From Syntrophotalea carbinolica DSM 2380 (lineage in GTDB: Bacteria; Desulfobacterota; Desulfuromonadia; Desulfuromonadales; Syntrophotaleaceae), in assembly GCF_000012885.1 (NCBI RefSeq), contig NC_007498.2, positions 2,666,001-2,730,000 on the forward strand: a DNA stretch of 64,000 nt, given 5' to 3'. Numbering within the stretch: position 1 is the stretch's first letter; every line of letters begins with the position of its first letter. The translations under genes were made by a program, and so were the position numbers. This document shows positions 1 through 64,000 of the stretch, piece after piece. The notes beneath the pieces were generated by a model. That model did no database searches. It was not told where the DNA came from and worked only from the letters and a program-made list of their open reading frames with translations.

Positions 1-357
1 GGCCAGGGTGGCACCGATGCGGGTCAGCACTTCGGCGTTGACCTCCGAGCCGAGCATGGTCAGGACATACATGCAACCGGGCTCGCGCAAACGATAGGAT
101 TCCGGGTCGACCGGTTCGAAGTCGAGATCGAGCCCGAGTTCCTTGGCGCGAAACAGCAACTCCTTGAGCAACGGCTTCTGGTCGCGCATGCCGTCGGGCA
201 AATCGATAAGCACCGACAGAGAAACCATGGTATGCGCCACACTCTGCTCGATATCGCGAATGCGCGCACCCGCTTCGGCAATACATCCGGCCACGGCTGA
301 AATGATACCGGCCTGATCCGGACCGGTCATGGTGACCAGCACCATTTTATCTTCCAT
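1..357 (-). CDS. serB: Phosphoserine phosphatase SerB, N-terminal ACT part (3' end outside window)
   Basis: Only the first 119 codons are in the window; the gene runs off the left edge. The product opens with an ACT-domain signature (VTMTGPDQAGIISAVAG), then a stretch with LLFRAKELGLDLDFEPV and the start of a second ACT-like segment (YVLTMLGSEVNAEVL). This pattern matches the regulatory N-terminus of the SerB-type phosphoserine phosphatases found in Geobacter relatives, which carry out the last step of serine synthesis. The phosphatase domain itself is not visible, so a stand-alone ACT regulator of the GcvR type cannot be excluded. The ATG at 357 follows a GAGG ribosome-binding site. Confidence 0.65.
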   Translation of the reverse strand, partial: MEDKMVLVTMTGPDQAGIISAVAGCIAEAGARIRDIEQSVAHTMVSLSVLIDLPDGMRDQKPLLKELLFRAKELGLDLDFEPVDPESYRLREPGCMYVLTMLGSEVNAEVLTRIGATLA

Positions 358-566
358 GAGAGAACCTCGTTTATGGGTAAAAAGGGGGTTATTCTAACCC
401 CAAACGTCGAAGGCGACAACCCCCTGCATGCCCCAACGTCATGGATTCATCAGCAAAAATGCCACGCCGTCGTCCCTGTGACGCTCTGACAAAACCGGAC
501 GCCGCCCAGAGCCACATCCGTAAACGATTCGACATCCCCCGTTGCCCACGCCCTCAGGATCGGGGA

Positions 567-1802
567 TCAGACATCCGCCAAGGCGGTTTCCCGAACCTGT
601 CTCGCCAGTTCTCCACCGCGTTGACGAATGAGCTTCAGATCCTCTGCACCGGGTGCCCCCCGAAACTCCACCGGTTCCAGAAAATTCCAGCCCATCTTCT
701 GACGCGCAACGATTTCGTCCAGCTCCCGCTGCGCACCTCCGGACCAGCCGAAACTACCCGTTCGCAATGCCAGTTTGCCTTTGACCTGTTTACGGCCGAG
801 TTCGTCCAAAATGGCGGCCATGGGAGGGAACATCTGGAATTCGTAGGTAGGCATGGCCAAAGCGATGCCCGTCGACTCCCACGCCGAGGCCAGGATATCG
901 CCGATGTGACTCTGCGGTACCTGATAAACCACCGACTCGACGCCTTCGTCGGCGATCCCTTCGAGCAGCGGCGTCACGATCTTTTCCGTATTGCCGTACA
1001 TACTGCCCCAAAGCACCGTCACCAAAGGCTTGGCCGGTCCCTTGGCATAGGCTGCAAGACGCTCGTAAAGGCGGATAACCCGCTCCGGATCCTGTCGCCA
1101 GACCGGCCCGTGACCTGGAGCGATGATGCGCACATCCAGGTTTCGGACCTTGGCAATCGCCTTGTTCACCGCCATGGAAAAACGCCCCACGATATTGGCG
1201 TAATAACGCAACGCCTCCCGCTCGTAGAACGCCAACTGCGACGCATCGAGCTGATCGTCGTAAGACGATTCATCCACCGCGCCGAAAGTGCCGAAAGCAT
1301 CGCAGCAGAAAAGGCAGCCGGTGGTCGGCTCTAAAGTGACCATCGTATCCGGCCAGTGAACGTTGGGGGTCTCTTCGAATACCAGTTGCTTGCCATCGCC
1401 AAGATCGACGCTATCGCCTGACTTGACCACCCGGTAAGGCACATCCAGAGGGTAGAAAGCTTTGGCCAATTCCAGCCCCTTGGCCGTGATGAGCACCTCG
1501 AAATCGCGGGTCATGGCCGCGAAGGACCGAAGCCAACCGGTGTGGTCCGGCTCTGTATGATTGATGACGACGTAGCGGATATCCTCCACCTTGACCCCGA
1601 CCTGAGCAAACTGGGCATACAGAGTTTCGGGCACCCCGTCCCAGGCACCAACGCCGTCGATAATGGCCACATCCCGCCCCTTGACCAGATAGGAATTCAT
1701 CGAGGCGCCGTGCGGCAACGGCCAGATCCCCTCGAAAAGCATATCGGAACCGATATTGGCGGAAAGACGGAAAATACCGTCGGCAACTTCGCTTGCTTTC
1801 AT
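567..1802 (-). CDS. fprA: Flavodiiron protein (A-type flavoprotein, O2/NO reductase)
   Basis: A 411-residue protein with a metallo-beta-lactamase-like diiron domain (about residues 1-240) and a C-terminal flavodoxin domain (about 250-400). The diiron ligands are visible: H82-x-E84-x-D86-H87 in NHTEPDHTGW, the Asp of FCCDAFGTFG, and the His of APGHGPVW. The flavodoxin phosphate loop reads GSMYGNTEKI. Enzymes of this family reduce O2 to water or NO to N2O in the cytoplasm of anaerobes with electrons from rubredoxin or similar donors. No rubredoxin gene lies alongside. The reading frame extends upstream, but the ATG at 1802 has a strong AAGGAGGA site and gives the usual family length. It appears to be a single-gene unit. 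Confidence 0.93.
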   Translation of the reverse strand: MKASEVADGIFRLSANIGSDMLFEGIWPLPHGASMNSYLVKGRDVAIIDGVGAWDGVPETLYAQFAQVGVKVEDIRYVVINHTEPDHTGWLRSFAAMTRDFEVLITAKGLELAKAFYPLDVPYRVVKSGDSVDLGDGKQLVFEETPNVHWPDTMVTLEPTTGCLFCCDAFGTFGAVDESSYDDQLDASQLAFYEREALRYYANIVGRFSMAVNKAIAKVRNLDVRIIAPGHGPVWRQDPERVIRLYERLAAYAKGPAKPLVTVLWGSMYGNTEKIVTPLLEGIADEGVESVVYQVPQSHIGDILASAWESTGIALAMPTYEFQMFPPMAAILDELGRKQVKGKLALRTGSFGWSGGAQRELDEIVARQKMGWNFLEPVEFRGAPGAEDLKLIRQRGGELARQVRETALADV

Positions 1803-1898
1803 GCCATCCTCCTTGTTGAGCGGAATATTAAAAAACAAACGTGCAGAGAGTAAAACGGATCGGGAAAGCCCAGCCATGCTGCTTTACCGAGCAAACGA

Positions 1899-2543
1899 TC
1901 ACGCCAGCGGGCCGGGAAAACGCAAGTCAGCTGGGGTTTCCAGTAAAAAATCCGGACACGCAGCGATGAGTTCTTCACGCGAACCGTAACCCCAGAGAAC
2001 AGCCACCGACAGCAAACCGTTAGCCCGAGCGGCATGGACATCGACAGCACGATCTCCGATCATCGCAGCGGAGCGCGGTATCGTACCTGCGGCAAGCAGC
2101 TCGGCTAGTTGTTGCTCCTTTTTCACGCCGACATCGCCGCCACTGATGAAGCCAAAATATCGACGGATACCGAAATTCTCAAGAATCTTCTGCGCAAAAT
2201 CGGCGCGTTTCGAGGTACAGAGACCGATACCGAATCCCCGGTTCGACAGTTCGACCAGCGCCTCCAGTATGCCGGAGTAGAGGCGGTTCTCCCCGTATCC
2301 GGCTCCGGCATAGCGTTCACGGTACCTGGCCACCAGGGCGGCGATGTGTGCCCGGTTTGACGTGCCGACGATAGTCCTGAACACTTCATCGAGAGGCGGC
2401 CCGATATATTGACCTACCTGTTCATGGGAAACAGGGGGATATCCAAAGCTTTGAAGGGCATGGTTCAGGGAGCGCAAGATACCGAAAGCCGGGTCACTGA
2501 TCGTGCCGTCGAGATCAAAGACGAGAACGTTATCGGTCAACAT
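1899..2543 (-). CDS. HAD-superfamily phosphatase, phosphoglycolate phosphatase-like
   Basis: A 214-residue HAD subfamily IA hydrolase. Motif I is VFDLDGTISD near the N-terminus, with the nucleophile and acid Asp residues. Motif II is LCTSKR, and motif III/IV is the Lys of GVKKEQ with MIGDRAVDV. The small helical cap lies between motifs I and II. The length and motif layout resemble Gph/PpaX-type phosphatases, but the substrate cannot be read from sequence. The start at 2543 is chosen because the DLDGT motif then falls about ten residues in; the reading frame continues upstream through non-homologous sequence. It sits between the flavodiiron gene (same strand) and a divergent dehydratase gene. 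Confidence 0.85.
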   Translation of the reverse strand: MLTDNVLVFDLDGTISDPAFGILRSLNHALQSFGYPPVSHEQVGQYIGPPLDEVFRTIVGTSNRAHIAALVARYRERYAGAGYGENRLYSGILEALVELSNRGFGIGLCTSKRADFAQKILENFGIRRYFGFISGGDVGVKKEQQLAELLAAGTIPRSAAMIGDRAVDVHAARANGLLSVAVLWGYGSREELIAACPDFLLETPADLRFPGPLA

Positions 2544-2797
2544 GGATTTAACCTGACAAGTCACCTCACATCCCCCTTGCAGACAGTACGAGTTACCACC
2601 ATATACGCAGAGACAAAGCCCGGGCTCATTTTCGAGCGGAGGCTCGCATCGGTAAAATCTACCTCTTTTGAAAGAACAGGGCAATGGCTTAGACACGACT
2701 CGTTGACATATCTTCATCTTGCAGGTTGTGTATCCAACATGGTTTTCTATAGTTGAACTATCACCGTTCGCGAATCCAGAAACCAAAGGAGCCAAGC

Positions 2798-3136
2798 ATG
2801 GAACGATTATCGGAACAAACCTGCGAGATCTGTCGCGTTGGCGCGCCGTTGGCAACGGCGGAGGAAATCGCAGGTTTCCGCTCGCAGATTCCCGACTGGC
2901 AGATCCTGACCATCGATGGCGTCCAGCGCCTAAGCCGAACCTACCGCTTCCGCAATTTTGCCGAGGCCCTGGAGTTTACCAACCGGGTCGGCGCGCTGGC
3001 GGAAACTGAGGGACATCACCCGGCGATTGTCACCGCATGGGGTGAGGTAACGGTGCAGTGGTGGACGCACAAGATCAAGGGACTGCACCGCAACGATTTG
3101 ATCATGGCGGCCAAGACCGACGCCCTGCTGGAATAA
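2798..3136 (+). CDS. phhB: Pterin-4a-carbinolamine dehydratase
   Basis: A 112-residue protein of the PCD/DCoH family, which dehydrates 4a-hydroxytetrahydrobiopterin during recycling of the cofactor of aromatic amino acid hydroxylases. The signature is clear: EGHHPAIVTAWGEVTV, then the conserved W and H of WWTHKIKGLHRNDLIMA. The length is right for the family. The ATG at 2798 follows AAAGGAG; the frame is open for 15 further codons upstream without a site. No hydroxylase gene is in the window, so in this organism it may act on another pterin, for example in a moonlighting role known for bacterial PCD. A perfect hairpin terminator follows. Confidence 0.93.
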   Translation: MERLSEQTCEICRVGAPLATAEEIAGFRSQIPDWQILTIDGVQRLSRTYRFRNFAEALEFTNRVGALAETEGHHPAIVTAWGEVTVQWWTHKIKGLHRNDLIMAAKTDALLE

Positions 3137-3182
3137 TCCCTTTGCGCCATCCCATCGGTTTCCGTACCGTTCCTGCCATAAA

Positions 3183-3212
3183 CGAAAAGGCAGCCCGCGG
3201 GCTGCCTTTTCG
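3183..3212. terminator. Perfect palindromic terminator, likely bidirectional
   Basis: A 30-base perfect palindrome (15-base arms) with A-rich and T-rich ends lies between the convergent dehydratase gene (+) and M20 peptidase gene (-). The arms end in AAAA/TTTT, so the hairpin can act as an intrinsic terminator in either direction. Confidence 0.8.
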
Positions 3213-3288
3213 TATAATCCATTGTCTTGCCGGTAGCCCCGCGTCAATCTCGGCAGGCCTCTCCATCCGCAGTCGATAGCCTCGGGCA

Positions 3289-4659
3289 TTAACGTCTGAT
3301 CCGCCCCAGGAAATCGGCCACCGTGGCCATGCCCCGGTCAAACTGGGCCAGACTGAATTTTTCATTCGGCGCATGCAGGGCATCGTCCGGCAGACCGAAA
3401 CCCATCAACACCACCGGTACGTTGAGCACCTGATCCAGCAACGCAGCCACCGGAATCGATCCACCCTCCCGCATGAATACGGGCGTAACCCCATAGGTGG
3501 CTTGCAGCGCCGAGGTAGCCGCCCTAATAAAAAGATTATCCGGCGCCACCACCATGCCCTCTCCACCGCCCAGGTGACGGACCTCGACGCGATGCCCGTC
3601 CGGAGTATTACGGTGCACGGCTCGTTCCAACCAATCAAATACCTGATCCGGCTTCAAACCCGCCGGCAGCCGCAGGCTGACTTTGGCCACCGCCTCGGCT
3701 GGGATGACAGTCTTGGCCCCCTCGCCGGTAAAACCGCCGCGGATGCCATGCACCTCCAGGGTCGGTCGCGCGCCGAGCCGCTCCAGCGGCGGGAAGGCCG
3801 CTTCTCCGACCAGCGCATCCACCCCCATTTCATGGCGCAACAGCCCGGCCAGATTCAGCGGATCTGTATCCCAGAAGCGTTTTTCAACGGCAGGGGGCGA
3901 CGGCGTTGCCGCCTCAAGTTCGGGGATGCGGATCACCCCGTCCTCGCCTTTGAGACGGCTGAGCAAAAGGCACAGAGCGTGGATAGGATTGGGGGCGACG
4001 CCGCCAAAGCTGCCGGAGTGCAGATCCCGCCGCGCACCGTACATGGCAATCTCGGCGTACACAAGCCCGCGCAGACCGGTGATCAGCGACGGCTGCGTTT
4101 CGCTGATCATAGAGGTATCGCAGATCAGCGCGGCGTCGGCCTCGAGGCGCTCCGGGTTGGCTCGCACATAGGCATCGATGGACTCACCGCTGGCTTCTTC
4201 CTCACCCTCCAGAAGGAGTTTTACATTGACCGGCAGGCCGCCGCCCGCCCGCGCCCAGGCCTCCAGCGCAGCCAGCACCAACATGACCTGCCCCTTGTCA
4301 TCCACAACCCCGCGGGCATAGAGATTGCCGTTGCGGACGGTGGGCTCAAAAGGCGGGCTTTGCCATTCTTCCAGCGGCTCGGCCGGTTGCACATCATAGT
4401 GCCCATAGACCAGCAGGGTCGGTTGATCGGGGTGGGCAAGCCATTCGGCATAAACCAGAGGATGGCCGTCGGTCGAAATCGTCTCGACCTTGGGAAAACC
4501 GATGTCCGCCAGTTTCTGGTGCGCCCACACCGCGGCCCGCCGCACATCCTCGGCCCGTTCGGCATAGCTGCTGACACTCGGAATCCGCAACCAGCTTGTC
4601 AATTCCTCCACCAAGCGGTCATGGTTATCTTTTAGATAGGCCTGAACTGTACCGAGCAT
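3289..4659 (-). CDS. M20-family metallopeptidase (dipeptidase, ArgE/DapE/carnosinase-like)
   Basis: A 456-residue M20 zinc peptidase. The metal and catalytic residues are visible: YGHYDVQPAEP (H-x-D), the bridging Asp in GVVDDKGQ, EGEEEASGE (catalytic Glu and metal Glu), DTSMIS, HSGSFGG in the lid domain, and a late REGGSIPV segment. The length and the HSGSFGG lid fit the cytosolic carnosinase/PepV-like branch, which hydrolyses dipeptides, rather than DapE. The ATG at 4659 has GGGAGGGG just upstream; the longer frame has no site. The substrate is not determinable from sequence. Confidence 0.88.
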   Translation of the reverse strand: MLGTVQAYLKDNHDRLVEELTSWLRIPSVSSYAERAEDVRRAAVWAHQKLADIGFPKVETISTDGHPLVYAEWLAHPDQPTLLVYGHYDVQPAEPLEEWQSPPFEPTVRNGNLYARGVVDDKGQVMLVLAALEAWARAGGGLPVNVKLLLEGEEEASGESIDAYVRANPERLEADAALICDTSMISETQPSLITGLRGLVYAEIAMYGARRDLHSGSFGGVAPNPIHALCLLLSRLKGEDGVIRIPELEAATPSPPAVEKRFWDTDPLNLAGLLRHEMGVDALVGEAAFPPLERLGARPTLEVHGIRGGFTGEGAKTVIPAEAVAKVSLRLPAGLKPDQVFDWLERAVHRNTPDGHRVEVRHLGGGEGMVVAPDNLFIRAATSALQATYGVTPVFMREGGSIPVAALLDQVLNVPVVLMGFGLPDDALHAPNEKFSLAQFDRGMATVADFLGRIRR

Positions 4660-4783
4660 TGCATCCCCTCCCGTCTCGTGACCTACTGGGGTCGTCATAT
4701 CGCAGAAACTTCCGTGCTTATGGTCCGGAACGGCAGGCTTTTCAAGCGGCCCATCCCACGCGCCGGCCGGTTTTACAAAGGCA

Positions 4784-5167
4784 TCATCTGGACTTTTTCA
4801 TTCGGGATCCAAGCGCTGCAAAGGGGGAATGTGCCAGGGATGGACGGCTCGCAGCAGCGGACGGGGCTTCTTCGCAGCGGGTTTCCTGCACGCCCCGGGT
4901 ATGCTCGTGATCGTGGCAGTAAATACAGAGCAACTCCCAGTTGCTGCCGTCGGGCGGGTTATTGTCGTGGTTGTGATCTTTGTGGTGAACCGTAAGCTCG
5001 CGCAGCTTTTTGCCCTCGAATTCACGACCGCAGCGACCACATACCGGCGGAAAAAGTTTCAGCGCCTGTTCTCTGTACCCCGCTTGGCGCTCCTGCTGTT
5101 CCCGGCGCATTTCGGCCACCATGCGATCCTGCTGTTCGGCATTCGTTTTCTTAATTGAATCCTTCAT
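4784..5167 (-). CDS. yajD: YajD-type HNH nuclease family protein
   Basis: A 127-residue protein with a basic, Gln/Glu-rich N-terminal helix, a CGRCG zinc knuckle, and the HNH core in LTVHHKDHNHDNN and NWELLCIYCHDHEH (two Cys-x2-Cys pairs, His-His and Asn). This is the layout of the conserved small protein YajD of gammaproteobacteria, whose biological role is unknown. The C-terminal ~30 residues are low complexity. The gene stands alone between the peptidase and a membrane protein gene. It is not next to any mobile element, so a homing-endonuclease role is unlikely. Confidence 0.8.
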   Translation of the reverse strand: MKDSIKKTNAEQQDRMVAEMRREQQERQAGYREQALKLFPPVCGRCGREFEGKKLRELTVHHKDHNHDNNPPDGSNWELLCIYCHDHEHTRGVQETRCEEAPSAAASRPSLAHSPFAALGSRMKKSR

Positions 5168-5334
5168 AAGACCTCTTTAAACGGTAAATCATGCATGATG
5201 GGGGCGACAAGCCTGGCGTATCCTACGGGTTAATGCCTGCGCAATGCCACCCGGCTTTTTGCAATCTGCTCCCTGGCCAAAGGCCCACACCCGGACACCG
5301 GACAAAAAAAACGAGCCCAGGCAAAGCGGCCGGA

Positions 5335-5757
5335 TCAGCTTAACGTATCGGAGTTCAGCACTCCGGTCTGATGACGGGAGAACAATGCCTTCACCGATTC
5401 CCTCGACAGAACCACCAGGGTAAAAACTCCGAGCACGGTGCCAAACGGCATAACGATACACTCGATACCGGCCACCACAAGACAAAAGGTGTAGGAGGTG
5501 CGTTTTTTCAGTTTGCGCCCCGTGGCGACAATGAAACCGGCAAGGGTCCATCCGGCAAGAACCACAATGGACGGCAGCAGGATAAACATCCAGGCCATAA
5601 ATCGTGGCGGCGCATCGTCACCGTCGAAGGCACCGCAAAGCATGGCAACCCCCATGGCGACATGCATCAGAAACACGCATGAAAAAAGCGCTGTCAAGCC
5701 ACCGACCACATAGTGAAAAACTGAAAGTAAATCCAGATGCTGTTCATCCTGATTCAT
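5335..5757 (-). CDS. Small conserved membrane protein of unknown function
   Basis: About 140 residues with four likely membrane segments (starting near FHYVVGGLTALFS, FMAWMFILLPSIVVLAGW, FIVATG and CIVMPFGTVLGVFTLVVL). The HYVVGGL opening and a central Arg/Lys-rich loop (GRKLKKRTSY) recall a widespread but uncharacterised family of four-helix membrane proteins. Two adjacent ATG codons and one at 5769 could start it; the GGAG site is best spaced for 5757. No function can be assigned. Confidence 0.65.
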   Translation of the reverse strand: MNQDEQHLDLLSVFHYVVGGLTALFSCVFLMHVAMGVAMLCGAFDGDDAPPRFMAWMFILLPSIVVLAGWTLAGFIVATGRKLKKRTSYTFCLVVAGIECIVMPFGTVLGVFTLVVLSRESVKALFSRHQTGVLNSDTLS

Positions 5758-5885
5758 CATGGTCTCCATTCGCTCAAGGCCGTCAAGTCATACACCGACC
5801 ATACAATAATCTGTCACAAAGGACACAAGATCCCGAATCCCCCTGACAGGGCCTTCGGTTCGCGCCCCTCGCAGAATCGTTCAGA

Positions 5886-6266
5886 TCACCCCCCGCGCCG
5901 TTCCAAATCGATCAGGAGCTGCTTGAGTTTTTGACGATCGGCTTCCAGCGAGTCTATTTTTCGATGCAGGACTTTATTCTCGCGGCGATAGAAATTTTTG
6001 GCCCGCTTCAATCGGTCGATGCTCTTCTGCTGCTTGTGAGTGGTCTCCAGCAGTTCGCTGACAGTCCGGGCCTGGTTGGTCCAGGGACTCTCGGGATGGC
6101 TTTGCTGCAGGCTGGCGAAAGCGGCAGGCGGATCCCCCTGGAGGTCCAGGTCGGTCATCCCCTGAACAAAGAGTTGTTGGTCGTCAGGAGTTAAAAAAGC
6201 GGGCAAGGGCCGGGATGCGCACCCGCAGAGGAAAAAGATGAGAAAAAGATAGAATAAAAAGCGCAT
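5886..6266 (-). CDS. Small lipoprotein with C-terminal coiled coil
   Basis: A 126-residue predicted lipoprotein: hydrophobic signal peptide, a lipobox-like LCGC with Cys16 as the lipidation site, then a short tetratricopeptide-like helical region, and a charged heptad-rich C-terminus (from about residue 85). It starts two bases after the stop of the upstream GGDEF gene, so the two are probably co-transcribed and translationally coupled. An envelope lipoprotein paired with a membrane GGDEF protein could modulate its sensor domain, but that is inference. The ATG at 6266 is chosen because it gives the signal peptide; the frame is open further upstream inside the GGDEF gene. Confidence 0.72.
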   Translation of the reverse strand: MRFLFYLFLIFFLCGCASRPLPAFLTPDDQQLFVQGMTDLDLQGDPPAAFASLQQSHPESPWTNQARTVSELLETTHKQQKSIDRLKRAKNFYRRENKVLHRKIDSLEADRQKLKQLLIDLERRGG

Positions 6267-6268
6267 GT

Positions 6269-7597
6269 TCAACGTTTCTCTCGGCGGTCGATGAGGTAAT
6301 TGCTGCCCGGCAGCTTTTTGAGATACTCTTTCATCTTGGCGCATTCGCGGCCGATGGCCTCGGCGGAAGGATTGCGCAGATTATCCGAGCAGACAATGGC
6401 CACGGACATGGACAGCAGGGGAAACTCCCGTTCCACCCCGTAGCGATCCTGTCCTTTGAAATAACCGACTTTACGGTCCTCCTCGGTATAGAACCCGGGC
6501 ACCATCATGTCAAATTGCTTGATCATCTCCGCGGCGAGCGGTTCAGCCCGGTCGGGGGTACTCAAAATCACGTAATCATCGCCGCCGACATGGCCGATCA
6601 AGTCCTGATCGTTACCGAGACGGGCTGCCACGGCTTTGACCATGATGCCGACCTTGGCGATAATATCGCTGCCCGCGTGGTAACCATAGCGGTCATTATA
6701 GGCTTTGAAATAATCGAGATCCACGTAGATGTGGGCAAACGGACGGCCACTGGCAATCCGGCCCTCCAACTCCCGTTCGATGGTGAGATTGCCGGGAAGA
6801 CGGGTAAGCGGATTGGCATCCAGGTTAAACGTCTGCAGTTCGTTGAGTTTCTTCTCCATTTCGGCGAAATCCAGAGCCAACCGCCCGAATTCGTCCTCGT
6901 CGTTCAACCCCACGGGATGGTTGAAACTCCCGGATGCGACAGCCCGGGTCGCCTCGGTCAATCTGGCGATGGAGCGATGAAACTTGACAATAATAGCTGC
7001 TGCCACCGAAGCGGCCAAGCCGATCCCGGCGAAGGCCAGAGCCAGAGTAAGACGGAAAGCGTTGCTGCTCTTCTCGGAGAAGGTATGCAGGGTTTGATCC
7101 ATGAGATCTTCCTGCCGCAACCGAAACTGCTGAAGCTTTTGGAACAATTGCTCGCGCAACGGCGAGATAATCTTGGAGGAAAGCTGCTCGGCCTTATCCC
7201 AGGCATGCTCCTCCAGCAAAGCCCGCTCTTCAACCCGGGGCCCCGTCAAGGCAGTATACACATGCTCGACCTCATCGAAACGCCCCTGCAACGGAATAGC
7301 CGCCAAGCGTCTGAAGATTGAATCAAGCTCCTCCTGCCGTGCATCCAACAGCGGCAGCATGGCTGCATCCCGCAGGATGAGGGTTTGCTTTTCCAGGCGC
7401 TCATCATCCAGCAGACTTCGGGCAAAATCCCGCGCCAGGACCACCGCCCGGAATTCATGGACAACCAGACTCTCGGAACGTTGCGTCAGACTATTAAGCG
7501 CTGTAAGTGCATAAACAATAGCCGCCAGGCAGAAAACCACAACCAGCAGATATCCAGCTGCAATTTTTTGGGCTACGGAAAAACGTATCAACGGCAT
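6269..7597 (-). CDS. Membrane sensor with HAMP and GGDEF (GGDDY) domain; Ser at selectivity position
   Basis: A 442-residue inner-membrane protein: TM helix near residues 10-30, a helical periplasmic sensor to about 170, second TM, HAMP (about 200-250), then a GGDEF domain. The active-site motif is GGDDY and the substrate-binding segment is DLDYFKAYNDRYGYHAGSD. The Asp that normally contacts guanine (Asp344 in PleD) is Ser here, the substitution that marks Hypr GGDEF enzymes making cyclic AMP-GMP in Geobacter. No RxxD inhibitory site precedes the motif. The lipoprotein gene follows after two bases. ATG at 7597 has AAGGGTGG upstream; a GTG two codons earlier is too close to that site. Dinucleotide cyclase activity is likely, the product uncertain. 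Confidence 0.85.
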   Translation of the reverse strand: MPLIRFSVAQKIAAGYLLVVVFCLAAIVYALTALNSLTQRSESLVVHEFRAVVLARDFARSLLDDERLEKQTLILRDAAMLPLLDARQEELDSIFRRLAAIPLQGRFDEVEHVYTALTGPRVEERALLEEHAWDKAEQLSSKIISPLREQLFQKLQQFRLRQEDLMDQTLHTFSEKSSNAFRLTLALAFAGIGLAASVAAAIIVKFHRSIARLTEATRAVASGSFNHPVGLNDEDEFGRLALDFAEMEKKLNELQTFNLDANPLTRLPGNLTIERELEGRIASGRPFAHIYVDLDYFKAYNDRYGYHAGSDIIAKVGIMVKAVAARLGNDQDLIGHVGGDDYVILSTPDRAEPLAAEMIKQFDMMVPGFYTEEDRKVGYFKGQDRYGVEREFPLLSMSVAIVCSDNLRNPSAEAIGRECAKMKEYLKKLPGSNYLIDRREKR

Positions 7598-8070
7598 GGC
7601 CACCCTTATCTGAATAAAATCTCCAACTCAGTAGAACCGCATTCAAGGTTCAGGCCAAGAACCTTTATTCACATGGAACCCCCATGCAGGCAGGCGGTCA
7701 CGGATCCCCGGCGACATCCTGGTATGTCTCTGGTCAGGATTCTGAAAGCGCCGCCCCCCCGTGTCTCACCGTGCGCAAAATCGCAACGATCCGCTCCACT
7801 CTCAGCCCCGGTCTACAGCCATAGAGGACAGGCAGGCAAATCGAAACAGCTTTGGCAACATGGCCGGGCAACCCGCCAAACCACCAAGGCAGATCCGCCA
7901 GAACGCCAGCTTCGATGTTTTGTGTTGACGGCATTCAGAAAGCAGCCGGCATTCCGACTTTGTTTAAATATAGTTTTTTCTCGGCAACCCCGCAACGGAC
8001 AAGCTAAATTTCAGCCTGTCTCCCCTCCCCGTTACGACAAAACACATAGACAACGCCGGCGCCGATTCCC
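7598..8070. other. Gene-poor interval with a short inverted repeat
   Basis: About 470 bases without a convincing gene. Reading frames here lack ribosome-binding sites and recognisable motifs. A 7-bp inverted repeat (AAGGTTC/GAACCTT, 7645-7665, 7-base loop) lies about 50 bases upstream of the GGDEF gene start and could be an operator. Confidence 0.4.
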
Positions 8071-8412
8071 CTAGGAGTCTGCCGGACTATGCTGGTGGCC
8101 ATAAAAAACGGCCAACCAGATCGTTACCCCTTCCTTCTCGGTCCACAATACCTTGTGTTTGCAATGTGCAGGGATATCGAGGTAATCGCCTTTGTTCAGG
8201 ACGACCTGCCTGCCGTCCTCAAACAGGATCGAACCGGCCCCCTCAAGCACCACCACCCATTCATTTTCATCCTGATCGTACCAGCCGACCTCGGGGGAAG
8301 AATGACCTTGGGAAATGATCCTTTCGATCCGCACATGGGAGGTGCGCACGATGTCCTCGAATATTTCGTTTGAAACCTCTGCCGGTAATGCATCAAATAT
8401 ATTACCTGTCAT
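8071..8412 (-). CDS. Single-domain cupin protein
   Basis: A 113-residue one-cupin protein. The first cupin motif spans GHSSPEVGWYDQDENEWVVV with the conserved downstream Glu, followed by EGAGSILFEDG; the second reads GDYLDIPAHCKHKV with its His. This matches small cupin-2 proteins often annotated near phosphate or sugar metabolism genes but without a general function. One of the usual metal His residues of motif 1 is not obvious, so metal binding may be incomplete. The gene is isolated in a gene-poor stretch, with AAGGTCGG before the ATG. Confidence 0.75.
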   Translation of the reverse strand: MTGNIFDALPAEVSNEIFEDIVRTSHVRIERIISQGHSSPEVGWYDQDENEWVVVLEGAGSILFEDGRQVVLNKGDYLDIPAHCKHKVLWTEKEGVTIWLAVFYGHQHSPADS

Positions 8413-8666
8413 GTTCCGACCTTCAGCCCCCTTTCGAGGAAAGCTTTAAAATAGGATAACGTCATGTACTTTTCGCTTTTTCGAAACTGAAAAGAACCAG
8501 TGCTCCGAAACTCGAGAAGACTCTCGAAACAGCCATTGGCGATCGCTATCGATGTCATATCCTCTGTCGAAACATCGCTGAGTGAACCGTACCTGGCCGG
8601 AGTTTCGGTGCACCGCATCAGAGGTGTGACCGAAAAGCCTCGGCGCTGAACCTTTTCAGTTGAACG

Positions 8667-9092
8667 TTACGGTTCATCGTCAACCGACACAATAGAAAAC
8701 AAGTTCATCACCTCATCATGAATCGTGCAGGGTCGTCCCGTTTTGGCGCTCACGTACACCCATTTCGTTTCCGCCTGGGCTAAAACCTTCTGATCGCGCG
8801 TGCGCAACCACTTGTATTTGCGCAATGAACTGGACCGTTTGAGGTCAGAAACCCAGGTGAGCAAATCGATCCGATCGCCGGCGAAGGCCGGACTGCGATA
8901 CTCGATATAGTGAGAGCGGGCGACCCAGAGGGTGCCGAGTTTCCGGTACAGGTCGCTGTTGCATCCCAGAGCGTTGGAATGCTCAAGCGCGACGTCTTGC
9001 ATCCACTGGACATAGACCACGTTGTTGACGTGGCCATTTTCGTCAAGAGCCTCTTCGGGCACGGTGAATTGATGATGAAAGATTTTCAGCAT
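8667..9092 (-). CDS. Acyl-CoA thioesterase, 4-hydroxybenzoyl-CoA thioesterase (YbgC/FadM) family
   Basis: A 141-residue single hotdog-fold protein. The family signature with the catalytic Asp is DENGHVNNVVYVQWMQDVA near residue 17, followed by SHYIEYRSPAFAGDRI and ETKWVYVSAKTGRP. Such enzymes hydrolyse short or aromatic acyl-CoA thioesters in the cytoplasm. The specific acyl substrate cannot be inferred, and the neighbours (cupin, glycosyltransferase-like protein) give no pathway clue. The start at 9092 puts the hotdog core at the usual distance from the N-terminus; the ribosome-binding site (CAGAGA) is weak. Confidence 0.85.
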   Translation of the reverse strand: MLKIFHHQFTVPEEALDENGHVNNVVYVQWMQDVALEHSNALGCNSDLYRKLGTLWVARSHYIEYRSPAFAGDRIDLLTWVSDLKRSSSLRKYKWLRTRDQKVLAQAETKWVYVSAKTGRPCTIHDEVMNLFSIVSVDDEP

Positions 9093-9208
9093 TCTCTGAG
9101 CTTTCTTTGTATGTGGCCACGACAAGAAAGGTACAACCTCCCCAACCCACTCGGTCAAAAAACTCGAGCTCCAAATTTGGGGAAAAGCATGGATGCGGAC
9201 ATTTACAC

Positions 9209-9988
9209 TCAGCTGCTGTCCGCTGGTCGTTTGACGGGATGGTACAGTTTATTCCATCTCCAGCCCGGTCTGGTGAAGGATGGCCGGAATCGCATGGTTC
9301 CTTTTTTCAACCGACCTCGACGACTCTCCGGGCTATCGATATAAAACCTGTTCCTATCGCCTTTTTTCACAAAAGAGCCCGTTCCCCCGATATCCTGCAA
9401 CTGGTAACCGTTATGAAAAAGCAGGGTGGGCACCAGCTCTTCATAATGTCCGGTCCACTGCTCCCGATGCATGCGATCGATAAAATCCAAAGCGTTAGCT
9501 GAGATGCGATAGATAGGATTGAAGCTCCGATACCTCTGCTGCAAAGGGATCTCTTTGTCCGGATGCCGCAGTTTCCACCAACACCAGTCCGGCTCTTCAT
9601 GATAGTTACGGATATGGCAGGTCAAAAGGTCGGCCTGGCTCGCTTGATAGTATGTGAAAAACTTTTCCCAGTTGCCGCGAAAACGCACATCGTATTCAAT
9701 GACCCAATAGAAAGCGTACTCGGGATATTGGCGTCTGAAAGCCATGACCGGAAAATGGCCACTGCCGGGAACGATGGTTTCGCTGAGCATCGGAAAACCG
9801 ATTTCTTCAAGATCCCGGTCCGTAAACTTGTGAATATTGCCGGTGAACGATGGCTGCTTGTGCCCATGACAATGAAACAGCATGAACACCTCGCTACCTT
9901 CGGGGACCGCTTTCTTTATTCTGGAAAGCTCGGCATTACTTTGCCTATCCGTCAAATGCGTTAAAAACAAGAAGACCTGTTTCGGCAT
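9209..9988 (-). CDS. Glycosyltransferase-like protein of unknown specificity
   Basis: A 259-residue soluble protein. The N-terminal half has an alternating hydrophobic pattern ending in FYWVIEYDVRFRGNWEKFF, which looks like the DxD-type sugar-nucleotide site of an A-fold glycosyltransferase (compare DUF3405-like proteins). The C-terminal part is rich in aromatic and basic residues. There is no signal peptide or membrane helix. No polysaccharide or glycan gene cluster surrounds it. The family call is tentative. Confidence 0.55.
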   Translation of the reverse strand: MPKQVFLFLTHLTDRQSNAELSRIKKAVPEGSEVFMLFHCHGHKQPSFTGNIHKFTDRDLEEIGFPMLSETIVPGSGHFPVMAFRRQYPEYAFYWVIEYDVRFRGNWEKFFTYYQASQADLLTCHIRNYHEEPDWCWWKLRHPDKEIPLQQRYRSFNPIYRISANALDFIDRMHREQWTGHYEELVPTLLFHNGYQLQDIGGTGSFVKKGDRNRFYIDSPESRRGRLKKGTMRFRPSFTRPGWRWNKLYHPVKRPADSS

Positions 9989-10156
9989 ACCTATATCTCT
10001 GATTCATTTGGTGAGCGGCGCTTTGAAGTCATCGCCCAAGTGGGTAATATCATAATTTCAGCAACCGTGCGGGGCCTGACAACGATCCAAGATTCAACTA
10101 ATAAGTACAAGCAAACAAAGGCTTTTGTCAAACCTTCCCATATCGGATTCGACCTT

Positions 10157-10300
10157 CACCGGGCGGGGACGCCCCCGCAGTCTTGAACGAAAGCAAAGGC
10201 CTTAACTTCGCCGACCCGGCCGGCAGACGAAACAAGCGGAATACTGAGCGCAGCGCATCTCGTAGGCCCCCAAAGTACGGAGGAGGGGCGATTCAACGCC
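10157..10300. repeat. Diverged copy (C) of the interspersed GC-rich repeat
   Basis: The stretch from 10157 to about 10186 closely matches the terminal module shared by the two full repeat copies at 21.5 and 30.0 kb (GGGCGGGG, then CCCCGC and TCTTGA). After it comes a segment with GACGAAACAAGCGGAA and ACTGAGCGCAGCGCATCT that resembles the other end of those copies. The module order is swapped relative to the full copies, so this is either a rearranged element or two adjacent fragments. The rest of the 9989-10453 gap shows no gene. Confidence 0.6.
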
Positions 10301-10453
10301 TGTGTGTAGACTTGCCCGGCGATTCTGTGGAATACTGGTGGTTCGTCCTGCAAACGAAAACGACGTGAAACCATGGCGGGGGCACCATCCCCCTGTGCCC
10401 TGTTCATCACCCGTGGAGCCGCAAAGGCTGCCATATGTTGGGAGTACGTCAGT

Positions 10454-11692
10454 ATGGGAAAGCATATCATCGAAGAGGCAAGGCGCTGTCTGCAATGTAA
10501 AAAGCCTCTTTGTACAAAAGGGTGCCCAAACCAAACCGCCATTAGCGACATGGTCCGCCTGTTTCTCGACGGAAAGATGAAAGAAGCCGGCAAGATGCTG
10601 TTTGAGAACAACCCGCTGTCGGTCATCTGTTCCAGCATCTGTCCGCACGAGAATTTTTGCGAAGGGCATTGTGTGCTTGGCCGTAATGGCGCCCCCGTGC
10701 AAATCAGTGACATCGAGCACTACATCTCCAGCTACTACCTGGACCAGTATGTGCCGGAGAAACCGGCCCTTCGCCGTGACGGACGCATAGCCATTATCGG
10801 TTCCGGCCCATCCGGTCTCACCGTCGCCTTTATCCTTGCAGCCAACGGCTACGAGGTGACGATTTTTGAATCCAAGGACAAAATCGGCGGTGTCCTCCGA
10901 TACGGCATCCCCGATTTTCGTCTGCCCAAGGATCTGCTGGATAAATTGAAGAAACGGTTGCTGGCCCTGGGCGTCAAGTTTCGCCCCAATATGCTTGTCG
11001 GCCCCATCATCACCCTTGACGACCTGCTCAATGATGCCTACGCCGCCGTATTTATCGGCACCGGAGTGTGGAACCCTCGCCCGTTGCGCATTAAAGGCGA
11101 AACCCTCGGCCATGTGCACTACGCCATCAACTACCTCAAAAGCCCCGAAGCCTATGAACTCGGAAAAAAGGTCGCCGTCATCGGCGCAGGCAACGTCGCC
11201 ATGGATGCCGCCCGAACCGCCCTGCGCAACGGAGCGACCGAGGTGAGCATACTTTATCGTCGCGGAGAGGAAGCCATGTCCGCCACGCGGCATGATTACG
11301 ACTACGCCCGCATTGAAGGCGTTGCGTTTTCCTTTTTCCATGCCCCCGTGGAGATTACCGACAACGGCGTGCGGTGCGTGCGAACCGAGCTTGTGGAAAC
11401 CGAAGATGGCAAAACGAGCCTTCGTACCATCGAAGGGTCGGAACTGTTTGTTCAAGCCGATTCCGTCATTATTGCGGTGAGTCAGGCCCCCAGAAGTAAT
11501 CTCAAGGGCATCGAAATCGGCAAAAGCGGGCTGGTGATTACCGACGAGGTGGGCCGTACCACGCGCGAAGGCATTTTCGCGTCCGGCGATGTGGTAACCG
11601 GCGCAAAAACCGTTGCCGAGGCGGTGAGCTTCTCGAAACAGTCTGCGGCGGCGATTATGGAATATTTAGAGAACCGTCGAACTCAGGCATGA
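10454..11692 (+). CDS. NAD(P)-dependent Fe-S flavoprotein oxidoreductase (glutamate synthase small-subunit family)
   Basis: A 412-residue protein: an N-terminal cysteine-rich helical domain (CLQCKKPLCTKGCP, then CSSICPHENFCEGHC) of the type that binds two [4Fe-4S] clusters, an FAD-binding fold (IIGSGPSGLTVAF near residue 115), and an NAD(P) fold (VIGAGNVAMDAARTALR). The C-terminal FAD motif is FASGDVV. This layout is shared by GltD, NfnB-like and SudA-type electron-transfer flavoproteins. No glutamate synthase large subunit or partner subunit is adjacent, so it may serve another NAD(P)H-ferredoxin exchange. The frame is open 27 codons upstream, but homology begins at MGKHIIEEA and a GGGAG site fits the ATG at 10454. 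Confidence 0.88.
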   Translation: MGKHIIEEARRCLQCKKPLCTKGCPNQTAISDMVRLFLDGKMKEAGKMLFENNPLSVICSSICPHENFCEGHCVLGRNGAPVQISDIEHYISSYYLDQYVPEKPALRRDGRIAIIGSGPSGLTVAFILAANGYEVTIFESKDKIGGVLRYGIPDFRLPKDLLDKLKKRLLALGVKFRPNMLVGPIITLDDLLNDAYAAVFIGTGVWNPRPLRIKGETLGHVHYAINYLKSPEAYELGKKVAVIGAGNVAMDAARTALRNGATEVSILYRRGEEAMSATRHDYDYARIEGVAFSFFHAPVEITDNGVRCVRTELVETEDGKTSLRTIEGSELFVQADSVIIAVSQAPRSNLKGIEIGKSGLVITDEVGRTTREGIFASGDVVTGAKTVAEAVSFSKQSAAAIMEYLENRRTQA

Positions 11693-11713
11693 ATCTACTG
11701 CGAGAACGGTAAC

Positions 11714-11783
11714 GAGGCCCATATTAACGAAAATCCTTGCCCCGTTCTGCCTTCCCTGCCATTCATCAGGGGCCTCTTTTTTT
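11714..11783 (+). terminator. Probable intrinsic terminator after the Fe-S flavoprotein gene
   Basis: A 7-bp stem (GAGGCCC/GGGCCTC) closes a long loop and is followed by seven T residues at 11777-11783, twenty-odd bases downstream of the stop codon. The loop is long, so the strength is uncertain. Confidence 0.45.
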
Positions 11784-12339
11784 GCCGATAGAGAAGTAAA
11801 GCCAAACCCAAAAATAAAAAGAAAGCTCATTGACTGCAAAAATTTAAAGTTTAACTTGGCCCGACTACGCTCCCTTCGAAAACAGCCATCCCGTAAAACA
11901 CATCCATTCCATTCCTCTACATAAGTCAAGCCAAGACTTGCCCCTTTCCCTATTCCTTCTGTTGCGAAAAATAGCCGACATGTGGCATGCCCCACAAGCG
12001 GGACATGATTTTCATCTGATGCCACAGTTTGTGTACGAGTCCTAACGAGGCCTTTTATCAGAAGTTACCATCCGGATTCTTTTCACGCCAACGCCCCTAA
12101 ATAAGCAGGCTTGCTATCTAGCATTATTTTTTGGGAATTTTCACACACCTATCATTCTGCTCAGGAAATAAACATAAACAGGCTGCTAAAACATCACTTA
12201 ACAGGTGAATTGGAACAACTGACATAATGTTTTCGGCATAACTGTTGCGTTATTCAAATCCGAGATCTTTTGCATGTTGTATTTTGTCTTGCTGACGCGC
12301 CAAAGCTGTCCTTTCGCTTAAATTACCGAGGAATTAACC
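11784..12339. other. AT-rich non-coding interval upstream of GGDEF gene
   Basis: About 550 bases with no convincing reading frame, RNA gene or repeat. It is more AT-rich than the flanking genes and ends in the CGAGGAA ribosome-binding site of the next gene. I looked for a GEMM-type riboswitch here and saw none. Confidence 0.4.
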
Positions 12340-13929
12340 ATGTATCATCGGTTACTCAATATCTTTATTGTTTCACAGGATTCTCAAATTGAAACGCTTC
12401 TCCAAGGGGTGCAACCCGAGGAAAGGTTTTCCCATCGGTTTCTTTGCTCACCCAATATTGATGAAACCGACTTGAACGACTATGCGATCATTGTCCTCGA
12501 TTTTCAAACCGTTGCAGCAGAATCCCTGGAGCCTATTAAGTCAATCAAAGCAGACCGGGTTGTCGTGATAGGTTGCTTTACTTCCGATAGCTTTCCTGTT
12601 CTGGCAGAGAATTACCACCTCTTTGACCAGGTCTGGGTCAAGCCTTTTGCCGAAGATAAAGTCCAGGCCTCCTTCGCCGGGATTTTAAGGCATCTCAAAG
12701 AACGGGACGAGACCATCCTTGGCCAAAAATATCTGGATACCCTGATAGACAGTCTGCCCGATCTGATTTGGTTCAAAGATGCACGGGGGGCCCACCTGAA
12801 AGTCAACGACAGTTTCTGCCGTACCGTCAATAAGACCAAGGCTCAGATAGAAGGCCGCGGGCATTATTACATCTGGGATCTTGAACCTGATGAATACGCC
12901 CAGGGGGAATATATTTGCCTGGAGTCTGAAGAGATTGTCCTCAACAAGAAGGAAACCTGCCTGTTTGATGAAACGGTGAAATGCGGCGATGAACTTCGAA
13001 AGTTCAAAACCTATAAATCACCGATCTTTGACACCGATGGCGAGGTTATCGGCACGGTTGGGTTCGCCCACGATGTGACCGACCTGCAGAACTTGCTGAT
13101 CGAGTTGAATATTTTGATTGAGGGGCTGCCTTTTGCCGTCATGGTGACCGACAAAGACAGGAATATTACGAGTGTCAACCAAAAATGTATCGACATCTTC
13201 TCTCTTGATCGCACCGAGTTTGTCGGCGAAAAAGTCGATTTTTTGATCGATGAATCCAAATCATTCACTCGCAGTAAAAAATGGATTATCGAAAAAGAAA
13301 AAGAAGGGACGTTGCTCCTTTCAAAGAATAAAGTTCTGAAAATCCATGATGAAAAGCTACTGGATACTTTTGGCGTACTGGCCGGTCATGTGTACCTTTT
13401 TGTGGATATTACTCTTGAGCACCAATACAAAAACAAACTGCTAATCGATGCCCACACCGATTATTTGACCAAATTGAATAACAGGCGCAGTCTTCAGGAT
13501 TTTATGCGGAAAACCCCTTGTCAACCGGGTACGGCACTGTTGCTCGTGGATCTCGATAACTTCAAGGAAGTCAATGATGAGCATGGTCACGACGAAGGAG
13601 ACAGAGTGCTGATCGCCTTTTCCGACTTGCTGCAGCAGCTGTTTCCCGCTGAAAATCTCTTTCGGCTTGGCGGCGATGAGTTTGCCATCATTATTCCTCA
13701 GGTGAAAGGTGCGGACAGGCCGGAACAGTGCGCCGAGCAACTGCTGACAGGATTTGGAGATAAAGTTGCCCGGAAGTTCCCGCATACCAAAATTTCTGTC
13801 AGTATCGGGATTGCCATGGATGTCGATGATGGGGACTTCGGAGAATTGTTCAAAAAAGCGGATATGGCGCTGTATGACTCAAAAAAAGCGGGAAAAAGTG
13901 CCTTCACCCTTGGAGCAAATAGCCTGTGA
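12340..13929 (+). CDS. Receiver-PAS-PAS-GGDEF protein, probable diguanylate cyclase
   Basis: A 529-residue soluble protein. The first ~120 residues form a CheY-like receiver with a plausible phospho-Asp (IIVLDF) and the conserved Lys-Pro (WVKPF), but a reduced acidic pocket. Two PAS domains follow (one with DLIWFKDARGAHLKVNDSF, one with LPFAVMVTDKDRNITSVNQ). The C-terminal GGDEF domain has an intact active site (RLGGDEF) and substrate segment DLDNFKEVNDEHGHDEGD with the normal guanine-contacting Asp. There is no RxxD inhibitory site. It should make c-di-GMP in response to phosphorylation or a PAS ligand. A second GGDEF gene follows on the same strand 137 bases later. Confidence 0.9.
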   Translation: MYHRLLNIFIVSQDSQIETLLQGVQPEERFSHRFLCSPNIDETDLNDYAIIVLDFQTVAAESLEPIKSIKADRVVVIGCFTSDSFPVLAENYHLFDQVWVKPFAEDKVQASFAGILRHLKERDETILGQKYLDTLIDSLPDLIWFKDARGAHLKVNDSFCRTVNKTKAQIEGRGHYYIWDLEPDEYAQGEYICLESEEIVLNKKETCLFDETVKCGDELRKFKTYKSPIFDTDGEVIGTVGFAHDVTDLQNLLIELNILIEGLPFAVMVTDKDRNITSVNQKCIDIFSLDRTEFVGEKVDFLIDESKSFTRSKKWIIEKEKEGTLLLSKNKVLKIHDEKLLDTFGVLAGHVYLFVDITLEHQYKNKLLIDAHTDYLTKLNNRRSLQDFMRKTPCQPGTALLLVDLDNFKEVNDEHGHDEGDRVLIAFSDLLQQLFPAENLFRLGGDEFAIIIPQVKGADRPEQCAEQLLTGFGDKVARKFPHTKISVSIGIAMDVDDGDFGELFKKADMALYDSKKAGKSAFTLGANSL

Positions 13930-14065
13930 TTCGCTGTCTGCCTTTTTGCTGAGACTTCCTCGATGAGCAAAAAATTCCGAGAAACGGCCCCAGGGCCATA
14001 CGTTCCTTGCCACAAGGCAAGGTTCAGCCTAACGCCTTAAGAATTAAGCATAAATTTACCTGACA

Positions 14066-15334
14066 ATGAAACAATCGAAACGCGGGAAAACTATAAAAGC
14101 GGGCAGAATAGGCAAACGGCTACTCATTGCCATTATCCTATTCAGTTCCGTAATCACGCTCTTCACTTCGGCGATTCAACTTTATATCGACTTCAATGAC
14201 GACCTCGAACACATCCATATTCAGTTCGATCAAATCGAAAAACTGCATCTCAAGCCGTTAGCTGAAAACGTCTGGAGTTTTTACGATGAGATGATTATGG
14301 TCCAACTCCAGGCGTGGGTGGAACTTCCTGCAATCGAATACCTGGAAGTTAGCGTTGAAAATCACCGGGGCTGGAAGGCCGGCACCATTCCCCATGGTAA
14401 AACCATAGAGAAAAGCTTTAAACTGATCCATTCATCCCCCCACAGGCAAATCGATGTCGGCACCCTCCGGGTTATCGCCAGTCTGGATGAAACCTACCAT
14501 TCCCTGATTAGGAAATGGGGAGTTATTCTGTCCACCAACATAATCAAAATATTCCTGGTGGCGTCGTTTATATTTTTCCTGTTTCATTTCCAGGTCACCC
14601 GGCATTTGCTCCACATTGCCAGTTTCACCAACGATTTGGACGTCAACAAATCCTTCATCCCGTTAAAACTGTCCAGAAAAGACCATCCAAACCGTGAGGA
14701 CGAACTGGATAAGATTGTCCGGGCCATCAACAATCGGACCCAAACCCTGAAAAGCAATCAGGATTATCTTGAAGACAGAATCGCCGAACGCACCAAAGAA
14801 CTGGAAACGCAGAAGAAAATCGCTGAAAACCTGGCACGCCTTGACCCGCTCACAGGCTTGAGTAACCGCCGGGCCTTTTTCGAATACGGGCTGCTGTTGG
14901 AAAATCAAATTGCACGCCACCATCACCATTTTTCGATCATCATGTTGGACATCGACCATTTCAAAAAAATAAACGACTGCTATGGCCATGAGATGGGGGA
15001 CGAGGCCCTGAAAACCCTGGCCGAACACCTGAATGCCATTGTGCGCTCATCGGACATACTGGGGCGTCTGGGCGGGGAGGAGTTCGCGATCATCATGCCC
15101 CATGCCAGCTCAGAAGAGGCCGCCATAATGTCCGAAAGGCTTAAAACGGCCATTTCCAAGATTGTTCTGTCCGATAATGAACAAAGAATTCGGTTTACGG
15201 TCAGTTTTGGCATTGCCGAATGCAATGAAAAGATCACCTCTTTTCAGCAAGTCCTGAACAATGCCGACAAGGCCTTGTATCAAGCCAAAAATGAAGGCCG
15301 CAACACTTTTCGGATATATCAGGGCGAATGTTAG
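14066..15334 (+). CDS. Membrane-bound diguanylate cyclase (GGEEF)
   Basis: A 422-residue inner-membrane protein: TM1 near residues 17-38, a periplasmic domain to about 150, TM2 near 155-178, a HAMP-like/coiled-coil linker (EDRIAERTKELETQKK), and a GGDEF domain. The active site is GRLGGEEF, the substrate segment DIDHFKKINDCYGHEMGDE carries the usual Asp, and RSSD five residues before the motif is a canonical inhibitory I-site. So this is a feedback-inhibited c-di-GMP synthase. The next gene encodes a periplasmic binding protein and begins a few dozen bases after this stop, so the periplasmic domain may read that protein. The ribosome-binding site is weak. Confidence 0.92.
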   Translation: MKQSKRGKTIKAGRIGKRLLIAIILFSSVITLFTSAIQLYIDFNDDLEHIHIQFDQIEKLHLKPLAENVWSFYDEMIMVQLQAWVELPAIEYLEVSVENHRGWKAGTIPHGKTIEKSFKLIHSSPHRQIDVGTLRVIASLDETYHSLIRKWGVILSTNIIKIFLVASFIFFLFHFQVTRHLLHIASFTNDLDVNKSFIPLKLSRKDHPNREDELDKIVRAINNRTQTLKSNQDYLEDRIAERTKELETQKKIAENLARLDPLTGLSNRRAFFEYGLLLENQIARHHHHFSIIMLDIDHFKKINDCYGHEMGDEALKTLAEHLNAIVRSSDILGRLGGEEFAIIMPHASSEEAAIMSERLKTAISKIVLSDNEQRIRFTVSFGIAECNEKITSFQQVLNNADKALYQAKNEGRNTFRIYQGEC

Positions 15335-15390
15335 CCATGAGCCATACGAAAGTTATGAAGATGGCAGATACGACAATTGCCGGGAGTATG

Positions 15391-16275
15391 ATGAATGCAG
15401 CCAATAAAAGACTCCTGGCGTGGATAAGGATCATGCTTTGCGTATGGTTGTTATTGCCTACAGTTTCTTTAGCATCGACCGTTGAAATCAAACTTCCCAT
15501 TACATCCCGGAATAATCAAAGGGATGATTTTCAGATCGGCATGCTGAAACTGCTTCTCGAAAAAGCAGCCGTCGACTACAACATTACCCTGGCACCGGAA
15601 GTCTACAGTCAGGCACGCATCATCCATGAGTTGAAAACCGGAAGTGGCAGAATCAACCTTTACTGGATGGGAACCTCCGATGAACTGGAAAAAGATCTGC
15701 GACCCATTCGTTTTCCGGTTTACCGGGGGCTTTTGGGGTACCGGATTTTTATCATCAACAAGCGGGACCAGATCCGATTCGATGCGGTAAAAAGCCTGGA
15801 GGACCTTCAAAATTTCATCGGTATCCAGGGAATCGGATGGACCGACATTGCCCTCTTGGAACATGCCGGCTTACGACAGCTCACCAGTCGATACGCAAAT
15901 ATTTTCAAAATGATCGACGCCGGTGACCGCGTGGACTACTTCTCGAGAGGGATTAGCGAAGGCTATGTGGAGGTCAAGTCCCGCCAAAACAACTACCCCG
16001 ACCTTGCCGTTGAAAAAAAACTCTTGCTTGTTTACCCGTTTGCCATGTTTTTTTTCACCAACAGAGAAAATACGGTCCTGGCCGAAATTCTGGAAAAGGG
16101 TTTTCACAAAGCCTACCGGGATGGAAGCTTTCATCAATTCTTCTATAACCACCCCCATATCAAGGAGATGTTCGAGCAAACCGATGTACCGAATCGTATT
16201 CGCATAGACATCCCCAATCCTTTCCTTCCCCCTAAAACAATGGCCATTCCCAAGCCATACTGGCACGGGTCATGA
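15391..16275 (+). CDS. Periplasmic solute-binding protein-like (SBP_bac_3-like)
   Basis: About 294 residues with a signal peptide ending near SLAS, then a fold resembling extracellular solute-binding family 3 (two lobes; LKTGSGRINLYWMG and a late FFFTNRENTVLAEILEKGF). No ABC transporter genes are adjacent; the upstream gene is a membrane diguanylate cyclase. Proteins of this kind often act as ligand sensors for a membrane signalling partner instead of feeding a transporter, and that is the likely role here. Several in-frame ATGs exist from 15328 on; the one at 15391 follows GGGAG and gives a normal signal peptide. Confidence 0.72.
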   Translation: MNAANKRLLAWIRIMLCVWLLLPTVSLASTVEIKLPITSRNNQRDDFQIGMLKLLLEKAAVDYNITLAPEVYSQARIIHELKTGSGRINLYWMGTSDELEKDLRPIRFPVYRGLLGYRIFIINKRDQIRFDAVKSLEDLQNFIGIQGIGWTDIALLEHAGLRQLTSRYANIFKMIDAGDRVDYFSRGISEGYVEVKSRQNNYPDLAVEKKLLLVYPFAMFFFTNRENTVLAEILEKGFHKAYRDGSFHQFFYNHPHIKEMFEQTDVPNRIRIDIPNPFLPPKTMAIPKPYWHGS

Positions 16276-16324
16276 TCTACACACCAATGGCTTGCCCCCT
16301 TTTCCCCTCCCTTTCCACAAAGAA

Positions 16325-16798
16325 TCAAGGAACCGCCTCCGGCAACAGCCGATGCACCAGACGATACGCTCCCCACATCAGCAGCGGCGCCACAACCAGC
16401 CACACCGCCATTCCGCGCAGGTTAACCTGCCAGAACAGTCGGGCGCACAGCAACGGATCGGCCGCAAGGGTTTGCCGCAACCGGGCCAGCACATCGGGCT
16501 GTCCCGGCGCCAGCAGATACTGCCCAGCCGTGAGAAACGGAAATAACAGGGCCATCTGCAAGGGATAGACGGCATAGTTGCCCGCTTGCACCGCGGCTAC
16601 AGGCAACCGCAGCGCAACGGCCAGCAGCAGGCAAATCAGGGTGGTACCCCACACCAGCGGCGCCAACCCCAGCGTGATCCCCAGCGCCAGCGCCCAGGCC
16701 AGACGACGGCGGGAATGCCCCTGCACCAACAGTCGCGCAAGGGTATTGCGCAAGGCCATCATTTTATGACGGAAATACAGGGCGTTAAATCCGATCAT
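16325..16798 (-). CDS. DUF2062 membrane protein
   Basis: Up to 157 residues with the DUF2062 pattern: a basic N-terminal stretch (RNTLARLLVQGHSRRRLAWALALG), a GLAPLVWGT turn, paired hydrophobic helices and a C-terminal membrane segment. The family has no established function. The gene overlaps the end of the Lgt-like gene by 14 bases, so it is the last gene of the psd operon. An internal ATG pair at 16762 is an alternative start; neither has a clear ribosome-binding site. Confidence 0.72.
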   Translation of the reverse strand: MIGFNALYFRHKMMALRNTLARLLVQGHSRRRLAWALALGITLGLAPLVWGTTLICLLLAVALRLPVAAVQAGNYAVYPLQMALLFPFLTAGQYLLAPGQPDVLARLRQTLAADPLLCARLFWQVNLRGMAVWLVVAPLLMWGAYRLVHRLLPEAVP

Positions 16799-17834
16799 GG
16801 TGAACGAAAAAGCTCATGCGCGCGCCGGTCACCTGACTGCGGCCCATGCAGATAAAAACAAGCAGCCACAAGCCCTGCAAGGCCAGCAACACGCCCGGAT
16901 GCCATAAACTATCCAATCCGGCGGCAATATCGGGCAGCGGAGCGGCGGAGCGGAACCATGCGGCCAGACCGATGGCGTAAGGCAGGATCAGCAAGCTGAG
17001 GATCTGGTAGACGGAAAGTCGCCCGCTGCCGCGCCAATCGGCGCGCAGGGTTTCCGACCAGGCGCGCCAGCCCTGGGTCACCAAGGCAGCGACCAGAAAT
17101 GCTGCAGCGAAATGACCCGCCAGAAACAGGCCGCTGGTCAGCAGTCCGGTGCCGCAATAGACCATGGCGGTCAGAGCCTGCACCGGTAGCACCGGCTGGT
17201 TCTCCAGCCCGTCGGCATAGGCGATCTTTTTGGTATCGCCGCTAAACCGAAAATGCCAGCGACTGAACAGGCGTTGCACCCACGGCCGGCATTGAGCCAG
17301 CGGCTTGCCGTAGCAGCAGCCGAAACTGATGCAGGCCAGACGCCCCAGCCCTTCCCCGAAAGCATATCCCGTAGCCAGGGCCGCCAGAGTGGGCAGCATC
17401 GGTAACGGCGCCCCCGCCCCTGCGGGCAATAGCCGGTTGACCGTAGCGATGATCCAGGGCGCCAGCATGAAACCTACACATGCCGCCGCGCCGACGGAAA
17501 AGGTGTGGGCTTTGCCTTCGATCAGGGCGGCGAGGCCCTTGGCCGCCGCCAGGCACACGATCAGCAGGGTGACCGCCAGCAACAGGCTCGCCTGATGGGA
17601 AACGCCGATGCCGCCGAGCAGACTGAGAACCAGCATCACCGAGGCCAGGCACGCGGTTGCGGTCAGCAAGCCGTACCAGGTCAGATTGTGCCCCCGCCAC
17701 TCGCCACTGACCACATCAAACCGCGGCACAGTGGCGGCAAACTGCCAGTGCCGGCCCGGCAGATAACGAAAACCCCAGAACAAAACCGCGCCGGTAGCCA
17801 GCGCCAGCATCGAAAGAAAAGACAGATTCGTCAT
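16785..17834 (-). CDS. Polytopic membrane protein related to prolipoprotein diacylglyceryl transferase (Lgt-like)
   Basis: A 349-residue protein with about eight membrane segments. The motif GRLACISFGCCYGKPL in the middle resembles the Gly-Arg plus GCCYG signature of Lgt-family proteins. The protein is longer than true Lgt (about 270-290) and I do not see the other Lgt signature regions, so it is probably a paralogous family with a different substrate. It is third in an operon: unknown 812-residue protein, psd, this gene, DUF2062. A lipid-headgroup or diacylglyceryl-transfer role would suit that context but is inference. The ATG at 17834 has GGGGGAG upstream. Confidence 0.65.
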   Translation of the reverse strand: MTNLSFLSMLALATGAVLFWGFRYLPGRHWQFAATVPRFDVVSGEWRGHNLTWYGLLTATACLASVMLVLSLLGGIGVSHQASLLLAVTLLIVCLAAAKGLAALIEGKAHTFSVGAAACVGFMLAPWIIATVNRLLPAGAGAPLPMLPTLAALATGYAFGEGLGRLACISFGCCYGKPLAQCRPWVQRLFSRWHFRFSGDTKKIAYADGLENQPVLPVQALTAMVYCGTGLLTSGLFLAGHFAAAFLVAALVTQGWRAWSETLRADWRGSGRLSVYQILSLLILPYAIGLAAWFRSAAPLPDIAAGLDSLWHPGVLLALQGLWLLVFICMGRSQVTGARMSFFVHHDRI

Positions 17835-17853
17835 CGACTCCCCCACTCGTAAG

Positions 17854-18864
17854 TTAAACGTCCGCCGGCATGGCGATGCGAGAGCGCACCTGCACTTCGG
17901 TTTCCACCAGCGAACGCCCGAATCCCTGAGAAAAACGACTCGATACCTGGCAACGGCCTTGATTGCGCAGCAGGTCTTCGTCAAACCGCACCCGACCGGT
18001 TTCGAAGATCAGCACGTCGGTGCTGCTGCCGGGCCTGAACAGGCTTTTGGGCCGTCCGCGCGTCACGCTCAGGCCGGAGCGCACCGGTATCGGATCGTTG
18101 TAGGCATGATCGCTGTAGCACTGCACCACTTCGCCGATCATCAGAGCCACCACCTCGATCATGGCAACCAGGCCGACACCGGTGCCACCGGGCACATCGG
18201 TATCGAACACCGTCACCACACGGCGATTTTTGGAATAGGGCGTCACCGCCTGCACCACCGCCTGCGGATTGCAGCTATGGAAAACGCCGTCCAGTTCGTA
18301 AAAATCGATGACGCGACCACATACCGGCGTGTGGTTATAGTGGTACTTGTCGGGCGTCAGGCGAAAAATGGCGTAATCGCCGCCGGCAAATACCTTTTGC
18401 CAGCGTATCCGGTCGCGTCCCAGCAGTTCCTCGAAATCGAAAAACTTGTCTTTGAGAAACAGCTGACCATTCTCGCGAAATGAACCGACCAACATGCGCG
18501 CATCGGCGGGGGAAAGGACCGCACGCGGCTCATCCGATACAGGTCGGCACTCCCAGTAGCGGATCTTGCGCTCGAAGACTTTGCGGGCCGTATCCAGCTG
18601 TTCGACCGGGTCGAGACACTCCCTCAGATCGAGCCCGGACTCCTGCAGAAAACCGCGATTGCCCAGTACCCGGCAGCCGAGGGCTAAATCGTAGTTGAAC
18701 AGGGCCAGCGCCGCCGAACAACGCCCTCCGGTAAAGGCGCGGAACAGCCAGTGAGCGTGCTCTCGCAGCGGATGATAGAGAAATCGCACCAGGCGATCGC
18801 CGAACAGCTGTTCGGTGCGCACATTCCCGGTTTCCCGTTCAACGTATTGATGAGTAACCGCCAT
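17854..18864 (-). CDS. psd: Phosphatidylserine decarboxylase
   Basis: A 336-residue Psd. The family landmarks are present: FRENGQLFLKDKFF, DYAIFRLTPDKYHYNHTPVCG, and the self-cleavage site in FRPGSSTDVLIF near residue 280, where Gly-Ser cleavage would generate the pyruvoyl group. The enzyme makes phosphatidylethanolamine at the inner membrane. The site reads GSST instead of the LGST of E. coli Psd; GSS variants are known in other family branches. It lies seven bases after the 812-residue unknown gene and 19 bases before the Lgt-like gene, so it is part of a four-gene operon. No pssA is in the window. AAAGGA precedes the ATG. Confidence 0.9.
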   Translation of the reverse strand: MAVTHQYVERETGNVRTEQLFGDRLVRFLYHPLREHAHWLFRAFTGGRCSAALALFNYDLALGCRVLGNRGFLQESGLDLRECLDPVEQLDTARKVFERKIRYWECRPVSDEPRAVLSPADARMLVGSFRENGQLFLKDKFFDFEELLGRDRIRWQKVFAGGDYAIFRLTPDKYHYNHTPVCGRVIDFYELDGVFHSCNPQAVVQAVTPYSKNRRVVTVFDTDVPGGTGVGLVAMIEVVALMIGEVVQCYSDHAYNDPIPVRSGLSVTRGRPKSLFRPGSSTDVLIFETGRVRFDEDLLRNQGRCQVSSRFSQGFGRSLVETEVQVRSRIAMPADV

Positions 18865-18871
18865 CGCGTTT

Positions 18872-21310
18872 TTATCCTTTGGAAAGCAGCTGCCCGGCGC
18901 GAGCAGCATCGTAGTGAGTGGATAGAACCAGCAGATGAATAAGCCGGCGCAATCCGTCGGCAGGCAGCTTGTCGGCCAGGCAGTCGCTCTTCACCGAGCG
19001 CAAAACTCCGCTGGCGGAATCATCGCCCAGCAATCCCCGCAAGGCTTGTCGCAAAGTCGCATCCCGGGCAGCCACACATTCAAGCTGGGCAAGATCCGCT
19101 TCCAGAGCGTGCAGTCCTTCCTTCAACTGATGAAGCCGCAAAGGACCACGATAGTAGTCTTCGGCGGCACGGTTGAAATCCTGCGCCGACACCGCCATGG
19201 GATCCAGCGCCCCCAGTTCCGACAAAATACCGTTGGTCAAACGACCGGCAGCGGAAAAAACACCGGGCAACTCCAGGCGCAGGCGTAAATCGCGCACCAC
19301 CTCCCCGACGCCCAGAGCTTCGACCAACCCGGCACCATCCTCGGTGACAACGGTCAACAGAGCCCGCCGATAAGCATCCACCGATACGCTCAGGTAACCG
19401 GGATAACGGCGACTGGCCCGCAGGCCGTCGGTGTATCGCAAAATACGACGCAGCAATCGATTGCGGGTATGCTTGCGCACGTAGAAGCTCGGTATGCCCA
19501 AGGCCGTGCCGAAAAACATCTGGCGCCGCTCACTTTCGGTCACCGGGTCGTCCGGGATATGCCGATGATCGTAACAGCCCTGGGCCAGGTATTTGTAGGC
19601 CAAAGCCACAACCAGCGTCTGTAGACTTGCGGCCTTGCCCATATCCCGGGAGAACTCGGGGAACAGGCTATGCTGCCGGCCTTCGAACCCGCAGAACCCC
19701 ATGGCATCGAACTGGCGCTGTTTGCAGGCCAGATACAGGGACATGCGCTCATCAAACACCCCCTGGGCTGCCAGATCGCGCTTCAGTTGCAACTGGCTTG
19801 CAGGAGAACCATCCAAAGCCGGATAACGATAGGTACTCAGCAACCAGACAGGGTAATCGATCAGGCGCAAGTCGGGTACATAATCACCCTTGAGCCGGAA
19901 GGCCCCGGCCACCATGCCATCGAGCCAGGGCGGTCCGAAGGGGGTTACCGAACGACCGAAAACCGACAGGTCGGCCTTTTTGCGCCACTGCTGCCATAAC
20001 ATGCGCAGGTGGGTATAATCGAGTTCATGCGCCAGGAAACCGAGGGCATTTTCGGGATGAAAATCGGCAAACCCCAGACGAGACGGCGCGGCACTGTAGC
20101 TGCCAACAAACAGCGGCATGAAATGCTCGACGATCTTGATGACCAGATCACCGAGTCGCTTCTCCTCGGCGGCGCCAAAATTATCCAGACCGGCGGCACG
20201 CAAAGCCGTCAAACGACGGCTGCCGAGAGTGATATGCACACCGTTGTTGGCGAGGCTGGTGTTGGACAAATTGGGCAGCACCACCAGGTTATTGAGGATA
20301 ACCCCGGCGTCACGCAACTTGGCCACGGCATTAAGCCGGCTGCGACCAAGCACCTCGTGGCACAGATGCATGTAGCGATGCTTATCCTCGCCCCGGTCCC
20401 AGCCCGACAGGCAGGGGCTCATGAACAGGTCACGATACATGGCATCGGGGATCATATCGTTGAGTTGGCGTTGTCGCAGCGGAGGCTGTGGAGCGGCGTA
20501 GATCATGGCGCGCTGACCGTTGCTGCCAAGCTCGAATTGCCGATTGGCGTACTGCACCAGCAAATGGGTCAACGCAAAACGCTTGGCCGCTTCACGACCC
20601 AGCGCCTGCCCAAGGCCGCGTTTGGCGGGCAGCGGCACCACGAAAAAGGAAAAGGTTTCCGGAGAGGTGTTGTCATTGAGGAAATGATCCAGCAAGCGCA
20701 TACCCATCTCACGCACCAGGGCGGGCAAAGGCTCCAACCCGCCGATGGCATCGGCCAAAGCCAGTTTCACCAGGTAACTGATGGGAACGCGGACATCTTC
20801 GCCCTGGCATCCGGCTACCCTGAAACGTGTATGGTCGCTGCGCAGACCGCTTCCGGGGCGACGCTTGTCGACCAGCAGGTCCCGCTTAAAAACGGCATCG
20901 GCCAGACTGTTGAGACTACTGCGGGGAAACTTTACCCAACTGTTCTCCCAAACTCCTTTATCATTATTCTCCAGCCATGCTGTCAATTCATCGCCCCGCT
21001 GCCGGGGGACATCACCGGACTGGGCCCGCCGCGCCATCTGAGCGAAAAAACCGGATTCCCTCACACTGCGAGGCAGATCGACCTGCTCCCCCGAACCGAA
21101 CACGGCAGCCTGCAGCTCCGCTTCCGCACCGGCGGTAACATCGTCCCCGACAAACGGCAGGGTGGCCAGCAGGCTCTCGGCACTGGAACTGTCGATTCCC
21201 AACCGGGCCAACAGTTGATCGGGTGGCGTAACAGCCTTGTCTGAATTCAATCCGACCAAAGACTGTCCATCGATAACCCTCAGATTCGGTAACGGTTGCG
21301 CTACGGACAT
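18872..21310 (-). CDS. Large uncharacterised protein, first gene of the psd operon
   Basis: An 812-residue soluble protein that I do not recognise. There is no signal peptide or clear membrane helix. Recognisable local features are conserved-looking blocks rather than known motifs: SFFVVPLPAKRGLGQALG, NNGVHITLGSRRLTALRAAG, GFADFHPENALGFLAHELDY, and a Phe/Tyr-rich mid-region. The ADFHPEN block faintly recalls the DFHPGN loop of some kinases, but the other kinase motifs were not found. It is immediately upstream of psd (7-base gap), which suggests a role in phospholipid synthesis or turnover. The ATG at 21310 is preceded by GGAAGGGG. A three-part direct-repeat box lies 80 bases upstream. Confidence 0.75.
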   Translation of the reverse strand: MSVAQPLPNLRVIDGQSLVGLNSDKAVTPPDQLLARLGIDSSSAESLLATLPFVGDDVTAGAEAELQAAVFGSGEQVDLPRSVRESGFFAQMARRAQSGDVPRQRGDELTAWLENNDKGVWENSWVKFPRSSLNSLADAVFKRDLLVDKRRPGSGLRSDHTRFRVAGCQGEDVRVPISYLVKLALADAIGGLEPLPALVREMGMRLLDHFLNDNTSPETFSFFVVPLPAKRGLGQALGREAAKRFALTHLLVQYANRQFELGSNGQRAMIYAAPQPPLRQRQLNDMIPDAMYRDLFMSPCLSGWDRGEDKHRYMHLCHEVLGRSRLNAVAKLRDAGVILNNLVVLPNLSNTSLANNGVHITLGSRRLTALRAAGLDNFGAAEEKRLGDLVIKIVEHFMPLFVGSYSAAPSRLGFADFHPENALGFLAHELDYTHLRMLWQQWRKKADLSVFGRSVTPFGPPWLDGMVAGAFRLKGDYVPDLRLIDYPVWLLSTYRYPALDGSPASQLQLKRDLAAQGVFDERMSLYLACKQRQFDAMGFCGFEGRQHSLFPEFSRDMGKAASLQTLVVALAYKYLAQGCYDHRHIPDDPVTESERRQMFFGTALGIPSFYVRKHTRNRLLRRILRYTDGLRASRRYPGYLSVSVDAYRRALLTVVTEDGAGLVEALGVGEVVRDLRLRLELPGVFSAAGRLTNGILSELGALDPMAVSAQDFNRAAEDYYRGPLRLHQLKEGLHALEADLAQLECVAARDATLRQALRGLLGDDSASGVLRSVKSDCLADKLPADGLRRLIHLLVLSTHYDAARAGQLLSKG

Positions 21311-21339
21311 CGGCACCCCTTCCAGGAGCATATGATCAG

Positions 21340-21420
21340 GTAACTAAATCGCGTACGCTTTGACTTGCCGGGGACTCTACCCTGCGGAAATTAGCGAGGG
21401 GTTACAGGCGAGTTAATTCT
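21340..21420 (-). promoter_or_regulatory. Promoter region with 11-bp-spaced direct-repeat box (PhoB/OmpR-type)
   Basis: On the minus strand three 7-base heads, AATTAAC, CTGTAAC and CGCTAAT, begin exactly 11 bases apart (plus-strand 21412-21418, 21401-21407, 21390-21396). CTGTAAC resembles the E. coli Pho-box half site CTGTMAY. A TAGAGT hexamer downstream is a possible -10. The same heads with different spacers occur upstream of the olsF-like gene. Confidence 0.6.
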
Positions 21421-21534
21421 TCATGGATGAATCGGTTCGGAACTTCGGAGGATGAAATACGTAGACTTTTGTAAGCTGTTGCATAAACCGTCGCTACTGA
21501 ATTGGACAAGCGAATGCCGCTTTAGTGATGGCGT

Positions 21535-21722
21535 TATCCCCTTGTGACGCCGCCGGAACGGAGCAGCTGACGGGCGAAACAGGCGAACGACTGAGCGTAG
21601 CGAATCTTGTCCGCCCGCCCGTCGGTTGCGCAGTGCAGGGAACCCGCCGCAGGCGGGCCAGTAACGGGGTGTTTCTGCTTAAGAGTAAGGTGCCGGGCGG
21701 GGGCGCCACCCCGCGGTCCTGA
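21535..21722 (+). repeat. Interspersed GC-rich repeat, copy A
   Basis: A 188-base element in an intergenic gap, matching copy B at 29989-30200 in reverse orientation over its whole length. Landmarks in order: GTGACGCCGCCGGA, GACGGGCGAAACAG, ACTGAGCG-AGCGAA, the CCCGCCgcaGGCGGG hairpin, GAGTAAGG, and a GCCGGGCGGGGGCGC/CCCCGCGGTC end. Homology may extend a few bases upstream. No reading frame is conserved between copies. It lacks 20 bases of a hairpin that copy B has. Confidence 0.8.
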
Positions 21723-21767
21723 TGTCAGATCTCAGGGTAAAAAGCGGCAACGGCATTGCCATACACA

Positions 21768-21802
21768 AAGCCGGCCGCGAAAAATATTTTCGGAGCCGGC
21801 TT
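21768..21802 (-). terminator. Terminator downstream of the chemoreceptor gene
   Basis: Nested inverted repeat: outer arms AAGCCGGC/GCCGGCTT (8 bp) and inner CGAAAA/TTTTCG, about 40 bases past the stop of the chemoreceptor gene. The minus-strand tail is T-rich but short. Confidence 0.55.
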
Positions 21803-21842
21803 AGTGTTTTGCATAAAATCCTTGGTGAACACCCCGGACCGC

Positions 21843-24035
21843 TTACCCCGCGAGGGTGTGTCCATGCTCTGAGCCGGATAGCAGCAAGCGAATGTTGCCA
21901 GGCTTTTCAAAATTTTTGGTTAGCAGCCCAGCACCCTCCAGTTTAAAATTCTTGAGCATGCTGTGCAGTTCATCGGCCCAGCCTGCCAGCTGTTCGGCTG
22001 TAGCGGCAGCCTCGGTGGAGCTGGCGGCATTATTCTGGATGATACGGTCAATGCAACCGACCTCCTTATTAACATGGGCCAGTCGCTCGGCCTGAGCATC
22101 GGAGGCATCCGCAATATCGTCGGCAAGCTCCTTAACCTGAGCTACGCCCTGACCGATCTCCTGCAAAGCCTGATCGGTACCGGCCACAACCCTGGATCCG
22201 AGCTCCACCTTCTGCAGGGTATCCTGAATCATGCTGCCTGTCTCCGCTGCAGCCTTGGCGCTGCGCGCCGCCAGGTTGCGCACCTCTTCCGCCACCACGG
22301 CAAAACCTTTGCCGTGGCTGCCGGCCCGAGCCGCTTCAACCGAAGCATTGAGCGCCAGCAGATTGGTCTGGAAAGCGATTTCATCGATCATTTTAATGAC
22401 CCTGGCGATATCCTGAGTCGCCTGACGGATCTGTTCCATGGCCGTGACCATGTCGTGCATCTGCTGCTGCCCGCTGCCGGCCGCCTGTGCCAAACGATCG
22501 GTCAGGTCGGTGGAGCGAACCGCCCGTTCGGCATTTTCCCTGGCCTGCCGGGCCGTGTCGCCCAGGTTACCGGTGATATCCTCGAGGGAAGAGGCCTGCT
22601 GGGTGCTGCCATGGGATAAGTCCTGACTGGCACGGGCTATTTCCGCGGCTCCGGCCGCGACCTGATCGCCGGCCTGCCGCATGCGGAGGACCAGACCGCT
22701 TAAGGCGGCATTGGCCTGATGCAGCGGCTCGCGAATGGGTCCTTGCGCCTTGAAGGTGAAATCGCCAACCGCCAGGAGGTCGAACGCCGTCATCACCTCA
22801 TTGCGCATGTGGTCGGCAAAAGTATCGAGGGCTCGGGCCATCTGCCCCAGTTCGTCCTGGCGCGTCAAACCCAGACGACGATCAAGTCGACCGTTTTCAA
22901 GGTCGAGGATCATCTCCACCGTTTGATGTAAAGGACGGGTAATGCTGCGGGTAATACTCCAACCGGCCAGGGCGGCCAACACCATGACGATCACGGTTAT
23001 GAGCAGATTACCACGCTGCAGGCTGACCAGTTTACGGGAAACGCTCTCCTCCCGGGAAAGCAGCACAGAAGCCGAATCGGTCAGAGCCTTGGCCTTGGCA
23101 GTGCTCAGACCGTCAAGCTGTTCCTGCAAGCGGGAAAGTGCATCCAAAGCCTGCCTGGAGGCCTGTTTGACCTCATGGTTGAGCAAACCGACAACGGTTT
23201 GCTGAGATTGCAGAATCTGCCCTTCGACGGCAAGCACCCGGTCGAGGTCGACGGACATGGACTTGACGGTCGTAGGAAAGACGTCGCGATACAGCAGCCG
23301 CGCTTTTTCCCATTGACTTTCCATGGTCAAACCGGCCAGCTCATAGGATGCATCCCACAATCGGGCATTGCTCGGCGCCGCTTTATCGACTGCTTCGGCC
23401 AGCACCGGAAATTCGCCGGCAAAGCGCTGATAAACCGGCCCGGCACGAAATTCTTCCAGTGGCGTATCGGTCAGTTCCTCGTACAGTAGTTCGCTGACGC
23501 CGCTTTTGATGAACAGCATGTTGGCAACCTTGAGGACCCAGTATAACTGGGTGCGTTTGATCCCTTCGAGGGCCTCGGCGAGGCCTTCATGACGCGGTTG
23601 CCAATGCGCACGGATCTGCCCGTCAACCGCCTTCAAGGTGTCATGGGCCTGTTGCAGTTCCAGAACCGCCGCTTCCGCCTCGGGCAGATACGCCCCCATG
23701 TCCGCCAGCATATCCCCGGCAAGCAACTGCTCCAACGCATCAGGCTGCTCTTCAGGAAACAGCGTGGCATGCTCGGCATTGTTCAGAACGGCACCGCGCA
23801 GCCCGTTCAAGCGGGCGGTAACATCGGCCCGCGTTTCCTTAAGCGCCGTTGCCCAGGCATCAAGGGCTGCGGCCTCGACCTGCGCCTGGGATGCGTTGCG
23901 TAAAGCGTCGCCGAGTTGGCGATGCGCCTCGTTCAGGTCGCGCGTTCCCCACCAGGTCATGGCGAACATCAATCCCACCAGAGCCATCACGGCAACAAAT
24001 CCGCAGGCCAGACGTTTTCCAATCGTTAACTGCAT
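21843..24035 (-). CDS. Methyl-accepting chemotaxis protein
   Basis: A 730-residue transmembrane chemoreceptor: TM1 near residues 10-32, a long helical periplasmic sensor of the four-helix-bundle type, TM2 near 308-330, HAMP (after RSITRPLHQTVE), then a cytoplasmic signalling domain with the hairpin tip NLLALNASVEAARAGSHGKG and FAVVAEEVRNLAARS. There is no C-terminal CheR-tether pentapeptide. No che genes are adjacent; the gene stands between the psd operon and a PAP2 gene. The ligand is unknown. ATG at 24035 follows AGGAGAG. Confidence 0.93.
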   Translation of the reverse strand: MQLTIGKRLACGFVAVMALVGLMFAMTWWGTRDLNEAHRQLGDALRNASQAQVEAAALDAWATALKETRADVTARLNGLRGAVLNNAEHATLFPEEQPDALEQLLAGDMLADMGAYLPEAEAAVLELQQAHDTLKAVDGQIRAHWQPRHEGLAEALEGIKRTQLYWVLKVANMLFIKSGVSELLYEELTDTPLEEFRAGPVYQRFAGEFPVLAEAVDKAAPSNARLWDASYELAGLTMESQWEKARLLYRDVFPTTVKSMSVDLDRVLAVEGQILQSQQTVVGLLNHEVKQASRQALDALSRLQEQLDGLSTAKAKALTDSASVLLSREESVSRKLVSLQRGNLLITVIVMVLAALAGWSITRSITRPLHQTVEMILDLENGRLDRRLGLTRQDELGQMARALDTFADHMRNEVMTAFDLLAVGDFTFKAQGPIREPLHQANAALSGLVLRMRQAGDQVAAGAAEIARASQDLSHGSTQQASSLEDITGNLGDTARQARENAERAVRSTDLTDRLAQAAGSGQQQMHDMVTAMEQIRQATQDIARVIKMIDEIAFQTNLLALNASVEAARAGSHGKGFAVVAEEVRNLAARSAKAAAETGSMIQDTLQKVELGSRVVAGTDQALQEIGQGVAQVKELADDIADASDAQAERLAHVNKEVGCIDRIIQNNAASSTEAAATAEQLAGWADELHSMLKNFKLEGAGLLTKNFEKPGNIRLLLSGSEHGHTLAG

Positions 24036-24179
24036 TTGACTCTCCTGTTTTCCAACCGTAAATACACAGGTGTCTCTTCGGAAAATCCGAACAAGCACCG
24101 ACAAAAAAATGAAATATGAGCGCCTGCCTTACAAGGTTTGCGGGTTCGATGCTCGCAGGCAAAGCACCGTAAAAGAGGC

Positions 24180-24767
24180 TCAGAACACCGCAGCTGCGCT
24201 GGTAAACCAGCCGAGCCAGGCCCAGGCAACCAAACGACCCAACAGCGTACCGAGCAGGCCGCCGACCAGCACGTCCGTCGGATAGTGAGCCCCCAGATAA
24301 ACCCGGGACAGTCCGATCAGAACGGCCGAAGTCAACAGCAGCGGCACCAAAGCCGGCAGCAGCCCCCCCAGGCTGCCGTACATGGCAAAGGCGGTCAGTG
24401 TGTGGCCGGACGGAAAGGAAAACCGATCCGGTGGCAGGACCAGACAGGACAGGTCGGTCCAGCTTTCAAACGGACGTGGCCGCCGGATAAGACGTTTCAA
24501 GAGACTGAAAACACCGATGGCCAACAAAGCGGCAAAAGCGGCAGCGGCCACGGCAGAGCGCTCCGCAGGGCCACCGAGAAGCAACAGACTGACGCCGACG
24601 CCCCCCCACAAAGGCCCATCGCCCAGCCGACTGACAAGCTTGAAAGCCGCAGTGACCCAGCGAAGATCCCGCAGCCAATACAGCCGACGCATCAGGGCGG
24701 CTTCCAGTGGCGTAACGTAATGGGCGTAACCGGCAACCAACCTCTTGTGAACGACGGGACCGGACAT
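24180..24767 (-). CDS. PAP2-family lipid phosphatase
   Basis: A 195-residue membrane protein with about five helices and all three PAP2 signature motifs: KRLIRRPRPF, FSFPSGHT, and SRVYLGAHYPTDV with the catalytic His residues. Such enzymes dephosphorylate phosphatidic acid, phosphatidylglycerophosphate or undecaprenyl pyrophosphate on the outer face of the inner membrane. The substrate cannot be fixed from motifs alone. The gene lies among lipid genes (psd operon, lipid-type glycosyltransferase, olsF-like). ATG at 24767 has GAGAGGAG upstream; the longer frame has no site. Confidence 0.9.
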   Translation of the reverse strand: MSGPVVHKRLVAGYAHYVTPLEAALMRRLYWLRDLRWVTAAFKLVSRLGDGPLWGGVGVSLLLLGGPAERSAVAAAAFAALLAIGVFSLLKRLIRRPRPFESWTDLSCLVLPPDRFSFPSGHTLTAFAMYGSLGGLLPALVPLLLTSAVLIGLSRVYLGAHYPTDVLVGGLLGTLLGRLVAWAWLGWFTSAAAVF

Positions 24768-25039
24768 AAGCACTCCTCTCTGACCTGAAAGTAGGGATAT
24801 CCAGAGGCGGACCACGTATTTGGTGTAAACGCTAGGCAGGTAGGATTCTTTAATTATGAGATGTTTGTTAGGATTGTGTTTTGAAGCGAAAAGCAGGGAC
24901 AAATCGTCGGGTAGATATAAACCGTAGCTGCAAAGCCGGGCATATCAGGAAACGTACACACCACTGCAGGAATGGACCACACTGGCTTAAAGCCGAACAT
25001 GGATTGTAGCAGGGAAATTAAACGGCGTTTTTCCACTAA

Positions 25040-26221
25040 TCAGTGTTCAGGATTTTGGCCTTCATATCCGGAACGCCCTTTCCCGCTATGGACTCGGGGC
25101 ACAACATCCCGATACTGCTCACGAACCTGCTCCAGAATATGAGGCCAGCTCTGCGTTTCGGCATAGCTGCGGGCCATGCGGCTCATATGCTGCCGCTGTT
25201 GCGTCATGATTGTCATACGGGCCATGGCTGCTGCCAAAGCGCCGGCGGTCTGATCCTGAATAACCAGCCCGGTCTCCCCGTGACGGATGACGTCACGCGG
25301 CCCCGCAACATCGAAACCGATCACGGGTAACCCGGAGGCCATGGCTTCCAACATGACGTTACCGAAGGTATCGGTTATCGATGGAAAGACAAATAGATCA
25401 CCGGCGGCGTAGCAACGCGCGAGATCCTCGCCCCAGCGATAGCCGGCAAACACCACGCCGGCCGGCGCCTTTGCCTCCAGATTGCTCCGCAAAGGCCCGT
25501 CACCAATCAACAGCAACCGGTCGGGACCATCGGCTGGCCGGTGCCGCCAGGCTTCCATAAGCAAGGGGAGGTTCTTTTCCGCGGCCAGACGGCCGGTATA
25601 AACGGCCACCACTTCGTTGTCGCCGATCCCCAGTTCGCGGCGCACGGAAACACTGCGCCGGGCCGTATCGAACAAGCGGGGATCGACTCCCCGTCCCCAT
25701 ACCCCGACACGTTCAAAACCGCGCTGAACAAGCATGTCGCGGGTCGTCGACGTAGGACACAAGGTGGCGGAAGTGGCGTTATGAAACCAGCGCAGATAAC
25801 GCCAGGCCACGGCTTCAAGCCAGCCGAGCCGATAAGAGTCCAGATACTGCGGAAAGTTGGTGTGGTAGGAACTCACCACCGGCAATCCGAGTTGCCTGCA
25901 GACTCGTAACGCCGTCCAGCCCAGAGGACCTTCAGTGGCGATGTGTACAACATGGGGAGCAAAGTCCTGCAACGCACGCCGCAAGCGACGGGCCGCCACC
26001 AGCGGCAGACAAATCTCCTTGTAAAAAGGCAGTCGCAGCCCGCGCCACGAGCGACGCTCCACGCCTTGAGGATCCTCACTCTCGACGTTATAATCCGGGA
26101 CCATAAGCTGCAGCTGGTCGCCGCGCTGCAGACAATGAGCGACCAACCTCTCCAGGGTACGCGATACCCCATTGATTTGCGGCATGTAGGTTTCGGAGAT
26201 CAGGGTCACGCGTAAAGACAT
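25040..26221 (-). CDS. GT4-family glycosyltransferase, possibly glycolipid-forming
   Basis: A 393-residue GT-B glycosyltransferase. The N-terminal acceptor domain opens with LISETYMPQINGVSRTL, and the donor domain has VYTGRLAAEKNLPLL, LIGDGPLR, FVFPSITDTFGNVMLEAMASGLPV, the retaining GT4 signature with the E-x7-E pair. The NGVSRTL-type opening is common to enzymes that glycosylate diacylglycerol or phosphatidylinositol (SqdX, MgtA/PimB-like), so a glycolipid product is plausible but unproven. It lies between a PAP2 phosphatase and the olsF-like gene on the same strand. ATG at 26221 is where homology starts. Confidence 0.85.
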   Translation of the reverse strand: MSLRVTLISETYMPQINGVSRTLERLVAHCLQRGDQLQLMVPDYNVESEDPQGVERRSWRGLRLPFYKEICLPLVAARRLRRALQDFAPHVVHIATEGPLGWTALRVCRQLGLPVVSSYHTNFPQYLDSYRLGWLEAVAWRYLRWFHNATSATLCPTSTTRDMLVQRGFERVGVWGRGVDPRLFDTARRSVSVRRELGIGDNEVVAVYTGRLAAEKNLPLLMEAWRHRPADGPDRLLLIGDGPLRSNLEAKAPAGVVFAGYRWGEDLARCYAAGDLFVFPSITDTFGNVMLEAMASGLPVIGFDVAGPRDVIRHGETGLVIQDQTAGALAAAMARMTIMTQQRQHMSRMARSYAETQSWPHILEQVREQYRDVVPRVHSGKGRSGYEGQNPEH

Positions 26222-26313
26222 GCAAACATCCGTTAAACCAGAAAGGGAAAGCTGCAAACAAGGGTCACTTTGCCATAGCGGGCGGCAACAAGTAACCCCA
26301 CGGACCACTAGTT

Positions 26314-26344
26314 AGTGTGCATCCGGAAACTCAGGATGCACACT
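26314..26344. terminator. Perfect 11-bp inverted repeat between small membrane gene and glycosyltransferase
   Basis: AGTGTGCATCC and GGATGCACACT flank a 9-base loop, just after the stop of the 83-residue membrane protein gene and about 90 bases before the glycosyltransferase start. No T tract follows on either strand, so it may be a factor-dependent terminator, an RNA-stability hairpin or an operator. Confidence 0.45.
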
Positions 26345-26353
26345 GCGTAGTTT

Positions 26354-26605
26354 TCATAAGGGAAACGAGTGATTTTTCCCAAGGTCAAGAAAATCGAGCT
26401 CTTGCGCGGAGGCGTAGTTTTTACGCCGCACAAGCAAGTGGGAAGATTGACGCAGAGATTGGGGAAAAGGATCGTTTCCGGATGAAAACCAGTTATCCCC
26501 ATAGAGCTGCTGCAATCGCCGAGCGGTTTTAAGCGCCGAACGATAATTGACATAGCCAATCGCGCATAAACCCGCCAACAACAAAAAACCGTAGAGAAAT
26601 GCCAT
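26354..26605 (-). CDS. Small single-pass membrane protein, unknown function
   Basis: An 83-residue protein with one N-terminal membrane helix (FLYGFLLLAGLCAIGYV) and a basic, polar cytoplasmic tail. ATG at 26605 is preceded by AGAAAGGTGG, a good site. No family is recognised. It sits on the same strand as the lipid genes. Coding status rests on the ribosome-binding site, the membrane helix and the following inverted repeat. Confidence 0.5.
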   Translation of the reverse strand: MAFLYGFLLLAGLCAIGYVNYRSALKTARRLQQLYGDNWFSSGNDPFPQSLRQSSHLLVRRKNYASAQELDFLDLGKNHSFPL

Positions 26606-26797
26606 AACACCACCTTTCTGCACTCTACCGAACGCATTAGTATCTCAAACATAAACGGGCCGTATTAGGGCAGGGTTCAGATCGGATGTGATCTCAATAA
26701 AACAAAGAAGACCAATGCGAGTTGCCTGGTTCCGCCAAAGGTGGTAACTACGCCGTTTCGCCCCCCTCAAATCCTGGGGCCTGAAGCGGATTGGCAT

Positions 26798-26965
26798 TCA
26801 TTTCTGCAAAGATAAACACCTCTGTTCAAGCCGTCGCACCTGACGCTGCAGCCGCTGCAGACGTCCCTCTGTGCGTCTGGCATGCCAGTGTCTCTCGAGC
26901 ATACGCCAGCCGTCCTGTAGCCTCTGCTTTACATGCAGGTTCACCACCATGGCAAGGATATCCAT
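26798..26965 (-). CDS. 55-residue basic coiled-coil protein coupled to the olsF-like gene
   Basis: A short reading frame starting with MDILAMVVNLHVKQRL whose ATG shares its A with the TGA stop of the olsF-like gene, the classic arrangement for translational coupling. The product is a short hydrophobic start followed by a highly basic, heptad-like helix (RLQRLQRQVRRLEQR). It is unrecognised. A basic amphipathic helix could sit on the membrane surface near the acyltransferase, which is inference. It is too short to be found by length alone; support comes from the overlap and helix pattern. Confidence 0.5.
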   Translation of the reverse strand: MDILAMVVNLHVKQRLQDGWRMLERHWHARRTEGRLQRLQRQVRRLEQRCLSLQK

Positions 26966-28788
26966 CAGGCACACAACGCCTCCCGTTGACTGCTTAGCAG
27001 CCGCTGATAGGTGAAGAAGGCCTCGGCCTCTTCACGTCCCATGTAACGCTGGATGGTTTTCCGATCGGTCTGCAACAGATCGACCAGGATTAATCCGTCC
27101 AGCACATCGCTGAATTGCGGGTCGCGATTGAAAGTAAGCAGTTTGCCCCCCAGATTCAGGTAATGCCGCAGCAAAACCGGTATGCCTTTTTGCTGCACTT
27201 CGATATCGGCCACCAGCGGTGCCACCTGATCCATGCTGCCGCAAAAGGTGCGGGCCAGTTCCCCGCTGCAGCCGCGAATACGCGCCTTGGCGTGAAACGG
27301 TAGCCGAGGTTTTACCAGGCGTGAGAGTTGCGGCAACGGCAACTCGGCCTGCAGGGTGCCGGCAATCAGGCGCCGGGACAAATCGCTATAATCGCGGGAG
27401 ATACTGACCGGGCCGAACAACACCCGGTATTGAGGGTTCTTGACCACAAAGCGGCCGATGCCTTTCCACAGCAGCAACAAGGGGGAGTAGCTTTTCTGGT
27501 ACTCGGGCCGCACAAAGGAACGTCCCAGCTCCAATGCCGGACCTATGGCATCGAACAGGCGACGCCGAAATTTGAACAGGGTATGGGTATAGAGCCCCTG
27601 CTTGCCGAAACGTTTCAGCAGCGTATCGCAGCAGCCGACACGGTAGGCGCCGACCAACTCCTGTCGTTCGCTATGCCACAGGAACAGATGCAGGTAATCC
27701 TGATCGAAACGGTCCAGATCAAAGGAGCGCCCCGTACCCTCCCCTACGGCCCGGAAGGTCAGTTCTCGCAAACGACCGATCTCCAGCAACAGATAAGGAA
27801 TCTGGCCGGCTTCAGCCTGCCACACCTGCATGGGACCGTTCCGAACCAGCAGCTGCCCTTGAGGTAAGCGGGATACTTCAGCGGCCACCAGCTCTGTTGG
27901 CTGAGGCGAAATAACGGTCATCGGCTCGATATCGGTGGAGGGATTCAAAGGCCCCCCGACAGAATCGGCGGCGCCCAGAAGGTAGCTTCGCAGACGCAGG
28001 TAATCGATCCGTTCCCGATCGTCGGCGCACTGTTCCAATCGCGACCAGGGGATGAGACGACCGCCGCGGAAACGGACGGGACGCCCTTTATGCGCCAACA
28101 GCATGCGCCCCAGCAGCAATGTGCGTAGCCGCGGATGCATCAGCCCCGCCAGCTGGAATACCATGCCGTTGCGACCCGGAATATATACAGGGAGCACAGG
28201 AGCCCGGCAGTGACGAATCAAAGCCCCCACCGAAACCTGCCAGGGAGGATCGGCCACTTCGCGGCGCTGCAGCTGCAAGTGGGATACTTCGCCGGCCGGA
28301 AAGATCAGCAGCAAACCGCCATCGCGCACATGACGGATGGCCTGGCGCAGAGGACCGATATTGACACCGGTGCCTTGCGCGCCGCCCAAAATGCCGACCC
28401 CGATGAGGGCTTCGCGCAATTGGGGAATACGCTCCAGCAGACTGTTGGCCAGCACCTTGGTATCCGGACGCATTCGGCGCAGCGCCTCGAGCATGACCAA
28501 CCCCTCGACCGCGCCGAAAGGATGATTGGCCACGACAATGGCCGGACCCTGGCATGGGACCGGTTCCAGCCCCTCCCCCTCCGGCTCTCCCGTTACCTGC
28601 AGTTGCTCGAGCGCCGCCCGGCAAAAATCCTCGGGAGAGTCCCCGGCAGGCAACTGCCGATAAATATCCCGGCATTGCCGCACGCCGAGCAAACGTTCCA
28701 GCGGAGACATCACAACCTTTTTGACCAGAGGGTTTTGAGCCAGGGGCCAGGGAATATCGAAAGGATCGTACTGATTTTGCTGCGTCAT
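26965..28788 (-). CDS. olsF: Bifunctional ornithine-lipid-type acyltransferase (OlsF-like: LPLAT plus GNAT-like domain)
   Basis: A 607-residue fusion. The N-terminal half (about residues 75-240) is a lysophospholipid acyltransferase domain with ANHPFGAVEG, FPAGEVSH and APVLPVYIPGRNG. The C-terminal half (about 320-440) is the hemolysin/OlsB-type N-acyltransferase domain, with REYTFR-like RELTFRAVGEG, LFLWHSERQELVGAYRVG and ELGRSFVRPEYQ. This order matches OlsF of Serratia and Flavobacterium, which makes ornithine lipid in one protein: the C-terminal domain N-acylates ornithine and the N-terminal domain O-acylates the lyso-lipid. The amino acid headgroup is not proven. A direct-repeat box like that of the psd operon lies upstream. 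AGGAGG precedes the ATG. Confidence 0.82.
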   Translation of the reverse strand: MTQQNQYDPFDIPWPLAQNPLVKKVVMSPLERLLGVRQCRDIYRQLPAGDSPEDFCRAALEQLQVTGEPEGEGLEPVPCQGPAIVVANHPFGAVEGLVMLEALRRMRPDTKVLANSLLERIPQLREALIGVGILGGAQGTGVNIGPLRQAIRHVRDGGLLLIFPAGEVSHLQLQRREVADPPWQVSVGALIRHCRAPVLPVYIPGRNGMVFQLAGLMHPRLRTLLLGRMLLAHKGRPVRFRGGRLIPWSRLEQCADDRERIDYLRLRSYLLGAADSVGGPLNPSTDIEPMTVISPQPTELVAAEVSRLPQGQLLVRNGPMQVWQAEAGQIPYLLLEIGRLRELTFRAVGEGTGRSFDLDRFDQDYLHLFLWHSERQELVGAYRVGCCDTLLKRFGKQGLYTHTLFKFRRRLFDAIGPALELGRSFVRPEYQKSYSPLLLLWKGIGRFVVKNPQYRVLFGPVSISRDYSDLSRRLIAGTLQAELPLPQLSRLVKPRLPFHAKARIRGCSGELARTFCGSMDQVAPLVADIEVQQKGIPVLLRHYLNLGGKLLTFNRDPQFSDVLDGLILVDLLQTDRKTIQRYMGREEAEAFFTYQRLLSSQREALCA

Positions 28789-28814
28789 CGCGTTTGCCTC
28801 CTGCCGTGGAAAAT

Positions 28815-28875
28815 CGAAATCATGGGGAGACTAGCGCAGTGAAATTAGGGACAGGTTACAGAGGGGTTAATTTTT
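28815..28875 (-). promoter_or_regulatory. Promoter region with the same 11-bp-spaced box, upstream of olsF-like gene
   Basis: On the minus strand the heads AATTAAC, CTGTAAC and CCCTAAT begin exactly 11 bases apart (plus-strand 28866-28872, 28855-28861, 28844-28850). The first two heads are identical to those upstream of the psd operon while the 4-base spacers differ. The box is 56 bases from the start codon. Confidence 0.6.
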
Positions 28876-29049
28876 CATGGACATGCAGCGTCATGTGTCG
28901 TTCATACTTTGTTTCTGAAGAGAACCGAGCCGGTATGCTGTTTTCACATGGGTTGATTTGGTAAGATAAGATATCCCGCAGGGGATAGAAAAGAAGCCTC
29001 GATCTCGCGCCATAAATCTCGACCGCATGATGACCGAAAGGCCCTCTCC

Positions 29050-29880
29050 ATGTGCCAATTACTCGGAATGAACTGCAATGTACCGACCGATATCTGTTTT
29101 TCCTTTACCGGTTTCCGACAACGCGGCGGCTCCACCGATGTGCATTCCGATGGTTGGGGTATCGCATTTTTCGAGGGCAAGGGCGTACGGCTATTTGTCG
29201 ATCCGCAAGCCTCGGCCGAATCGACCATCGCTGAACTGGTGCGCAGCTATCCCATCCATTCCCTGAATGTGGTGGCCCATATCCGTAAAGCCACTCAAGG
29301 GGTGACCAGCCTGGAAAACACCCATCCGTTCATGCGTGAATTGTGGGGGCGCTACTGGCTGTTCGCTCACAACGGCAATCTGCCTCACTTCCAACCGCAG
29401 CTGGACGGCAGTTATGTCCCGGTCGGCAACACCGACAGCGAACAAACCTTCTGCTGGATGCTGCAAAGCCTGCGACAACGCTTCGGCACAGATGCACCAT
29501 CACGGCAGGAACTGTTTGACGCCCTGGGCGAACTGAGCCTGCCACTGGCCGGCATGGGAATATTCAACTTTCTGCTATCCAACGGCGATTGTCTGGTGGC
29601 TCATTGCTCGACCGAGTTAAGCTACATCATTCGGCGAGCACCTTTTGCCGAGGCGCATCTCAAAGATCAGGATATCAGCATCGATTTCAGGCAGGTCACA
29701 ACTCCCGAGGATCGGGTTGCGATCATCGCAACGCAACCTCTGACCGACAACGAACCGTGGGTCAACATGCGGCCGGGCACCCTGTGGATGTTCCATGATG
29801 GCGAGGTGGTCGGCCAGCAAAACACGGTCCCCAGCCCGTTCAAGTCATTGGCTGAAATGCTCGATACAGAGAGGACATGA
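29050..29880 (+). CDS. Class II glutamine amidotransferase (YafJ-like)
   Basis: A 276-residue Ntn-hydrolase-type glutamine amidotransferase consisting of this domain alone. Cys2 is the catalytic nucleophile after Met removal (MCQLLGMN). Other landmarks are HSDGWGIAFF, VVAHIRKATQG, FAHNGNL and VGNTDSEQ, all typical of YafJ/DUF4072-like proteins. They release ammonia from glutamine or a gamma-glutamyl compound, but the physiological acceptor is unknown. The gene is divergent from the olsF-like gene and stands alone. AAAGG lies upstream of the ATG. Confidence 0.88.
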   Translation: MCQLLGMNCNVPTDICFSFTGFRQRGGSTDVHSDGWGIAFFEGKGVRLFVDPQASAESTIAELVRSYPIHSLNVVAHIRKATQGVTSLENTHPFMRELWGRYWLFAHNGNLPHFQPQLDGSYVPVGNTDSEQTFCWMLQSLRQRFGTDAPSRQELFDALGELSLPLAGMGIFNFLLSNGDCLVAHCSTELSYIIRRAPFAEAHLKDQDISIDFRQVTTPEDRVAIIATQPLTDNEPWVNMRPGTLWMFHDGEVVGQQNTVPSPFKSLAEMLDTERT

Positions 29881-29988
29881 ATGTTGATTTTAGTAAAGAT
29901 GCGGGATGCGCGGAGGGCATTTTCGCCAGGGGTGCCAGCCGGGGCCGGTGGTGTTGATGTTAAAATTGAAGATTCCAAGCTAGCAACT

Positions 29989-30200
29989 TCAAGACCGCGG
30001 GGTTGCGCCCCCGCCCGGCGCCTTACTCTTTTGATACGCGTCTAAAGAGTAAGCAGAAAAACGCGCCCCGACTCCTGGCCCGCCTGCGGCGGGTACCCTA
30101 CGCTGCACAACCGTCGGGCGGACGGAAGGGTTCGCTGCGCTCAGTCTTCCGTCTGTTTCGCCCGTCGGCCGCTCCACTCCGGCGGCGTCACAGGGGAATA
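29989..30200 (-). repeat. Interspersed GC-rich repeat, copy B
   Basis: A 212-base element in the 29881-30411 gap, the reverse orientation of copy A at 21535-21722 with the same landmarks in the same order. It contains a 10-bp perfect hairpin (CTTACTCTTT/AAAGAGTAAG, 30022-30053) of which copy A keeps only one arm. The rest of this gap shows no gene. Confidence 0.8.
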
Positions 30201-30411
30201 CTAATGCAGAGATAAAGTCTTTAAAACAACCGAACAGCACCGGTTCAGGCAACATTAAGGTTAAAGTTTCGAGACTTCAGAAAACCCAAATCTTTTACAA
30301 AATATTGAAGCACCCAACAAATCTGTTGCAAATCTGATGTACTTGCTTCATATACAGGTATTTTTCTTTGACTCCGTCCCGACCTGCGGCCCAACCGCAT
30401 GAGGCAACTTT

Positions 30412-30870
30412 ATGAAAATGGAAATCGGCTGGCGCGAATGGCTGGCCCTACCCGAATTGGGCGTGCCCGCCATCAAAGCCAAGGTCGACACGGGAGCGCG
30501 CACCTCGGCGCTGCATGCGTGGTTTATCGAGCCTTTTGACAAGGACGGCGGGAAATATGTGCGTTTCGGCCTGCATCCCCTGCAACGCCGCACCGACATC
30601 TCGATGACATGCGAAGCTCCCGTCAAGGACCGGCGGCTTGTTTCCGACAGCGGCGGACATAGGGAAATGCGCTATATTATCGAAACCATGGTCTGCTTCG
30701 GAACGCAGCAATGGTCCATCGAAATCACCCTTACCAACCGCGAGAGTATGCTGTTTCGCATGCTGCTGGGCCGAACTGCGATGACCGGCCGGCTGATCGT
30801 CGATCCGGCTGCATCCTATCTGGGAGGCCGTGGTTTGGGCAAGATTTACGAGCAGGAGGACTGGCAATGA
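30412..30870 (+). CDS. RimK-associated retropepsin-like protease (Zn_protease/RimB family)
   Basis: A 152-residue protein of the family annotated as ATP-dependent zinc protease, in fact a retropepsin-like fold. The active-site signature is [13 protein letters not shown] near residue 24, with the catalytic Asp, and [15 protein letters not shown] near the C-terminus as the second conserved block. Such proteins are regularly encoded next to RimK and are thought to remove or trim the glutamates that RimK adds. Its stop overlaps the rimK start (ATGA), so the two are translationally coupled. GAGG precedes the ATG. Confidence 0.88.
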
Positions 30871-31772
30871 AAATCGGCATCTTATCGCGGAACCCCGAAC
30901 TCTATTCCACCCGCAAGTTGTATGAAGCCGCCATCATCCGCGGGCACCAGGCCAGGATTATCGATCCGCTGCTTTGCTATATGACCATCGCCTCGCAACG
31001 CCCCACCATTCACTACAAGGGCGAGGAGTTGACCGGCTTCGACGCCATCATACCGCGCATCGGTGCCTCCATAACCTTTTATGGCACAGCCGTGGTGCGC
31101 CAATTCGAAATGATGAACATCTACAGCGTCAACGAATCGGTAGCCATCAGCCGCTCGCGGGACAAACTGCGCAGCCTGCAGTTGTTGTCCCGCAAAGGCA
31201 TCGGCCTGCCGCACACCTGCTTCGCCCATTCGACCAGATATACCAAGGACTTGATCAACCAGGTCGGCGGGGCTCCGCTGGTCGTTAAGCTGCTGGAAGG
31301 CACGCAAGGGATCGGTGTCGTTCTGGCCGAAACGCAAAAAGCCGCCGAAAGCGTCATCGAAGCCTTCAAAGGCCTCAAAGAACAGATCCTGGTCCAGGAG
31401 TTTATCGAGGAATCCGGCGGCGCCGACATCCGCTGTCTGGTGGTGGGAGGCAAAGTCGTCGCCGCCATGAAACGTCAGGGCGCCGAAGGCGAGTTCCGCT
31501 CCAACATCCATCGCGGCGGCAAGGCCACAGTGGTCCGCCTGACCCCGGAAGAACGAGCCACCGCCGTACGCTCGGCCCATATCATGGGGCTGAACGTGGC
31601 GGGGGTCGACATCCTGCAATCCAACCGCGGTCCCATTGTCATGGAAGTCAACTCTTCGCCAGGTCTCGAAGGCATCGAAACCGCCACCGGCAAAGATGTC
31701 GCTGATGAAATTATCCGCTTCATCGAAAAACATACCAAACCCGGCAGGACCAAAACCCGTGGCAAGGGTTGA
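30867..31772 (+). CDS. rimK: RimK-type ATP-grasp glutamate ligase
   Basis: A 301-residue ATP-grasp enzyme. It starts [18 protein letters not shown], has the N-terminal domain motif [19 protein letters not shown]-binding segments [19 protein letters not shown] and [18 protein letters not shown], and the Mg-binding end [20 protein letters not shown]. The family adds glutamates to the C-terminus of ribosomal protein S6 or to other gamma-linked substrates. Length and motifs match E. coli RimK closely. The ATGA overlap with the protease-like gene, and the small glycine-rich and Zn-ribbon genes that follow, suggest one transcript. Confidence 0.93.
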
Positions 31773-31813
31773 AACATTTTGCCTCGATCCTGCTCGGAAG
31801 AAAGGATTTCAGC

Positions 31814-31978
31814 ATGATTAAAGGATACGTGATACTGCTTGCGATCTCCGCCGGCGGTGCCGCGGGATGGGGGCTGGGTATCAAAATCGGCTTCATGGCA
31901 GCCTATTTTCTTTCCGTGGCTGGCTCGGCCACCGGTTTGTATGTGGGCCGTCAGTTCGGACGAAACTATATGGATTGA
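31814..31978 (+). CDS. 54-residue glycine-rich membrane protein
   Basis: A small protein made almost entirely of one hydrophobic, glycine-zipper-like hairpin (AISAGGAAGWGLGIKIG, then SVAGSATGLYVGRQFGR). ATG at 31814 follows AAAGGA, 41 bases after the rimK stop. Its function is unknown. The GxxxG-type spacing suggests oligomeric packing in the membrane. It lies between rimK and a Zn-ribbon regulator in a tightly packed set. Confidence 0.65.
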   Translation: MIKGYVILLAISAGGAAGWGLGIKIGFMAAYFLSVAGSATGLYVGRQFGRNYMD

Positions 31979-31995
31979 ATCTCCGTTATCTCCCC

Positions 31996-32346
31996 ATGGC
32001 AAAGGAGAGACTCCGAGTGAAAGACAAAATCCCGCCGATACCTGCCGAGAGGGGTGCTACCCTGCGCCGGCAGATCATGGAACTGCTGACACGACAGCCT
32101 ATGACGGCCAAAGAGATTTCCATGGCCATCGGCATCGGGGAAAAACAGGTATACCCGCACCTGGAACATCTGCAGCAGAGTTTGCGCCGACAAAACCGGT
32201 CCCTGCAGATCACGCCGCCATTTTGCAAAAAGTGCGGTTTCACTTTCGCCAAACGCACGCGTCTGAAAAAACCGGGTAAATGCCCAGTATGTCGAAGCCA
32301 GACGATCGAAGAACCGGTTTTTGCCCTGCCCGAAGTTGATTCCTAG
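31996..32346 (+). CDS. Winged-helix transcriptional regulator with C-terminal zinc ribbon
   Basis: About 116 residues: an N-terminal ArsR-like winged helix (LRRQIMELLTRQPMTAKEIS, GEKQVYPHLEHLQQSL) and a C-terminal zinc ribbon with two Cys-x2-Cys pairs (CKKCGF and CPVCRS). This is the small HTH-plus-Zn-ribbon regulator family found in archaea and anaerobic bacteria, with unknown regulons. A GTG at 32017 with AAAGGAG upstream is an alternative start that would shorten it by seven residues. It is the last gene of the rimK set and could regulate it or the following redox regulator. Confidence 0.8.
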   Translation: MAKERLRVKDKIPPIPAERGATLRRQIMELLTRQPMTAKEISMAIGIGEKQVYPHLEHLQQSLRRQNRSLQITPPFCKKCGFTFAKRTRLKKPGKCPVCRSQTIEEPVFALPEVDS

Positions 32347-32409
32347 GACACAACATATCGCCGGTTTTGCGGAGTGCGTCCCCACCCGAAAAGGCTGAGA
32401 CAACTCTCA

Positions 32410-32450
32410 CAAAGTGTTTGACTTGCCTGTGGCAACAATGGCACACTTTG
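32410..32450 (+). promoter_or_regulatory. Inverted repeat, candidate operator upstream of the hydrogenase-like regulator
   Basis: CAAAGTGT (32410-32417) and ACACTTTG (32443-32450) form perfect 8-base half sites with centres 33 bases apart, about three helical turns. The site ends 60 bases before the start of the next gene and brackets a TTGACT hexamer that could be its -35. It could also be an autoregulatory site. Confidence 0.35.
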
Positions 32451-32509
32451 GCCATCGTCAGCTATCCTTTACGTGACCTAAGTTCCCTCCGTTTCGATCG
32501 GAATCATCG

Positions 32510-34753
32510 ATGGGCCATATCCAGACCGATACCCAGCGCTGCCGCAGATGCTATGCCTGCGTTCGCCATTGTCCCGTCAAAGCCATCCGCGTCACTCGGC
32601 AGGGCACCGATCTGAGTCCCGGTCGCTGCATCGGTTGCGGACGCTGTCTGCAAATCTGCACCCAGCAAGCCCGCCATGCTGTCAAAGATCTGGAACGTTG
32701 CCGCCGGCTGCTTAAACGCAGAGAGCCGATGGCGGCGCTTCTGGCGCCATCCTTTCCGGCCTACCTTGGCGACATGCGCCCGGGGCAGATGATCGCCGGA
32801 TTGCGCCAGCTTGGTTTCGGCATGGTGATCGAGGGCGCCTGGGGGGTGGAACTGCTGGCCGGGAGATTAAAAATCGAACCGTCCACCCGCCCCCAAACAC
32901 CGACCATCCTCAGCCACTGCCCGGCAGTCATCGCGCTGGTGGAGCGCCACTTTCCCCAATTGTTGCGCAACATGGCACCGCAGGTTTCGCCCCTGCCGGC
33001 AGCAGCCCGGGCCTTACGCGCTGCCCACGCAGGACCGCTGCGTGTTGTCACCATAAGTTCCTGTTTTGCGGCAAAACTGGAAGCCGTGGACGATCAATTT
33101 CAGGATACCGTCGATGCGGCCTTGACCTTCTCAGAGCTTTCCGAGCTATTCGAGGAATCGGGCATTACCCCGACTTTGTTAAGCGATGCCCCCTTCGATG
33201 GTACCGGCGCTGCTGACAAACGGCTGTTTCCAGTAACGGGAGGCGCCCTGGCCACACTGCTGCCGGATTTTTCCGGCGACACTGGAGTCGTCCTTTCCGC
33301 GGAAGGCCCCCACAACGCTTTGGACATATTACGCGATCTGGCTGCAGGTCGTATCAGACCGTCCGTGGTCGACTTGCGATTATGTCGAGGCGGCTGCACA
33401 GGCCCTTGCGATTCTGCCAGCCGGCTATCGCCCTTCGCCAGGAGCAACCTGGTGCAGGAATTTGCCCGTCAGCCCCAAAAGCATCTATCCGACGGCGCTT
33501 ATCTGGGAACGGCTTCGGGCCTGTCTTTGGAACGAACCTTCAGTAATCGACAACCTCTTCAGGAACATCCCAGCGGTGAAAATATCCGCCGGGTTCTTCA
33601 TTCCACGGATAAATTCGCCCAGCGTGACGAACTGAACTGCGGTGCGTGCGGTTACGACACCTGTCGGGAACACGCAACCGCCGTCTGCCGTAACCTGGCA
33701 CTGGAAGATATGTGCCTGCCTTATTTCGTCAAACGCCTCGAGGCTGAAAAACTACGCCTTGAACGCGCGCTGCAACTGGCACGTCACGTGCCGGACGATA
33801 CCCTGATCGGTTCGGATGCTCCCATGCGCCAGATCCTGGAACTGGCGCAGGAGTTGGCCCCCGGTGATAAACCCATCCTGCTGCGCGGCGAGGCAGGCAC
33901 GGGCAAGGAAACCCTGGCGCGCATCATCCACCGTCGCAGCCATCGAAGCGAACAGCCACTGGCGACCGTTAATTGTACCGCGCTTGGCAACCGCCAACTG
34001 AAGGAAGAATTGTTCGGAGGCCGGCCGGATGCAAAAAAGCCCCAAGGCCTGCTGGAACTCGCCGCCGGTAGCAGCTTGCTACTGGATGAAATCGGCGATG
34101 CGAGTTTGGAGGTGCAACAAGCGCTGCTCGATTGGTTGAACCGGGAAAAAGCCCCTTGGGCCGATGTGCGTCTGATCGTCACCAGCCACCGGGACCTGGA
34201 ACAGGGCATCAGGGAGGGTTGGTTCAACAGCGAACTGTTTTTTCGTCTCAGCCTCTGCACTCTGACCTTACCGCCATTGCGCAACCGTCTGGATGCCCTA
34301 CCCGAATTGGCACGGCAACAGTTGCAACGTGCGAGTCGACGCTACAACAAAAAAATGGTGTCCATCGACCCGTTGGCCCAGGAAACCTTAAACCGTTACC
34401 ACTGGCCGGGCAACCTCCGGGAACTGGCATCGGTGATCGAACGGGCCGTCGCATTGAGTGAAGAAGACGTTTTGCACCAGGAACATCTGAATCTGTCCTT
34501 GACGCCTGCGGCAACGGAGCCACCCTCGTCAAGCACCGAGACAACCAGTGGATTTCGGGCCCGTCGTGGCCATCAAATGGAAATGATCGAGCGGGACCTG
34601 CTGGAACGTTATCTGCGAGAAGCATGCGGCAATGTATCCGCCGCGGCGCGTCGCGCTAACTTGCCGCGACGCAGCTTTTACCGCTTAATGGAACGTTACG
34701 GCATCAAACGCCGGCAATTTGTAAACCGTAGGCGCTCCGAACCAAAGCCCTGA
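32510..34753 (+). CDS. Ferredoxin / [FeFe]-hydrogenase-like sensor fused to AAA+ and Fis-type HTH (GAFTGA absent)
   Basis: A 747-residue cytoplasmic regulator. Order: two 4Fe-4S motifs (CRRCYACVRHCP, CIGCGRCLQICTQ, residues 10-55); an [FeFe]-hydrogenase-like domain (about 75-350) keeping cluster Cys residues in LSHCPAV, ISSCFAAKLEA and LCRGGCTGPC; an FeS domain (NCGACGYDTCREHA, about 380); an AAA+ domain with Walker A GEAGTGKET and Walker B LLLDEIGD; and a C-terminal Fis HTH (NVSAAARRANLPRRSFYRLM). Between ELFGG and the Walker B the usual GAFTGA loop is missing, so it probably cannot activate sigma-54. It may sense H2 or ferredoxin redox state and act with sigma-70 or as a repressor. ptsP follows after 33 bases. 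Confidence 0.88.
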   Translation: MGHIQTDTQRCRRCYACVRHCPVKAIRVTRQGTDLSPGRCIGCGRCLQICTQQARHAVKDLERCRRLLKRREPMAALLAPSFPAYLGDMRPGQMIAGLRQLGFGMVIEGAWGVELLAGRLKIEPSTRPQTPTILSHCPAVIALVERHFPQLLRNMAPQVSPLPAAARALRAAHAGPLRVVTISSCFAAKLEAVDDQFQDTVDAALTFSELSELFEESGITPTLLSDAPFDGTGAADKRLFPVTGGALATLLPDFSGDTGVVLSAEGPHNALDILRDLAAGRIRPSVVDLRLCRGGCTGPCDSASRLSPFARSNLVQEFARQPQKHLSDGAYLGTASGLSLERTFSNRQPLQEHPSGENIRRVLHSTDKFAQRDELNCGACGYDTCREHATAVCRNLALEDMCLPYFVKRLEAEKLRLERALQLARHVPDDTLIGSDAPMRQILELAQELAPGDKPILLRGEAGTGKETLARIIHRRSHRSEQPLATVNCTALGNRQLKEELFGGRPDAKKPQGLLELAAGSSLLLDEIGDASLEVQQALLDWLNREKAPWADVRLIVTSHRDLEQGIREGWFNSELFFRLSLCTLTLPPLRNRLDALPELARQQLQRASRRYNKKMVSIDPLAQETLNRYHWPGNLRELASVIERAVALSEEDVLHQEHLNLSLTPAATEPPSSSTETTSGFRARRGHQMEMIERDLLERYLREACGNVSAAARRANLPRRSFYRLMERYGIKRRQFVNRRRSEPKP

Positions 34754-34786
34754 CCGCCTCCCAATGGCCCAGAAAGGCCTCACGCC

Positions 34787-37135
34787 ATGACGCCGAAAAC
34801 CAAAAACCACATAGGACTACGCACCCTTGAAGATATCAGTACCCTGATTCTCAAGTCCCATGACCTGCACGAAACCCTGCAAAATATCGTATCGGTCGTT
34901 GCCCGCCGCACTTTGTCGGACGTCTGTTCCATCTACCTGCTGGATGACGATCGCCAAACCTTGCGCCTGCTCGCTACCAAGGGTTTGTCCCGGCGCGCCG
35001 TCGGTCGCGTCACCATGAAGGTCAGCGAAGGCTTGACCGGCCTGGTGGTGGAAAAGCGCCAGGTCGTCGCCCTGCAGGAACCGCAGAATCATCCACGTTA
35101 TCGCTATTTCAAGGAAACCGGCGAAGAGAGGTATCACAGTTTTCTGGGGATTCCGCTGTTCGACCGCAACATCCCGATCGGAGTGCTCGTCATTCAAAGT
35201 CGCGCACCGCGACGGTTCAGCGACGAAGACATCAGCGGATTGTCGACCATCGCCTTTCAGGTGGCCTCCATCGTGGTGAACGCCCGCCTGCTTGACTCCA
35301 TCCAGCATAAGGAGGCCCAGGCGAACCGCTACGTCGAAGCCTTACGGCAGGCCGCCGGTGCACCGCGTCCTTCGCAGCCGGAGGAGACCGCCGAAACCAC
35401 CAGGGAAAGCGCACTACGAGGGGTGGTGGCCTATCCCGGCCTGGCATCCGGCCCCGCCCATGTGATGTCTGCAGAACACGGACTGACCGACATTCTTGAC
35501 GAGGAGGTGCTCGCACCGGAACAGGAAAAAGCGCTGCTTGAAGAGGCCCTCGAAAAAACCTGCATCCAGACCATCTACCTGGAAAAACGCATGGCCGAAA
35601 GACTGTCCCAGGCCGATGCCAGCATTTTTCACACCCACCTGATGATTCTCGAGGACCGGGCCATGCAGCAACGTCTCCAGGAGGAGATCGAAGAGGGACA
35701 CGGTGCGCGCTACGCAATTGAAAAGGTCATCGGTAATTACGTGGAAGCCTTCGAGCGGATGGAGGATCCCTACCTGCGAGAGCGCGCAGCCGATATGCGC
35801 GATATCGGCCGCCGCCTACTGGCCAACCTGGCCGGGCAATCTCCGCACACGCTGCACTTAAAACACCCGGGCATTCTCATCGCCCGGGAAATCCTGCCTT
35901 CGGACATGGCCGCCCTCGATCATGAACAGATTCGCGGTATTGTCACGGAGGCCGGGGAGCGCAATTCCCACGCTGTCATCATGGCAAAGTCGCTGGGGAT
36001 CCCGGCGCTGGTCGGCGTGCGCGGCATCCTGAAAAAAGTGGCCCCCGAGGAACATGTGATTCTCGATGCCAACTCGGGCCTGCTGCACATCAGCCCCGGT
36101 TCCCAGGTTGCGGATGAATATCACAGACTTGAGGAAGATGCCGGCCGGCAACTGCATCAGATCGAAAAATTCCGCGACCTACCCGCCCAGACCCGGGACG
36201 GGGTCAAGGTGGTGCTTCGCGCCAATGTCGGCCTTGTCAGCGACATCGACATCGCCCGCCGCAACGGTGCCGAGGGCGTTGGACTTTATCGTACCGAATT
36301 CCCCTATATGATCCGCCCCGACTTTCCCAGCCGAGACGAACAATACCAGCTCTATTCAAGGGTGGTAAAGGAATTCAACGGTCTGCCGGTGACCATCCGC
36401 ACCCTCGATATCGGCGGCGACAAGGCGTTGCCCTATTTCAAGCCTCCTCACGAAGACAATCCGTTTATGGGCTGGCGCTCCGTCAGAGTGTCCCTGGACA
36501 ACCGGGATATTTTCCGCACCCAGATCGAAGCCATACTCATGGCCGCCTGCCATGGTCCGGTCAAGATGCTGTTTCCGATGATTTCGGGGATTGAAGAAAT
36601 CCGGGCCTGCAAAGCCGTTGTGGAGGAAGCCCGCCAGAATCTGAGCAGCCAGGGAATAGCTTTTCAGGCCGATGTACCGCTGGGCATGATGGTGGAAGTT
36701 CCGGCGGCCGTTCAATTGGCGGAGCGACTGGCCCGGGAAGTCGACTTTTTCGCCCTGGGAACCAACGATCTGATCCAGTACCTGCTGGCAGCCGATCGGA
36801 ATAACGCCCTGGTCAATCGTTATTACGATCCTCTGCATCCGGCAGTGTTGCAGGTTCTGCATAATATCGCGAGCATTGCCAAACGGCAGAACAAGGGCCT
36901 GTGCCTGTGCGGTGAAATGGCCAACGACCCTCTTAATCTGCTGGCGCTGATCGGCATGGGGATCAGGGAATTTTCCATGGCGGCGCCTTTTATCCCCCGC
37001 ATGAAAATGATGCTCAGCCGCATATCGAGCCTCGAAGCCGAGGATGTCGCAAAGCAGGTGCTGGAGATGACAGAAAGCAGTGAAATTCGCGCCAGCTTGA
37101 CAAAACTGCTTAAAACCACCGACAGCTCTTTCTGA
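34787..37135 (+). CDS. ptsP: PEP-protein phosphotransferase of the nitrogen PTS (GAF + enzyme I)
   Basis: A 782-residue EI-Ntr: a GAF domain (about residues 15-165), the HPr-binding/N-terminal domain (about 205-330), the phosphohistidine swivel domain with active His in ERNSHAVIMAKSLGIPALVG, and the PEP-binding barrel (KMLFPMISGIEEI, FALGTNDLIQY, LCLCGEMANDP with the catalytic Cys). It moves phosphate from PEP to NPr, and on to EIIA-Ntr, in regulatory phosphorelays. The partners are not in the window. The start codon follows the regulator gene by 33 bases, so co-transcription is likely. AAAGG precedes the ATG. Confidence 0.94.
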   Translation: MTPKTKNHIGLRTLEDISTLILKSHDLHETLQNIVSVVARRTLSDVCSIYLLDDDRQTLRLLATKGLSRRAVGRVTMKVSEGLTGLVVEKRQVVALQEPQNHPRYRYFKETGEERYHSFLGIPLFDRNIPIGVLVIQSRAPRRFSDEDISGLSTIAFQVASIVVNARLLDSIQHKEAQANRYVEALRQAAGAPRPSQPEETAETTRESALRGVVAYPGLASGPAHVMSAEHGLTDILDEEVLAPEQEKALLEEALEKTCIQTIYLEKRMAERLSQADASIFHTHLMILEDRAMQQRLQEEIEEGHGARYAIEKVIGNYVEAFERMEDPYLRERAADMRDIGRRLLANLAGQSPHTLHLKHPGILIAREILPSDMAALDHEQIRGIVTEAGERNSHAVIMAKSLGIPALVGVRGILKKVAPEEHVILDANSGLLHISPGSQVADEYHRLEEDAGRQLHQIEKFRDLPAQTRDGVKVVLRANVGLVSDIDIARRNGAEGVGLYRTEFPYMIRPDFPSRDEQYQLYSRVVKEFNGLPVTIRTLDIGGDKALPYFKPPHEDNPFMGWRSVRVSLDNRDIFRTQIEAILMAACHGPVKMLFPMISGIEEIRACKAVVEEARQNLSSQGIAFQADVPLGMMVEVPAAVQLAERLAREVDFFALGTNDLIQYLLAADRNNALVNRYYDPLHPAVLQVLHNIASIAKRQNKGLCLCGEMANDPLNLLALIGMGIREFSMAAPFIPRMKMMLSRISSLEAEDVAKQVLEMTESSEIRASLTKLLKTTDSSF

Positions 37136-37144
37136 CTGGCGGCG

Positions 37145-39769
37145 TTATTTACGAAAGGCCCTCAGCACCGCCGGGCTATCGCCCGTGACGCGTTGCAGAA
37201 ATTCCGCCATCTTGGGGCCTTCCATGGGCAAGGCCAGATAATAGCCCTGCCCGCAGGGGCAACCGAGTGTGCGCAGGGTATCGAGTTGTTCGCGGGTTTC
37301 GATCCCCTCGGCAACCACCTCCTGTCCCAGCGAATCCCCCATGGCGATAATGGCTGCGGCGATCGCTTCGTCATGGGGATCGTTCACCACGTTTTTCACA
37401 AAAGCGCGATCCATCTTTAACTTGGTGAAGGGAAACTTTCTCAGGTAACTTAAGGAAGAATAGCCCTGCCCGAAATCGTCCACAGCCAGGCTGATCCCGG
37501 ACTGCCGCAAGACCTTGAACATATTAAGTGCATGCTCGGCGCTCTGAATTACGAAACTTTCGGTAATCTCCAACTCGAGCCACTCGGCAGCCAGACCATA
37601 CTGCTTAAGGACCCGGAAAACCATTTCGATAAATCCTGATTGCCGGAACTGGCGTGCGGATATATTGACCGCCACGCGTATCGATGGCAGGCCCTGTTCT
37701 CTCCAGGCTATGACCTGCCTGCAAGCCTCCTGCAATACCCACTCACCGATAGGTACAATCAGCCCCGTATCCTCGGCCAGGGGGATAAATTCACCGGGTC
37801 CCACGATCCCCCGCTTCGGATGCTGCCAGCGCAACAGGGTTTCAAGGCATTCCACCTTGCCAGTGTGCAAATTGAATTCCGGTTGATAGAACAGCATGAA
37901 CTGTTCCAGGTTGAGCGCCTGGCGCAGGTCCGTCTCCAGATAGAGCCGTTCCTCCACCTCGACATTAATCGAAGGGATAAAAAACCGGTAGGTATTACGG
38001 CCCTGCTCTTTCGCAAAATACATGGCACTGTCCGCCGCCTTCAGAATGGTCTGCGCATTTTCGCCATGCTTGGGGTACAAGCTTATGCCGATGCTACCGG
38101 TGAGATAGAATTGCTGTTCGCCGATCCGCAGTGGCTGGGCAATGGCTTCCAACAGTTTTTCGGCCACATGTTTAACGCCGGTGCTATCCGCCACATGCTC
38201 CAGCAAAACCAGAAACTCATCCCCGCCGAACCGCGCCACCACATCCGTGTCACGCAGCATTTCCTGAATTCGCCGGGCCACCTCCATGAGAATTTCGTCA
38301 CCCGTCTCATGCCCCAGGGACTCGTTGAGATTCTTGAACCGATCCAGATCGAAAATCAACACCGCAACCATGGTATCGCGCTGGTTGGCCCGCCCGATAT
38401 AGGTTTGCAAAAGCTCTATGGCCTTGAGTCGATTGGGCAAACCGGTTAATACGTCATGATAAGCGAGGTAATTCAGTCGCGCCTTTTGTTTTCGCAGCAT
38501 GGTATCGGCTGCCTTGCGTTCGGTGATATCCCGCACCAGAACGAAAAACAATACCTGGTCTTGGATTTCCAGATGCGTAACGCTGACATCGCCCACAAAG
38601 GTGCGCCCACGATTACCTGTAAACGTGGCCTCCATGGGGACGGGGGCCGCCGTACTCAGTCGCTGGGTGCGTGACAGAAGGTTGCCGATGGCGGCATCGG
38701 TAATATCCGACCAGCTCAGGGATAAAAGTTTTTGACGGTCAAAACCAAGAACTGCACAGGACTGGTGATTGACATCGACAAACCGGCCCTGCTCTTCACA
38801 TAGGAAAAAGGCATCGGCCGAGAATTGAAACAAATGCTGAAAGAGATGTTCGCTATCGCGCTGTCTCTGCCGGGACCCTGCCAGTCTGTCCCAGATAACC
38901 AGGATACAGACTCCAGCCATAAGACTGACCACGAGCAACCAGATATGAAAGTAAATAATGGATTGCAGCCCCTGCGCATAGATATCCCTGGAAAGATTGG
39001 TGCCAATCACGGCCGCGGGTACGCCGAATATATCCCGGAACAATACCCGTGCTCGTATGCGTGTTGCATCGACAACCCGCAATAGGATCTCAGGGGCGGC
39101 GGTGCTTTGCTCCGACCAGGAAGGCCACGATGGACCGGAATGAAGCCGGCCGAACTCCAGAGACTGTTCTGCCTTGGCACCGAGCCTGTCCAATTCCCTG
39201 CTATCCAGTAAACGCCCCATGAGCAACGCTCCCCGCGATGGCCCCTGGCCTTCGCCGGTCAGTATCGGCTGCCAGGACAGCATCAGAAGTCCCTGAGGCA
39301 AACGCAGCAAACCCGTTACTCCCCGTCGTTGATGTTCGACAAGGGTTGCGAAACTCTCCGTGGTAAAATGATCTTGCAGCCCCACATACATGGGGACAGC
39401 CCCATGCCTGATTAAGTCATAAGCCTTGCCGGCAACCGGCAGCCCTTGTTCATCCAGAAAAAGAATGACATTGACGTTCAGCGTTGAAAAAGTGCTGTCC
39501 ACCACATTGCTTGTTATAAATGATGGATCGCGGGTCTGCATAAACGCATAAGCATCATCCCAGTTGGCCCAATCCTTGGTCATGCGTTCAAGAAATGCCA
39601 GGTTTTCCTGATAAACGCCAACCACACGATGCAGGGTTTCATAGGCACGATCATTTTCCAAACGCGTAAAGCTTTTGAGAAAGACACCACGATTAAGCAT
39701 CAGCAGGGTGCCATTCAAAAAAAGAATCACCAGCCCCATACCTAAAAATCGTTTCCAAGACCACTTCAC
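37145..39769 (-). CDS. CHASE4-PAS-GGDEF-EAL membrane protein
   Basis: About 874 residues: TM1 near 8-28, a periplasmic CHASE4-like domain with the DWANWDDAY signature, TM2 near 250-275, PAS (FQFSADAFFLCEEQGRFVDV), GGDEF (DLDRFKNLNESLGHETGD; FGGDEF), and EAL. The EAL domain has ETLLRWQHP in place of EALLRW, keeping the catalytic Glu, with NISARQF, ELEITES and DDFGQGYSSLSYL intact, so phosphodiesterase activity is likely; the cyclase site also looks intact. The GTG at 39769 is chosen because GAGGAG precedes it and TM1 follows at once; an ATG nine residues downstream of the frame start is also possible. It converges on ptsP with only nine bases between. Confidence 0.9.
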   Translation of the reverse strand: MKWSWKRFLGMGLVILFLNGTLLMLNRGVFLKSFTRLENDRAYETLHRVVGVYQENLAFLERMTKDWANWDDAYAFMQTRDPSFITSNVVDSTFSTLNVNVILFLDEQGLPVAGKAYDLIRHGAVPMYVGLQDHFTTESFATLVEHQRRGVTGLLRLPQGLLMLSWQPILTGEGQGPSRGALLMGRLLDSRELDRLGAKAEQSLEFGRLHSGPSWPSWSEQSTAAPEILLRVVDATRIRARVLFRDIFGVPAAVIGTNLSRDIYAQGLQSIIYFHIWLLVVSLMAGVCILVIWDRLAGSRQRQRDSEHLFQHLFQFSADAFFLCEEQGRFVDVNHQSCAVLGFDRQKLLSLSWSDITDAAIGNLLSRTQRLSTAAPVPMEATFTGNRGRTFVGDVSVTHLEIQDQVLFFVLVRDITERKAADTMLRKQKARLNYLAYHDVLTGLPNRLKAIELLQTYIGRANQRDTMVAVLIFDLDRFKNLNESLGHETGDEILMEVARRIQEMLRDTDVVARFGGDEFLVLLEHVADSTGVKHVAEKLLEAIAQPLRIGEQQFYLTGSIGISLYPKHGENAQTILKAADSAMYFAKEQGRNTYRFFIPSINVEVEERLYLETDLRQALNLEQFMLFYQPEFNLHTGKVECLETLLRWQHPKRGIVGPGEFIPLAEDTGLIVPIGEWVLQEACRQVIAWREQGLPSIRVAVNISARQFRQSGFIEMVFRVLKQYGLAAEWLELEITESFVIQSAEHALNMFKVLRQSGISLAVDDFGQGYSSLSYLRKFPFTKLKMDRAFVKNVVNDPHDEAIAAAIIAMGDSLGQEVVAEGIETREQLDTLRTLGCPCGQGYYLALPMEGPKMAEFLQRVTGDSPAVLRAFRK

Positions 39770-39921
39770 GGTTGCTATCTCCTCGATACAGGGCATCTTG
39801 CCTAAGGCTCTCGCGACCAAGCCATGTAAAGATTAATGTTTTTCATTTGTCCTTAGCTAAAGATTATGAGACACGGCTAAATTGTCAAGGCTTTTGCACT
39901 CCCGAAAAAATCGACATCAAC

Positions 39922-39961
39922 GGGAAAAGCCCGTCAACCTGATGGCTGACGGGCTTTTCCC
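39922..39961 (-). terminator. Terminator downstream of valS
   Basis: A 15-bp perfect inverted repeat (arms 39922-39936 and 39947-39961, 10-base loop) containing AAAA/TTTT within the arms, 65 bases after the valS stop. It probably also shields valS from the divergent gene's region. Confidence 0.8.
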
Positions 39962-40025
39962 TGATAAATCCGTTGAAAATCACAACGGCCGATATTTGGA
40001 AATGATGTAGCTCTAAAACGTACTG

Positions 40026-42683
40026 CTATTGCAACGCTGCGAGTTTCTCCAGACCCTGCTTCAAAATGGACAGTTTCTCCTCGGCATCGGCCAATTTCTG
40101 GCGATCTTTCTCGAGGACTGCGGCCGGAGCTTTGGCCAGGAACGATTCGTTGGAGAGTTTTTTACTGAACATGAGTACGTCCTTCTCCACCTTGGCGATC
40201 TCTTTGTTGAGACGCTTCTGCTCCTCGTCCAGATCGATCAAACCGGCAAGGGGCAACAGAATCTCGATATCCCCGGCAACCTGCGTGGCTGCCTGGGCGG
40301 GACGCTCGACGGCCACCCCGAAAGCAAGGTCGTCGATCCGTGCCAGACTTTTAATATAGCCTTCGCCGGCGGCCATCACCTCGGCAGCCTTGCTTGTTTT
40401 GCAATCGAGCACGGCGGCAATACGCTTGCCGGGCGGAACGTTCATCTCGCCGCGAATATTGCGCACCCCCTTGATGACGTCCATGATCCGTTCCATGTGG
40501 GACGCTCCCTGTCGATCTTCGGGCAACTCCGATACAGTGGAAAAGGCGGCCGACATAATCGATACGGCCGGACGTTCGCCGGGCAGAGCCTGCCAGATTT
40601 CTTCCGTGACAAACGGCATAAGAGGATGCAGCAGGCGCAGCAGCTGTTCGAGCACGGTGTACAATACGGCCTGCGAGGTCGCCTTGCGAGCCGCATCTTC
40701 GCCGTACAAATCGTCCTTGCTCAGTTCGATATACCAGTCGCAGAACTCATGCCAGGTAAAGGCATACAAAACGCTGGCGGCTTCATTGAACTTGTATTCT
40801 TCCAGTGCCTTCCCGGTTTCGGCGGCGACATCGATCAAGCGTGTCAATATCCAGCGCTCGGCAAGGGTCAACTGGCAGTCGTCCAGATCGATTCCGGAAG
40901 GATCGAAATCCTCCAGATTCATGAGAGCGAAACGGCTGGCATTCCAGAGTTTATTGACAAAGTTGCGATACCCCGCAATGCGATCGACGGACAGTTTTAC
41001 GTCTCTGCCCTGTGCGGCAAAAGCCGCGAGAGTAAAACGGAACGCATCGGTACCGTATTCGTCGATGACGGTCAGGGGATCGATGACGTTGCCCTTGCTC
41101 TTACTCATCTTCTGCCCCTGGGCATCCCGCACCAAGGCATGAATATAGACATCCTTGAAAGGCACCTGCCCCATGAACTTGAGGCCCATCATCATCATCC
41201 TGGCCACCCAGAAAAACAGAATATCGAAGCCGGTGACCAGGCAGGAGGTCGGATAGAATTTCTCCAGGGCCACAGTCTTATCCGGCCACCCCATGGTGGA
41301 GAACGGCCATAAAGCGGAACTGAACCAGGTATCGAGGACATCGGTTTCCTGCCGCAGTTCTGTCGCGCCGCAATGGCTGCAGGCGGTGGGATCCTCACGG
41401 GAAACGGTCACTTCGTTGCATGCTGCGCAGAACCATGCGGGGATACGGTGTCCCCACCAGATCTGACGGCTGATACACCAGTCGCGGATATTGAACATCC
41501 ACTCGAAATAGGTTTTTTCCCATTGCTGGGGAATGATCCGGGTCTGCCCGGTCTGTACCGCTTCAATGGCTTTTTCCGCCAAAGGCTGCACATTGACATA
41601 CCATTGCAGACTCATATAAGGCTCGATAACGGTTTTACAGCGGTAACATTCGCCGACGGCATTGAGATGCTCTTCGGTCTGTTCAAGCAAACCGGCGGCA
41701 TCCAGATCGGCAAGGACCCGGGTGCGTGCTTCAAACCGTTCGAGTCCCTGGTAGCGACCGCCGTTGCCGTTGACGACACCGGACTCGTCGAAGATGTTGA
41801 TAAATTCAAGATCGTGCCGTTTACCGATTTCAAAATCGTTGAAATCGTGGGCCGGCGTAATCTTGACCGCGCCGCTGCCGAATTCCTTATCGACATATTC
41901 GTCAGCGATGATGGGAATCTGGCGATCCATCAACGGCAGCATGATGAACTTCCCGATCAGGTCGGCATACCGTTCGTCTTCCGGATGCACGGCAACGGCG
42001 GTATCGCCGAGCATGGTCTCCGGACGCGTGGTGGCAACCACCAGGTGGCGATCGGTGCCCACCACGGGGTAACGCAGGTGCCAGAGGTTACCCTTCTGAT
42101 CCTGATGCTCCACTTCGAGATCGGAGAGGGCCGTATGGCAGCGCGGACACCAGTTGATCAACCGGTTGTCGCGATAGATCAGCCCCTCTTCGTAGAGGGT
42201 GACAAACACTTCCCGCACGGCTCGGGACAGTCCCTCATCCATCGTAAACCGTTCGCGCTCCCAATCACAGGAAGCCCCCAACCGCTTGAGCTGATTGATG
42301 ATCTGCCCGCCGGACTCGGTGCGCCATTGCCATACCCGGTCGACGAACCCTTCCCGGCCTAAGTCATGCCGGCTGCTGCCTTCCGCCGCCAATTGTTTTT
42401 CCACCACATTCTGTGTGGCGATGCCGGCATGATCCGTTCCGGGTTGCCACAACACTTCGTGACCATCCATACGCTTCCAGCGCGCCAGAATATCCTGCAG
42501 GGTATTGTTAAGAGCATGCCCCATATGCAGCACGCCGGTAACATTGGGAGGAGGGATTACAATGGAAAAAGGGTTCTTGGGAGAATTCTCATCCGCATGA
42601 AACAAGCCATTTTCAGTCCAGAATTCATACCATTTGGCCTCGACATCGTGAGGCTCATATCCTTTGGGAAGTTTCGGTTCCAT
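40026..42683 (-). CDS. valS: Valyl-tRNA synthetase
   Basis: An 885-residue class I synthetase charging tRNA-Val. The HIGH motif is HMGHALNNTL near residue 45, KMSKS is KMSKSKGNVIDPL, and an editing (CP1) domain with AVHPEDERYADLIGK lies between them. The C-terminal 65 residues form the coiled-coil arm typical of ValRS. A zinc-binding Cys pair pattern (CNEV, CSHCG) in the insertion is typical of the bacterial form. ATG at 42683 follows AAAGGATG; 14 further upstream codons lack homology. A strong terminator separates it from the response regulator gene upstream. Confidence 0.96.
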   Translation of the reverse strand: MEPKLPKGYEPHDVEAKWYEFWTENGLFHADENSPKNPFSIVIPPPNVTGVLHMGHALNNTLQDILARWKRMDGHEVLWQPGTDHAGIATQNVVEKQLAAEGSSRHDLGREGFVDRVWQWRTESGGQIINQLKRLGASCDWERERFTMDEGLSRAVREVFVTLYEEGLIYRDNRLINWCPRCHTALSDLEVEHQDQKGNLWHLRYPVVGTDRHLVVATTRPETMLGDTAVAVHPEDERYADLIGKFIMLPLMDRQIPIIADEYVDKEFGSGAVKITPAHDFNDFEIGKRHDLEFINIFDESGVVNGNGGRYQGLERFEARTRVLADLDAAGLLEQTEEHLNAVGECYRCKTVIEPYMSLQWYVNVQPLAEKAIEAVQTGQTRIIPQQWEKTYFEWMFNIRDWCISRQIWWGHRIPAWFCAACNEVTVSREDPTACSHCGATELRQETDVLDTWFSSALWPFSTMGWPDKTVALEKFYPTSCLVTGFDILFFWVARMMMMGLKFMGQVPFKDVYIHALVRDAQGQKMSKSKGNVIDPLTVIDEYGTDAFRFTLAAFAAQGRDVKLSVDRIAGYRNFVNKLWNASRFALMNLEDFDPSGIDLDDCQLTLAERWILTRLIDVAAETGKALEEYKFNEAASVLYAFTWHEFCDWYIELSKDDLYGEDAARKATSQAVLYTVLEQLLRLLHPLMPFVTEEIWQALPGERPAVSIMSAAFSTVSELPEDRQGASHMERIMDVIKGVRNIRGEMNVPPGKRIAAVLDCKTSKAAEVMAAGEGYIKSLARIDDLAFGVAVERPAQAATQVAGDIEILLPLAGLIDLDEEQKRLNKEIAKVEKDVLMFSKKLSNESFLAKAPAAVLEKDRQKLADAEEKLSILKQGLEKLAALQ

Positions 42684-42740
42684 GGGCAGTTCATCCTTTG
42701 GGCAAAACATGCATGACTGGGACATCTATGCATGCCGATA

Positions 42741-42772
42741 AAAAACAAACGGGGATTTTAGCAATCCCCGTT
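42741..42772 (-). terminator. Intrinsic terminator of the response regulator gene
   Basis: A 10-bp perfect stem (AACGGGGATT/AATCCCCGTT, 42748-42772, 5-base loop), followed on the minus strand by a T-rich tail (GTTTTTT). It stops transcription from the response regulator gene before valS. Confidence 0.85.
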
Positions 42773-42935
42773 CGGTACGTCAACTATTCACCCTGCCTGT
42801 GCAGGTTTACAGCGGGCCTTTGATCCCCTTGCCGAAACCTGTGCCTGGTAATTTCATCGAACTCCGCCAAACCCAGGCCAGGTCCAAAATGCGTGGGCCA
42901 TTATCACCCCGGCAAGACAGCAACCGCTAACGGCA

Positions 42936-44519
42936 TCAAACTTTTTCGGTTATACGCCGTATTTCGTCGCGGATCATAGCTTCGGCCATATCCGGTACAA
43001 CCTCCCAGGCGATACGCTCAAGTATGGTGTCGGCCAAACGCTCGACCACGCCGGTGGCGACCTTCTCGACAATGCGGGTCAGATCCTCTTCGGAAATCCC
43101 CTGAACGCGCTGTTCAAGCTGTGCCGGGGAGACTTCGGCAACTTCCTCGACAGAGGGTGCAACCTCGGATGGCTCAGGCAAAACAGGCTCATCTGCCTCG
43201 ACCGGCTCAACCGCAGGTTTTGCCAAACGCGCAACCAAACCGGAGTTTTGAAAAAATCCCAAGCCATCACGTTTAGGCAGCTCGGCTACCGGTTCGGCTA
43301 CCGGTTCGGCTACCGGTTCGGCTACCGGTTCGGCTACCGGTTCGGCTACCGGTTCGGCTACCGGTTCGGCTACCGGTTCGGCTACCGGTTCGGCTACCGG
43401 TTCGGCTACCGGTTCGACTACCGGTTCGACTACCGGTTCGGCTACCGGTTCAGCGACCGGTTCAGCGACCGGTTCAGCGACCGGTTCAGCGACCGGTTCA
43501 GCGACCGGTTCAGCGACCGGTTCGGCGACCGGTTCGGCTACCGGTTCGGCGACCGGTTCAGCGACCGGTTCAGCGACCGGCTCGGCTACCGGCTCAGCGA
43601 CCGGTTCGGCTACCGGCTCAGCGGGTTCGGGTTGATCCATAAAGGCCGACGGTTGAAGATCGGCATCGGAAGCAAGAAGATCATCGGTCGATTCGAAAGA
43701 CAGATCAGCAACCTGTTCACCGGAAAGTTCCTCGGCCGTAAGATCTTCATCCAGGATATCGTCTTCGTCAAGAAAAAGAAGCTCATCCTCCTCCGAAGCA
43801 TCGAGCCAGAGATCTTCATCCGCACTATCCTCTGTACTCGGAAGTTCGGACGACGGCTCCAGAAGGTTATCCGCATCACCGCTGCCAAAGTCCATATCGC
43901 CAACTTCGGCAACATCAAAAGCACTGTCGTCCCGAACATCGCCCTCATCGAAGGAAAATGCTTCAACCGGATCGGTTGCCCCGATATCGGGGACAGACAG
44001 ATCCTCGAATTCCGCCGGCGCCTCATCGGCAGTAGAGGCGTCCAGTTCCTGCCACATATCGGCGGCAGCGGAAACCGGCTCAGGAAAGGCATCCTCGATA
44101 TCGAGGGCCTCCTCCGGCTGAGCAACAGCCTGCTCCGCAACAGGCTCCGGGACCCGGGCAAGAAGTTCCTCTACCTTGTCGACCAGTGCCTGGGACTCGA
44201 AGGGCTTGATAATCCAGTCATCAACACCGACCTTCTCCGCCCGTGCTTCGTCGAAAGGCTCGAAAGTGCCGGACAACAACAACACCGGGATGTCACGCAA
44301 GGCGGGATCCTGTTTAACCGCGGCACAGAGTTCGTAACCGTCTTTACCGGGCATGATGGCATCGGCCATAATCAGGTCAGGCCGCTCGGCCCGAACAGCG
44401 GCCAGCGCTGAATCGCCATCACCCACAACGGCCAGGCTGCAATCTTCATTGGCAAAGATGATTCCAACCACTTTCTGGATGGTGATACTATCGTCGGCCA
44501 GCAACAGCTTCTTGCCCAT
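42936..44519 (-). CDS. Response regulator with long PVAE repeat linker
   Basis: A 527-residue protein. The receiver (1-120) is intact: LLLADDSITIQK, phospho-Asp in PDLIMADAIMPGKDGYEL, SGTF and DDWIIKPF. It is followed by an acidic, low-complexity stretch, then about 28 tandem copies of a Pro-Val-Ala-Glu unit (roughly residues 300-415), and a conserved C-terminal helical domain (VERLADTILERIAWEVVPDM, AEAMIRDEIRR). There is no DNA-binding or enzymatic output domain. The PVAE tract should form an extended proline-rich spacer, like those in periplasmic or scaffold proteins. In Geobacter relatives such proteins lie near valS; their role is unknown but may be scaffolding in motility or polarity. 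A terminator follows. Confidence 0.9.
   Translation of the reverse strand: MGKKLLLADDSITIQKVVGIIFANEDCSLAVVGDGDSALAAVRAERPDLIMADAIMPGKDGYELCAAVKQDPALRDIPVLLLSGTFEPFDEARAEKVGVDDWIIKPFESQALVDKVEELLARVPEPVAEQAVAQPEEALDIEDAFPEPVSAAADMWQELDASTADEAPAEFEDLSVPDIGATDPVEAFSFDEGDVRDDSAFDVAEVGDMDFGSGDADNLLEPSSELPSTEDSADEDLWLDASEEDELLFLDEDDILDEDLTAEELSGEQVADLSFESTDDLLASDADLQPSAFMDQPEPAEPVAEPVAEPVAEPVAEPVAEPVAEPVAEPVAEPVAEPVAEPVAEPVAEPVAEPVAEPVAEPVVEPVVEPVAEPVAEPVAEPVAEPVAEPVAEPVAEPVAEPVAEPVAEPVAELPKRDGLGFFQNSGLVARLAKPAVEPVEADEPVLPEPSEVAPSVEEVAEVSPAQLEQRVQGISEEDLTRIVEKVATGVVERLADTILERIAWEVVPDMAEAMIRDEIRRITEKV
43281..43620. repeat. 12-bp tandem repeat array encoding PVAE units
   Basis: About 28 tandem copies of a 12-base unit (GCTACCGGTTCG or GCGACCGGTTCA on the plus strand). 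The first half is nearly pure GCTACCGGTTCG with two GACTACCGG variants (giving Val-Val), and the second half is mostly GCGACCGGTTCA. The block structure points to recent expansion by slippage or unequal recombination, always in frame because the unit is four codons. Confidence 0.95.
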
Positions 44520-45355
44520 TCAAGCCTCCCTGTAACAAACAGAATACTCAACGCCCATCAGAATGCGGAGTATCGATTTAAGATTTGCACTGCGATACCG
44601 GAGCAGATAAGAAAAATCACAACCTGTCCACGCGTCTTACGCCACATTTCACGATGTATAAAAGGCGTTTGACAGCCATCAAATAAAACGCTTAAAAAGC
44701 TAGCATAGCACCTATATAGTGTCAAGCTTTTTGGCTGGATATTTCAATAGCTTATACCATTTACGCGGCCTCCCCGCATCATCAAAACGTTACCCTCAAA
44801 GTTTAATTAAGCACCGTATCCTGCCATAGCCAAGTACTATATTTTCACAAGACATCACATACACCCGACAAGTAACATCTATTATGCGATCGAGAACATA
44901 GAAAAGCGGATAGAGGGATAAGCCGAGGCGGCTGAACTTCATACAGTCACGCTCCGCATTGCTCCTTATGTTGACACACACTCGCCCGGCACGTGCAACC
45001 CCTTATTTCGCCCCCCTCTTTATTTCTTGAACAGTCTTGAAAACCAATGATCCGCCTGTCTTCAGAGGGGTATTTTTAGCGCCCGCACTGTTCGAACAAG
45101 CTTTCAAACCTTTCGTTTTATCGCCATCTGAATAGAATTTTTTTGTCTTGCGAGTCGCGAGCTAGATTGACCTCTTAAATCAAGCCGGAGTTCTTAAAAA
45201 ATCCACCGCAAATAGCATTCGTCCTTTTTATACTAGTCGCAAAGCCCCTATTAACTACTAAAAATATCTTTTTTCTTGATTTTAATGGGATATATTGTAT
45301 TACTTACTGTACTTGTACAAAAGAAGCACAATTTATCCTTAAGGAGGACGCCTCT
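44520..45355. other. Long AT-rich non-coding interval between response regulator and mucR-like gene
   Basis: About 840 bases with no convincing gene. It holds a hairpin (AAAAAGCT/AGCTTTTT around 44693-44732) and, before the mucR-like gene, about 150 bases of strongly AT-rich DNA. One 61-codon reading frame on the minus strand (44796-44981) has no ribosome-binding site and is not called. A promoter for the downstream gene must lie here; I could not place it with confidence. Confidence 0.5.
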
Positions 45356-45799
45356 ATGGCAAATTTACTTGAAATGGCCGCGGAAATCGTTGCTTCTCAC
45401 GCATCGACCACACCGATGTCCAAAGAGGAACTTATTGCAGAACTCAACGATTTACATCAAGCATTGAGCGCAATCGAAAGCGGAACAGCGCTGGAAGGTG
45501 GTGCCGAACAAGAAGAAACATCCCAGGCACCGGTTGTTTCCCGTAAAAAGGCGTTTGGAAAAGACAAAGTGGTTTGCATGATTTGTGGCAAGCCGATGAA
45601 AACGCTGGCTCGCCACCTGAAAACCGCCCACGGCATGACCGCCTCCGAATATCGGAAGCAGTTTGACATCCCCCGTACCCAGCCTCTGGCCGCACGCGCT
45701 TACTCCGAAAGCCGTCGTCAAATGGCCATCGATCGGGGCCTGGGAGAGAATCTGGCCAAAGCCCGTGCTCAAAAAGCCAAAAGCAAAGCTAAAAAATAA
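45356..45799 (+). CDS. Ros/MucR-family zinc-finger transcriptional regulator
   Basis: A 147-residue protein. The Ros/MucR signature is present: VVCMICGKPMKTLARHLKTAH, a Cys2-His2 zinc finger with the alphaproteobacterial-type 9-residue loop, followed by GMTASEYRKQFDIP. The N-terminal helical part (LLEMAAEIVASH) is the oligomerisation region of MucR proteins, and the tail is Lys-rich. MucR proteins bind AT-rich DNA and act as H-NS-like silencers, often autoregulating. A very AT-rich upstream region fits this. A strong AGGAGG site precedes the ATG. A hairpin follows. Confidence 0.92.
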   Translation: MANLLEMAAEIVASHASTTPMSKEELIAELNDLHQALSAIESGTALEGGAEQEETSQAPVVSRKKAFGKDKVVCMICGKPMKTLARHLKTAHGMTASEYRKQFDIPRTQPLAARAYSESRRQMAIDRGLGENLAKARAQKAKSKAKK

Positions 45800-45820
45800 T
45801 CCGAGAAACAAGCGATTACC

Positions 45821-45847
45821 CGGGAAGAAGCACTCCGCTTCTTCCCG
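45821..45847. terminator. Hairpin between convergent mucR-like and DUF2914 genes
   Basis: An 11-bp perfect stem (CGGGAAGAAGC/GCTTCTTCCCG, 5-base loop) lies between the two convergent genes. It has no clear T tract but is well placed as a bidirectional terminator. Confidence 0.6.
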
Positions 45848-45869
45848 CGCTTGAGCGCTCCCGTTCGAC

Positions 45870-46262
45870 TTAAAGCAGATGAAATTTTTGCGAACCGAGT
45901 ATCTGCCCCCGGCCGTCCATCACATCCACCCGCCAAACACCTTGCGATGCCTTAAAAAAGGTCTTTTTTGACCAGGTTCTCCAGTTCGACGACCTCACAG
46001 GCAACCCGATCTTTGCCACCTCGCGCCCCTCGTGATACCAGACGTGCCATACCGTTTCATCCACCCGGGCTCCGGTGATGCGCGAAAAACAAAAAAGATT
46101 CTTTACCGTGGCGGCATAGGACTCTACCGCGTCAACCGGCATACGATCGCGGATTCCGGTTGTCACAACAACATCCGCGGCCTCCATACCTAAAGGCTCC
46201 GCACATAATGTCTGGCAGAAAATCACCAGCAACAACATTCCCAGCATAGAGCATTTCACCAT
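45870..46262 (-). CDS. DUF2914-like exported protein
   Basis: About 130 residues with an N-terminal signal peptide (MLGMLLLVIFCQTLCAEP, cleavage after Ala). The mature part has the DUF2914 pattern: KNLFCFSRITGARVDETVWHVWYHEGREVAKIGLPV, WRTWSKKTF and GVWRVDVMDGRGQILG (shown in parts). The family is exported and of unknown function, sometimes fused to protein-interaction domains. ATG at 46262 follows AAAAGGGG. The upstream neighbour is a divergent PilZ gene. Confidence 0.75.
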   Translation of the reverse strand: MVKCSMLGMLLLVIFCQTLCAEPLGMEAADVVVTTGIRDRMPVDAVESYAATVKNLFCFSRITGARVDETVWHVWYHEGREVAKIGLPVRSSNWRTWSKKTFFKASQGVWRVDVMDGRGQILGSQKFHLL

Positions 46263-46328
46263 TTGTCCCCTTTTCAAATTCTACGATTCCATCACATTAT
46301 TTAATTTTCCCTTGACCCGAACCCATCG

Positions 46329-46357
46329 TTGACATATACCCGTAGTCGACTTGTAAC
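46329..46357 (+). promoter_or_regulatory. Candidate sigma-70 promoter for the PilZ gene
   Basis: TTGACA at 46329-46334 and TGTAAC at 46352-46357 with 17-base spacing, 51 bases upstream of the PilZ start codon. The -10 is only moderately consensus. Confidence 0.35.
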
Positions 46358-46407
46358 AAACTACAATGGTGTTTTATGACGCCGGGTAACTTGAATGGAT
46401 TTTGTTT

Positions 46408-47178
46408 ATGAAACGCCTGCTCCTTGGAGAACATAGAGAAAACCTTCTTACCGACCTGGATCTTATCCTTAAACACTGGGGATATCGGGTACTGGCTGCC
46501 TACCGCCAGGACCGCCTCAACAAGTTATGCCGGGACACAAACCCCGACCTGCTTATCGTTAATGCCAATTGGCTCTCCGTTGGAGCGGATCCGGAAATAC
46601 TGCAAACCGTCACCCAATGCCTGGAAAACGGCGCCTCCCTGATTGCCCTGAAATGCCCCGATCAACCATGCCCCATCGACCTGCCCCACGAACTGCTGGA
46701 TGTGCCGATTGATGTATTCCAGCTATTCTCCGCCATCCAGAACCATCTCGAAAAACATCCCAGACAAAACATGCGCCTGGCATTAAATCTGCCGGGAATG
46801 GTGTGCCGTCACCATAAGTGCCACTTGAGCGAGATCCTCAGTCTCAGTACCCGAGGACTCTTCATGAAAACCGGGTTCCGCATGGACCAAGGTGAAAAGT
46901 TTCGGATCGTCTTGCCCTTGCTGGGCATGAAACAGGAGCTTGAACTGACAGGGCGTGTATTGTATTGCGTCCATCCGGACCCGAAAAACAATTATCAACA
47001 GGGACTAGGTGTCGAGTTCATCGACCTGCAGCCAGATAACTATCGGCTGCTTGAACGCTATATCGAAAACTGCTTCATGGAAGAGTTATCGGTCCAGAAG
47101 GTTCGCTGTGATTGGCAGACGAACACGCAGGCCGGCGCCGTACCAAACATGACTTTGCACCTCCCCGCCTTGACCTGA
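46408..47178 (+). CDS. Pseudo-receiver plus PilZ domain protein
   Basis: A 256-residue protein. The first ~115 residues look like a CheY-type receiver in which the phospho-acceptor position is Asn (LLIVNANW) and other acidic residues are missing, so it is probably a pseudo-receiver. The C-terminal PilZ domain (about 125-240) has a basic N-terminal part and the LSTRGLFM turn that stands for the DxSxxG motif, with GVEFIDL near its end. PilZ proteins bind c-di-GMP; because the classical RxxxR and DxSxxG residues are only partly present, binding is uncertain. The window encodes several cyclases and an HD-GYP protein that could supply the ligand. Confidence 0.72.
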   Translation: MKRLLLGEHRENLLTDLDLILKHWGYRVLAAYRQDRLNKLCRDTNPDLLIVNANWLSVGADPEILQTVTQCLENGASLIALKCPDQPCPIDLPHELLDVPIDVFQLFSAIQNHLEKHPRQNMRLALNLPGMVCRHHKCHLSEILSLSTRGLFMKTGFRMDQGEKFRIVLPLLGMKQELELTGRVLYCVHPDPKNNYQQGLGVEFIDLQPDNYRLLERYIENCFMEELSVQKVRCDWQTNTQAGAVPNMTLHLPALT

Positions 47179-47187
47179 AATAAATCC

Positions 47188-48366
47188 TCAGAGTAACCGA
47201 TCCATAAAACTTTGGCCCGTACGGATTTCAAGGTCAAACAGGTCGGCGATAGTCGCCGCCGCATCGGAAAAACTTTCACGGACTCCAAGATCCTGCCCGC
47301 AAACAAGCGCCGGACTCCAGACCAGAAGCGGCACACTCTCCCTGGTATGATCCGTCCCTGGCGTGGTCGGATCGCAGCCATGATCTGCAGTGATAATCAA
47401 CAGGTCGCTATCACGAAAATCCGCCAAAAAACCTCCCAACCAGGCGTCAAACTCCTCCAAGGCCCGGCCGAATCCAAGCGCATCGAGACGATGACCGTAG
47501 AGCATATCGAAATCCACAAGATTGGTGAACACCAGCCCTCGCTCGATTTGTGCCAGGGCTTCACGGGTCTTGCGCATGCCATCGGCGTTATCGGTACTTT
47601 TCAACGCACGGCTGATCCCTTGGCCGGCAAAGATATCACTGATTTTCCCCACGCCCAAAACCGTCATGCCGGCGTTTTGCATATCGTTCAGCAAGGTATC
47701 GCCCTGAGGCGGCATGGCGAAATCCCGGCGCCCCGAGGTTCTCTCAAAATTCTCGGCGCTGGTTCCGACAAAAGGTCGAGCAATGACCCTCCCCACACGA
47801 TAGCGATCAAGCACTTTCCGCATGCCTTCGCATAAAGCATAGAGAGCTTCACACGACATAACCTCCTCATGTGCGGCAATTTGAAAAACCGAATCAACAC
47901 TGGTATAGACGATAGGTCGCCCGGTCTGCAAATGTTCCATGCCGAGTTGTTTGAGAATCTCGGTGCCGCTGGCTGCGATATTACCCAGGGGACGCACACC
48001 GGCCAGCCCGGCAAAGGCGTCGATAATCTCATCGGGAAACCCTTTGGGGTAAGATGCAAAAGGTTCACCTTGAACCAATCCGGCCAACTCCCAGTGCCCC
48101 GTAGTCGTGTCTTTCCCCTTGGATCGCTCCAGCATGCGTCCATACAGAGCGCTGGGCTCCGCCACGGCGTCAACACCGGCAATGGGCACAATCCTGCCCA
48201 GACCGAGTTTCTCCAGGGTCGGTAGTTTCAAGCCTCCGCAACGTTCGGCCACGTGAGGCAAGGTACTGGCCCCCTGGTCTCCATATGCAGAGGCATCCGG
48301 CTGGCCGCCGACGCCGACACCATCCAGGACGATCAGAACAACGCGCTGCCATTTTCGTAAGGTCAT
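47188..48366 (-). CDS. deoB: Phosphopentomutase
   Basis: A 392-residue alkaline-phosphatase-superfamily enzyme interconverting (deoxy)ribose 1- and 5-phosphate. The metal sites are visible: LIVLDGVGVGGQPDA at the start, GKDTTTGHWELAG, and late ITADHGCDPTTPGTDHTRE. The length is normal. Its ATG overlaps the deoC stop (ATGA), so deoC and deoB are translationally coupled and form a deoxynucleoside catabolic pair. GCAGGAGG precedes the ATG. Confidence 0.95.
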   Translation of the reverse strand: MTLRKWQRVVLIVLDGVGVGGQPDASAYGDQGASTLPHVAERCGGLKLPTLEKLGLGRIVPIAGVDAVAEPSALYGRMLERSKGKDTTTGHWELAGLVQGEPFASYPKGFPDEIIDAFAGLAGVRPLGNIAASGTEILKQLGMEHLQTGRPIVYTSVDSVFQIAAHEEVMSCEALYALCEGMRKVLDRYRVGRVIARPFVGTSAENFERTSGRRDFAMPPQGDTLLNDMQNAGMTVLGVGKISDIFAGQGISRALKSTDNADGMRKTREALAQIERGLVFTNLVDFDMLYGHRLDALGFGRALEEFDAWLGGFLADFRDSDLLIITADHGCDPTTPGTDHTRESVPLLVWSPALVCGQDLGVRESFSDAAATIADLFDLEIRTGQSFMDRLL

Positions 48367-49028
48367 AATTCCGGCGCCTCCTGCCATTGCTGTATAATCT
48401 GCACGCCATTACTGGTTCCGACGCGATGCGCACCTGCCTTGAGCATTATCCGACAGGTCTCCCAATCCCTGACCCCGCCGGCAGCCTTGACTTTTATGCG
48501 CCCCCCGGCCGCCTGGTGCAGAAGCCGGATATCGGCCTCGGCAGCACCCGACACGGCAAATCCCGTGGAGGTTTTCACATAGTCTGCTCCCGCTTCAGCC
48601 AGCAACTCCACCAGTTCGACCTTCCTTGCGTTCTCGAGGTAACAGCATTCGATAATAACCTTTACAAGGCGACCGGCAGCGGCATCCAACACACCAATCA
48701 CATCCTCCCGAACCATATCCAGACGGCCCTCGAGCGCCGCTCCCAAGGGGATGACCATGTCGATCTCGTCAACCCCTTCGGCAACCGCCTGTGCGGTGGC
48801 GGCACGTTTGACTGCAGCGGTGTCGTATCCCAAAGGAAAACCGACAACGGTTCCAACGGCGACCTGACTATCGGCCAGACATGCTACCGCCTCGGACACA
48901 AAGCGTGGCGGAATACAGACCGAAGCGAACTGCCAGTGAGCCGCCTCGAGACACAATTGCCTGATCTGCGCGGAAGTCGCATCGGCTTTCAACAGAGTAT
49001 GATCGATATATGGGGCAGGAGATTTCAC
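48363..49028 (-). CDS. deoC: Deoxyribose-phosphate aldolase
   Basis: A 221-residue class I aldolase cleaving deoxyribose 5-phosphate to acetaldehyde and glyceraldehyde 3-phosphate. Landmarks are YIDHTLLKADAT, VGTVVGFPLG, VDEIDMVIPLGA, VKVIIECCYL, the Schiff-base Lys in GADYVKTSTGF, and IKVKAAGGVRD. The GTG at 49028 with GAAAGG upstream gives the usual length; the open frame continues 35 codons without homology. It is coupled to deoB and lies 132 bases after argJ on the same strand. Confidence 0.94.
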   Translation of the reverse strand: MKSPAPYIDHTLLKADATSAQIRQLCLEAAHWQFASVCIPPRFVSEAVACLADSQVAVGTVVGFPLGYDTAAVKRAATAQAVAEGVDEIDMVIPLGAALEGRLDMVREDVIGVLDAAAGRLVKVIIECCYLENARKVELVELLAEAGADYVKTSTGFAVSGAAEADIRLLHQAAGGRIKVKAAGGVRDWETCRIMLKAGAHRVGTSNGVQIIQQWQEAPEL

Positions 49029-49160
49029 AACGAAACCTTTCGCCTGAAGGTGGGTGATCCAGTCGTACAAATTCCCAGCATAAAAGCAGAACCACCCCGG
49101 AGTGAATAGAAGCGCCCGAGGTGGCCCAGTCAATCAATCACAGCATAAAACCATCCGATC

Positions 49161-50342
49161 TCAGGTGCGATAATCGGCGTTTATCTTGACATATTCATAA
49201 GTAAGATCAGAGGTATAGTATTCGCCTCGCCCATCGCCAAGACCGAGATCAATGGTGACGGAAAATTCGGCCTGTTTAAGTACGTCCGTCGCCTGCGCCT
49301 CAAGCTCGGGTCCCGTGCCGAGTCCCTTTTGAACCACCGGAACTCCATCGAAAAAGATGGCGATGCGACTGGGATCCACCTGCGCTTCCGAATACCCGAC
49401 CGCGGCGATAATCCGACCCCAGTTGGCATCTTCGCCAAAAAATGCTGTTTTCACCAGATTGGAGGTTGCAACGTTGTAGGCCACCTTACGGGCATCGCCG
49501 TCATCGGCAGCTCCGTTGACGCACACGTGCACCAACTTGGTGGCCCCCTCGCCATCGCGAACAATCATTTTGGCCAGGTCGAGCAAGACCCCCCGCAACA
49601 ACTCCGCAAATTCCTGTCCCTCAGCGGAGTCGGCAACGATCTCAGGGGTTTTGGATTCACCATTGGCCAGAACCAGCACCATGTCGTTGGTCGAGGTATC
49701 GCGATCCACCGTAATGATATTGAAAGAGCCCTCCACCGCCTGGCGCAGCGCCTGCTGAAGAAAATGCTGATCAACGCAGGCGTCGGTCATAACGAAAGAC
49801 AGCATGGTGGCCATGTTGGGATGAATCATTCCGGCGCCTTTGGCGACCCCCAGGATCGTATAGGGAGCGCTGTCGCCAGCCTGTCGGCTGGCAACCTTGG
49901 CAAAGGAATCGGTGGTCATCATCGCGTTGGCGACGTCGTCCACGGCGGTTTCCGACAACCCCTCGGACATGCCGGGGATAGTTTTTTCAAGCAACGGCAT
50001 GGGCAGAGGGTGCCCAATAACGCCGGTAGACGAAACCGCCACCAATTGCTCATCGATGCCCAGGCTTTTGGCGGCAAGTTGCCCACAGCGCAGAGCATCC
50101 TGCATACCGACCTCGCCGGTGCAGGCGTTGGCGTTACCGCTATTGACCAGTACCGCCTGGCATTCCCCCGCAGCAATACGCGGCGCCGTCACCAGGACCG
50201 GCGCAGCCTGCACCTTGTTGGTGGTGAACACTCCGGCACAGCGTGCCGGCACCGTGGAAAAGATCAGACCGAGATCAGGCTTCCCGGATTTACGAATTCC
50301 GGCTGACCGGGCCACAAAAGAAAACCCATTGACTTTTACCAT
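49161..50342 (-). CDS. argJ: Bifunctional glutamate N-acetyltransferase/amino-acid acetyltransferase
   Basis: A 393-residue ArgJ. The autocleavage and catalytic segment KGAGMIHPNMATML (nucleophilic Thr after cleavage at Ala-Thr) is clear, as are VLVNSGNANACTG, VSSTGVIG, DRDTSTNDMVLVLANG and GRIIAAVGYS. It recycles the acetyl group between N-acetylornithine and glutamate in arginine synthesis. Two adjacent ATGs exist (50345 and 50342); the GGAG site favours the second. It lies 51 bases after secA. A short ArgA-type acetyltransferase is encoded 4 kb away. Confidence 0.95.
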   Translation of the reverse strand: MVKVNGFSFVARSAGIRKSGKPDLGLIFSTVPARCAGVFTTNKVQAAPVLVTAPRIAAGECQAVLVNSGNANACTGEVGMQDALRCGQLAAKSLGIDEQLVAVSSTGVIGHPLPMPLLEKTIPGMSEGLSETAVDDVANAMMTTDSFAKVASRQAGDSAPYTILGVAKGAGMIHPNMATMLSFVMTDACVDQHFLQQALRQAVEGSFNIITVDRDTSTNDMVLVLANGESKTPEIVADSAEGQEFAELLRGVLLDLAKMIVRDGEGATKLVHVCVNGAADDGDARKVAYNVATSNLVKTAFFGEDANWGRIIAAVGYSEAQVDPSRIAIFFDGVPVVQKGLGTGPELEAQATDVLKQAEFSVTIDLGLGDGRGEYYTSDLTYEYVKINADYRT

Positions 50343-50393
50343 CATGCACTCCGTCGTCGTCTCAGAGAAACCGAACGATTGGATCAGCGTCCG

Positions 50394-53084
50394 TTACTGG
50401 CCGCAACATTTTTTATATTTCAAACCACTGCCGCAGGGGCAAGGATCATTGCGCCCCACTTTTTTCTCATCCCGCACAACCGGTTTGGCAGCCTCGGCCT
50501 CGCCCCCGGCGCGATTAAGGGAAATCCGGTGCCGGCGTTGACGCTGCTCCATACGCTCGACATCCTGTTCCTTGGCCAACTGAATGCGAAACAGCTTTTG
50601 CACCACTTCCTGGCGGATGCGACCCATCATCTGCAGAAACAGTTCATAAGCCTCCCGCTTGTACTCTTCCTTGGGATTGCGCTGGGCATAACCCCGCAGG
50701 CCGATCCCTTCCTTGAGATGATCGATGGAGAGCAGATGGTCTTTCCACTGGGCATCGATCGTCTGCAGCAAAAGTACTTTCATCAGATGAAGCATAACCG
50801 GCGGCGTGAACTCTGCTTCCCGCTCCTGCAGTCGCGCATCGACCTGCTGTTTGAGATGTTCCAGCATAACGGTCGGCGTAAGGTCGCTGGCCGGTACCTC
50901 CAGAGGCGCCGGCGGCATGTTGAACTGGCTGAAAAAGTCTTCGTTGAGGCTGGCCCAGCCCCAATCTTCCGGAGCACTTTTCTCCGGACAGAAGGTGGCA
51001 ACGATATCCTCAACCATCTCATCAATAATAGCGGCGAACGTCTCCGGCAGTTGCTCGCCCCCCAGCACTTCCCGGCGTTGCGCATATATCACGTTACGCT
51101 GGGTGTTCATAACATCGTCGTACTCGATAAGGTGCTTACGAATATCGAAGTTGTGGGCCTCTACTTTCTTTTGCGCATTTGCAATGGCCTTAGAAATAAA
51201 ACGATGCTCGATGGGCTCACCTTCAGGAATCTTCAGGCGGTCCATGATATAGGCAACCCGGTGAGAACCGAAGATACGCAGCAGATCGTCTTCGAGGCTG
51301 AGATAGAAACGGCTGGCACCGGGATCGCCCTGACGTCCGGCACGCCCGCGCAGCTGATTATCGATGCGACGACTCTCATGGCGTTCCGTACCGAGGATAT
51401 AAAGACCGCCCGCGGCAAGAACGTCCTGTTTTTCCTGCGCACACACTTCCTGATACTTGACCAGAGCCTGGGCAAGGGCCGCCTCGGGATTTTCGGCACC
51501 GGCACTTTCACGCTGGGCCAGCAGATCGGGATTACCGCCCAAAATAATGTCCGTACCGCGGCCGGCCATATTGGTGGCGATCGTCACAGCGCCTTTGCGT
51601 CCTGCCTGCGCGACAATTTCCGCTTCTCTCTCATGATGCTTGGCGTTAAGCACATTATGCGGAACACCACGCTTGCGCAGCATGGACGACAGAACTTCGG
51701 AGTTTTCAATAGAGATCGTCCCGACCAGGATCGGCTGCCCCCCGGCGTGTCTCTCAATAATATCCTCGACCACCGCAAGAAACTTCTCTCGATTGGTTTT
51801 GTAGATGACATCGCCCTCATCCTTCCGAGCCAATGGCCGGTTGGTAGGAATCACCATCACATCCAGACTGTAAATCTGGTTGAATTCCGTCGCCTCGGTA
51901 TCCGCGGTACCGGTCATCCCCGCGAGTTTGTCGTACATGCGGAAGTAATTCTGAAAGGTGATGGTCGCCAGAGTCTGGTTTTCGCTTTCGATCTTGACGC
52001 CTTCCTTGGCTTCCACCGCCTGGTGCAATCCGTCGCTCCAACGACGCCCGGGCATAAGGCGGCCGGTGAATTCATCGACTATCATCACCTCGCCGTCTTT
52101 GACAACGTAATCGACATCCCGCTTGAACAACGCGTGAGCCTTGAGCGCCTGGTTGACATGATGCAGCAACTCTATATTTCCAGGATCATAAAGGTTTTCC
52201 ACCCCCAGCAATCGCTCCACCTTGGCCACACCGTCTTCGGTCAAAGACGCGGTTTTGGCTTTTTCGTCGATGGTAAAATCGCCGGTATACTCACGCACGG
52301 TCTGGCCCACCCGGCCGTCCCGGCTTTCGATGGTCTCCCCCTTCTCAAGCATGGGGATGATCCGATTTACCGAATAATACAATTCGCTGGAGGACTCGCT
52401 GGGGCCCGAAATAATCAACGGAGTCCGCGCTTCATCGATAAGAATAGAATCGACCTCATCGACAATCGCGTAACTCAGAGGCCTCTGGACGTAGTCGTCC
52501 AAAGAAAATTTCATATTGTCGCGAAGATAATCGAAGCCAAATTCATTGTTGGTGCCGTAGGTAATATCGCAGGCATAGGCTTCTTTGCGCTGACGGTCAT
52601 CCAGGCCGTGAACGATGCAACCGACAGTCAAGCCAAGGTAGCGATGAATCCGTCCCATCCACTCGGCATCACGACTGGCCAGATAATCGTTGACGGTAAT
52701 GACATGCACGCCTTTGGCCGGCAAAGCATTGAGATAAGCAGCCAATGTGGCGACCAGGGTCTTACCCTCGCCGGTTTTCATTTCGGCAATTTTGCCCTTA
52801 TGCAAGACCATGCCGCCGATCAACTGCACGTCGAAATGACGCATGCCCAATACCCGCTTGCCCGCTTCGCGCACCACGGCGAAAGCTTCGGGCAGCAGGG
52901 AATCCAGAGAGGCTCCCTCAGCAAGGCGTTGACGAAACTCCACGGTCTTTCCGGCCAGTTGCTCTTCGGAAAGCGTTTCCAACTCCGATTCCAAGCTCCC
53001 GATATGCGCTACCAAAGGCTGAAGGCGTTTCAAATCACGCTCGTTTTTACTGCCGAATATTTTTGTCAGTATGTTTTCAAACAT
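50394..53084 (-). CDS. secA: Preprotein translocase ATPase SecA
   Basis: An 896-residue SecA, the motor of the Sec pathway. Walker A is [13 protein letters not shown], the DEAD-type Walker B region is [20 protein letters not shown], motif VI is [13 protein letters not shown], and the C-terminal zinc-binding SecB/lipid tail is [17 protein letters not shown]. All regions are full length. It is followed at short distance by argJ and deoCB, an order also found in Geobacter. No SecB or SecYEG is in the window. Confidence 0.97.
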
Positions 53085-53235
53085 AAAGAAGACTCCGTTT
53101 TTACGGCCATCAGGTGGCCGGGGAGGATGAGGGGAGACGGGCTGCCATTACGTGTCACCCGGACGGGGCGAAGTGTACCATAAAGACAGCGATTCTCTCA
53201 ACGGGAATGGGCGGTATCTGAATAGGGTTGTTCGC

Positions 53236-53260
53236 AAAAAAGCCCCGGGGTTGCCGAGGC
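53236..53260 (-). terminator. Terminator downstream of the M23 peptidase gene
   Basis: On the minus strand a 7-bp stem (GCCTCGG/CCGGGGC with one G-T pair, 5-base loop) is followed by six T residues, about 20 bases after the stop of the M23 gene. Confidence 0.75.
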
Positions 53261-53278
53261 CGGAGAACGATAGGATGA

Positions 53279-54148
53279 TCAGAAAAATTTTCGGGGATTA
53301 ACGGGGACGCCGTTCAAACGCACCTCATAATGCAAGTGAGGTCCGGTGGAACGTCCGGTGTTGCCGATGTGGGCAATGACATCACCCCGCCGCACACGCT
53401 GGCCGACCTTGACCAGCACTTTCGAGTTGTGTCCGTAAAGCGTCTGATAGCCGTAACCGTGATCGACAACGACCATCTTGCCGTAATCCGACGCGGTGCG
53501 CACGCGTTTGACGACTCCGTCGGCCGGCGCCAACACCGGGGTGCCGGTACGGGCCGCGATATCCAGTCCGTGGTGCATCTTGCTGCCATTGCCAAAGGGC
53601 GACTTTCGCAACCCGAAGCCGGAGGTGATCCACCCCTTGGCAGGCTTGATACTGGGCCGGGCCGCAAACAGCGAACGCTGATCATTAAGCGCTCCCTGCA
53701 ACTCTTCGAGACTTTCCCTGCGCAGATCGATGGACTGCCGGATTTCGTCGATCTGACGTTGCACCCCGGAAAGCTCTATGGCGGGATCGGTTTCGATGGG
53801 GCCCCCGACCCCAACGGGCACATTGTCGACCGGCTTGGCCAACTTGGTCATCAACCGGACCTTGGTATCGTTGTTGGCCAGCACCACCATTTCTTTTTGC
53901 AGGATCTGCAGTTGACCGGCCATCCGCCGCAAATTTTGCTGGTAATCGCGTCTTTCGGTACGCAGACGCTGCAACTCGGCACGATCGAAATGGATCTGAC
54001 AGGCATAATAGGCCAAACCGGCAACTGCAAGTATCGCCACAACCATACCGGCCACCAGCAATTGTGCCCAGTTGCGCTTTACCTGGAAGCGGCGGGTACG
54101 GCGATGGCCTTCGGGAATGATGATGATGGAATACTTCTCGGCGGGCAA
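53279..54148 (-). CDS. M23-family peptidoglycan endopeptidase, membrane anchored
   Basis: About 289 residues: a short cytoplasmic start (IIIIPEGHRRTRRFQVKR), one membrane helix (about 30-50), a periplasmic coiled coil, and an M23 zinc peptidase domain at the C-terminus with MHHGLDIAA (metal His and Asp), DHGYGYQTLYGH and GPHLHYEV (catalytic and metal His). It should cut peptide cross-links of peptidoglycan. A TTG at 54148 with TGGAGG five bases upstream is the best start; the frame continues 32 codons without homology. The N-terminal pattern matches the Desulfuromonadales family annotated as M23 peptidase next to secA. Confidence 0.88.
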   Translation of the reverse strand: MPAEKYSIIIIPEGHRRTRRFQVKRNWAQLLVAGMVVAILAVAGLAYYACQIHFDRAELQRLRTERRDYQQNLRRMAGQLQILQKEMVVLANNDTKVRLMTKLAKPVDNVPVGVGGPIETDPAIELSGVQRQIDEIRQSIDLRRESLEELQGALNDQRSLFAARPSIKPAKGWITSGFGLRKSPFGNGSKMHHGLDIAARTGTPVLAPADGVVKRVRTASDYGKMVVVDHGYGYQTLYGHNSKVLVKVGQRVRRGDVIAHIGNTGRSTGPHLHYEVRLNGVPVNPRKFF

Positions 54149-54312
54149 GAAAACCTCCAGAAACAACAGTAAATAAAATACAATCCTTGGTAAATAAAGC
54201 AAAGTGGCGCATCTGTCAAGAATTAAAGCCGGCTCTTTGCGCACCGGTACCGTCCCGCAAGAGAGCGCCAGACAAACCGCGCCGAAAATAACAGGTCAAA
54301 CCGGACGGGCCA

Positions 54313-54762
54313 TCAGAGCCGAAGGCTCATGGCAATTTCATCGCAATCGGGAAACTTGGGGCACTTGAGACAATCGCTCCAGATCTTTTGCGGGAGCTCC
54401 GACTTCTCGATATAGTCGAAACCCATTTTTTCGAAAAAACCCGGTTGGTAGGTCAGGGCGAAGACCTGCTTTATACCCAAGGCCCGCGCCTCCTCCAGAC
54501 AGGCCTGAACCAGCTGGCGCCCCACGCCTCGGCGTTCATGAGCCTGCGAAACGGCCAGCGAGCGGATCTCCGCCAGGTCTTCCCAGCAGATATGCAAAGC
54601 CACGGCACCAACCACCTCGCCATCCTGCTCCTGAATGTAAAAATCACGCAGGCATTCGTACATATCGACCAGAGAGCGAGACAGCATAAGCCCTTTCTGG
54701 GCATAGCTGAGCAACAACTTATGAATGACCTTGACGTCAGGAATACGTGCTTTACGGATCAT
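54313..54762 (-). CDS. argA: GNAT acetyltransferase, short N-acetylglutamate synthase type
   Basis: A 149-residue GNAT protein. The acetyl-CoA site is RSLAVSQAHERRGVGRQL, and the C-terminus has KIWSDCLKCPKFPDCDEIAM, a cysteine-rich signature of the short ArgA-like N-acetylglutamate synthases found in delta- and other bacteria. It would start arginine synthesis by acetylating glutamate, with argJ nearby for recycling. Its start lies five bases after the recN stop, so the two genes are probably co-transcribed. Confidence 0.85.
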   Translation of the reverse strand: MIRKARIPDVKVIHKLLLSYAQKGLMLSRSLVDMYECLRDFYIQEQDGEVVGAVALHICWEDLAEIRSLAVSQAHERRGVGRQLVQACLEEARALGIKQVFALTYQPGFFEKMGFDYIEKSELPQKIWSDCLKCPKFPDCDEIAMSLRL

Positions 54763-54766
54763 GAAT

Positions 54767-56449
54767 TCACCCCTCTGTTTGTTGCTGCGTCATGGACTGA
54801 TCGATGATTTCGCGAGCGTGCTCCAGGGTCCGCTCCGTGACCTGGGCTCCGCCCAGCATGCGCGCCATTTCCTCGACCCGCTGCTCTCCGACCAACGATA
54901 TCAGTTCCGTATAGGTACGTCCGTCCTTTTCCTGCTTTTGCACCCTGTAGTGATGATCGGCAAAGGAAGCCACCTGGGGTAGATGGGTTACACAAAGAAC
55001 CTGCGCCTGGCTTGCGATATCGCGAAGCTTCGCACCGATAGCGCTTGCAGCGACCCCTCCGACGCCGGCATCGACTTCGTCGAAGATAAGCGTAGAGATC
55101 TCATCTCCGCCGGGGGCCGCCCGTCTCAGGGCCAGCATTATTCGGGACAACTCCCCCCCCGAGGCGATCCAGGCCAGAGGTTTGGGCGCTTCGCCAGCAT
55201 TCGGTGCAAGATAGAATTCGCCCCGCTCCAGCCCCTGGGGACCGGGCTCGTCAAGGGCAAAAAGCCGCATTTCGAAAGTGGCCCGCTGCATGGCAAGATC
55301 TGCCAACTGTTCTTCCACCGCACGGGCCAATTGTTCGGCGGCCTCTTGACGTCGAACTGAAATAGCCTCCGCCTTCCCGCGGAGAGCCTGTTCACTTTCG
55401 GACAAAGCCTGCTGCAGGGCTTCGCGCCTGGCGTCGGCATGAAGCAGATCCTCGATCTGGTCATCGATCGTTTGCGCATGGGCAACAAGACCATCGGCCT
55501 CCATACCATATTTGCGTTTAAGACCGGCGATTATATCCAGACGCTTTTCGACTTCGGCCTGCCGGTTCGGATCAAACGCCACCCGTCCGGCATACTCGCG
55601 CAACTTGAAGGCGACATCTTCGATCACATACAAAGCGCTACGGATCTCTTCCGCCGGCTTACTTAAGAACGCATCGACATCACAAAGCTTCTCCAAGTCG
55701 CCTGCAACGGCATCGAGTTGCTCGCTGATCGCCCCCTCGGCAGCGTAAAAGGCTTCGTAGCCGCGCTCGGCAACCCGCACCAGACGCTCGGAATTCTGCA
55801 TCAGACGTCGCTCGACAAGCAGCTCCTCCTCTTCCCCCTTCCGGAGGGCGGCCGCCGCCAGTTCGCGCCGCTGAAACTCCAGCTGTTCAAGGCGCTCGCG
55901 CCGCTGGTGTTCGGCTTCTTCAAGGGACTGCAGATGCAGGGTCTGTTCACGAACCTGTACGAACTCTTCGCCGTACGCCTGGACTTCTTCAGTCAAACCG
56001 GCAAAACGGTCCAACAGGGACAGATGGTGCTCGACGCGTTGCAGGCTCTGATGTTCGTGTTGTCCATAGATATTCATCAGGCGGGTGGTTATCGGTTGCA
56101 ATTGGGACAGCTTGGCCAGCGAACCGTTGATGAAAATTTTATTGCGCCCTGTCGGATTGACAACCCGCTTTACCAACAGTTCGTCCTCGTCCCCGAACCC
56201 GGCCTCAGCCAGTTCGCGCCGCAACAGGGGCGTACCGGAAAGGTCGAAAACCGCCTCCACCACAGCCTCGTTCTCACCCGTACGTACCAGCTCCGGTTTG
56301 GCCCGCCCGCCCAGGATAAGGGCCACCGCATCGATAATGATCGATTTGCCGGCACCGGTTTCACCCGTGAGCACACTGAATCCGTCACAGAATGACACAT
56401 GCAGTCGGTCAATAATCGCGAAATGCCTGATATGGAGATCCGTCAGCAT
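54767..56449 (-). CDS. recN: DNA repair ATPase RecN
   Basis: A 560-residue SMC-like protein of double-strand-break repair. Walker A is GETGAGKSIIIDA near residue 30, the two long coiled-coil arms lie in the middle, and the C-terminal half has the ABC signature region (LAWIASGGELSRIMLAL) and Walker B (STLIFDEVDAGVGG). Length and order are normal. ATG at 56449 follows AAGGGGG. It lies 48 bases after nadK and five before argA. Confidence 0.96.
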   Translation of the reverse strand: MLTDLHIRHFAIIDRLHVSFCDGFSVLTGETGAGKSIIIDAVALILGGRAKPELVRTGENEAVVEAVFDLSGTPLLRRELAEAGFGDEDELLVKRVVNPTGRNKIFINGSLAKLSQLQPITTRLMNIYGQHEHQSLQRVEHHLSLLDRFAGLTEEVQAYGEEFVQVREQTLHLQSLEEAEHQRRERLEQLEFQRRELAAAALRKGEEEELLVERRLMQNSERLVRVAERGYEAFYAAEGAISEQLDAVAGDLEKLCDVDAFLSKPAEEIRSALYVIEDVAFKLREYAGRVAFDPNRQAEVEKRLDIIAGLKRKYGMEADGLVAHAQTIDDQIEDLLHADARREALQQALSESEQALRGKAEAISVRRQEAAEQLARAVEEQLADLAMQRATFEMRLFALDEPGPQGLERGEFYLAPNAGEAPKPLAWIASGGELSRIMLALRRAAPGGDEISTLIFDEVDAGVGGVAASAIGAKLRDIASQAQVLCVTHLPQVASFADHHYRVQKQEKDGRTYTELISLVGEQRVEEMARMLGGAQVTERTLEHAREIIDQSMTQQQTEG

Positions 56450-56497
56450 TGTTCCCCCTTGATTGAGCAACCCTGCACACGCACCGAGGTACCGGGG

Positions 56498-57355
56498 TCA
56501 GCGTTCCCCCCATCCCAACTTGGTACGCAGCACTTCAAAATACTCTTTCGACGGACTTTTGATCAATCGGGTGCACCGGTCGGCCTTGCGAATCTCAACG
56601 ACATCCCCGGCCTCAAGCGCCATGCCGACCTGTCCGTCCGCCGTCAAAACCACATCCTGGTCCCGAAGCTTCATCTCGATGCGGATACAAGCGGTATCGG
56701 AAACAATAAGCGGCCTGTTGGCCAGCATGTGCGGACAGATGGGTGTCACAACCAGGCAGTGCAAACCCGGCGAAATAATCGGTCCGCCGGCGGACAGATT
56801 ATAAGCCGTCGACCCGGTTGGAGTTGCAATAATCAAGCCGTCGGATTTAAAGGTTGTTAAATAGGCGGTATCAACCGACACCTCCATATCGATAATCCTT
56901 GCGATGGCCCCTTTATTGATAACGACATCGTTGAGGACGCTGAAGCGCCCGGCCTCAAGCCCGTGACGCCATACCACCGCCTCGAGCATCATACGGTCCG
57001 AAAGGGAGAATTCCCCCTTGAGCACTTTCTCCAAAGAGAGATACAACTCTCCGCGCGTAATCTCGGTCAAAAAACCGAGGCTGCCGAGATTGACCCCCAG
57101 AATCGGCACATCACGTCCGCAAACCTGCCGCGCCACCGAAATGAGGGTGCCGTCGCCGCCCAGAACGATGATCAGGTCGACCATACCGGGAATGGACCCG
57201 CGATCATGAGATTGCTCAGCGTCGCCGACATCCTGCGCCAGTTTCTTTTCCAGAAAAACTTCCAGCCCCCGACCACGCAGCCAGCCGACAACATCGCGAG
57301 CCACCATGACGGCATCAGGATGATTGCATTTTGCGTAAATACCGATTCTTTTCAT
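56498..57355 (-). CDS. nadK: NAD kinase
   Basis: A 285-residue NAD kinase making NADP in the cytoplasm. The catalytic GGDGT is in VLGGDGTLISVA, followed by NLGSLGFLTE, and the second signature is DGLIIATPTGSTAYNLSAGG. It is first in a nadK-recN-argA unit. GGAGAG precedes the ATG at 57355 at slightly long spacing; an in-frame upstream extension has no homology. Confidence 0.96.
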   Translation of the reverse strand: MKRIGIYAKCNHPDAVMVARDVVGWLRGRGLEVFLEKKLAQDVGDAEQSHDRGSIPGMVDLIIVLGGDGTLISVARQVCGRDVPILGVNLGSLGFLTEITRGELYLSLEKVLKGEFSLSDRMMLEAVVWRHGLEAGRFSVLNDVVINKGAIARIIDMEVSVDTAYLTTFKSDGLIIATPTGSTAYNLSAGGPIISPGLHCLVVTPICPHMLANRPLIVSDTACIRIEMKLRDQDVVLTADGQVGMALEAGDVVEIRKADRCTRLIKSPSKEYFEVLRTKLGWGER

Positions 57356-57576
57356 AGGAATACACTCTCCGCCCGCAAAGATCAGACGCGAAACTAACAT
57401 ATCCATCCACGCAAAGTCCATCACTTTCAAGAACTTAGCCCCGTTGAAGCGGTTGTGGCAGGAGGTAAATTCATGCTACATTCAGATCCAGGTCAACAGA
57501 CAACGGAACACCATGGCGCGCCCATGCTTGTCTGATCGACACGGCGACCCTACTTCTCCCGACAAGGATCAATGCA

Positions 57577-58875
57577 GTGGATCTGTTCGAAAGCGATATT
57601 CACACAAACGCCCAAGCCCCCATGGCCGAGCGCATGCGTCCGCGCACGCTTGAGGAAATGGTCGGCCAACAACACCTGATCGGCACCGACAAAGTCCTGC
57701 GGCGCCTTATCGAATCGGACAGACTTTCCTCTGTCATTTTCTGGGGCCCCCCGGGGACCGGCAAGACCACCATGGCGCAAGTGATTGCCGGCTCGACCCG
57801 CAGCCGCTTTGTCTTTTTCTCCGCTGTTCTGCAAGGCATCAAAGAGGTCCGCGAAATCGTCAAGAAAGCCAGAGAGGAACGCGCCTACCATAACCGCAAG
57901 ACCCTGCTTTTCGTCGATGAGATACACCGCTTCAACAAAGCCCAGCAGGATGCCTTTCTCCCCTACGTGGAAAAAGGCGATATCACGCTGATCGGAGCGA
58001 CTACCGAAAACCCCTCCTTCGAGATCAACTCGGCCCTCCTGTCACGGTCGCGGGTATTTGTTCTTCAACCATTGGACGCAGCCGACATCGCACAGCTTCT
58101 CCAACGCGCCCTGACCGATTCGCGGGGTCTCGACAACAAATTCCCCGAAACCGATAGCGAAACGCTGGCTTTTCTTGCCGGTCAGGCGCAGGGCGATGCC
58201 CGGGTGGCACTCAACGCCCTGGAAGTGGCCGCAGACCTGAGCAAAGAACAGCGGGCGATTACCTTACAGGCGGTCAAAGATGCCCTGCAGCAGCGAGGCA
58301 TCCGCTACGACAAGGGCGCTGAAGAACACTATAACGTCATCTCCGCTTTCATCAAAAGCCTGCGCGGCTCGGATCCCGATGCAGCTCTCTATTGGCTGGC
58401 ACGTATGATCGAAGCGGGAGAAGACCCCCTTTTCATTGCCCGGCGCATGGTTATTTTCGCAGCCGAAGATGTCGGCAACGCCGACCCGCGCGGCCTGCAA
58501 CTGGCCGTTGCCAGCCAACAGGCCGTCCATTTCATCGGCATGCCGGAGGGACGTATCCCGCTGGCCCAAGCCGCAACCTATCTGGCCTGTGCGCCCAAGA
58601 GCAATGCATCCTACCTCGGTATCGACCGCGCCTTGGACACCGTGCGCAAAAGCGGCAGTCTGCCGGTTCCGGCGCATCTTTGCAATGCACCGACGCGCCT
58701 CATGAAAGACATGGGTTACGGCGACGGCTACCGTTACCCCCACGACTATCCCGGCGCCTGGGTCGCCCAGGAGTACCTCCCGGAAGACCTGCGCGGAAAA
58801 CGCTTCTACGAATCTTCCGAAAGAGGCTATGAAAGGCGCATGCAGGAATTCTGCAAGCAACGCAAACCCGACTGA
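57577..58875 (+). CDS. rarA: Replication-associated recombination protein A (RarA/MgsA)
   Basis: A 432-residue AAA+ protein acting at stalled replication forks. Landmarks are MRPRTLEEMVGQQHL, Walker A GPPGTGKTTMAQV, Walker B LLFVDEIHRFNKAQQDAFLP, sensor 1 LIGATTENPSFE, and the C-terminal tetramerisation region with YPHDYPGAWV. The N-terminus begins at a GTG (57577) with AAGGA upstream; an ATG 15 codons in is a possible alternative. It is divergent from nadK. No terminator was seen after it. Confidence 0.95.
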   Translation: MDLFESDIHTNAQAPMAERMRPRTLEEMVGQQHLIGTDKVLRRLIESDRLSSVIFWGPPGTGKTTMAQVIAGSTRSRFVFFSAVLQGIKEVREIVKKAREERAYHNRKTLLFVDEIHRFNKAQQDAFLPYVEKGDITLIGATTENPSFEINSALLSRSRVFVLQPLDAADIAQLLQRALTDSRGLDNKFPETDSETLAFLAGQAQGDARVALNALEVAADLSKEQRAITLQAVKDALQQRGIRYDKGAEEHYNVISAFIKSLRGSDPDAALYWLARMIEAGEDPLFIARRMVIFAAEDVGNADPRGLQLAVASQQAVHFIGMPEGRIPLAQAATYLACAPKSNASYLGIDRALDTVRKSGSLPVPAHLCNAPTRLMKDMGYGDGYRYPHDYPGAWVAQEYLPEDLRGKRFYESSERGYERRMQEFCKQRKPD

Positions 58876-59236
58876 TTCAGCGGTGGCCGCCCTTCATGTA
58901 AGCATAAAGGCCATGCCGTATCCGCCCCCCTGTCGCTTCAGGCGCCGCAACCTCCATCAGAACGCTAAATCTGCACTGGTCGGATTCGCATCCCAGCAGA
59001 AAGCATCCCTCCCGAAATAACCACAATTCCATTCTTTTTCCGACCGGATATTACGCTTGACCCCAAATGAATAAATTGCAAAAATACATATTAATTGTAT
59101 GCTAAACATACATTTGGAATTTGTTTTATTGGGCCGTCACAATTAGCACTCGAAGCATCTATTTGCACCACTAAATGATAAAAATCTCACCAAGCACTTC
59201 ACCAAGTCTTAACTAACCCTGAGAACACAAGACTAT
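58876..59236. other. Intergenic interval upstream of the HD-GYP gene
   Basis: About 360 bases. The second half is AT-rich and must contain the promoter of the HD-GYP gene, but no clear -35/-10 or sigma-54 site was found. No gene or RNA was recognised. Confidence 0.4.
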
Positions 59237-61519
59237 ATGAGTGAGGCACCCCTATATAACAGCAGAATTTTCAATATCTACCTCAAACTTGTTCGCCACA
59301 AATTTGACCACATAAAACCGAATATATTATTAGAAAAAGCAAACATCGAGCCCTACGAAGTTGCAGACTGCAATCACTGGTTCACCCAGCAGCAGCTGGA
59401 TCGTTTTTACGACACCCTGATCCGGGAAACCGGTGACATGCAGATAGCTCGCGAAGCCGGTCGCTTTGCCGCAGCTCCGGAATCTTCCGGATTTATCCGC
59501 CAGAACATTCTGGGCTTTGCATCCCCTGCCAGCGCCTTCAAGAATCTCAGACGAACCATGGCGCATCTTACCCATTCCTGTACTTTCGAATGCAGGCAAC
59601 TCAGTTCCACCCAGGTGGAAATCACGGTTCACAAGGTTCCCGGCACCAGAGAAAACGCCGGTCAATGTCATTTCCGCCAGGGCATGTTCGAAGCCATAGT
59701 CACCATTTTCAACCTGGAAATGCCTCGCATCGACCACTCGGAGTGCCTTGGTTCAGGGGGGGATTGTTGCCGTTACCTTATCAGTTGGAAGGCATCTGCC
59801 TGCCAGACACTGCAAAAAATCCGTAATTTTTCGGCCTTCGCAGCTTTGGCCGCGCCGACGGCCGCATGGTTTTTCAACCCGCAATGGGCCCTGCAGGTGG
59901 TTCTGCCTGTTTCAATAACTGGATTTTTCGGCCTTTCGTTTATTGCTGACAACCTTCAAAAATCCCACCTGTCCAAAAGTATCTTCCACCTGCGCAATTC
60001 CTCCGAAGACATGGTGGATCAAATCAGCCGAAACTACAACAACGCCCTGCTCACCAACGAAATATCGCGGGCTATCAGCAGCAAGACAACCATCGAGGGC
60101 ATTCTTCGCAGCGTCTCCCAGGCCTTTGAAAAACGTCTTGATTTCGACCGGGGGCTGATACTGCTGGCAGATACGGACAGAACCCGGCTCCATTTCCGGG
60201 CCGGATTCGGACTGCCGGAAAGGATAAAGAGCCTTTTAAAAAACACCGTATTTCCCCTCTGTGCACATCCCAACGGCGATATCTTCTCCATTGCTTTTCA
60301 AAAACAAAAATCTTTTCTCATCAACGACATCAACGACCCGCAGGGCCAATTTCCGGATTACAGTCTCAATTTTTTACGTAAAACCGGATGTCAGGCGGCC
60401 GTATGTTGCCCGATCCTGTGCGATGGCAAAGCCCTGGGAGTCCTGGTAGCGGATCATACCCAATCGCACCGCCCGCTGACTCAAAGCGACCTCAACCTGC
60501 TCAGCGGGCTGGCCAATGTTATCGGCGTCAGCATTCGCAACGCTCAACTGCTGGCTTCGCGCAAGCGCCAGTTCGACTCGACCCTTCAGGTTCTCGCGGC
60601 CACCATCGATGCACGTGACCCGCTTACCGCAGGCCACTCGGAAAAGGTTACCGAATACTCTCTGGGCATATGCAGGGAGCTCAACCTTTCTGAAGATTAC
60701 TGCGAAATGGTCAGGGTCGCCGCCCTTTTGCACGATTACGGCAAAATCGCCGTTCCCGATGCCATTCTGAAAAAATGCGGACGCCTGACAGTGGAAGAAT
60801 ATGAAACGGTAAAAACCCACGCGCAGCGCACCCAGAGTATCCTGAAACAGATCAATTTTGAGGGAATCTACAAACGCGTACCGCTGGTTGCGGGGGCACA
60901 TCATGAAAAAATCGACGGCAGTGGCTACCCCAAAGGATTGACCGGTACGGAAATCCCTATCGGTGCCAAAATCATTGCCGTGGCGGACTTTTTTGAAGCG
61001 ATTACCGCGCAGCGCCACTACCGCGCCCCCATGCCTTTGCATATCGCCTACAAGGTTTTAAAACAGGAAGCCCTGGCGCATTTTGACGGGAGAATCGTCC
61101 AGGCTTTCCTTGCATATTTCAAAAGAGTCTATCCTGACGACTATGAGCGCATGGTTCGCCACGCCCCTGTCGTCAAACGTGAAATAGAACGCGTACCATG
61201 CCGCACGCCGGTCGTCTTTGAAAATAGAGGGCAGTCGGTATTCGGCACCAGCACAGATATCAGCACCGGCGGCATATTCGTTGCCAGCAATGAAACTATT
61301 GCCGTAGGCACCCCGGTCAGACTGTCCTTTTTCCTGCCCAACAGTCCAAGCAATATCATTGAAGCCGGGGGGCGTGTCGCCTGGATCAACAACCCGTCCC
61401 TGCCTCGCAAACTGACTTTTCCATCCGGATTTGGCGTGGAATTTGTCGGCCTCCACCGTAAAGCCATCAGCGCCGTGCGCAGCTTCACCCACTCTACGCC
61501 CCAAACGGCGCGTGCCTGA
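59237..61519 (+). CDS. Membrane receptor with sensory N-domain, GAF, HD-GYP and PilZ
   Basis: A 760-residue protein. An N-terminal ~185-residue sensory domain ends in a Cys-rich SECLGSGGDCCRYLISW, reminiscent of V4R-type ligand-binding domains. Two close hydrophobic segments follow (about 195-235), then a GAF domain (about 265-430), an HD-GYP phosphodiesterase domain (LLHDYGKIAVPDAIL, a later His, AHHEKIDGSGYPKGL, VADFFEAIT), and a C-terminal PilZ domain (RTPVVFENRGQS, TDISTGGIFV). It should hydrolyse c-di-GMP to pGpG/GMP; the PilZ domain could report product or ligand level back to the catalytic domain. The ribosome-binding site is weak. Confidence 0.9.
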   Translation: MSEAPLYNSRIFNIYLKLVRHKFDHIKPNILLEKANIEPYEVADCNHWFTQQQLDRFYDTLIRETGDMQIAREAGRFAAAPESSGFIRQNILGFASPASAFKNLRRTMAHLTHSCTFECRQLSSTQVEITVHKVPGTRENAGQCHFRQGMFEAIVTIFNLEMPRIDHSECLGSGGDCCRYLISWKASACQTLQKIRNFSAFAALAAPTAAWFFNPQWALQVVLPVSITGFFGLSFIADNLQKSHLSKSIFHLRNSSEDMVDQISRNYNNALLTNEISRAISSKTTIEGILRSVSQAFEKRLDFDRGLILLADTDRTRLHFRAGFGLPERIKSLLKNTVFPLCAHPNGDIFSIAFQKQKSFLINDINDPQGQFPDYSLNFLRKTGCQAAVCCPILCDGKALGVLVADHTQSHRPLTQSDLNLLSGLANVIGVSIRNAQLLASRKRQFDSTLQVLAATIDARDPLTAGHSEKVTEYSLGICRELNLSEDYCEMVRVAALLHDYGKIAVPDAILKKCGRLTVEEYETVKTHAQRTQSILKQINFEGIYKRVPLVAGAHHEKIDGSGYPKGLTGTEIPIGAKIIAVADFFEAITAQRHYRAPMPLHIAYKVLKQEALAHFDGRIVQAFLAYFKRVYPDDYERMVRHAPVVKREIERVPCRTPVVFENRGQSVFGTSTDISTGGIFVASNETIAVGTPVRLSFFLPNSPSNIIEAGGRVAWINNPSLPRKLTFPSGFGVEFVGLHRKAISAVRSFTHSTPQTARA

Positions 61520-61642
61520 GCCTGGCGGCAACGTCCGAAGCTGAATGCCCCCGCAGACCTCCTTGTCAGCTATGGGAAAACCCGCCAATCGGCCGAATCT
61601 ACGATAGCCGCCGATGCCGGCGGTCCCGCGCATCGCTGAATG

Positions 61643-61682
61643 AAAAAGACCGGAAACGACGACAGCCGATTCCGGTCTTTTT
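61643..61682. terminator. Bidirectional terminator between HD-GYP and bcp genes
   Basis: A 13-bp perfect inverted repeat (AAAAAGACCGGAA/TTCCGGTCTTTTT, 14-base loop) between the convergent genes, with A and T tracts on both sides. Confidence 0.85.
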
Positions 61683-61706
61683 AGGTATGTTCCACTTCAG
61701 CGGCAA

Positions 61707-62180
61707 TCAGTCTTGCCGCGCGTTTAAATACTCCAGCACTTCAAGAGGATGGGCTTCAGCCTTTTTAACACGCGGCCAGTGTTTCACGATGGTTCCGTCA
61801 GGACCGATGATCACCGTGGAACGAAAGGTCCCCATAACTTTTTTGCCGTACATGGTCTTTTCCCCGAAGGCGTTATACGCCTGCATCATCAGGGTCTCAG
61901 GATCGGACAGCAGAACAAAAGGCAGGCCGAACTTGTCGATGAAACGATCGTGGGAAGCCAGGCTGTCTTTGCTGATCCCCAGCAATACGACCTCCTGTTG
62001 CTGAAACCGGGTATGCAAATCCCGAAACGCGCACGCCTCCTTGGTACATCCGGCAGTATTATCCTTGGGATAAAAATAAATAACTACCGTCCTTCCCGCA
62101 TAATCGGCCAAGGCATGCCAGTTCCCGTCTGACCCCTCCAGCTTGAAATCCGGAGCTTTTTGTCCTTCAAGGGTCGTCAT
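61707..62180 (-). CDS. bcp: Thiol peroxidase of the Bcp (PrxQ) family
   Basis: A 157-residue peroxiredoxin reducing H2O2 and alkyl peroxides with thioredoxin. The peroxidatic Cys is in NTAGCTKEACAFRD, with the resolving Cys five residues later as in atypical two-Cys Bcp. Other landmarks are VVIYFYPKD and the late MYGKKVMGTFRSTVII. ATG at 62180 follows CGGGGAG. It fits the oxygen-defence theme set by the flavodiiron protein. Confidence 0.93.
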   Translation of the reverse strand: MTTLEGQKAPDFKLEGSDGNWHALADYAGRTVVIYFYPKDNTAGCTKEACAFRDLHTRFQQQEVVLLGISKDSLASHDRFIDKFGLPFVLLSDPETLMMQAYNAFGEKTMYGKKVMGTFRSTVIIGPDGTIVKHWPRVKKAEAHPLEVLEYLNARQD

Positions 62181-62255
62181 GTTCAAGTTCTCCCCGTTGT
62201 CATCCGATCGATATAAACGGAACAACCGATAGGCGTCCTTCCGGCACCGAGAGTT

Positions 62256-62483
62256 TCAGTCCTCTGCGCGCACAACTTCCTTAACACCCGGCACCTGCGC
62301 CTTGAGAGTGCGCTCGATGCCCATCTTCAGGGTCATGGTCGACATGGGACACGAACCACAGGCCCCCTTCAATCGAACTTTCACAACCCCGTCTTCGCTG
62401 ATATCCACCAATTCCACATCGCCGCCATCCGCCTGCAGGGACGGGCGAATCTTATCCAGAATTTCCAGAACCTGTTCTTTCAT
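62256..62483 (-). CDS. NifU-like C-terminal domain protein (Fe-S scaffold/carrier)
   Basis: A 75-residue protein consisting of a single NifU C-terminal (Nfu) domain. It starts [20 protein letters not shown] and carries the cluster-binding CGSCP in [18 protein letters not shown]. Such proteins assemble or deliver [4Fe-4S] clusters, useful here given the many Fe-S proteins encoded. AAGGGGAGG precedes the ATG; the longer frame has no homology. It lies 84 bases after the neighbouring HAD gene on the same strand. Confidence 0.93.
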
Positions 62484-62566
62484 TTGGCACCTCCCCTTGT
62501 CGTCGAGTTCTGTCGTAGCTGCATTGTACCATGCCACCTGCCACATCCGACAGGGATTGTTTTGCA

Positions 62567-63214
62567 TTAAGATGTCACCCCCAGCAATGAGGGAAGGCGC
62601 ATGAGATCCGCGGATGTTGTTACCGGAAAAACCGCAATGCCGAGTTTAACCGGTTCGCGCAGGTCAACATGATAACGATCCCCGACAAACAAAAAACTCT
62701 CCGGAACCCCGCCTATCTCGCCTAACAGCCGTTGCAAGGCCTCGGCATCCGGCTTGGGACGCCAGGTGAATTCGAGCGAATAGATGTGATGGAAGAACTC
62801 CTCTATACCGAGCAAAGCCAGAATTTTGCTGGCGAGAAAGAATCCGTTGTTGGTGTAAACATACAAGGTGTAGCGTTCCTGCAAAAAACGCAGCAGTGTC
62901 GCGAGATTGTCATCGGGCTGCAGATATTTTTCGGGATGGACCGATTCCTCCAGCACCCGAACAAAGTCGCGTAAATCGATTCCGAGTTCCAGGCAGGTAC
63001 GGCTCAACGGAGGGTATTCACCAGGGGTTTCGGTCAACATATGACGCGCATCCTGCAACACGCGACGCGCCTGTGCCAAGGACAGCCCGTGGCTTTCGGC
63101 AACCAGGGAGACGGCCGCCTGTTGGATTTGCTCACCTATTTCCTGACAGTTATACAGCGTCCCGTCCAGATCAAAGACCAGGGAACGGATATCTTTACCG
63201 AATGCGGATACCAT
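62567..63214 (-). CDS. HAD-family hydrolase (pyrimidine 5'-nucleotidase-like)
   Basis: A 215-residue HAD protein: motif [11 protein letters not shown], a helical cap, motif [11 protein letters not shown], motif III Lys in [10 protein letters not shown] and motif [12 protein letters not shown]. The DGTLYN variant and cap pattern resemble pyrimidine 5'-nucleotidases (SDT1/PPM1-like). The substrate is not certain. GGAGG precedes the ATG at 63214. It lies next to the NifU-like gene. Confidence 0.85.
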
Positions 63215-63293
63215 AACCTCCTCCAGCCTGCTTACAAACCTGAAAAGGGATGTTTAAGCTTAGCAAAACAAACCGTCATGGCAAATCACGGTA

Positions 63294-64000
63294 TCAGCCT
63301 GCAGGTGCGGAGTGGTCTCGCCAACGACATACCTGACCCGGATCATTGGTAAACAGACCGTCGACGCCCATATCAAGCAACGCCTTGAAACGCTGGCGAT
63401 CATCGACAACCCAGGGATACACCTTCAACCCCCGTGCATGGCAAAGCCTGACCTGCTCCGGCAATACTAGATCCTGGCGGGGATGAAAACTTTCGGCGCC
63501 GCACGCCACGGCATCATCGATGCTTTCGACCCAGTGTCGCTGTGCACTTAAAAATCCGACAGGCAACCAGGTAGCCTTACGGCGCAAAGCTTCGAGTAAC
63601 GCATAATCAAAGGACGACACGAGCGCACGGCAACCGGGAAAACGCTCCAACAACCCCACAACGGCCATCCCTGCCGCAAACTCCTTGATTTCAAGATTAA
63701 GCCGAAAATAGCTTCCGGCCCAACGCAAAACCTGATCGAGGGTGGGTATCGGTTCCCCTGCATATCGGGGCGCAAACCAACTGCCGGCGTCGACGGACTG
63801 CAAATCCGCCAGAGAAAAGGTGTGTAACTCCCCGTTAACGTCAGTGGTCCGATCCAGAGTATCATCGTGCATGACCACCGGTACGCCGTCGGCGGTCAGC
63901 CGCACATCGAGTTCGACACCGTCCGCCCCGAACCGCTGCGCAAGCCGAAAGGCGGCCAGGGTGTTTTCCGGAGCCTTGCCTGAGGCACCGCGGTGAGCCC
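63294..64000 (-). CDS. Glycerophosphodiester phosphodiesterase (5' end outside window)
   Basis: The frame runs off the right edge; 235 codons are visible. The GDPD signature is present: AHRGASGKAPENTLAAF with the catalytic His, GADGVELDVRLTADG with metal Glu and Asp, and VVMHDDTLDRTTD with the second His. The C-terminal barrel blocks are LNLEIKEF and GVDGLFTNDP. It hydrolyses deacylated phospholipids to glycerol 3-phosphate and an alcohol, a phosphate- or carbon-scavenging reaction. There is no visible signal peptide in the part seen. Confidence 0.92.
   Translation of the reverse strand, partial: AHRGASGKAPENTLAAFRLAQRFGADGVELDVRLTADGVPVVMHDDTLDRTTDVNGELHTFSLADLQSVDAGSWFAPRYAGEPIPTLDQVLRWAGSYFRLNLEIKEFAAGMAVVGLLERFPGCRALVSSFDYALLEALRRKATWLPVGFLSAQRHWVESIDDAVACGAESFHPRQDLVLPEQVRLCHARGLKVYPWVVDDRQRFKALLDMGVDGLFTNDPGQVCRWRDHSAPAG

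Follow-up and report, generated by a model that had tools for sequence, protein, structure and literature searches.

A hydrogenase-like regulator upstream of ptsP

The window analyzed here is a 64,000-nucleotide stretch of the Syntrophotalea carbinolica DSM 2380 genome, which consists of one contig of 3,665,893 bases. Near its middle lies a gene for a large regulator, followed after a short gap by ptsP (Table 1). An earlier, sequence-only reading had proposed that the protein joins two ferredoxin motifs, an [FeFe]-hydrogenase-like domain, an FeS domain, an AAA+ module, and a Fis-type helix-turn-helix (HTH), and this is the order that Pfam returned, with matches to Fer4 (twice), Fe_hyd_lg_C (E 4e-37), the FeS domain, Sigma54_activat (E 3e-33), AAA_lid_14, and HTH_8. 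The Walker A and Walker B motifs named in that reading are both present. It had also noted that only about 19 residues separate ELFGG from Walker B and that the GAFTGA loop is gone; we counted 18 residues and found no GAFTGA-like string anywhere in the whole protein.

The predicted structure (mean pLDDT 74.6, pTM 0.48; residues 1 to 56 poorly modeled) resembles, by structure comparison, [FeFe]-hydrogenases over approximately residues 11 to 347 and NtrC-type AAA+ domains over residues 429 to 664, with NtrC1 (1ny5) giving a Z of 28.2 and an rmsd of 1.7.

Table 1. Features of the regulator-ptsP locus (positions in the window)
Feature	Positions	Strand	Basis or remark
-35-like element, TTGACT (5/6)	32418..32423	+	pair with the -10-like element scores below the cut-off of the promoter scan
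Putative operator palindrome, TGTGGCAACAATGGCACA	32428..32445	+	82 bp before the start codon; presumed binding site
-10-like element, CACACT (3/6)	32442..32447	+	overlaps the operator; outgroup mostly CACAAT here
Regulator gene, Fd-Fe_hyd-FeS-AAA+(no GAFTGA)-HTH_8, 747 aa	32510..34753	+	ORF call and Pfam
Two [4Fe-4S] ferredoxin motifs (aa 1-57)	32510..32680	+	Pfam; 8 Cys kept in 6/6 family members
[FeFe]-hydrogenase-like domain (aa 73-297)	32726..33400	+	all four cubane Cys retained; [2Fe]-pocket positions substituted
FeS domain (Pfam aa 375-404), CX2CX4CX16C	33632..33721	+	Cys377, 380, 385, 402
AAA+ ATPase domain (aa 432-585)	33803..34264	+	no R162 equivalent; altered sensor I
Walker A, GEAGTGKET (aa 460-468)	33887..33913	+	sequence
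Shortened L1 stretch without GAFTGA (aa 505-522, ELFGG to Walker B)	34022..34075	+	
Walker B, LLLDEIGD (aa 523-530)	34076..34099	+	sequence
AAA lid (aa 591-671)	34280..34522	+	sensor II Arg still present in the window protein
Fis-type HTH (aa 690-730)	34577..34699	+	most constrained of the compared parts within the genus
Regulator-ptsP gap, 33 bp	34754..34786	+	relatives: palindromes, sigma-54 site, and putative sRNA in the corresponding gap
ptsP (GAF plus PEP-utilizing enzyme I, EI-Ntr), usual downstream neighbor	34787..37135	+	

Loss of the sigma-54 motor in one family

We searched 136 genomes of the order and found the regulator in 87, 81 of which lie in the window's order outside the window's family and served as the outgroup; a few of the 87 regulators are cut by contig ends, and the copy in G124 is in two pieces. 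The frame was readable in 80 of the 81 outgroup regulators (the exception being G023), and in every one of these the loop reads G[AS]F[TSN]GA, with Walker A and B, N64, R162, R168, and both sensors (I and II) retained as well (AAA+ residues are given in PspF numbering). A full-length orthologue is present in 6 of the 14 genomes of the window's family; all six frames are open, and all six proteins lack the loop. In these six the arginine finger R162 is replaced by Asn or Ser, and the TN of sensor I has become SH, SR, or SS (SH in the window protein), a difference to be read as a change only, His at the second place also being found in ZraR. The sensor II Arg is gone in four of the six and kept in the window protein, the Walker B Asp has become Glu in two, N64 is Ser in one, and R168 is kept in five (the window protein included) and is His in the sixth. 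The Walker A Gly and Lys are intact in all six. In the regulator of G001, which represents the second genus of the family, neither R168 nor the Walker B Asp is preserved. The remaining eight family genomes have no full-length regulator, and four of these genomes are 99% complete.

As a control from the window's genome, we examined 20 other AAA+ regulators, of which 19 have G[AS][FY]TGA and one has GAFTDA. The loop is also kept, as GAFTGA or GSFTGA, in all six regulators read from other orders. In a tree of the sensor domain with 38 rows (6 from the family, 6 from other orders, and 26 from the outgroup, taken as every third of 77), all family members group on the same side of a branch whose SH-aLRT is 100; the member L016, from G001, has a long branch and an odd composition. 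Because members in other orders also keep the loop, we infer a single loss on the family's stem. Loss of the loop is not a feature of this protein build but is confined to the window's family.

It is close to certain that the window's regulator has lost sigma-54 activation. The sequence-only reading had predicted as much from the missing loop, and the prediction is supported: with GAFTGA and R162 gone and sensor I changed in 6/6, such activation is very unlikely. That sigma-54 promoters are still activated through another loop would be in keeping with an AAA+ fold that is predicted, from its match to NtrC1, to be intact, but the loop and R162 are lost in every family member, and the gap downstream of the window's regulator has no sigma-54 site, so we regard this alternative as exceedingly improbable.

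Promoter and palindromes in the downstream gap of intact relatives

Among 18 loci compared, ptsP adjoins the regulator in 17 (L001 and L079 are one contig, and the regulator frame of L075 was not picked), and when the first 24 outgroup loci were read, its start was located downstream of the regulator in 19. In other orders of the class, the neighbor is an hgtR-like gene.

The outgroup gap contains palindromes of the form TGTGYCA-N4-TGRCACA and a sigma-54 site of the form TGGCAC-N5-TTGC, after which lies a putative terminated RNA. With a weight matrix of hand-set frequencies, the sigma-54 score reached at least 11 in 77 of 80 outgroup gaps, against 0.6% of shuffled gaps; L144 (8.7) and L163 (8.5) fell below this value, and L173 is cut by a contig end. 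The palindrome was found in 79 of the 80 gaps, with two or more copies in 68, against 0.25% of shuffled gaps. The best sigma-54 score in the window's 33-bp gap was 0.9, that is, no site was found there.

A putative small RNA that accompanies the intact regulator

The putative sRNA is approximately 100 nt long (roughly 90 to 110 nt), with a predicted 5' stem and a terminator hairpin whose C-rich loop, CUCUCUCC, is conserved. Single-sequence folding of seven of these RNAs gave z-scores of -1.55 to -4.31. In the terminator stem, 97.5% of the cells are paired (0 of 500 shuffles as high), and three pairs carry changes in both partners, a count reached by 24 of 500 shuffles. No match was found in Rfam 15 for the six loci tried, nor did we find an account of the RNA in the open-licence literature.

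A model (R1) built from 23 sequences matched 91 of 134 genomes of the order at an E value of ≤0.01. When these matches were joined with the regulator search, with G110 (E 0.008) and 11 second-rank matches in genomes already having one set aside, the RNA was present in 81 of 81 regulator-bearing outgroup genomes and in none of the six of the family (Fisher p 2e-9, ignoring kinship, although the loss is one event). In 80 of the 81 it lies 179 to 675 bp downstream of the regulator on the same strand. There is no such RNA in the window or at five family loci, and model R1 with stricter filters (E ≤0.01) found none elsewhere in any of the 14 family genomes. A permissive search (E ≤1) gave weak matches in 8 of the 14, the best (E 0.004) in the regulator-bearing G008; the matches at L087, L095, L089, and L092 have no CUCUC loop, sigma-54 site, or palindrome. 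In the family, the promoter and the RNA are jointly absent.

Nine genomes have the RNA without a full-length regulator, although two of these matches (G065 and G099) look spurious. At the seven remaining loci, ptsP is next in six (in L107 it was not called), the sigma-54 site is present in six, and the palindrome is missing within two mismatches in five. Regulator-less loci thus mostly lack the palindrome and keep the sigma-54 site, which suggests a tendency of palindromes and regulator to occur together; the exceptions are G107 and G108, where a one-mismatch palindrome persists although no full-length regulator was found.

The possibility that the RNA is a mere ptsP leader is disfavored, because in L061, L062, L065, and L067 the next gene begins MAGHSKWANIKHRKGAQDA (presumably a YebC-like gene), with no ptsP start there or in L056. 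When we looked for targets, exact GGGGAGAGAG was commoner than its reversed control in each of five genomes, but the excess was also found in the window's genome, even though the RNA is absent there. Among 73 places, 30 were inspected and 3 had a start codon and an ORF of >50 aa in reach, none of them convincing. We regard the predicted RNA as a putative new sigma-54-dependent family.

The hydrogenase-like part probably holds [4Fe-4S] clusters and no H-cluster

All 16 putative [4Fe-4S] Cys residues, enough for four clusters, are kept in 6/6 family members and in the 77 long outgroup sequences with one exception, L172, in which seven ferredoxin Cys are missing and the sequence is cut by a contig end. 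The four Cys of the cubane [4Fe-4S]H (equivalents of C300, C355, C499, and C503) are present in 6/6 family members and 77/77 outgroup sequences. The other pocket positions are replaced: C299 is His in 77/77 outgroup and 6/6 family sequences, P354 is Ser or Ala in 77/77 and Ser in 6/6, K358 is Gly in 76/77 (Ser in one) and Ala, Gly, or Thr in 6/6, M497 is Arg in 76/77, and E495 is Asp in 77/77, the last two replacements being found in the window protein and its family as well. P354, K358, and E495 are retained by the nine HydS-type paralogues compared. In the sensory enzymes described in PMC10055695 and PMC8163306, the [2Fe]-stabilizing residues are conserved, and C299, M353, and M497 vary.

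Our proxy for maturation, the maturase HydF, scored above its cut-off in 18 of the 134 genomes searched in the order. It is present in 13 of the 14 family genomes, the window's included, in three regulator-less genomes (G111 to G113), and in 2 of the 81 intact-regulator genomes, G124 and G042, the G042 match being partial with internal stops. HydF was not above the cut-off in the other 79, some of which are incomplete; insofar as HydF is a proxy, the intact orthologues of these genomes are therefore unlikely to carry an H-cluster. The window's genome has three further hydrogenase-type matches, in agreement with the three [FeFe]-hydrogenases given in its genome paper (PMC3543383).

The sequence-only reading had suggested an H2- or ferredoxin-sensing regulator; H2 sensing through a hydrogenase-type center is not supported, given the replaced [2Fe]-pocket residues and the 79 of 81 intact-form genomes in which HydF stays below the cut-off. 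Sensing of H2 by an H-cluster, on the model of the group C and D [FeFe]-hydrogenases with their putative sensory role, would account for the four cubane Cys, the two ferredoxin motifs, the CX2CX4CX16C motif as in HydS, and the HydF of the window's genome; set against the family's replacements at all five positions, three of which the HydS-type paralogues retain, and the scarcity of HydF beside intact regulators, it is most unlikely. Direct sensing of H2 by the regulator is unlikely. The kept Cys residues and the literature on HgtR (see below) point to redox control by [4Fe-4S] clusters.

A putative operator inside the regulator's own sigma-70-like promoter

The putative operator of the window matches the palindrome with one mismatch and lies between TTGACT and CACACT. 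The 64-kb window contains two palindrome matches at ≤2 mismatches versus 0.66 in shuffles, and 14 of 100 shuffles have two, so the operator draws its weight from conservation. It lies between the -35 and -10 elements in all five genus members that have the regulator gene and is absent at the regulator of G001, in the other genus of the family. Among 24 outgroup loci, 20 share this arrangement, their elements being TTGAC and, in most cases, CACAAT. In the larger outgroup set, a site occurs within 300 bp in 69 of 80 loci, with TTGAC just 5' in 58; 3 of the 11 loci without a site have <40 bp of upstream sequence. Within its own genome no place other than the window operator matches the pattern exactly, after one position had been loosened to accommodate it, and one-mismatch matches occur at roughly the frequency seen with the reversed control. 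Second operators near 2219820 and 19997 of that genome were rejected as being at the control level. The sigma-70-like promoter is not listed by the promoter scan, its elements matching at only 8 of 12 positions. The window's regulator has lost the loop and kept the operator, with a weak sigma-70 promoter match; it may resemble TyrR in its mode of action, though not in descent.

We compared pN/pS as medians of 10 pairs within the genus and of all pairs among 24 outgroup genes; the values are only rough, because dS is above 1. The AAA+ domain rose from 0.154 outside to 0.355 in the genus, whereas the HTH fell from 0.368 to 0.099 and the FeS domain from 0.240 to 0.126. The ferredoxin part (0.192 in the genus versus 0.201 outside), the hydrogenase-like part (0.317 versus 0.302), the lid (0.341 versus 0.329), and the whole gene (0.318 versus 0.300) differed little. 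By these estimates, constraint has moved from the AAA+ domain to the HTH, and what seems to maintain the window's protein is its binding of DNA and its clusters, not its motor.

The window's regulator is probably a former sigma-54 activator that is now a redox-responsive (auto)repressor of the regulator-ptsP operon. Its ancestor would have been a sigma-54 activator beside palindromic enhancer-like sites, a sigma-54 promoter, and the putative sRNA, with a target lying mostly between the regulator gene and ptsP. On the family's stem, the RNA and the promoter would have been lost while the activator's loop and ATPase residues decayed, leaving a DNA-binding protein with Cys for four [4Fe-4S] clusters. 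The redox state of these clusters, perhaps set by reduced ferredoxin or a similar carrier, may alter the protein's grip on one operator inside its own sigma-70-type promoter, and the outcome would be repression of its own gene, passed on to a presumably cotranscribed ptsP. Several observations count against this reading: the -10 match is poor and missing from the promoter scan; eight of the 14 family genomes, four of them 99% complete, have no full-length regulator; sensor I is changed only; a one-mismatch palindrome persists in G107 and G108; the permissive RNA search gave the match in G008; and Walker A is intact in 6/6, so that ATP binding may still matter. In G001, where the operator is missing and both R168 and the Walker B Asp are replaced, the gene may be dying.

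That same Walker A, kept throughout the family, would suit a sigma-70 activator that uses ATP binding without hydrolysis, like the NtrC of Rhodobacter capsulatus, at its own or unrecognized promoters. The sequence-only reading had cited TyrR as a precedent for loop loss and use of sigma-70, rightly so, and it has company in DhaR, HupR, VpsR, and the NtrC proteins of R. capsulatus and Caulobacter, GAFTGA-less regulators reported or proposed to act at sigma-70 promoters in PMC3162934 and PMC10274813. But the only strong operator sits in the -35/-10 spacer, a place typical of repression, and relatives with an intact activator have it in the same position, which leaves this reading doubtful. We also consider it unlikely, slightly more so, that the gene is decaying, without present function, and that only relics remain. 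The AAA+ domain is indeed still eroding (at the sensor II Arg, the Walker B Asp, and R168), and more than half of the family genomes lack a full-length copy; yet the frame is open in 6/6, the operator is kept in 5/5, gene-wide pN/pS is about that outside, and the HTH and FeS parts are more constrained than outside.

Distribution in the class and a possible link to HgtR

The sequence-only reading had thought a regulator of this build unusual. On the contrary, the build is common in the class, with matches at an E value of ≤1e-120 in 183 of 244 genomes; a phylum search gave matches in 13 of 297 genomes, and four outside the class match over the sensor part only. The window's regulator belongs to this class-wide orthologous group by its full-length matches and by the ptsP neighborhood seen in 17 of 18 loci compared. 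The unusual feature is that one family has lost the loop along with the sigma-54 promoter and the sRNA.

In other orders, the gene after the regulator encodes a ribbon-helix-helix-like protein of 60 to 61 aa in all six loci read, and palindromes lie on both sides of the regulator gene. A sigma-54 pattern search before the small gene found no site; on visual inspection, each of the six loci shows TGGCAC, GG-N10-GC spacing, and TGGC as the -12 element. From its position, the small gene would be hgtR. According to PMC2725144, GSU3364 has an enhancer-binding protein (EBP) gene upstream of it, and an RpoN promoter is predicted; the remark on the EBP gene is the only mention of the regulator that we found in the open-licence literature. 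PMC7894505 describes HgtR (GSU3364) as a protein known to be induced by H2 and to lower citrate synthase; HgtR was not detected in that paper's own data. HgtR-like proteins in the window's order are distant matches only, in 57 of 134 genomes, the best having 43% identity over 49 residues. Because H2 is reported to induce HgtR and the regulator stands before the hgtR-like gene, reductant overflow is a possible signal; the regulator may respond to it, with H2 oxidized by other hydrogenases as one source.

We lean toward a general picture in which a class-wide Fe-S regulator would read reductant overflow without an H-cluster and pass it to a dedicated sigma-54 promoter with order-specific outputs, motor, promoter, and RNA having been lost jointly in one family. 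If this is true, the output would be a small hgtR-like repressor in Geobacter-like bacteria and a new CUCUCUCC-loop sRNA in the window's order, and a family carrying HydF and [FeFe]-hydrogenases would be left with a sigma-70 autorepressor. The 87 genomes offer, within one order, a natural experiment in motor loss by a sigma-54 activator, in which intact relatives, decayed descendants, the operator, and the missing target can be aligned side by side. The analysis further puts forward a sensor through which hydrogen may induce HgtR in Geobacter, along with a putative family of sigma-54-dependent sRNAs that is absent from Rfam.

Comparison with known systems

The nearest counterpart is the regulator before hgtR (GSU3364) in Geobacter-like bacteria, a near full-length match whose gene is likewise associated with palindromes, here flanking it. 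Unlike the window's protein, it keeps GAFTGA or GSFTGA in 6/6, and its downstream gene encodes the ribbon-helix-helix-like protein, not an sRNA. HydS of groups C and D shares with the window's protein the two ferredoxin motifs, the hydrogenase-like domain, and CX2CX4CX16C; the window's protein differs in its replaced [2Fe]-pocket residues and in having an AAA+-HTH output. NARF/Nar1 has a hydrogenase-like fold and is thought to bear [4Fe-4S] clusters only, but it has no DNA-binding or AAA+ output, in contrast to the window's protein. TyrR, DhaR, HupR, VpsR, and the Rhodobacter and Caulobacter NtrC proteins are, like the window's protein, NtrC-type AAA+ regulators without GAFTGA. To our knowledge, none of them has an Fe-S or hydrogenase-like input, and the window's protein, unlike this group, is also without the arginine finger R162.

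The sensor part apparently occurs with other outputs

Matches to the sensor part of the regulator (model positions ~1 to 438) were found in four genomes beyond the class (G312, G347, G375 and G426), in frames of 557 to 757 aa from which any AAA+ match was absent. As judged from sequence, the sensor part in these genomes appears to be joined to other outputs. The window's own genome encodes a HydS-like protein (locus L005), in which two ferredoxin motifs are followed by an Fe_hyd domain carrying the motifs SSACPA, GPCGAKKNE and ACRGGC, then by an FeS domain and a PAS-like part. Among the matches listed, at least 9 of the 14 family genomes have a HydS-like match, and at L005, L018 and L025 the gene is followed by a second, similar one. 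Elsewhere in the window's genome, another AAA+ regulator (L192) has GAFTDA in place of GAFTGA.

Features and their coordinates
Feature	Location
ATP-dependent zinc protease-like gene, then RimK-like ATP-grasp gene	window 30412-31772
HydS-like protein (L005)	G000:C1:2146433-2147656
Another AAA+ regulator (L192)	G000:C1:3174363-3175919
Ferredoxin-motif gene (G132, L109)	3821-4708

Surroundings of the regulator and the sRNA

ABC-transporter ATPase genes lie near the regulator in 14 of the 18 loci compared and none was found in window 24000-42000, and we therefore regard the upstream side of the window's regulator as rearranged. At L107 and L108 (genomes G107 and G108), the putative sRNA, its sigma-54 site and a palindrome are still present, and a search of both genomes for the full-length regulator found none; a different regulator may have assumed its role. 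In G132, a ferredoxin-motif gene is situated between the sRNA and ptsP.

In other orders of the class (L185, L186 and L188 to L191), a pattern search for a sigma-54 site before the hgtR-like gene returned no match: by eye, the -12 element of the presumed site, which the pattern missed, is TGGC at these loci, whereas that in the window's order is TTGC.
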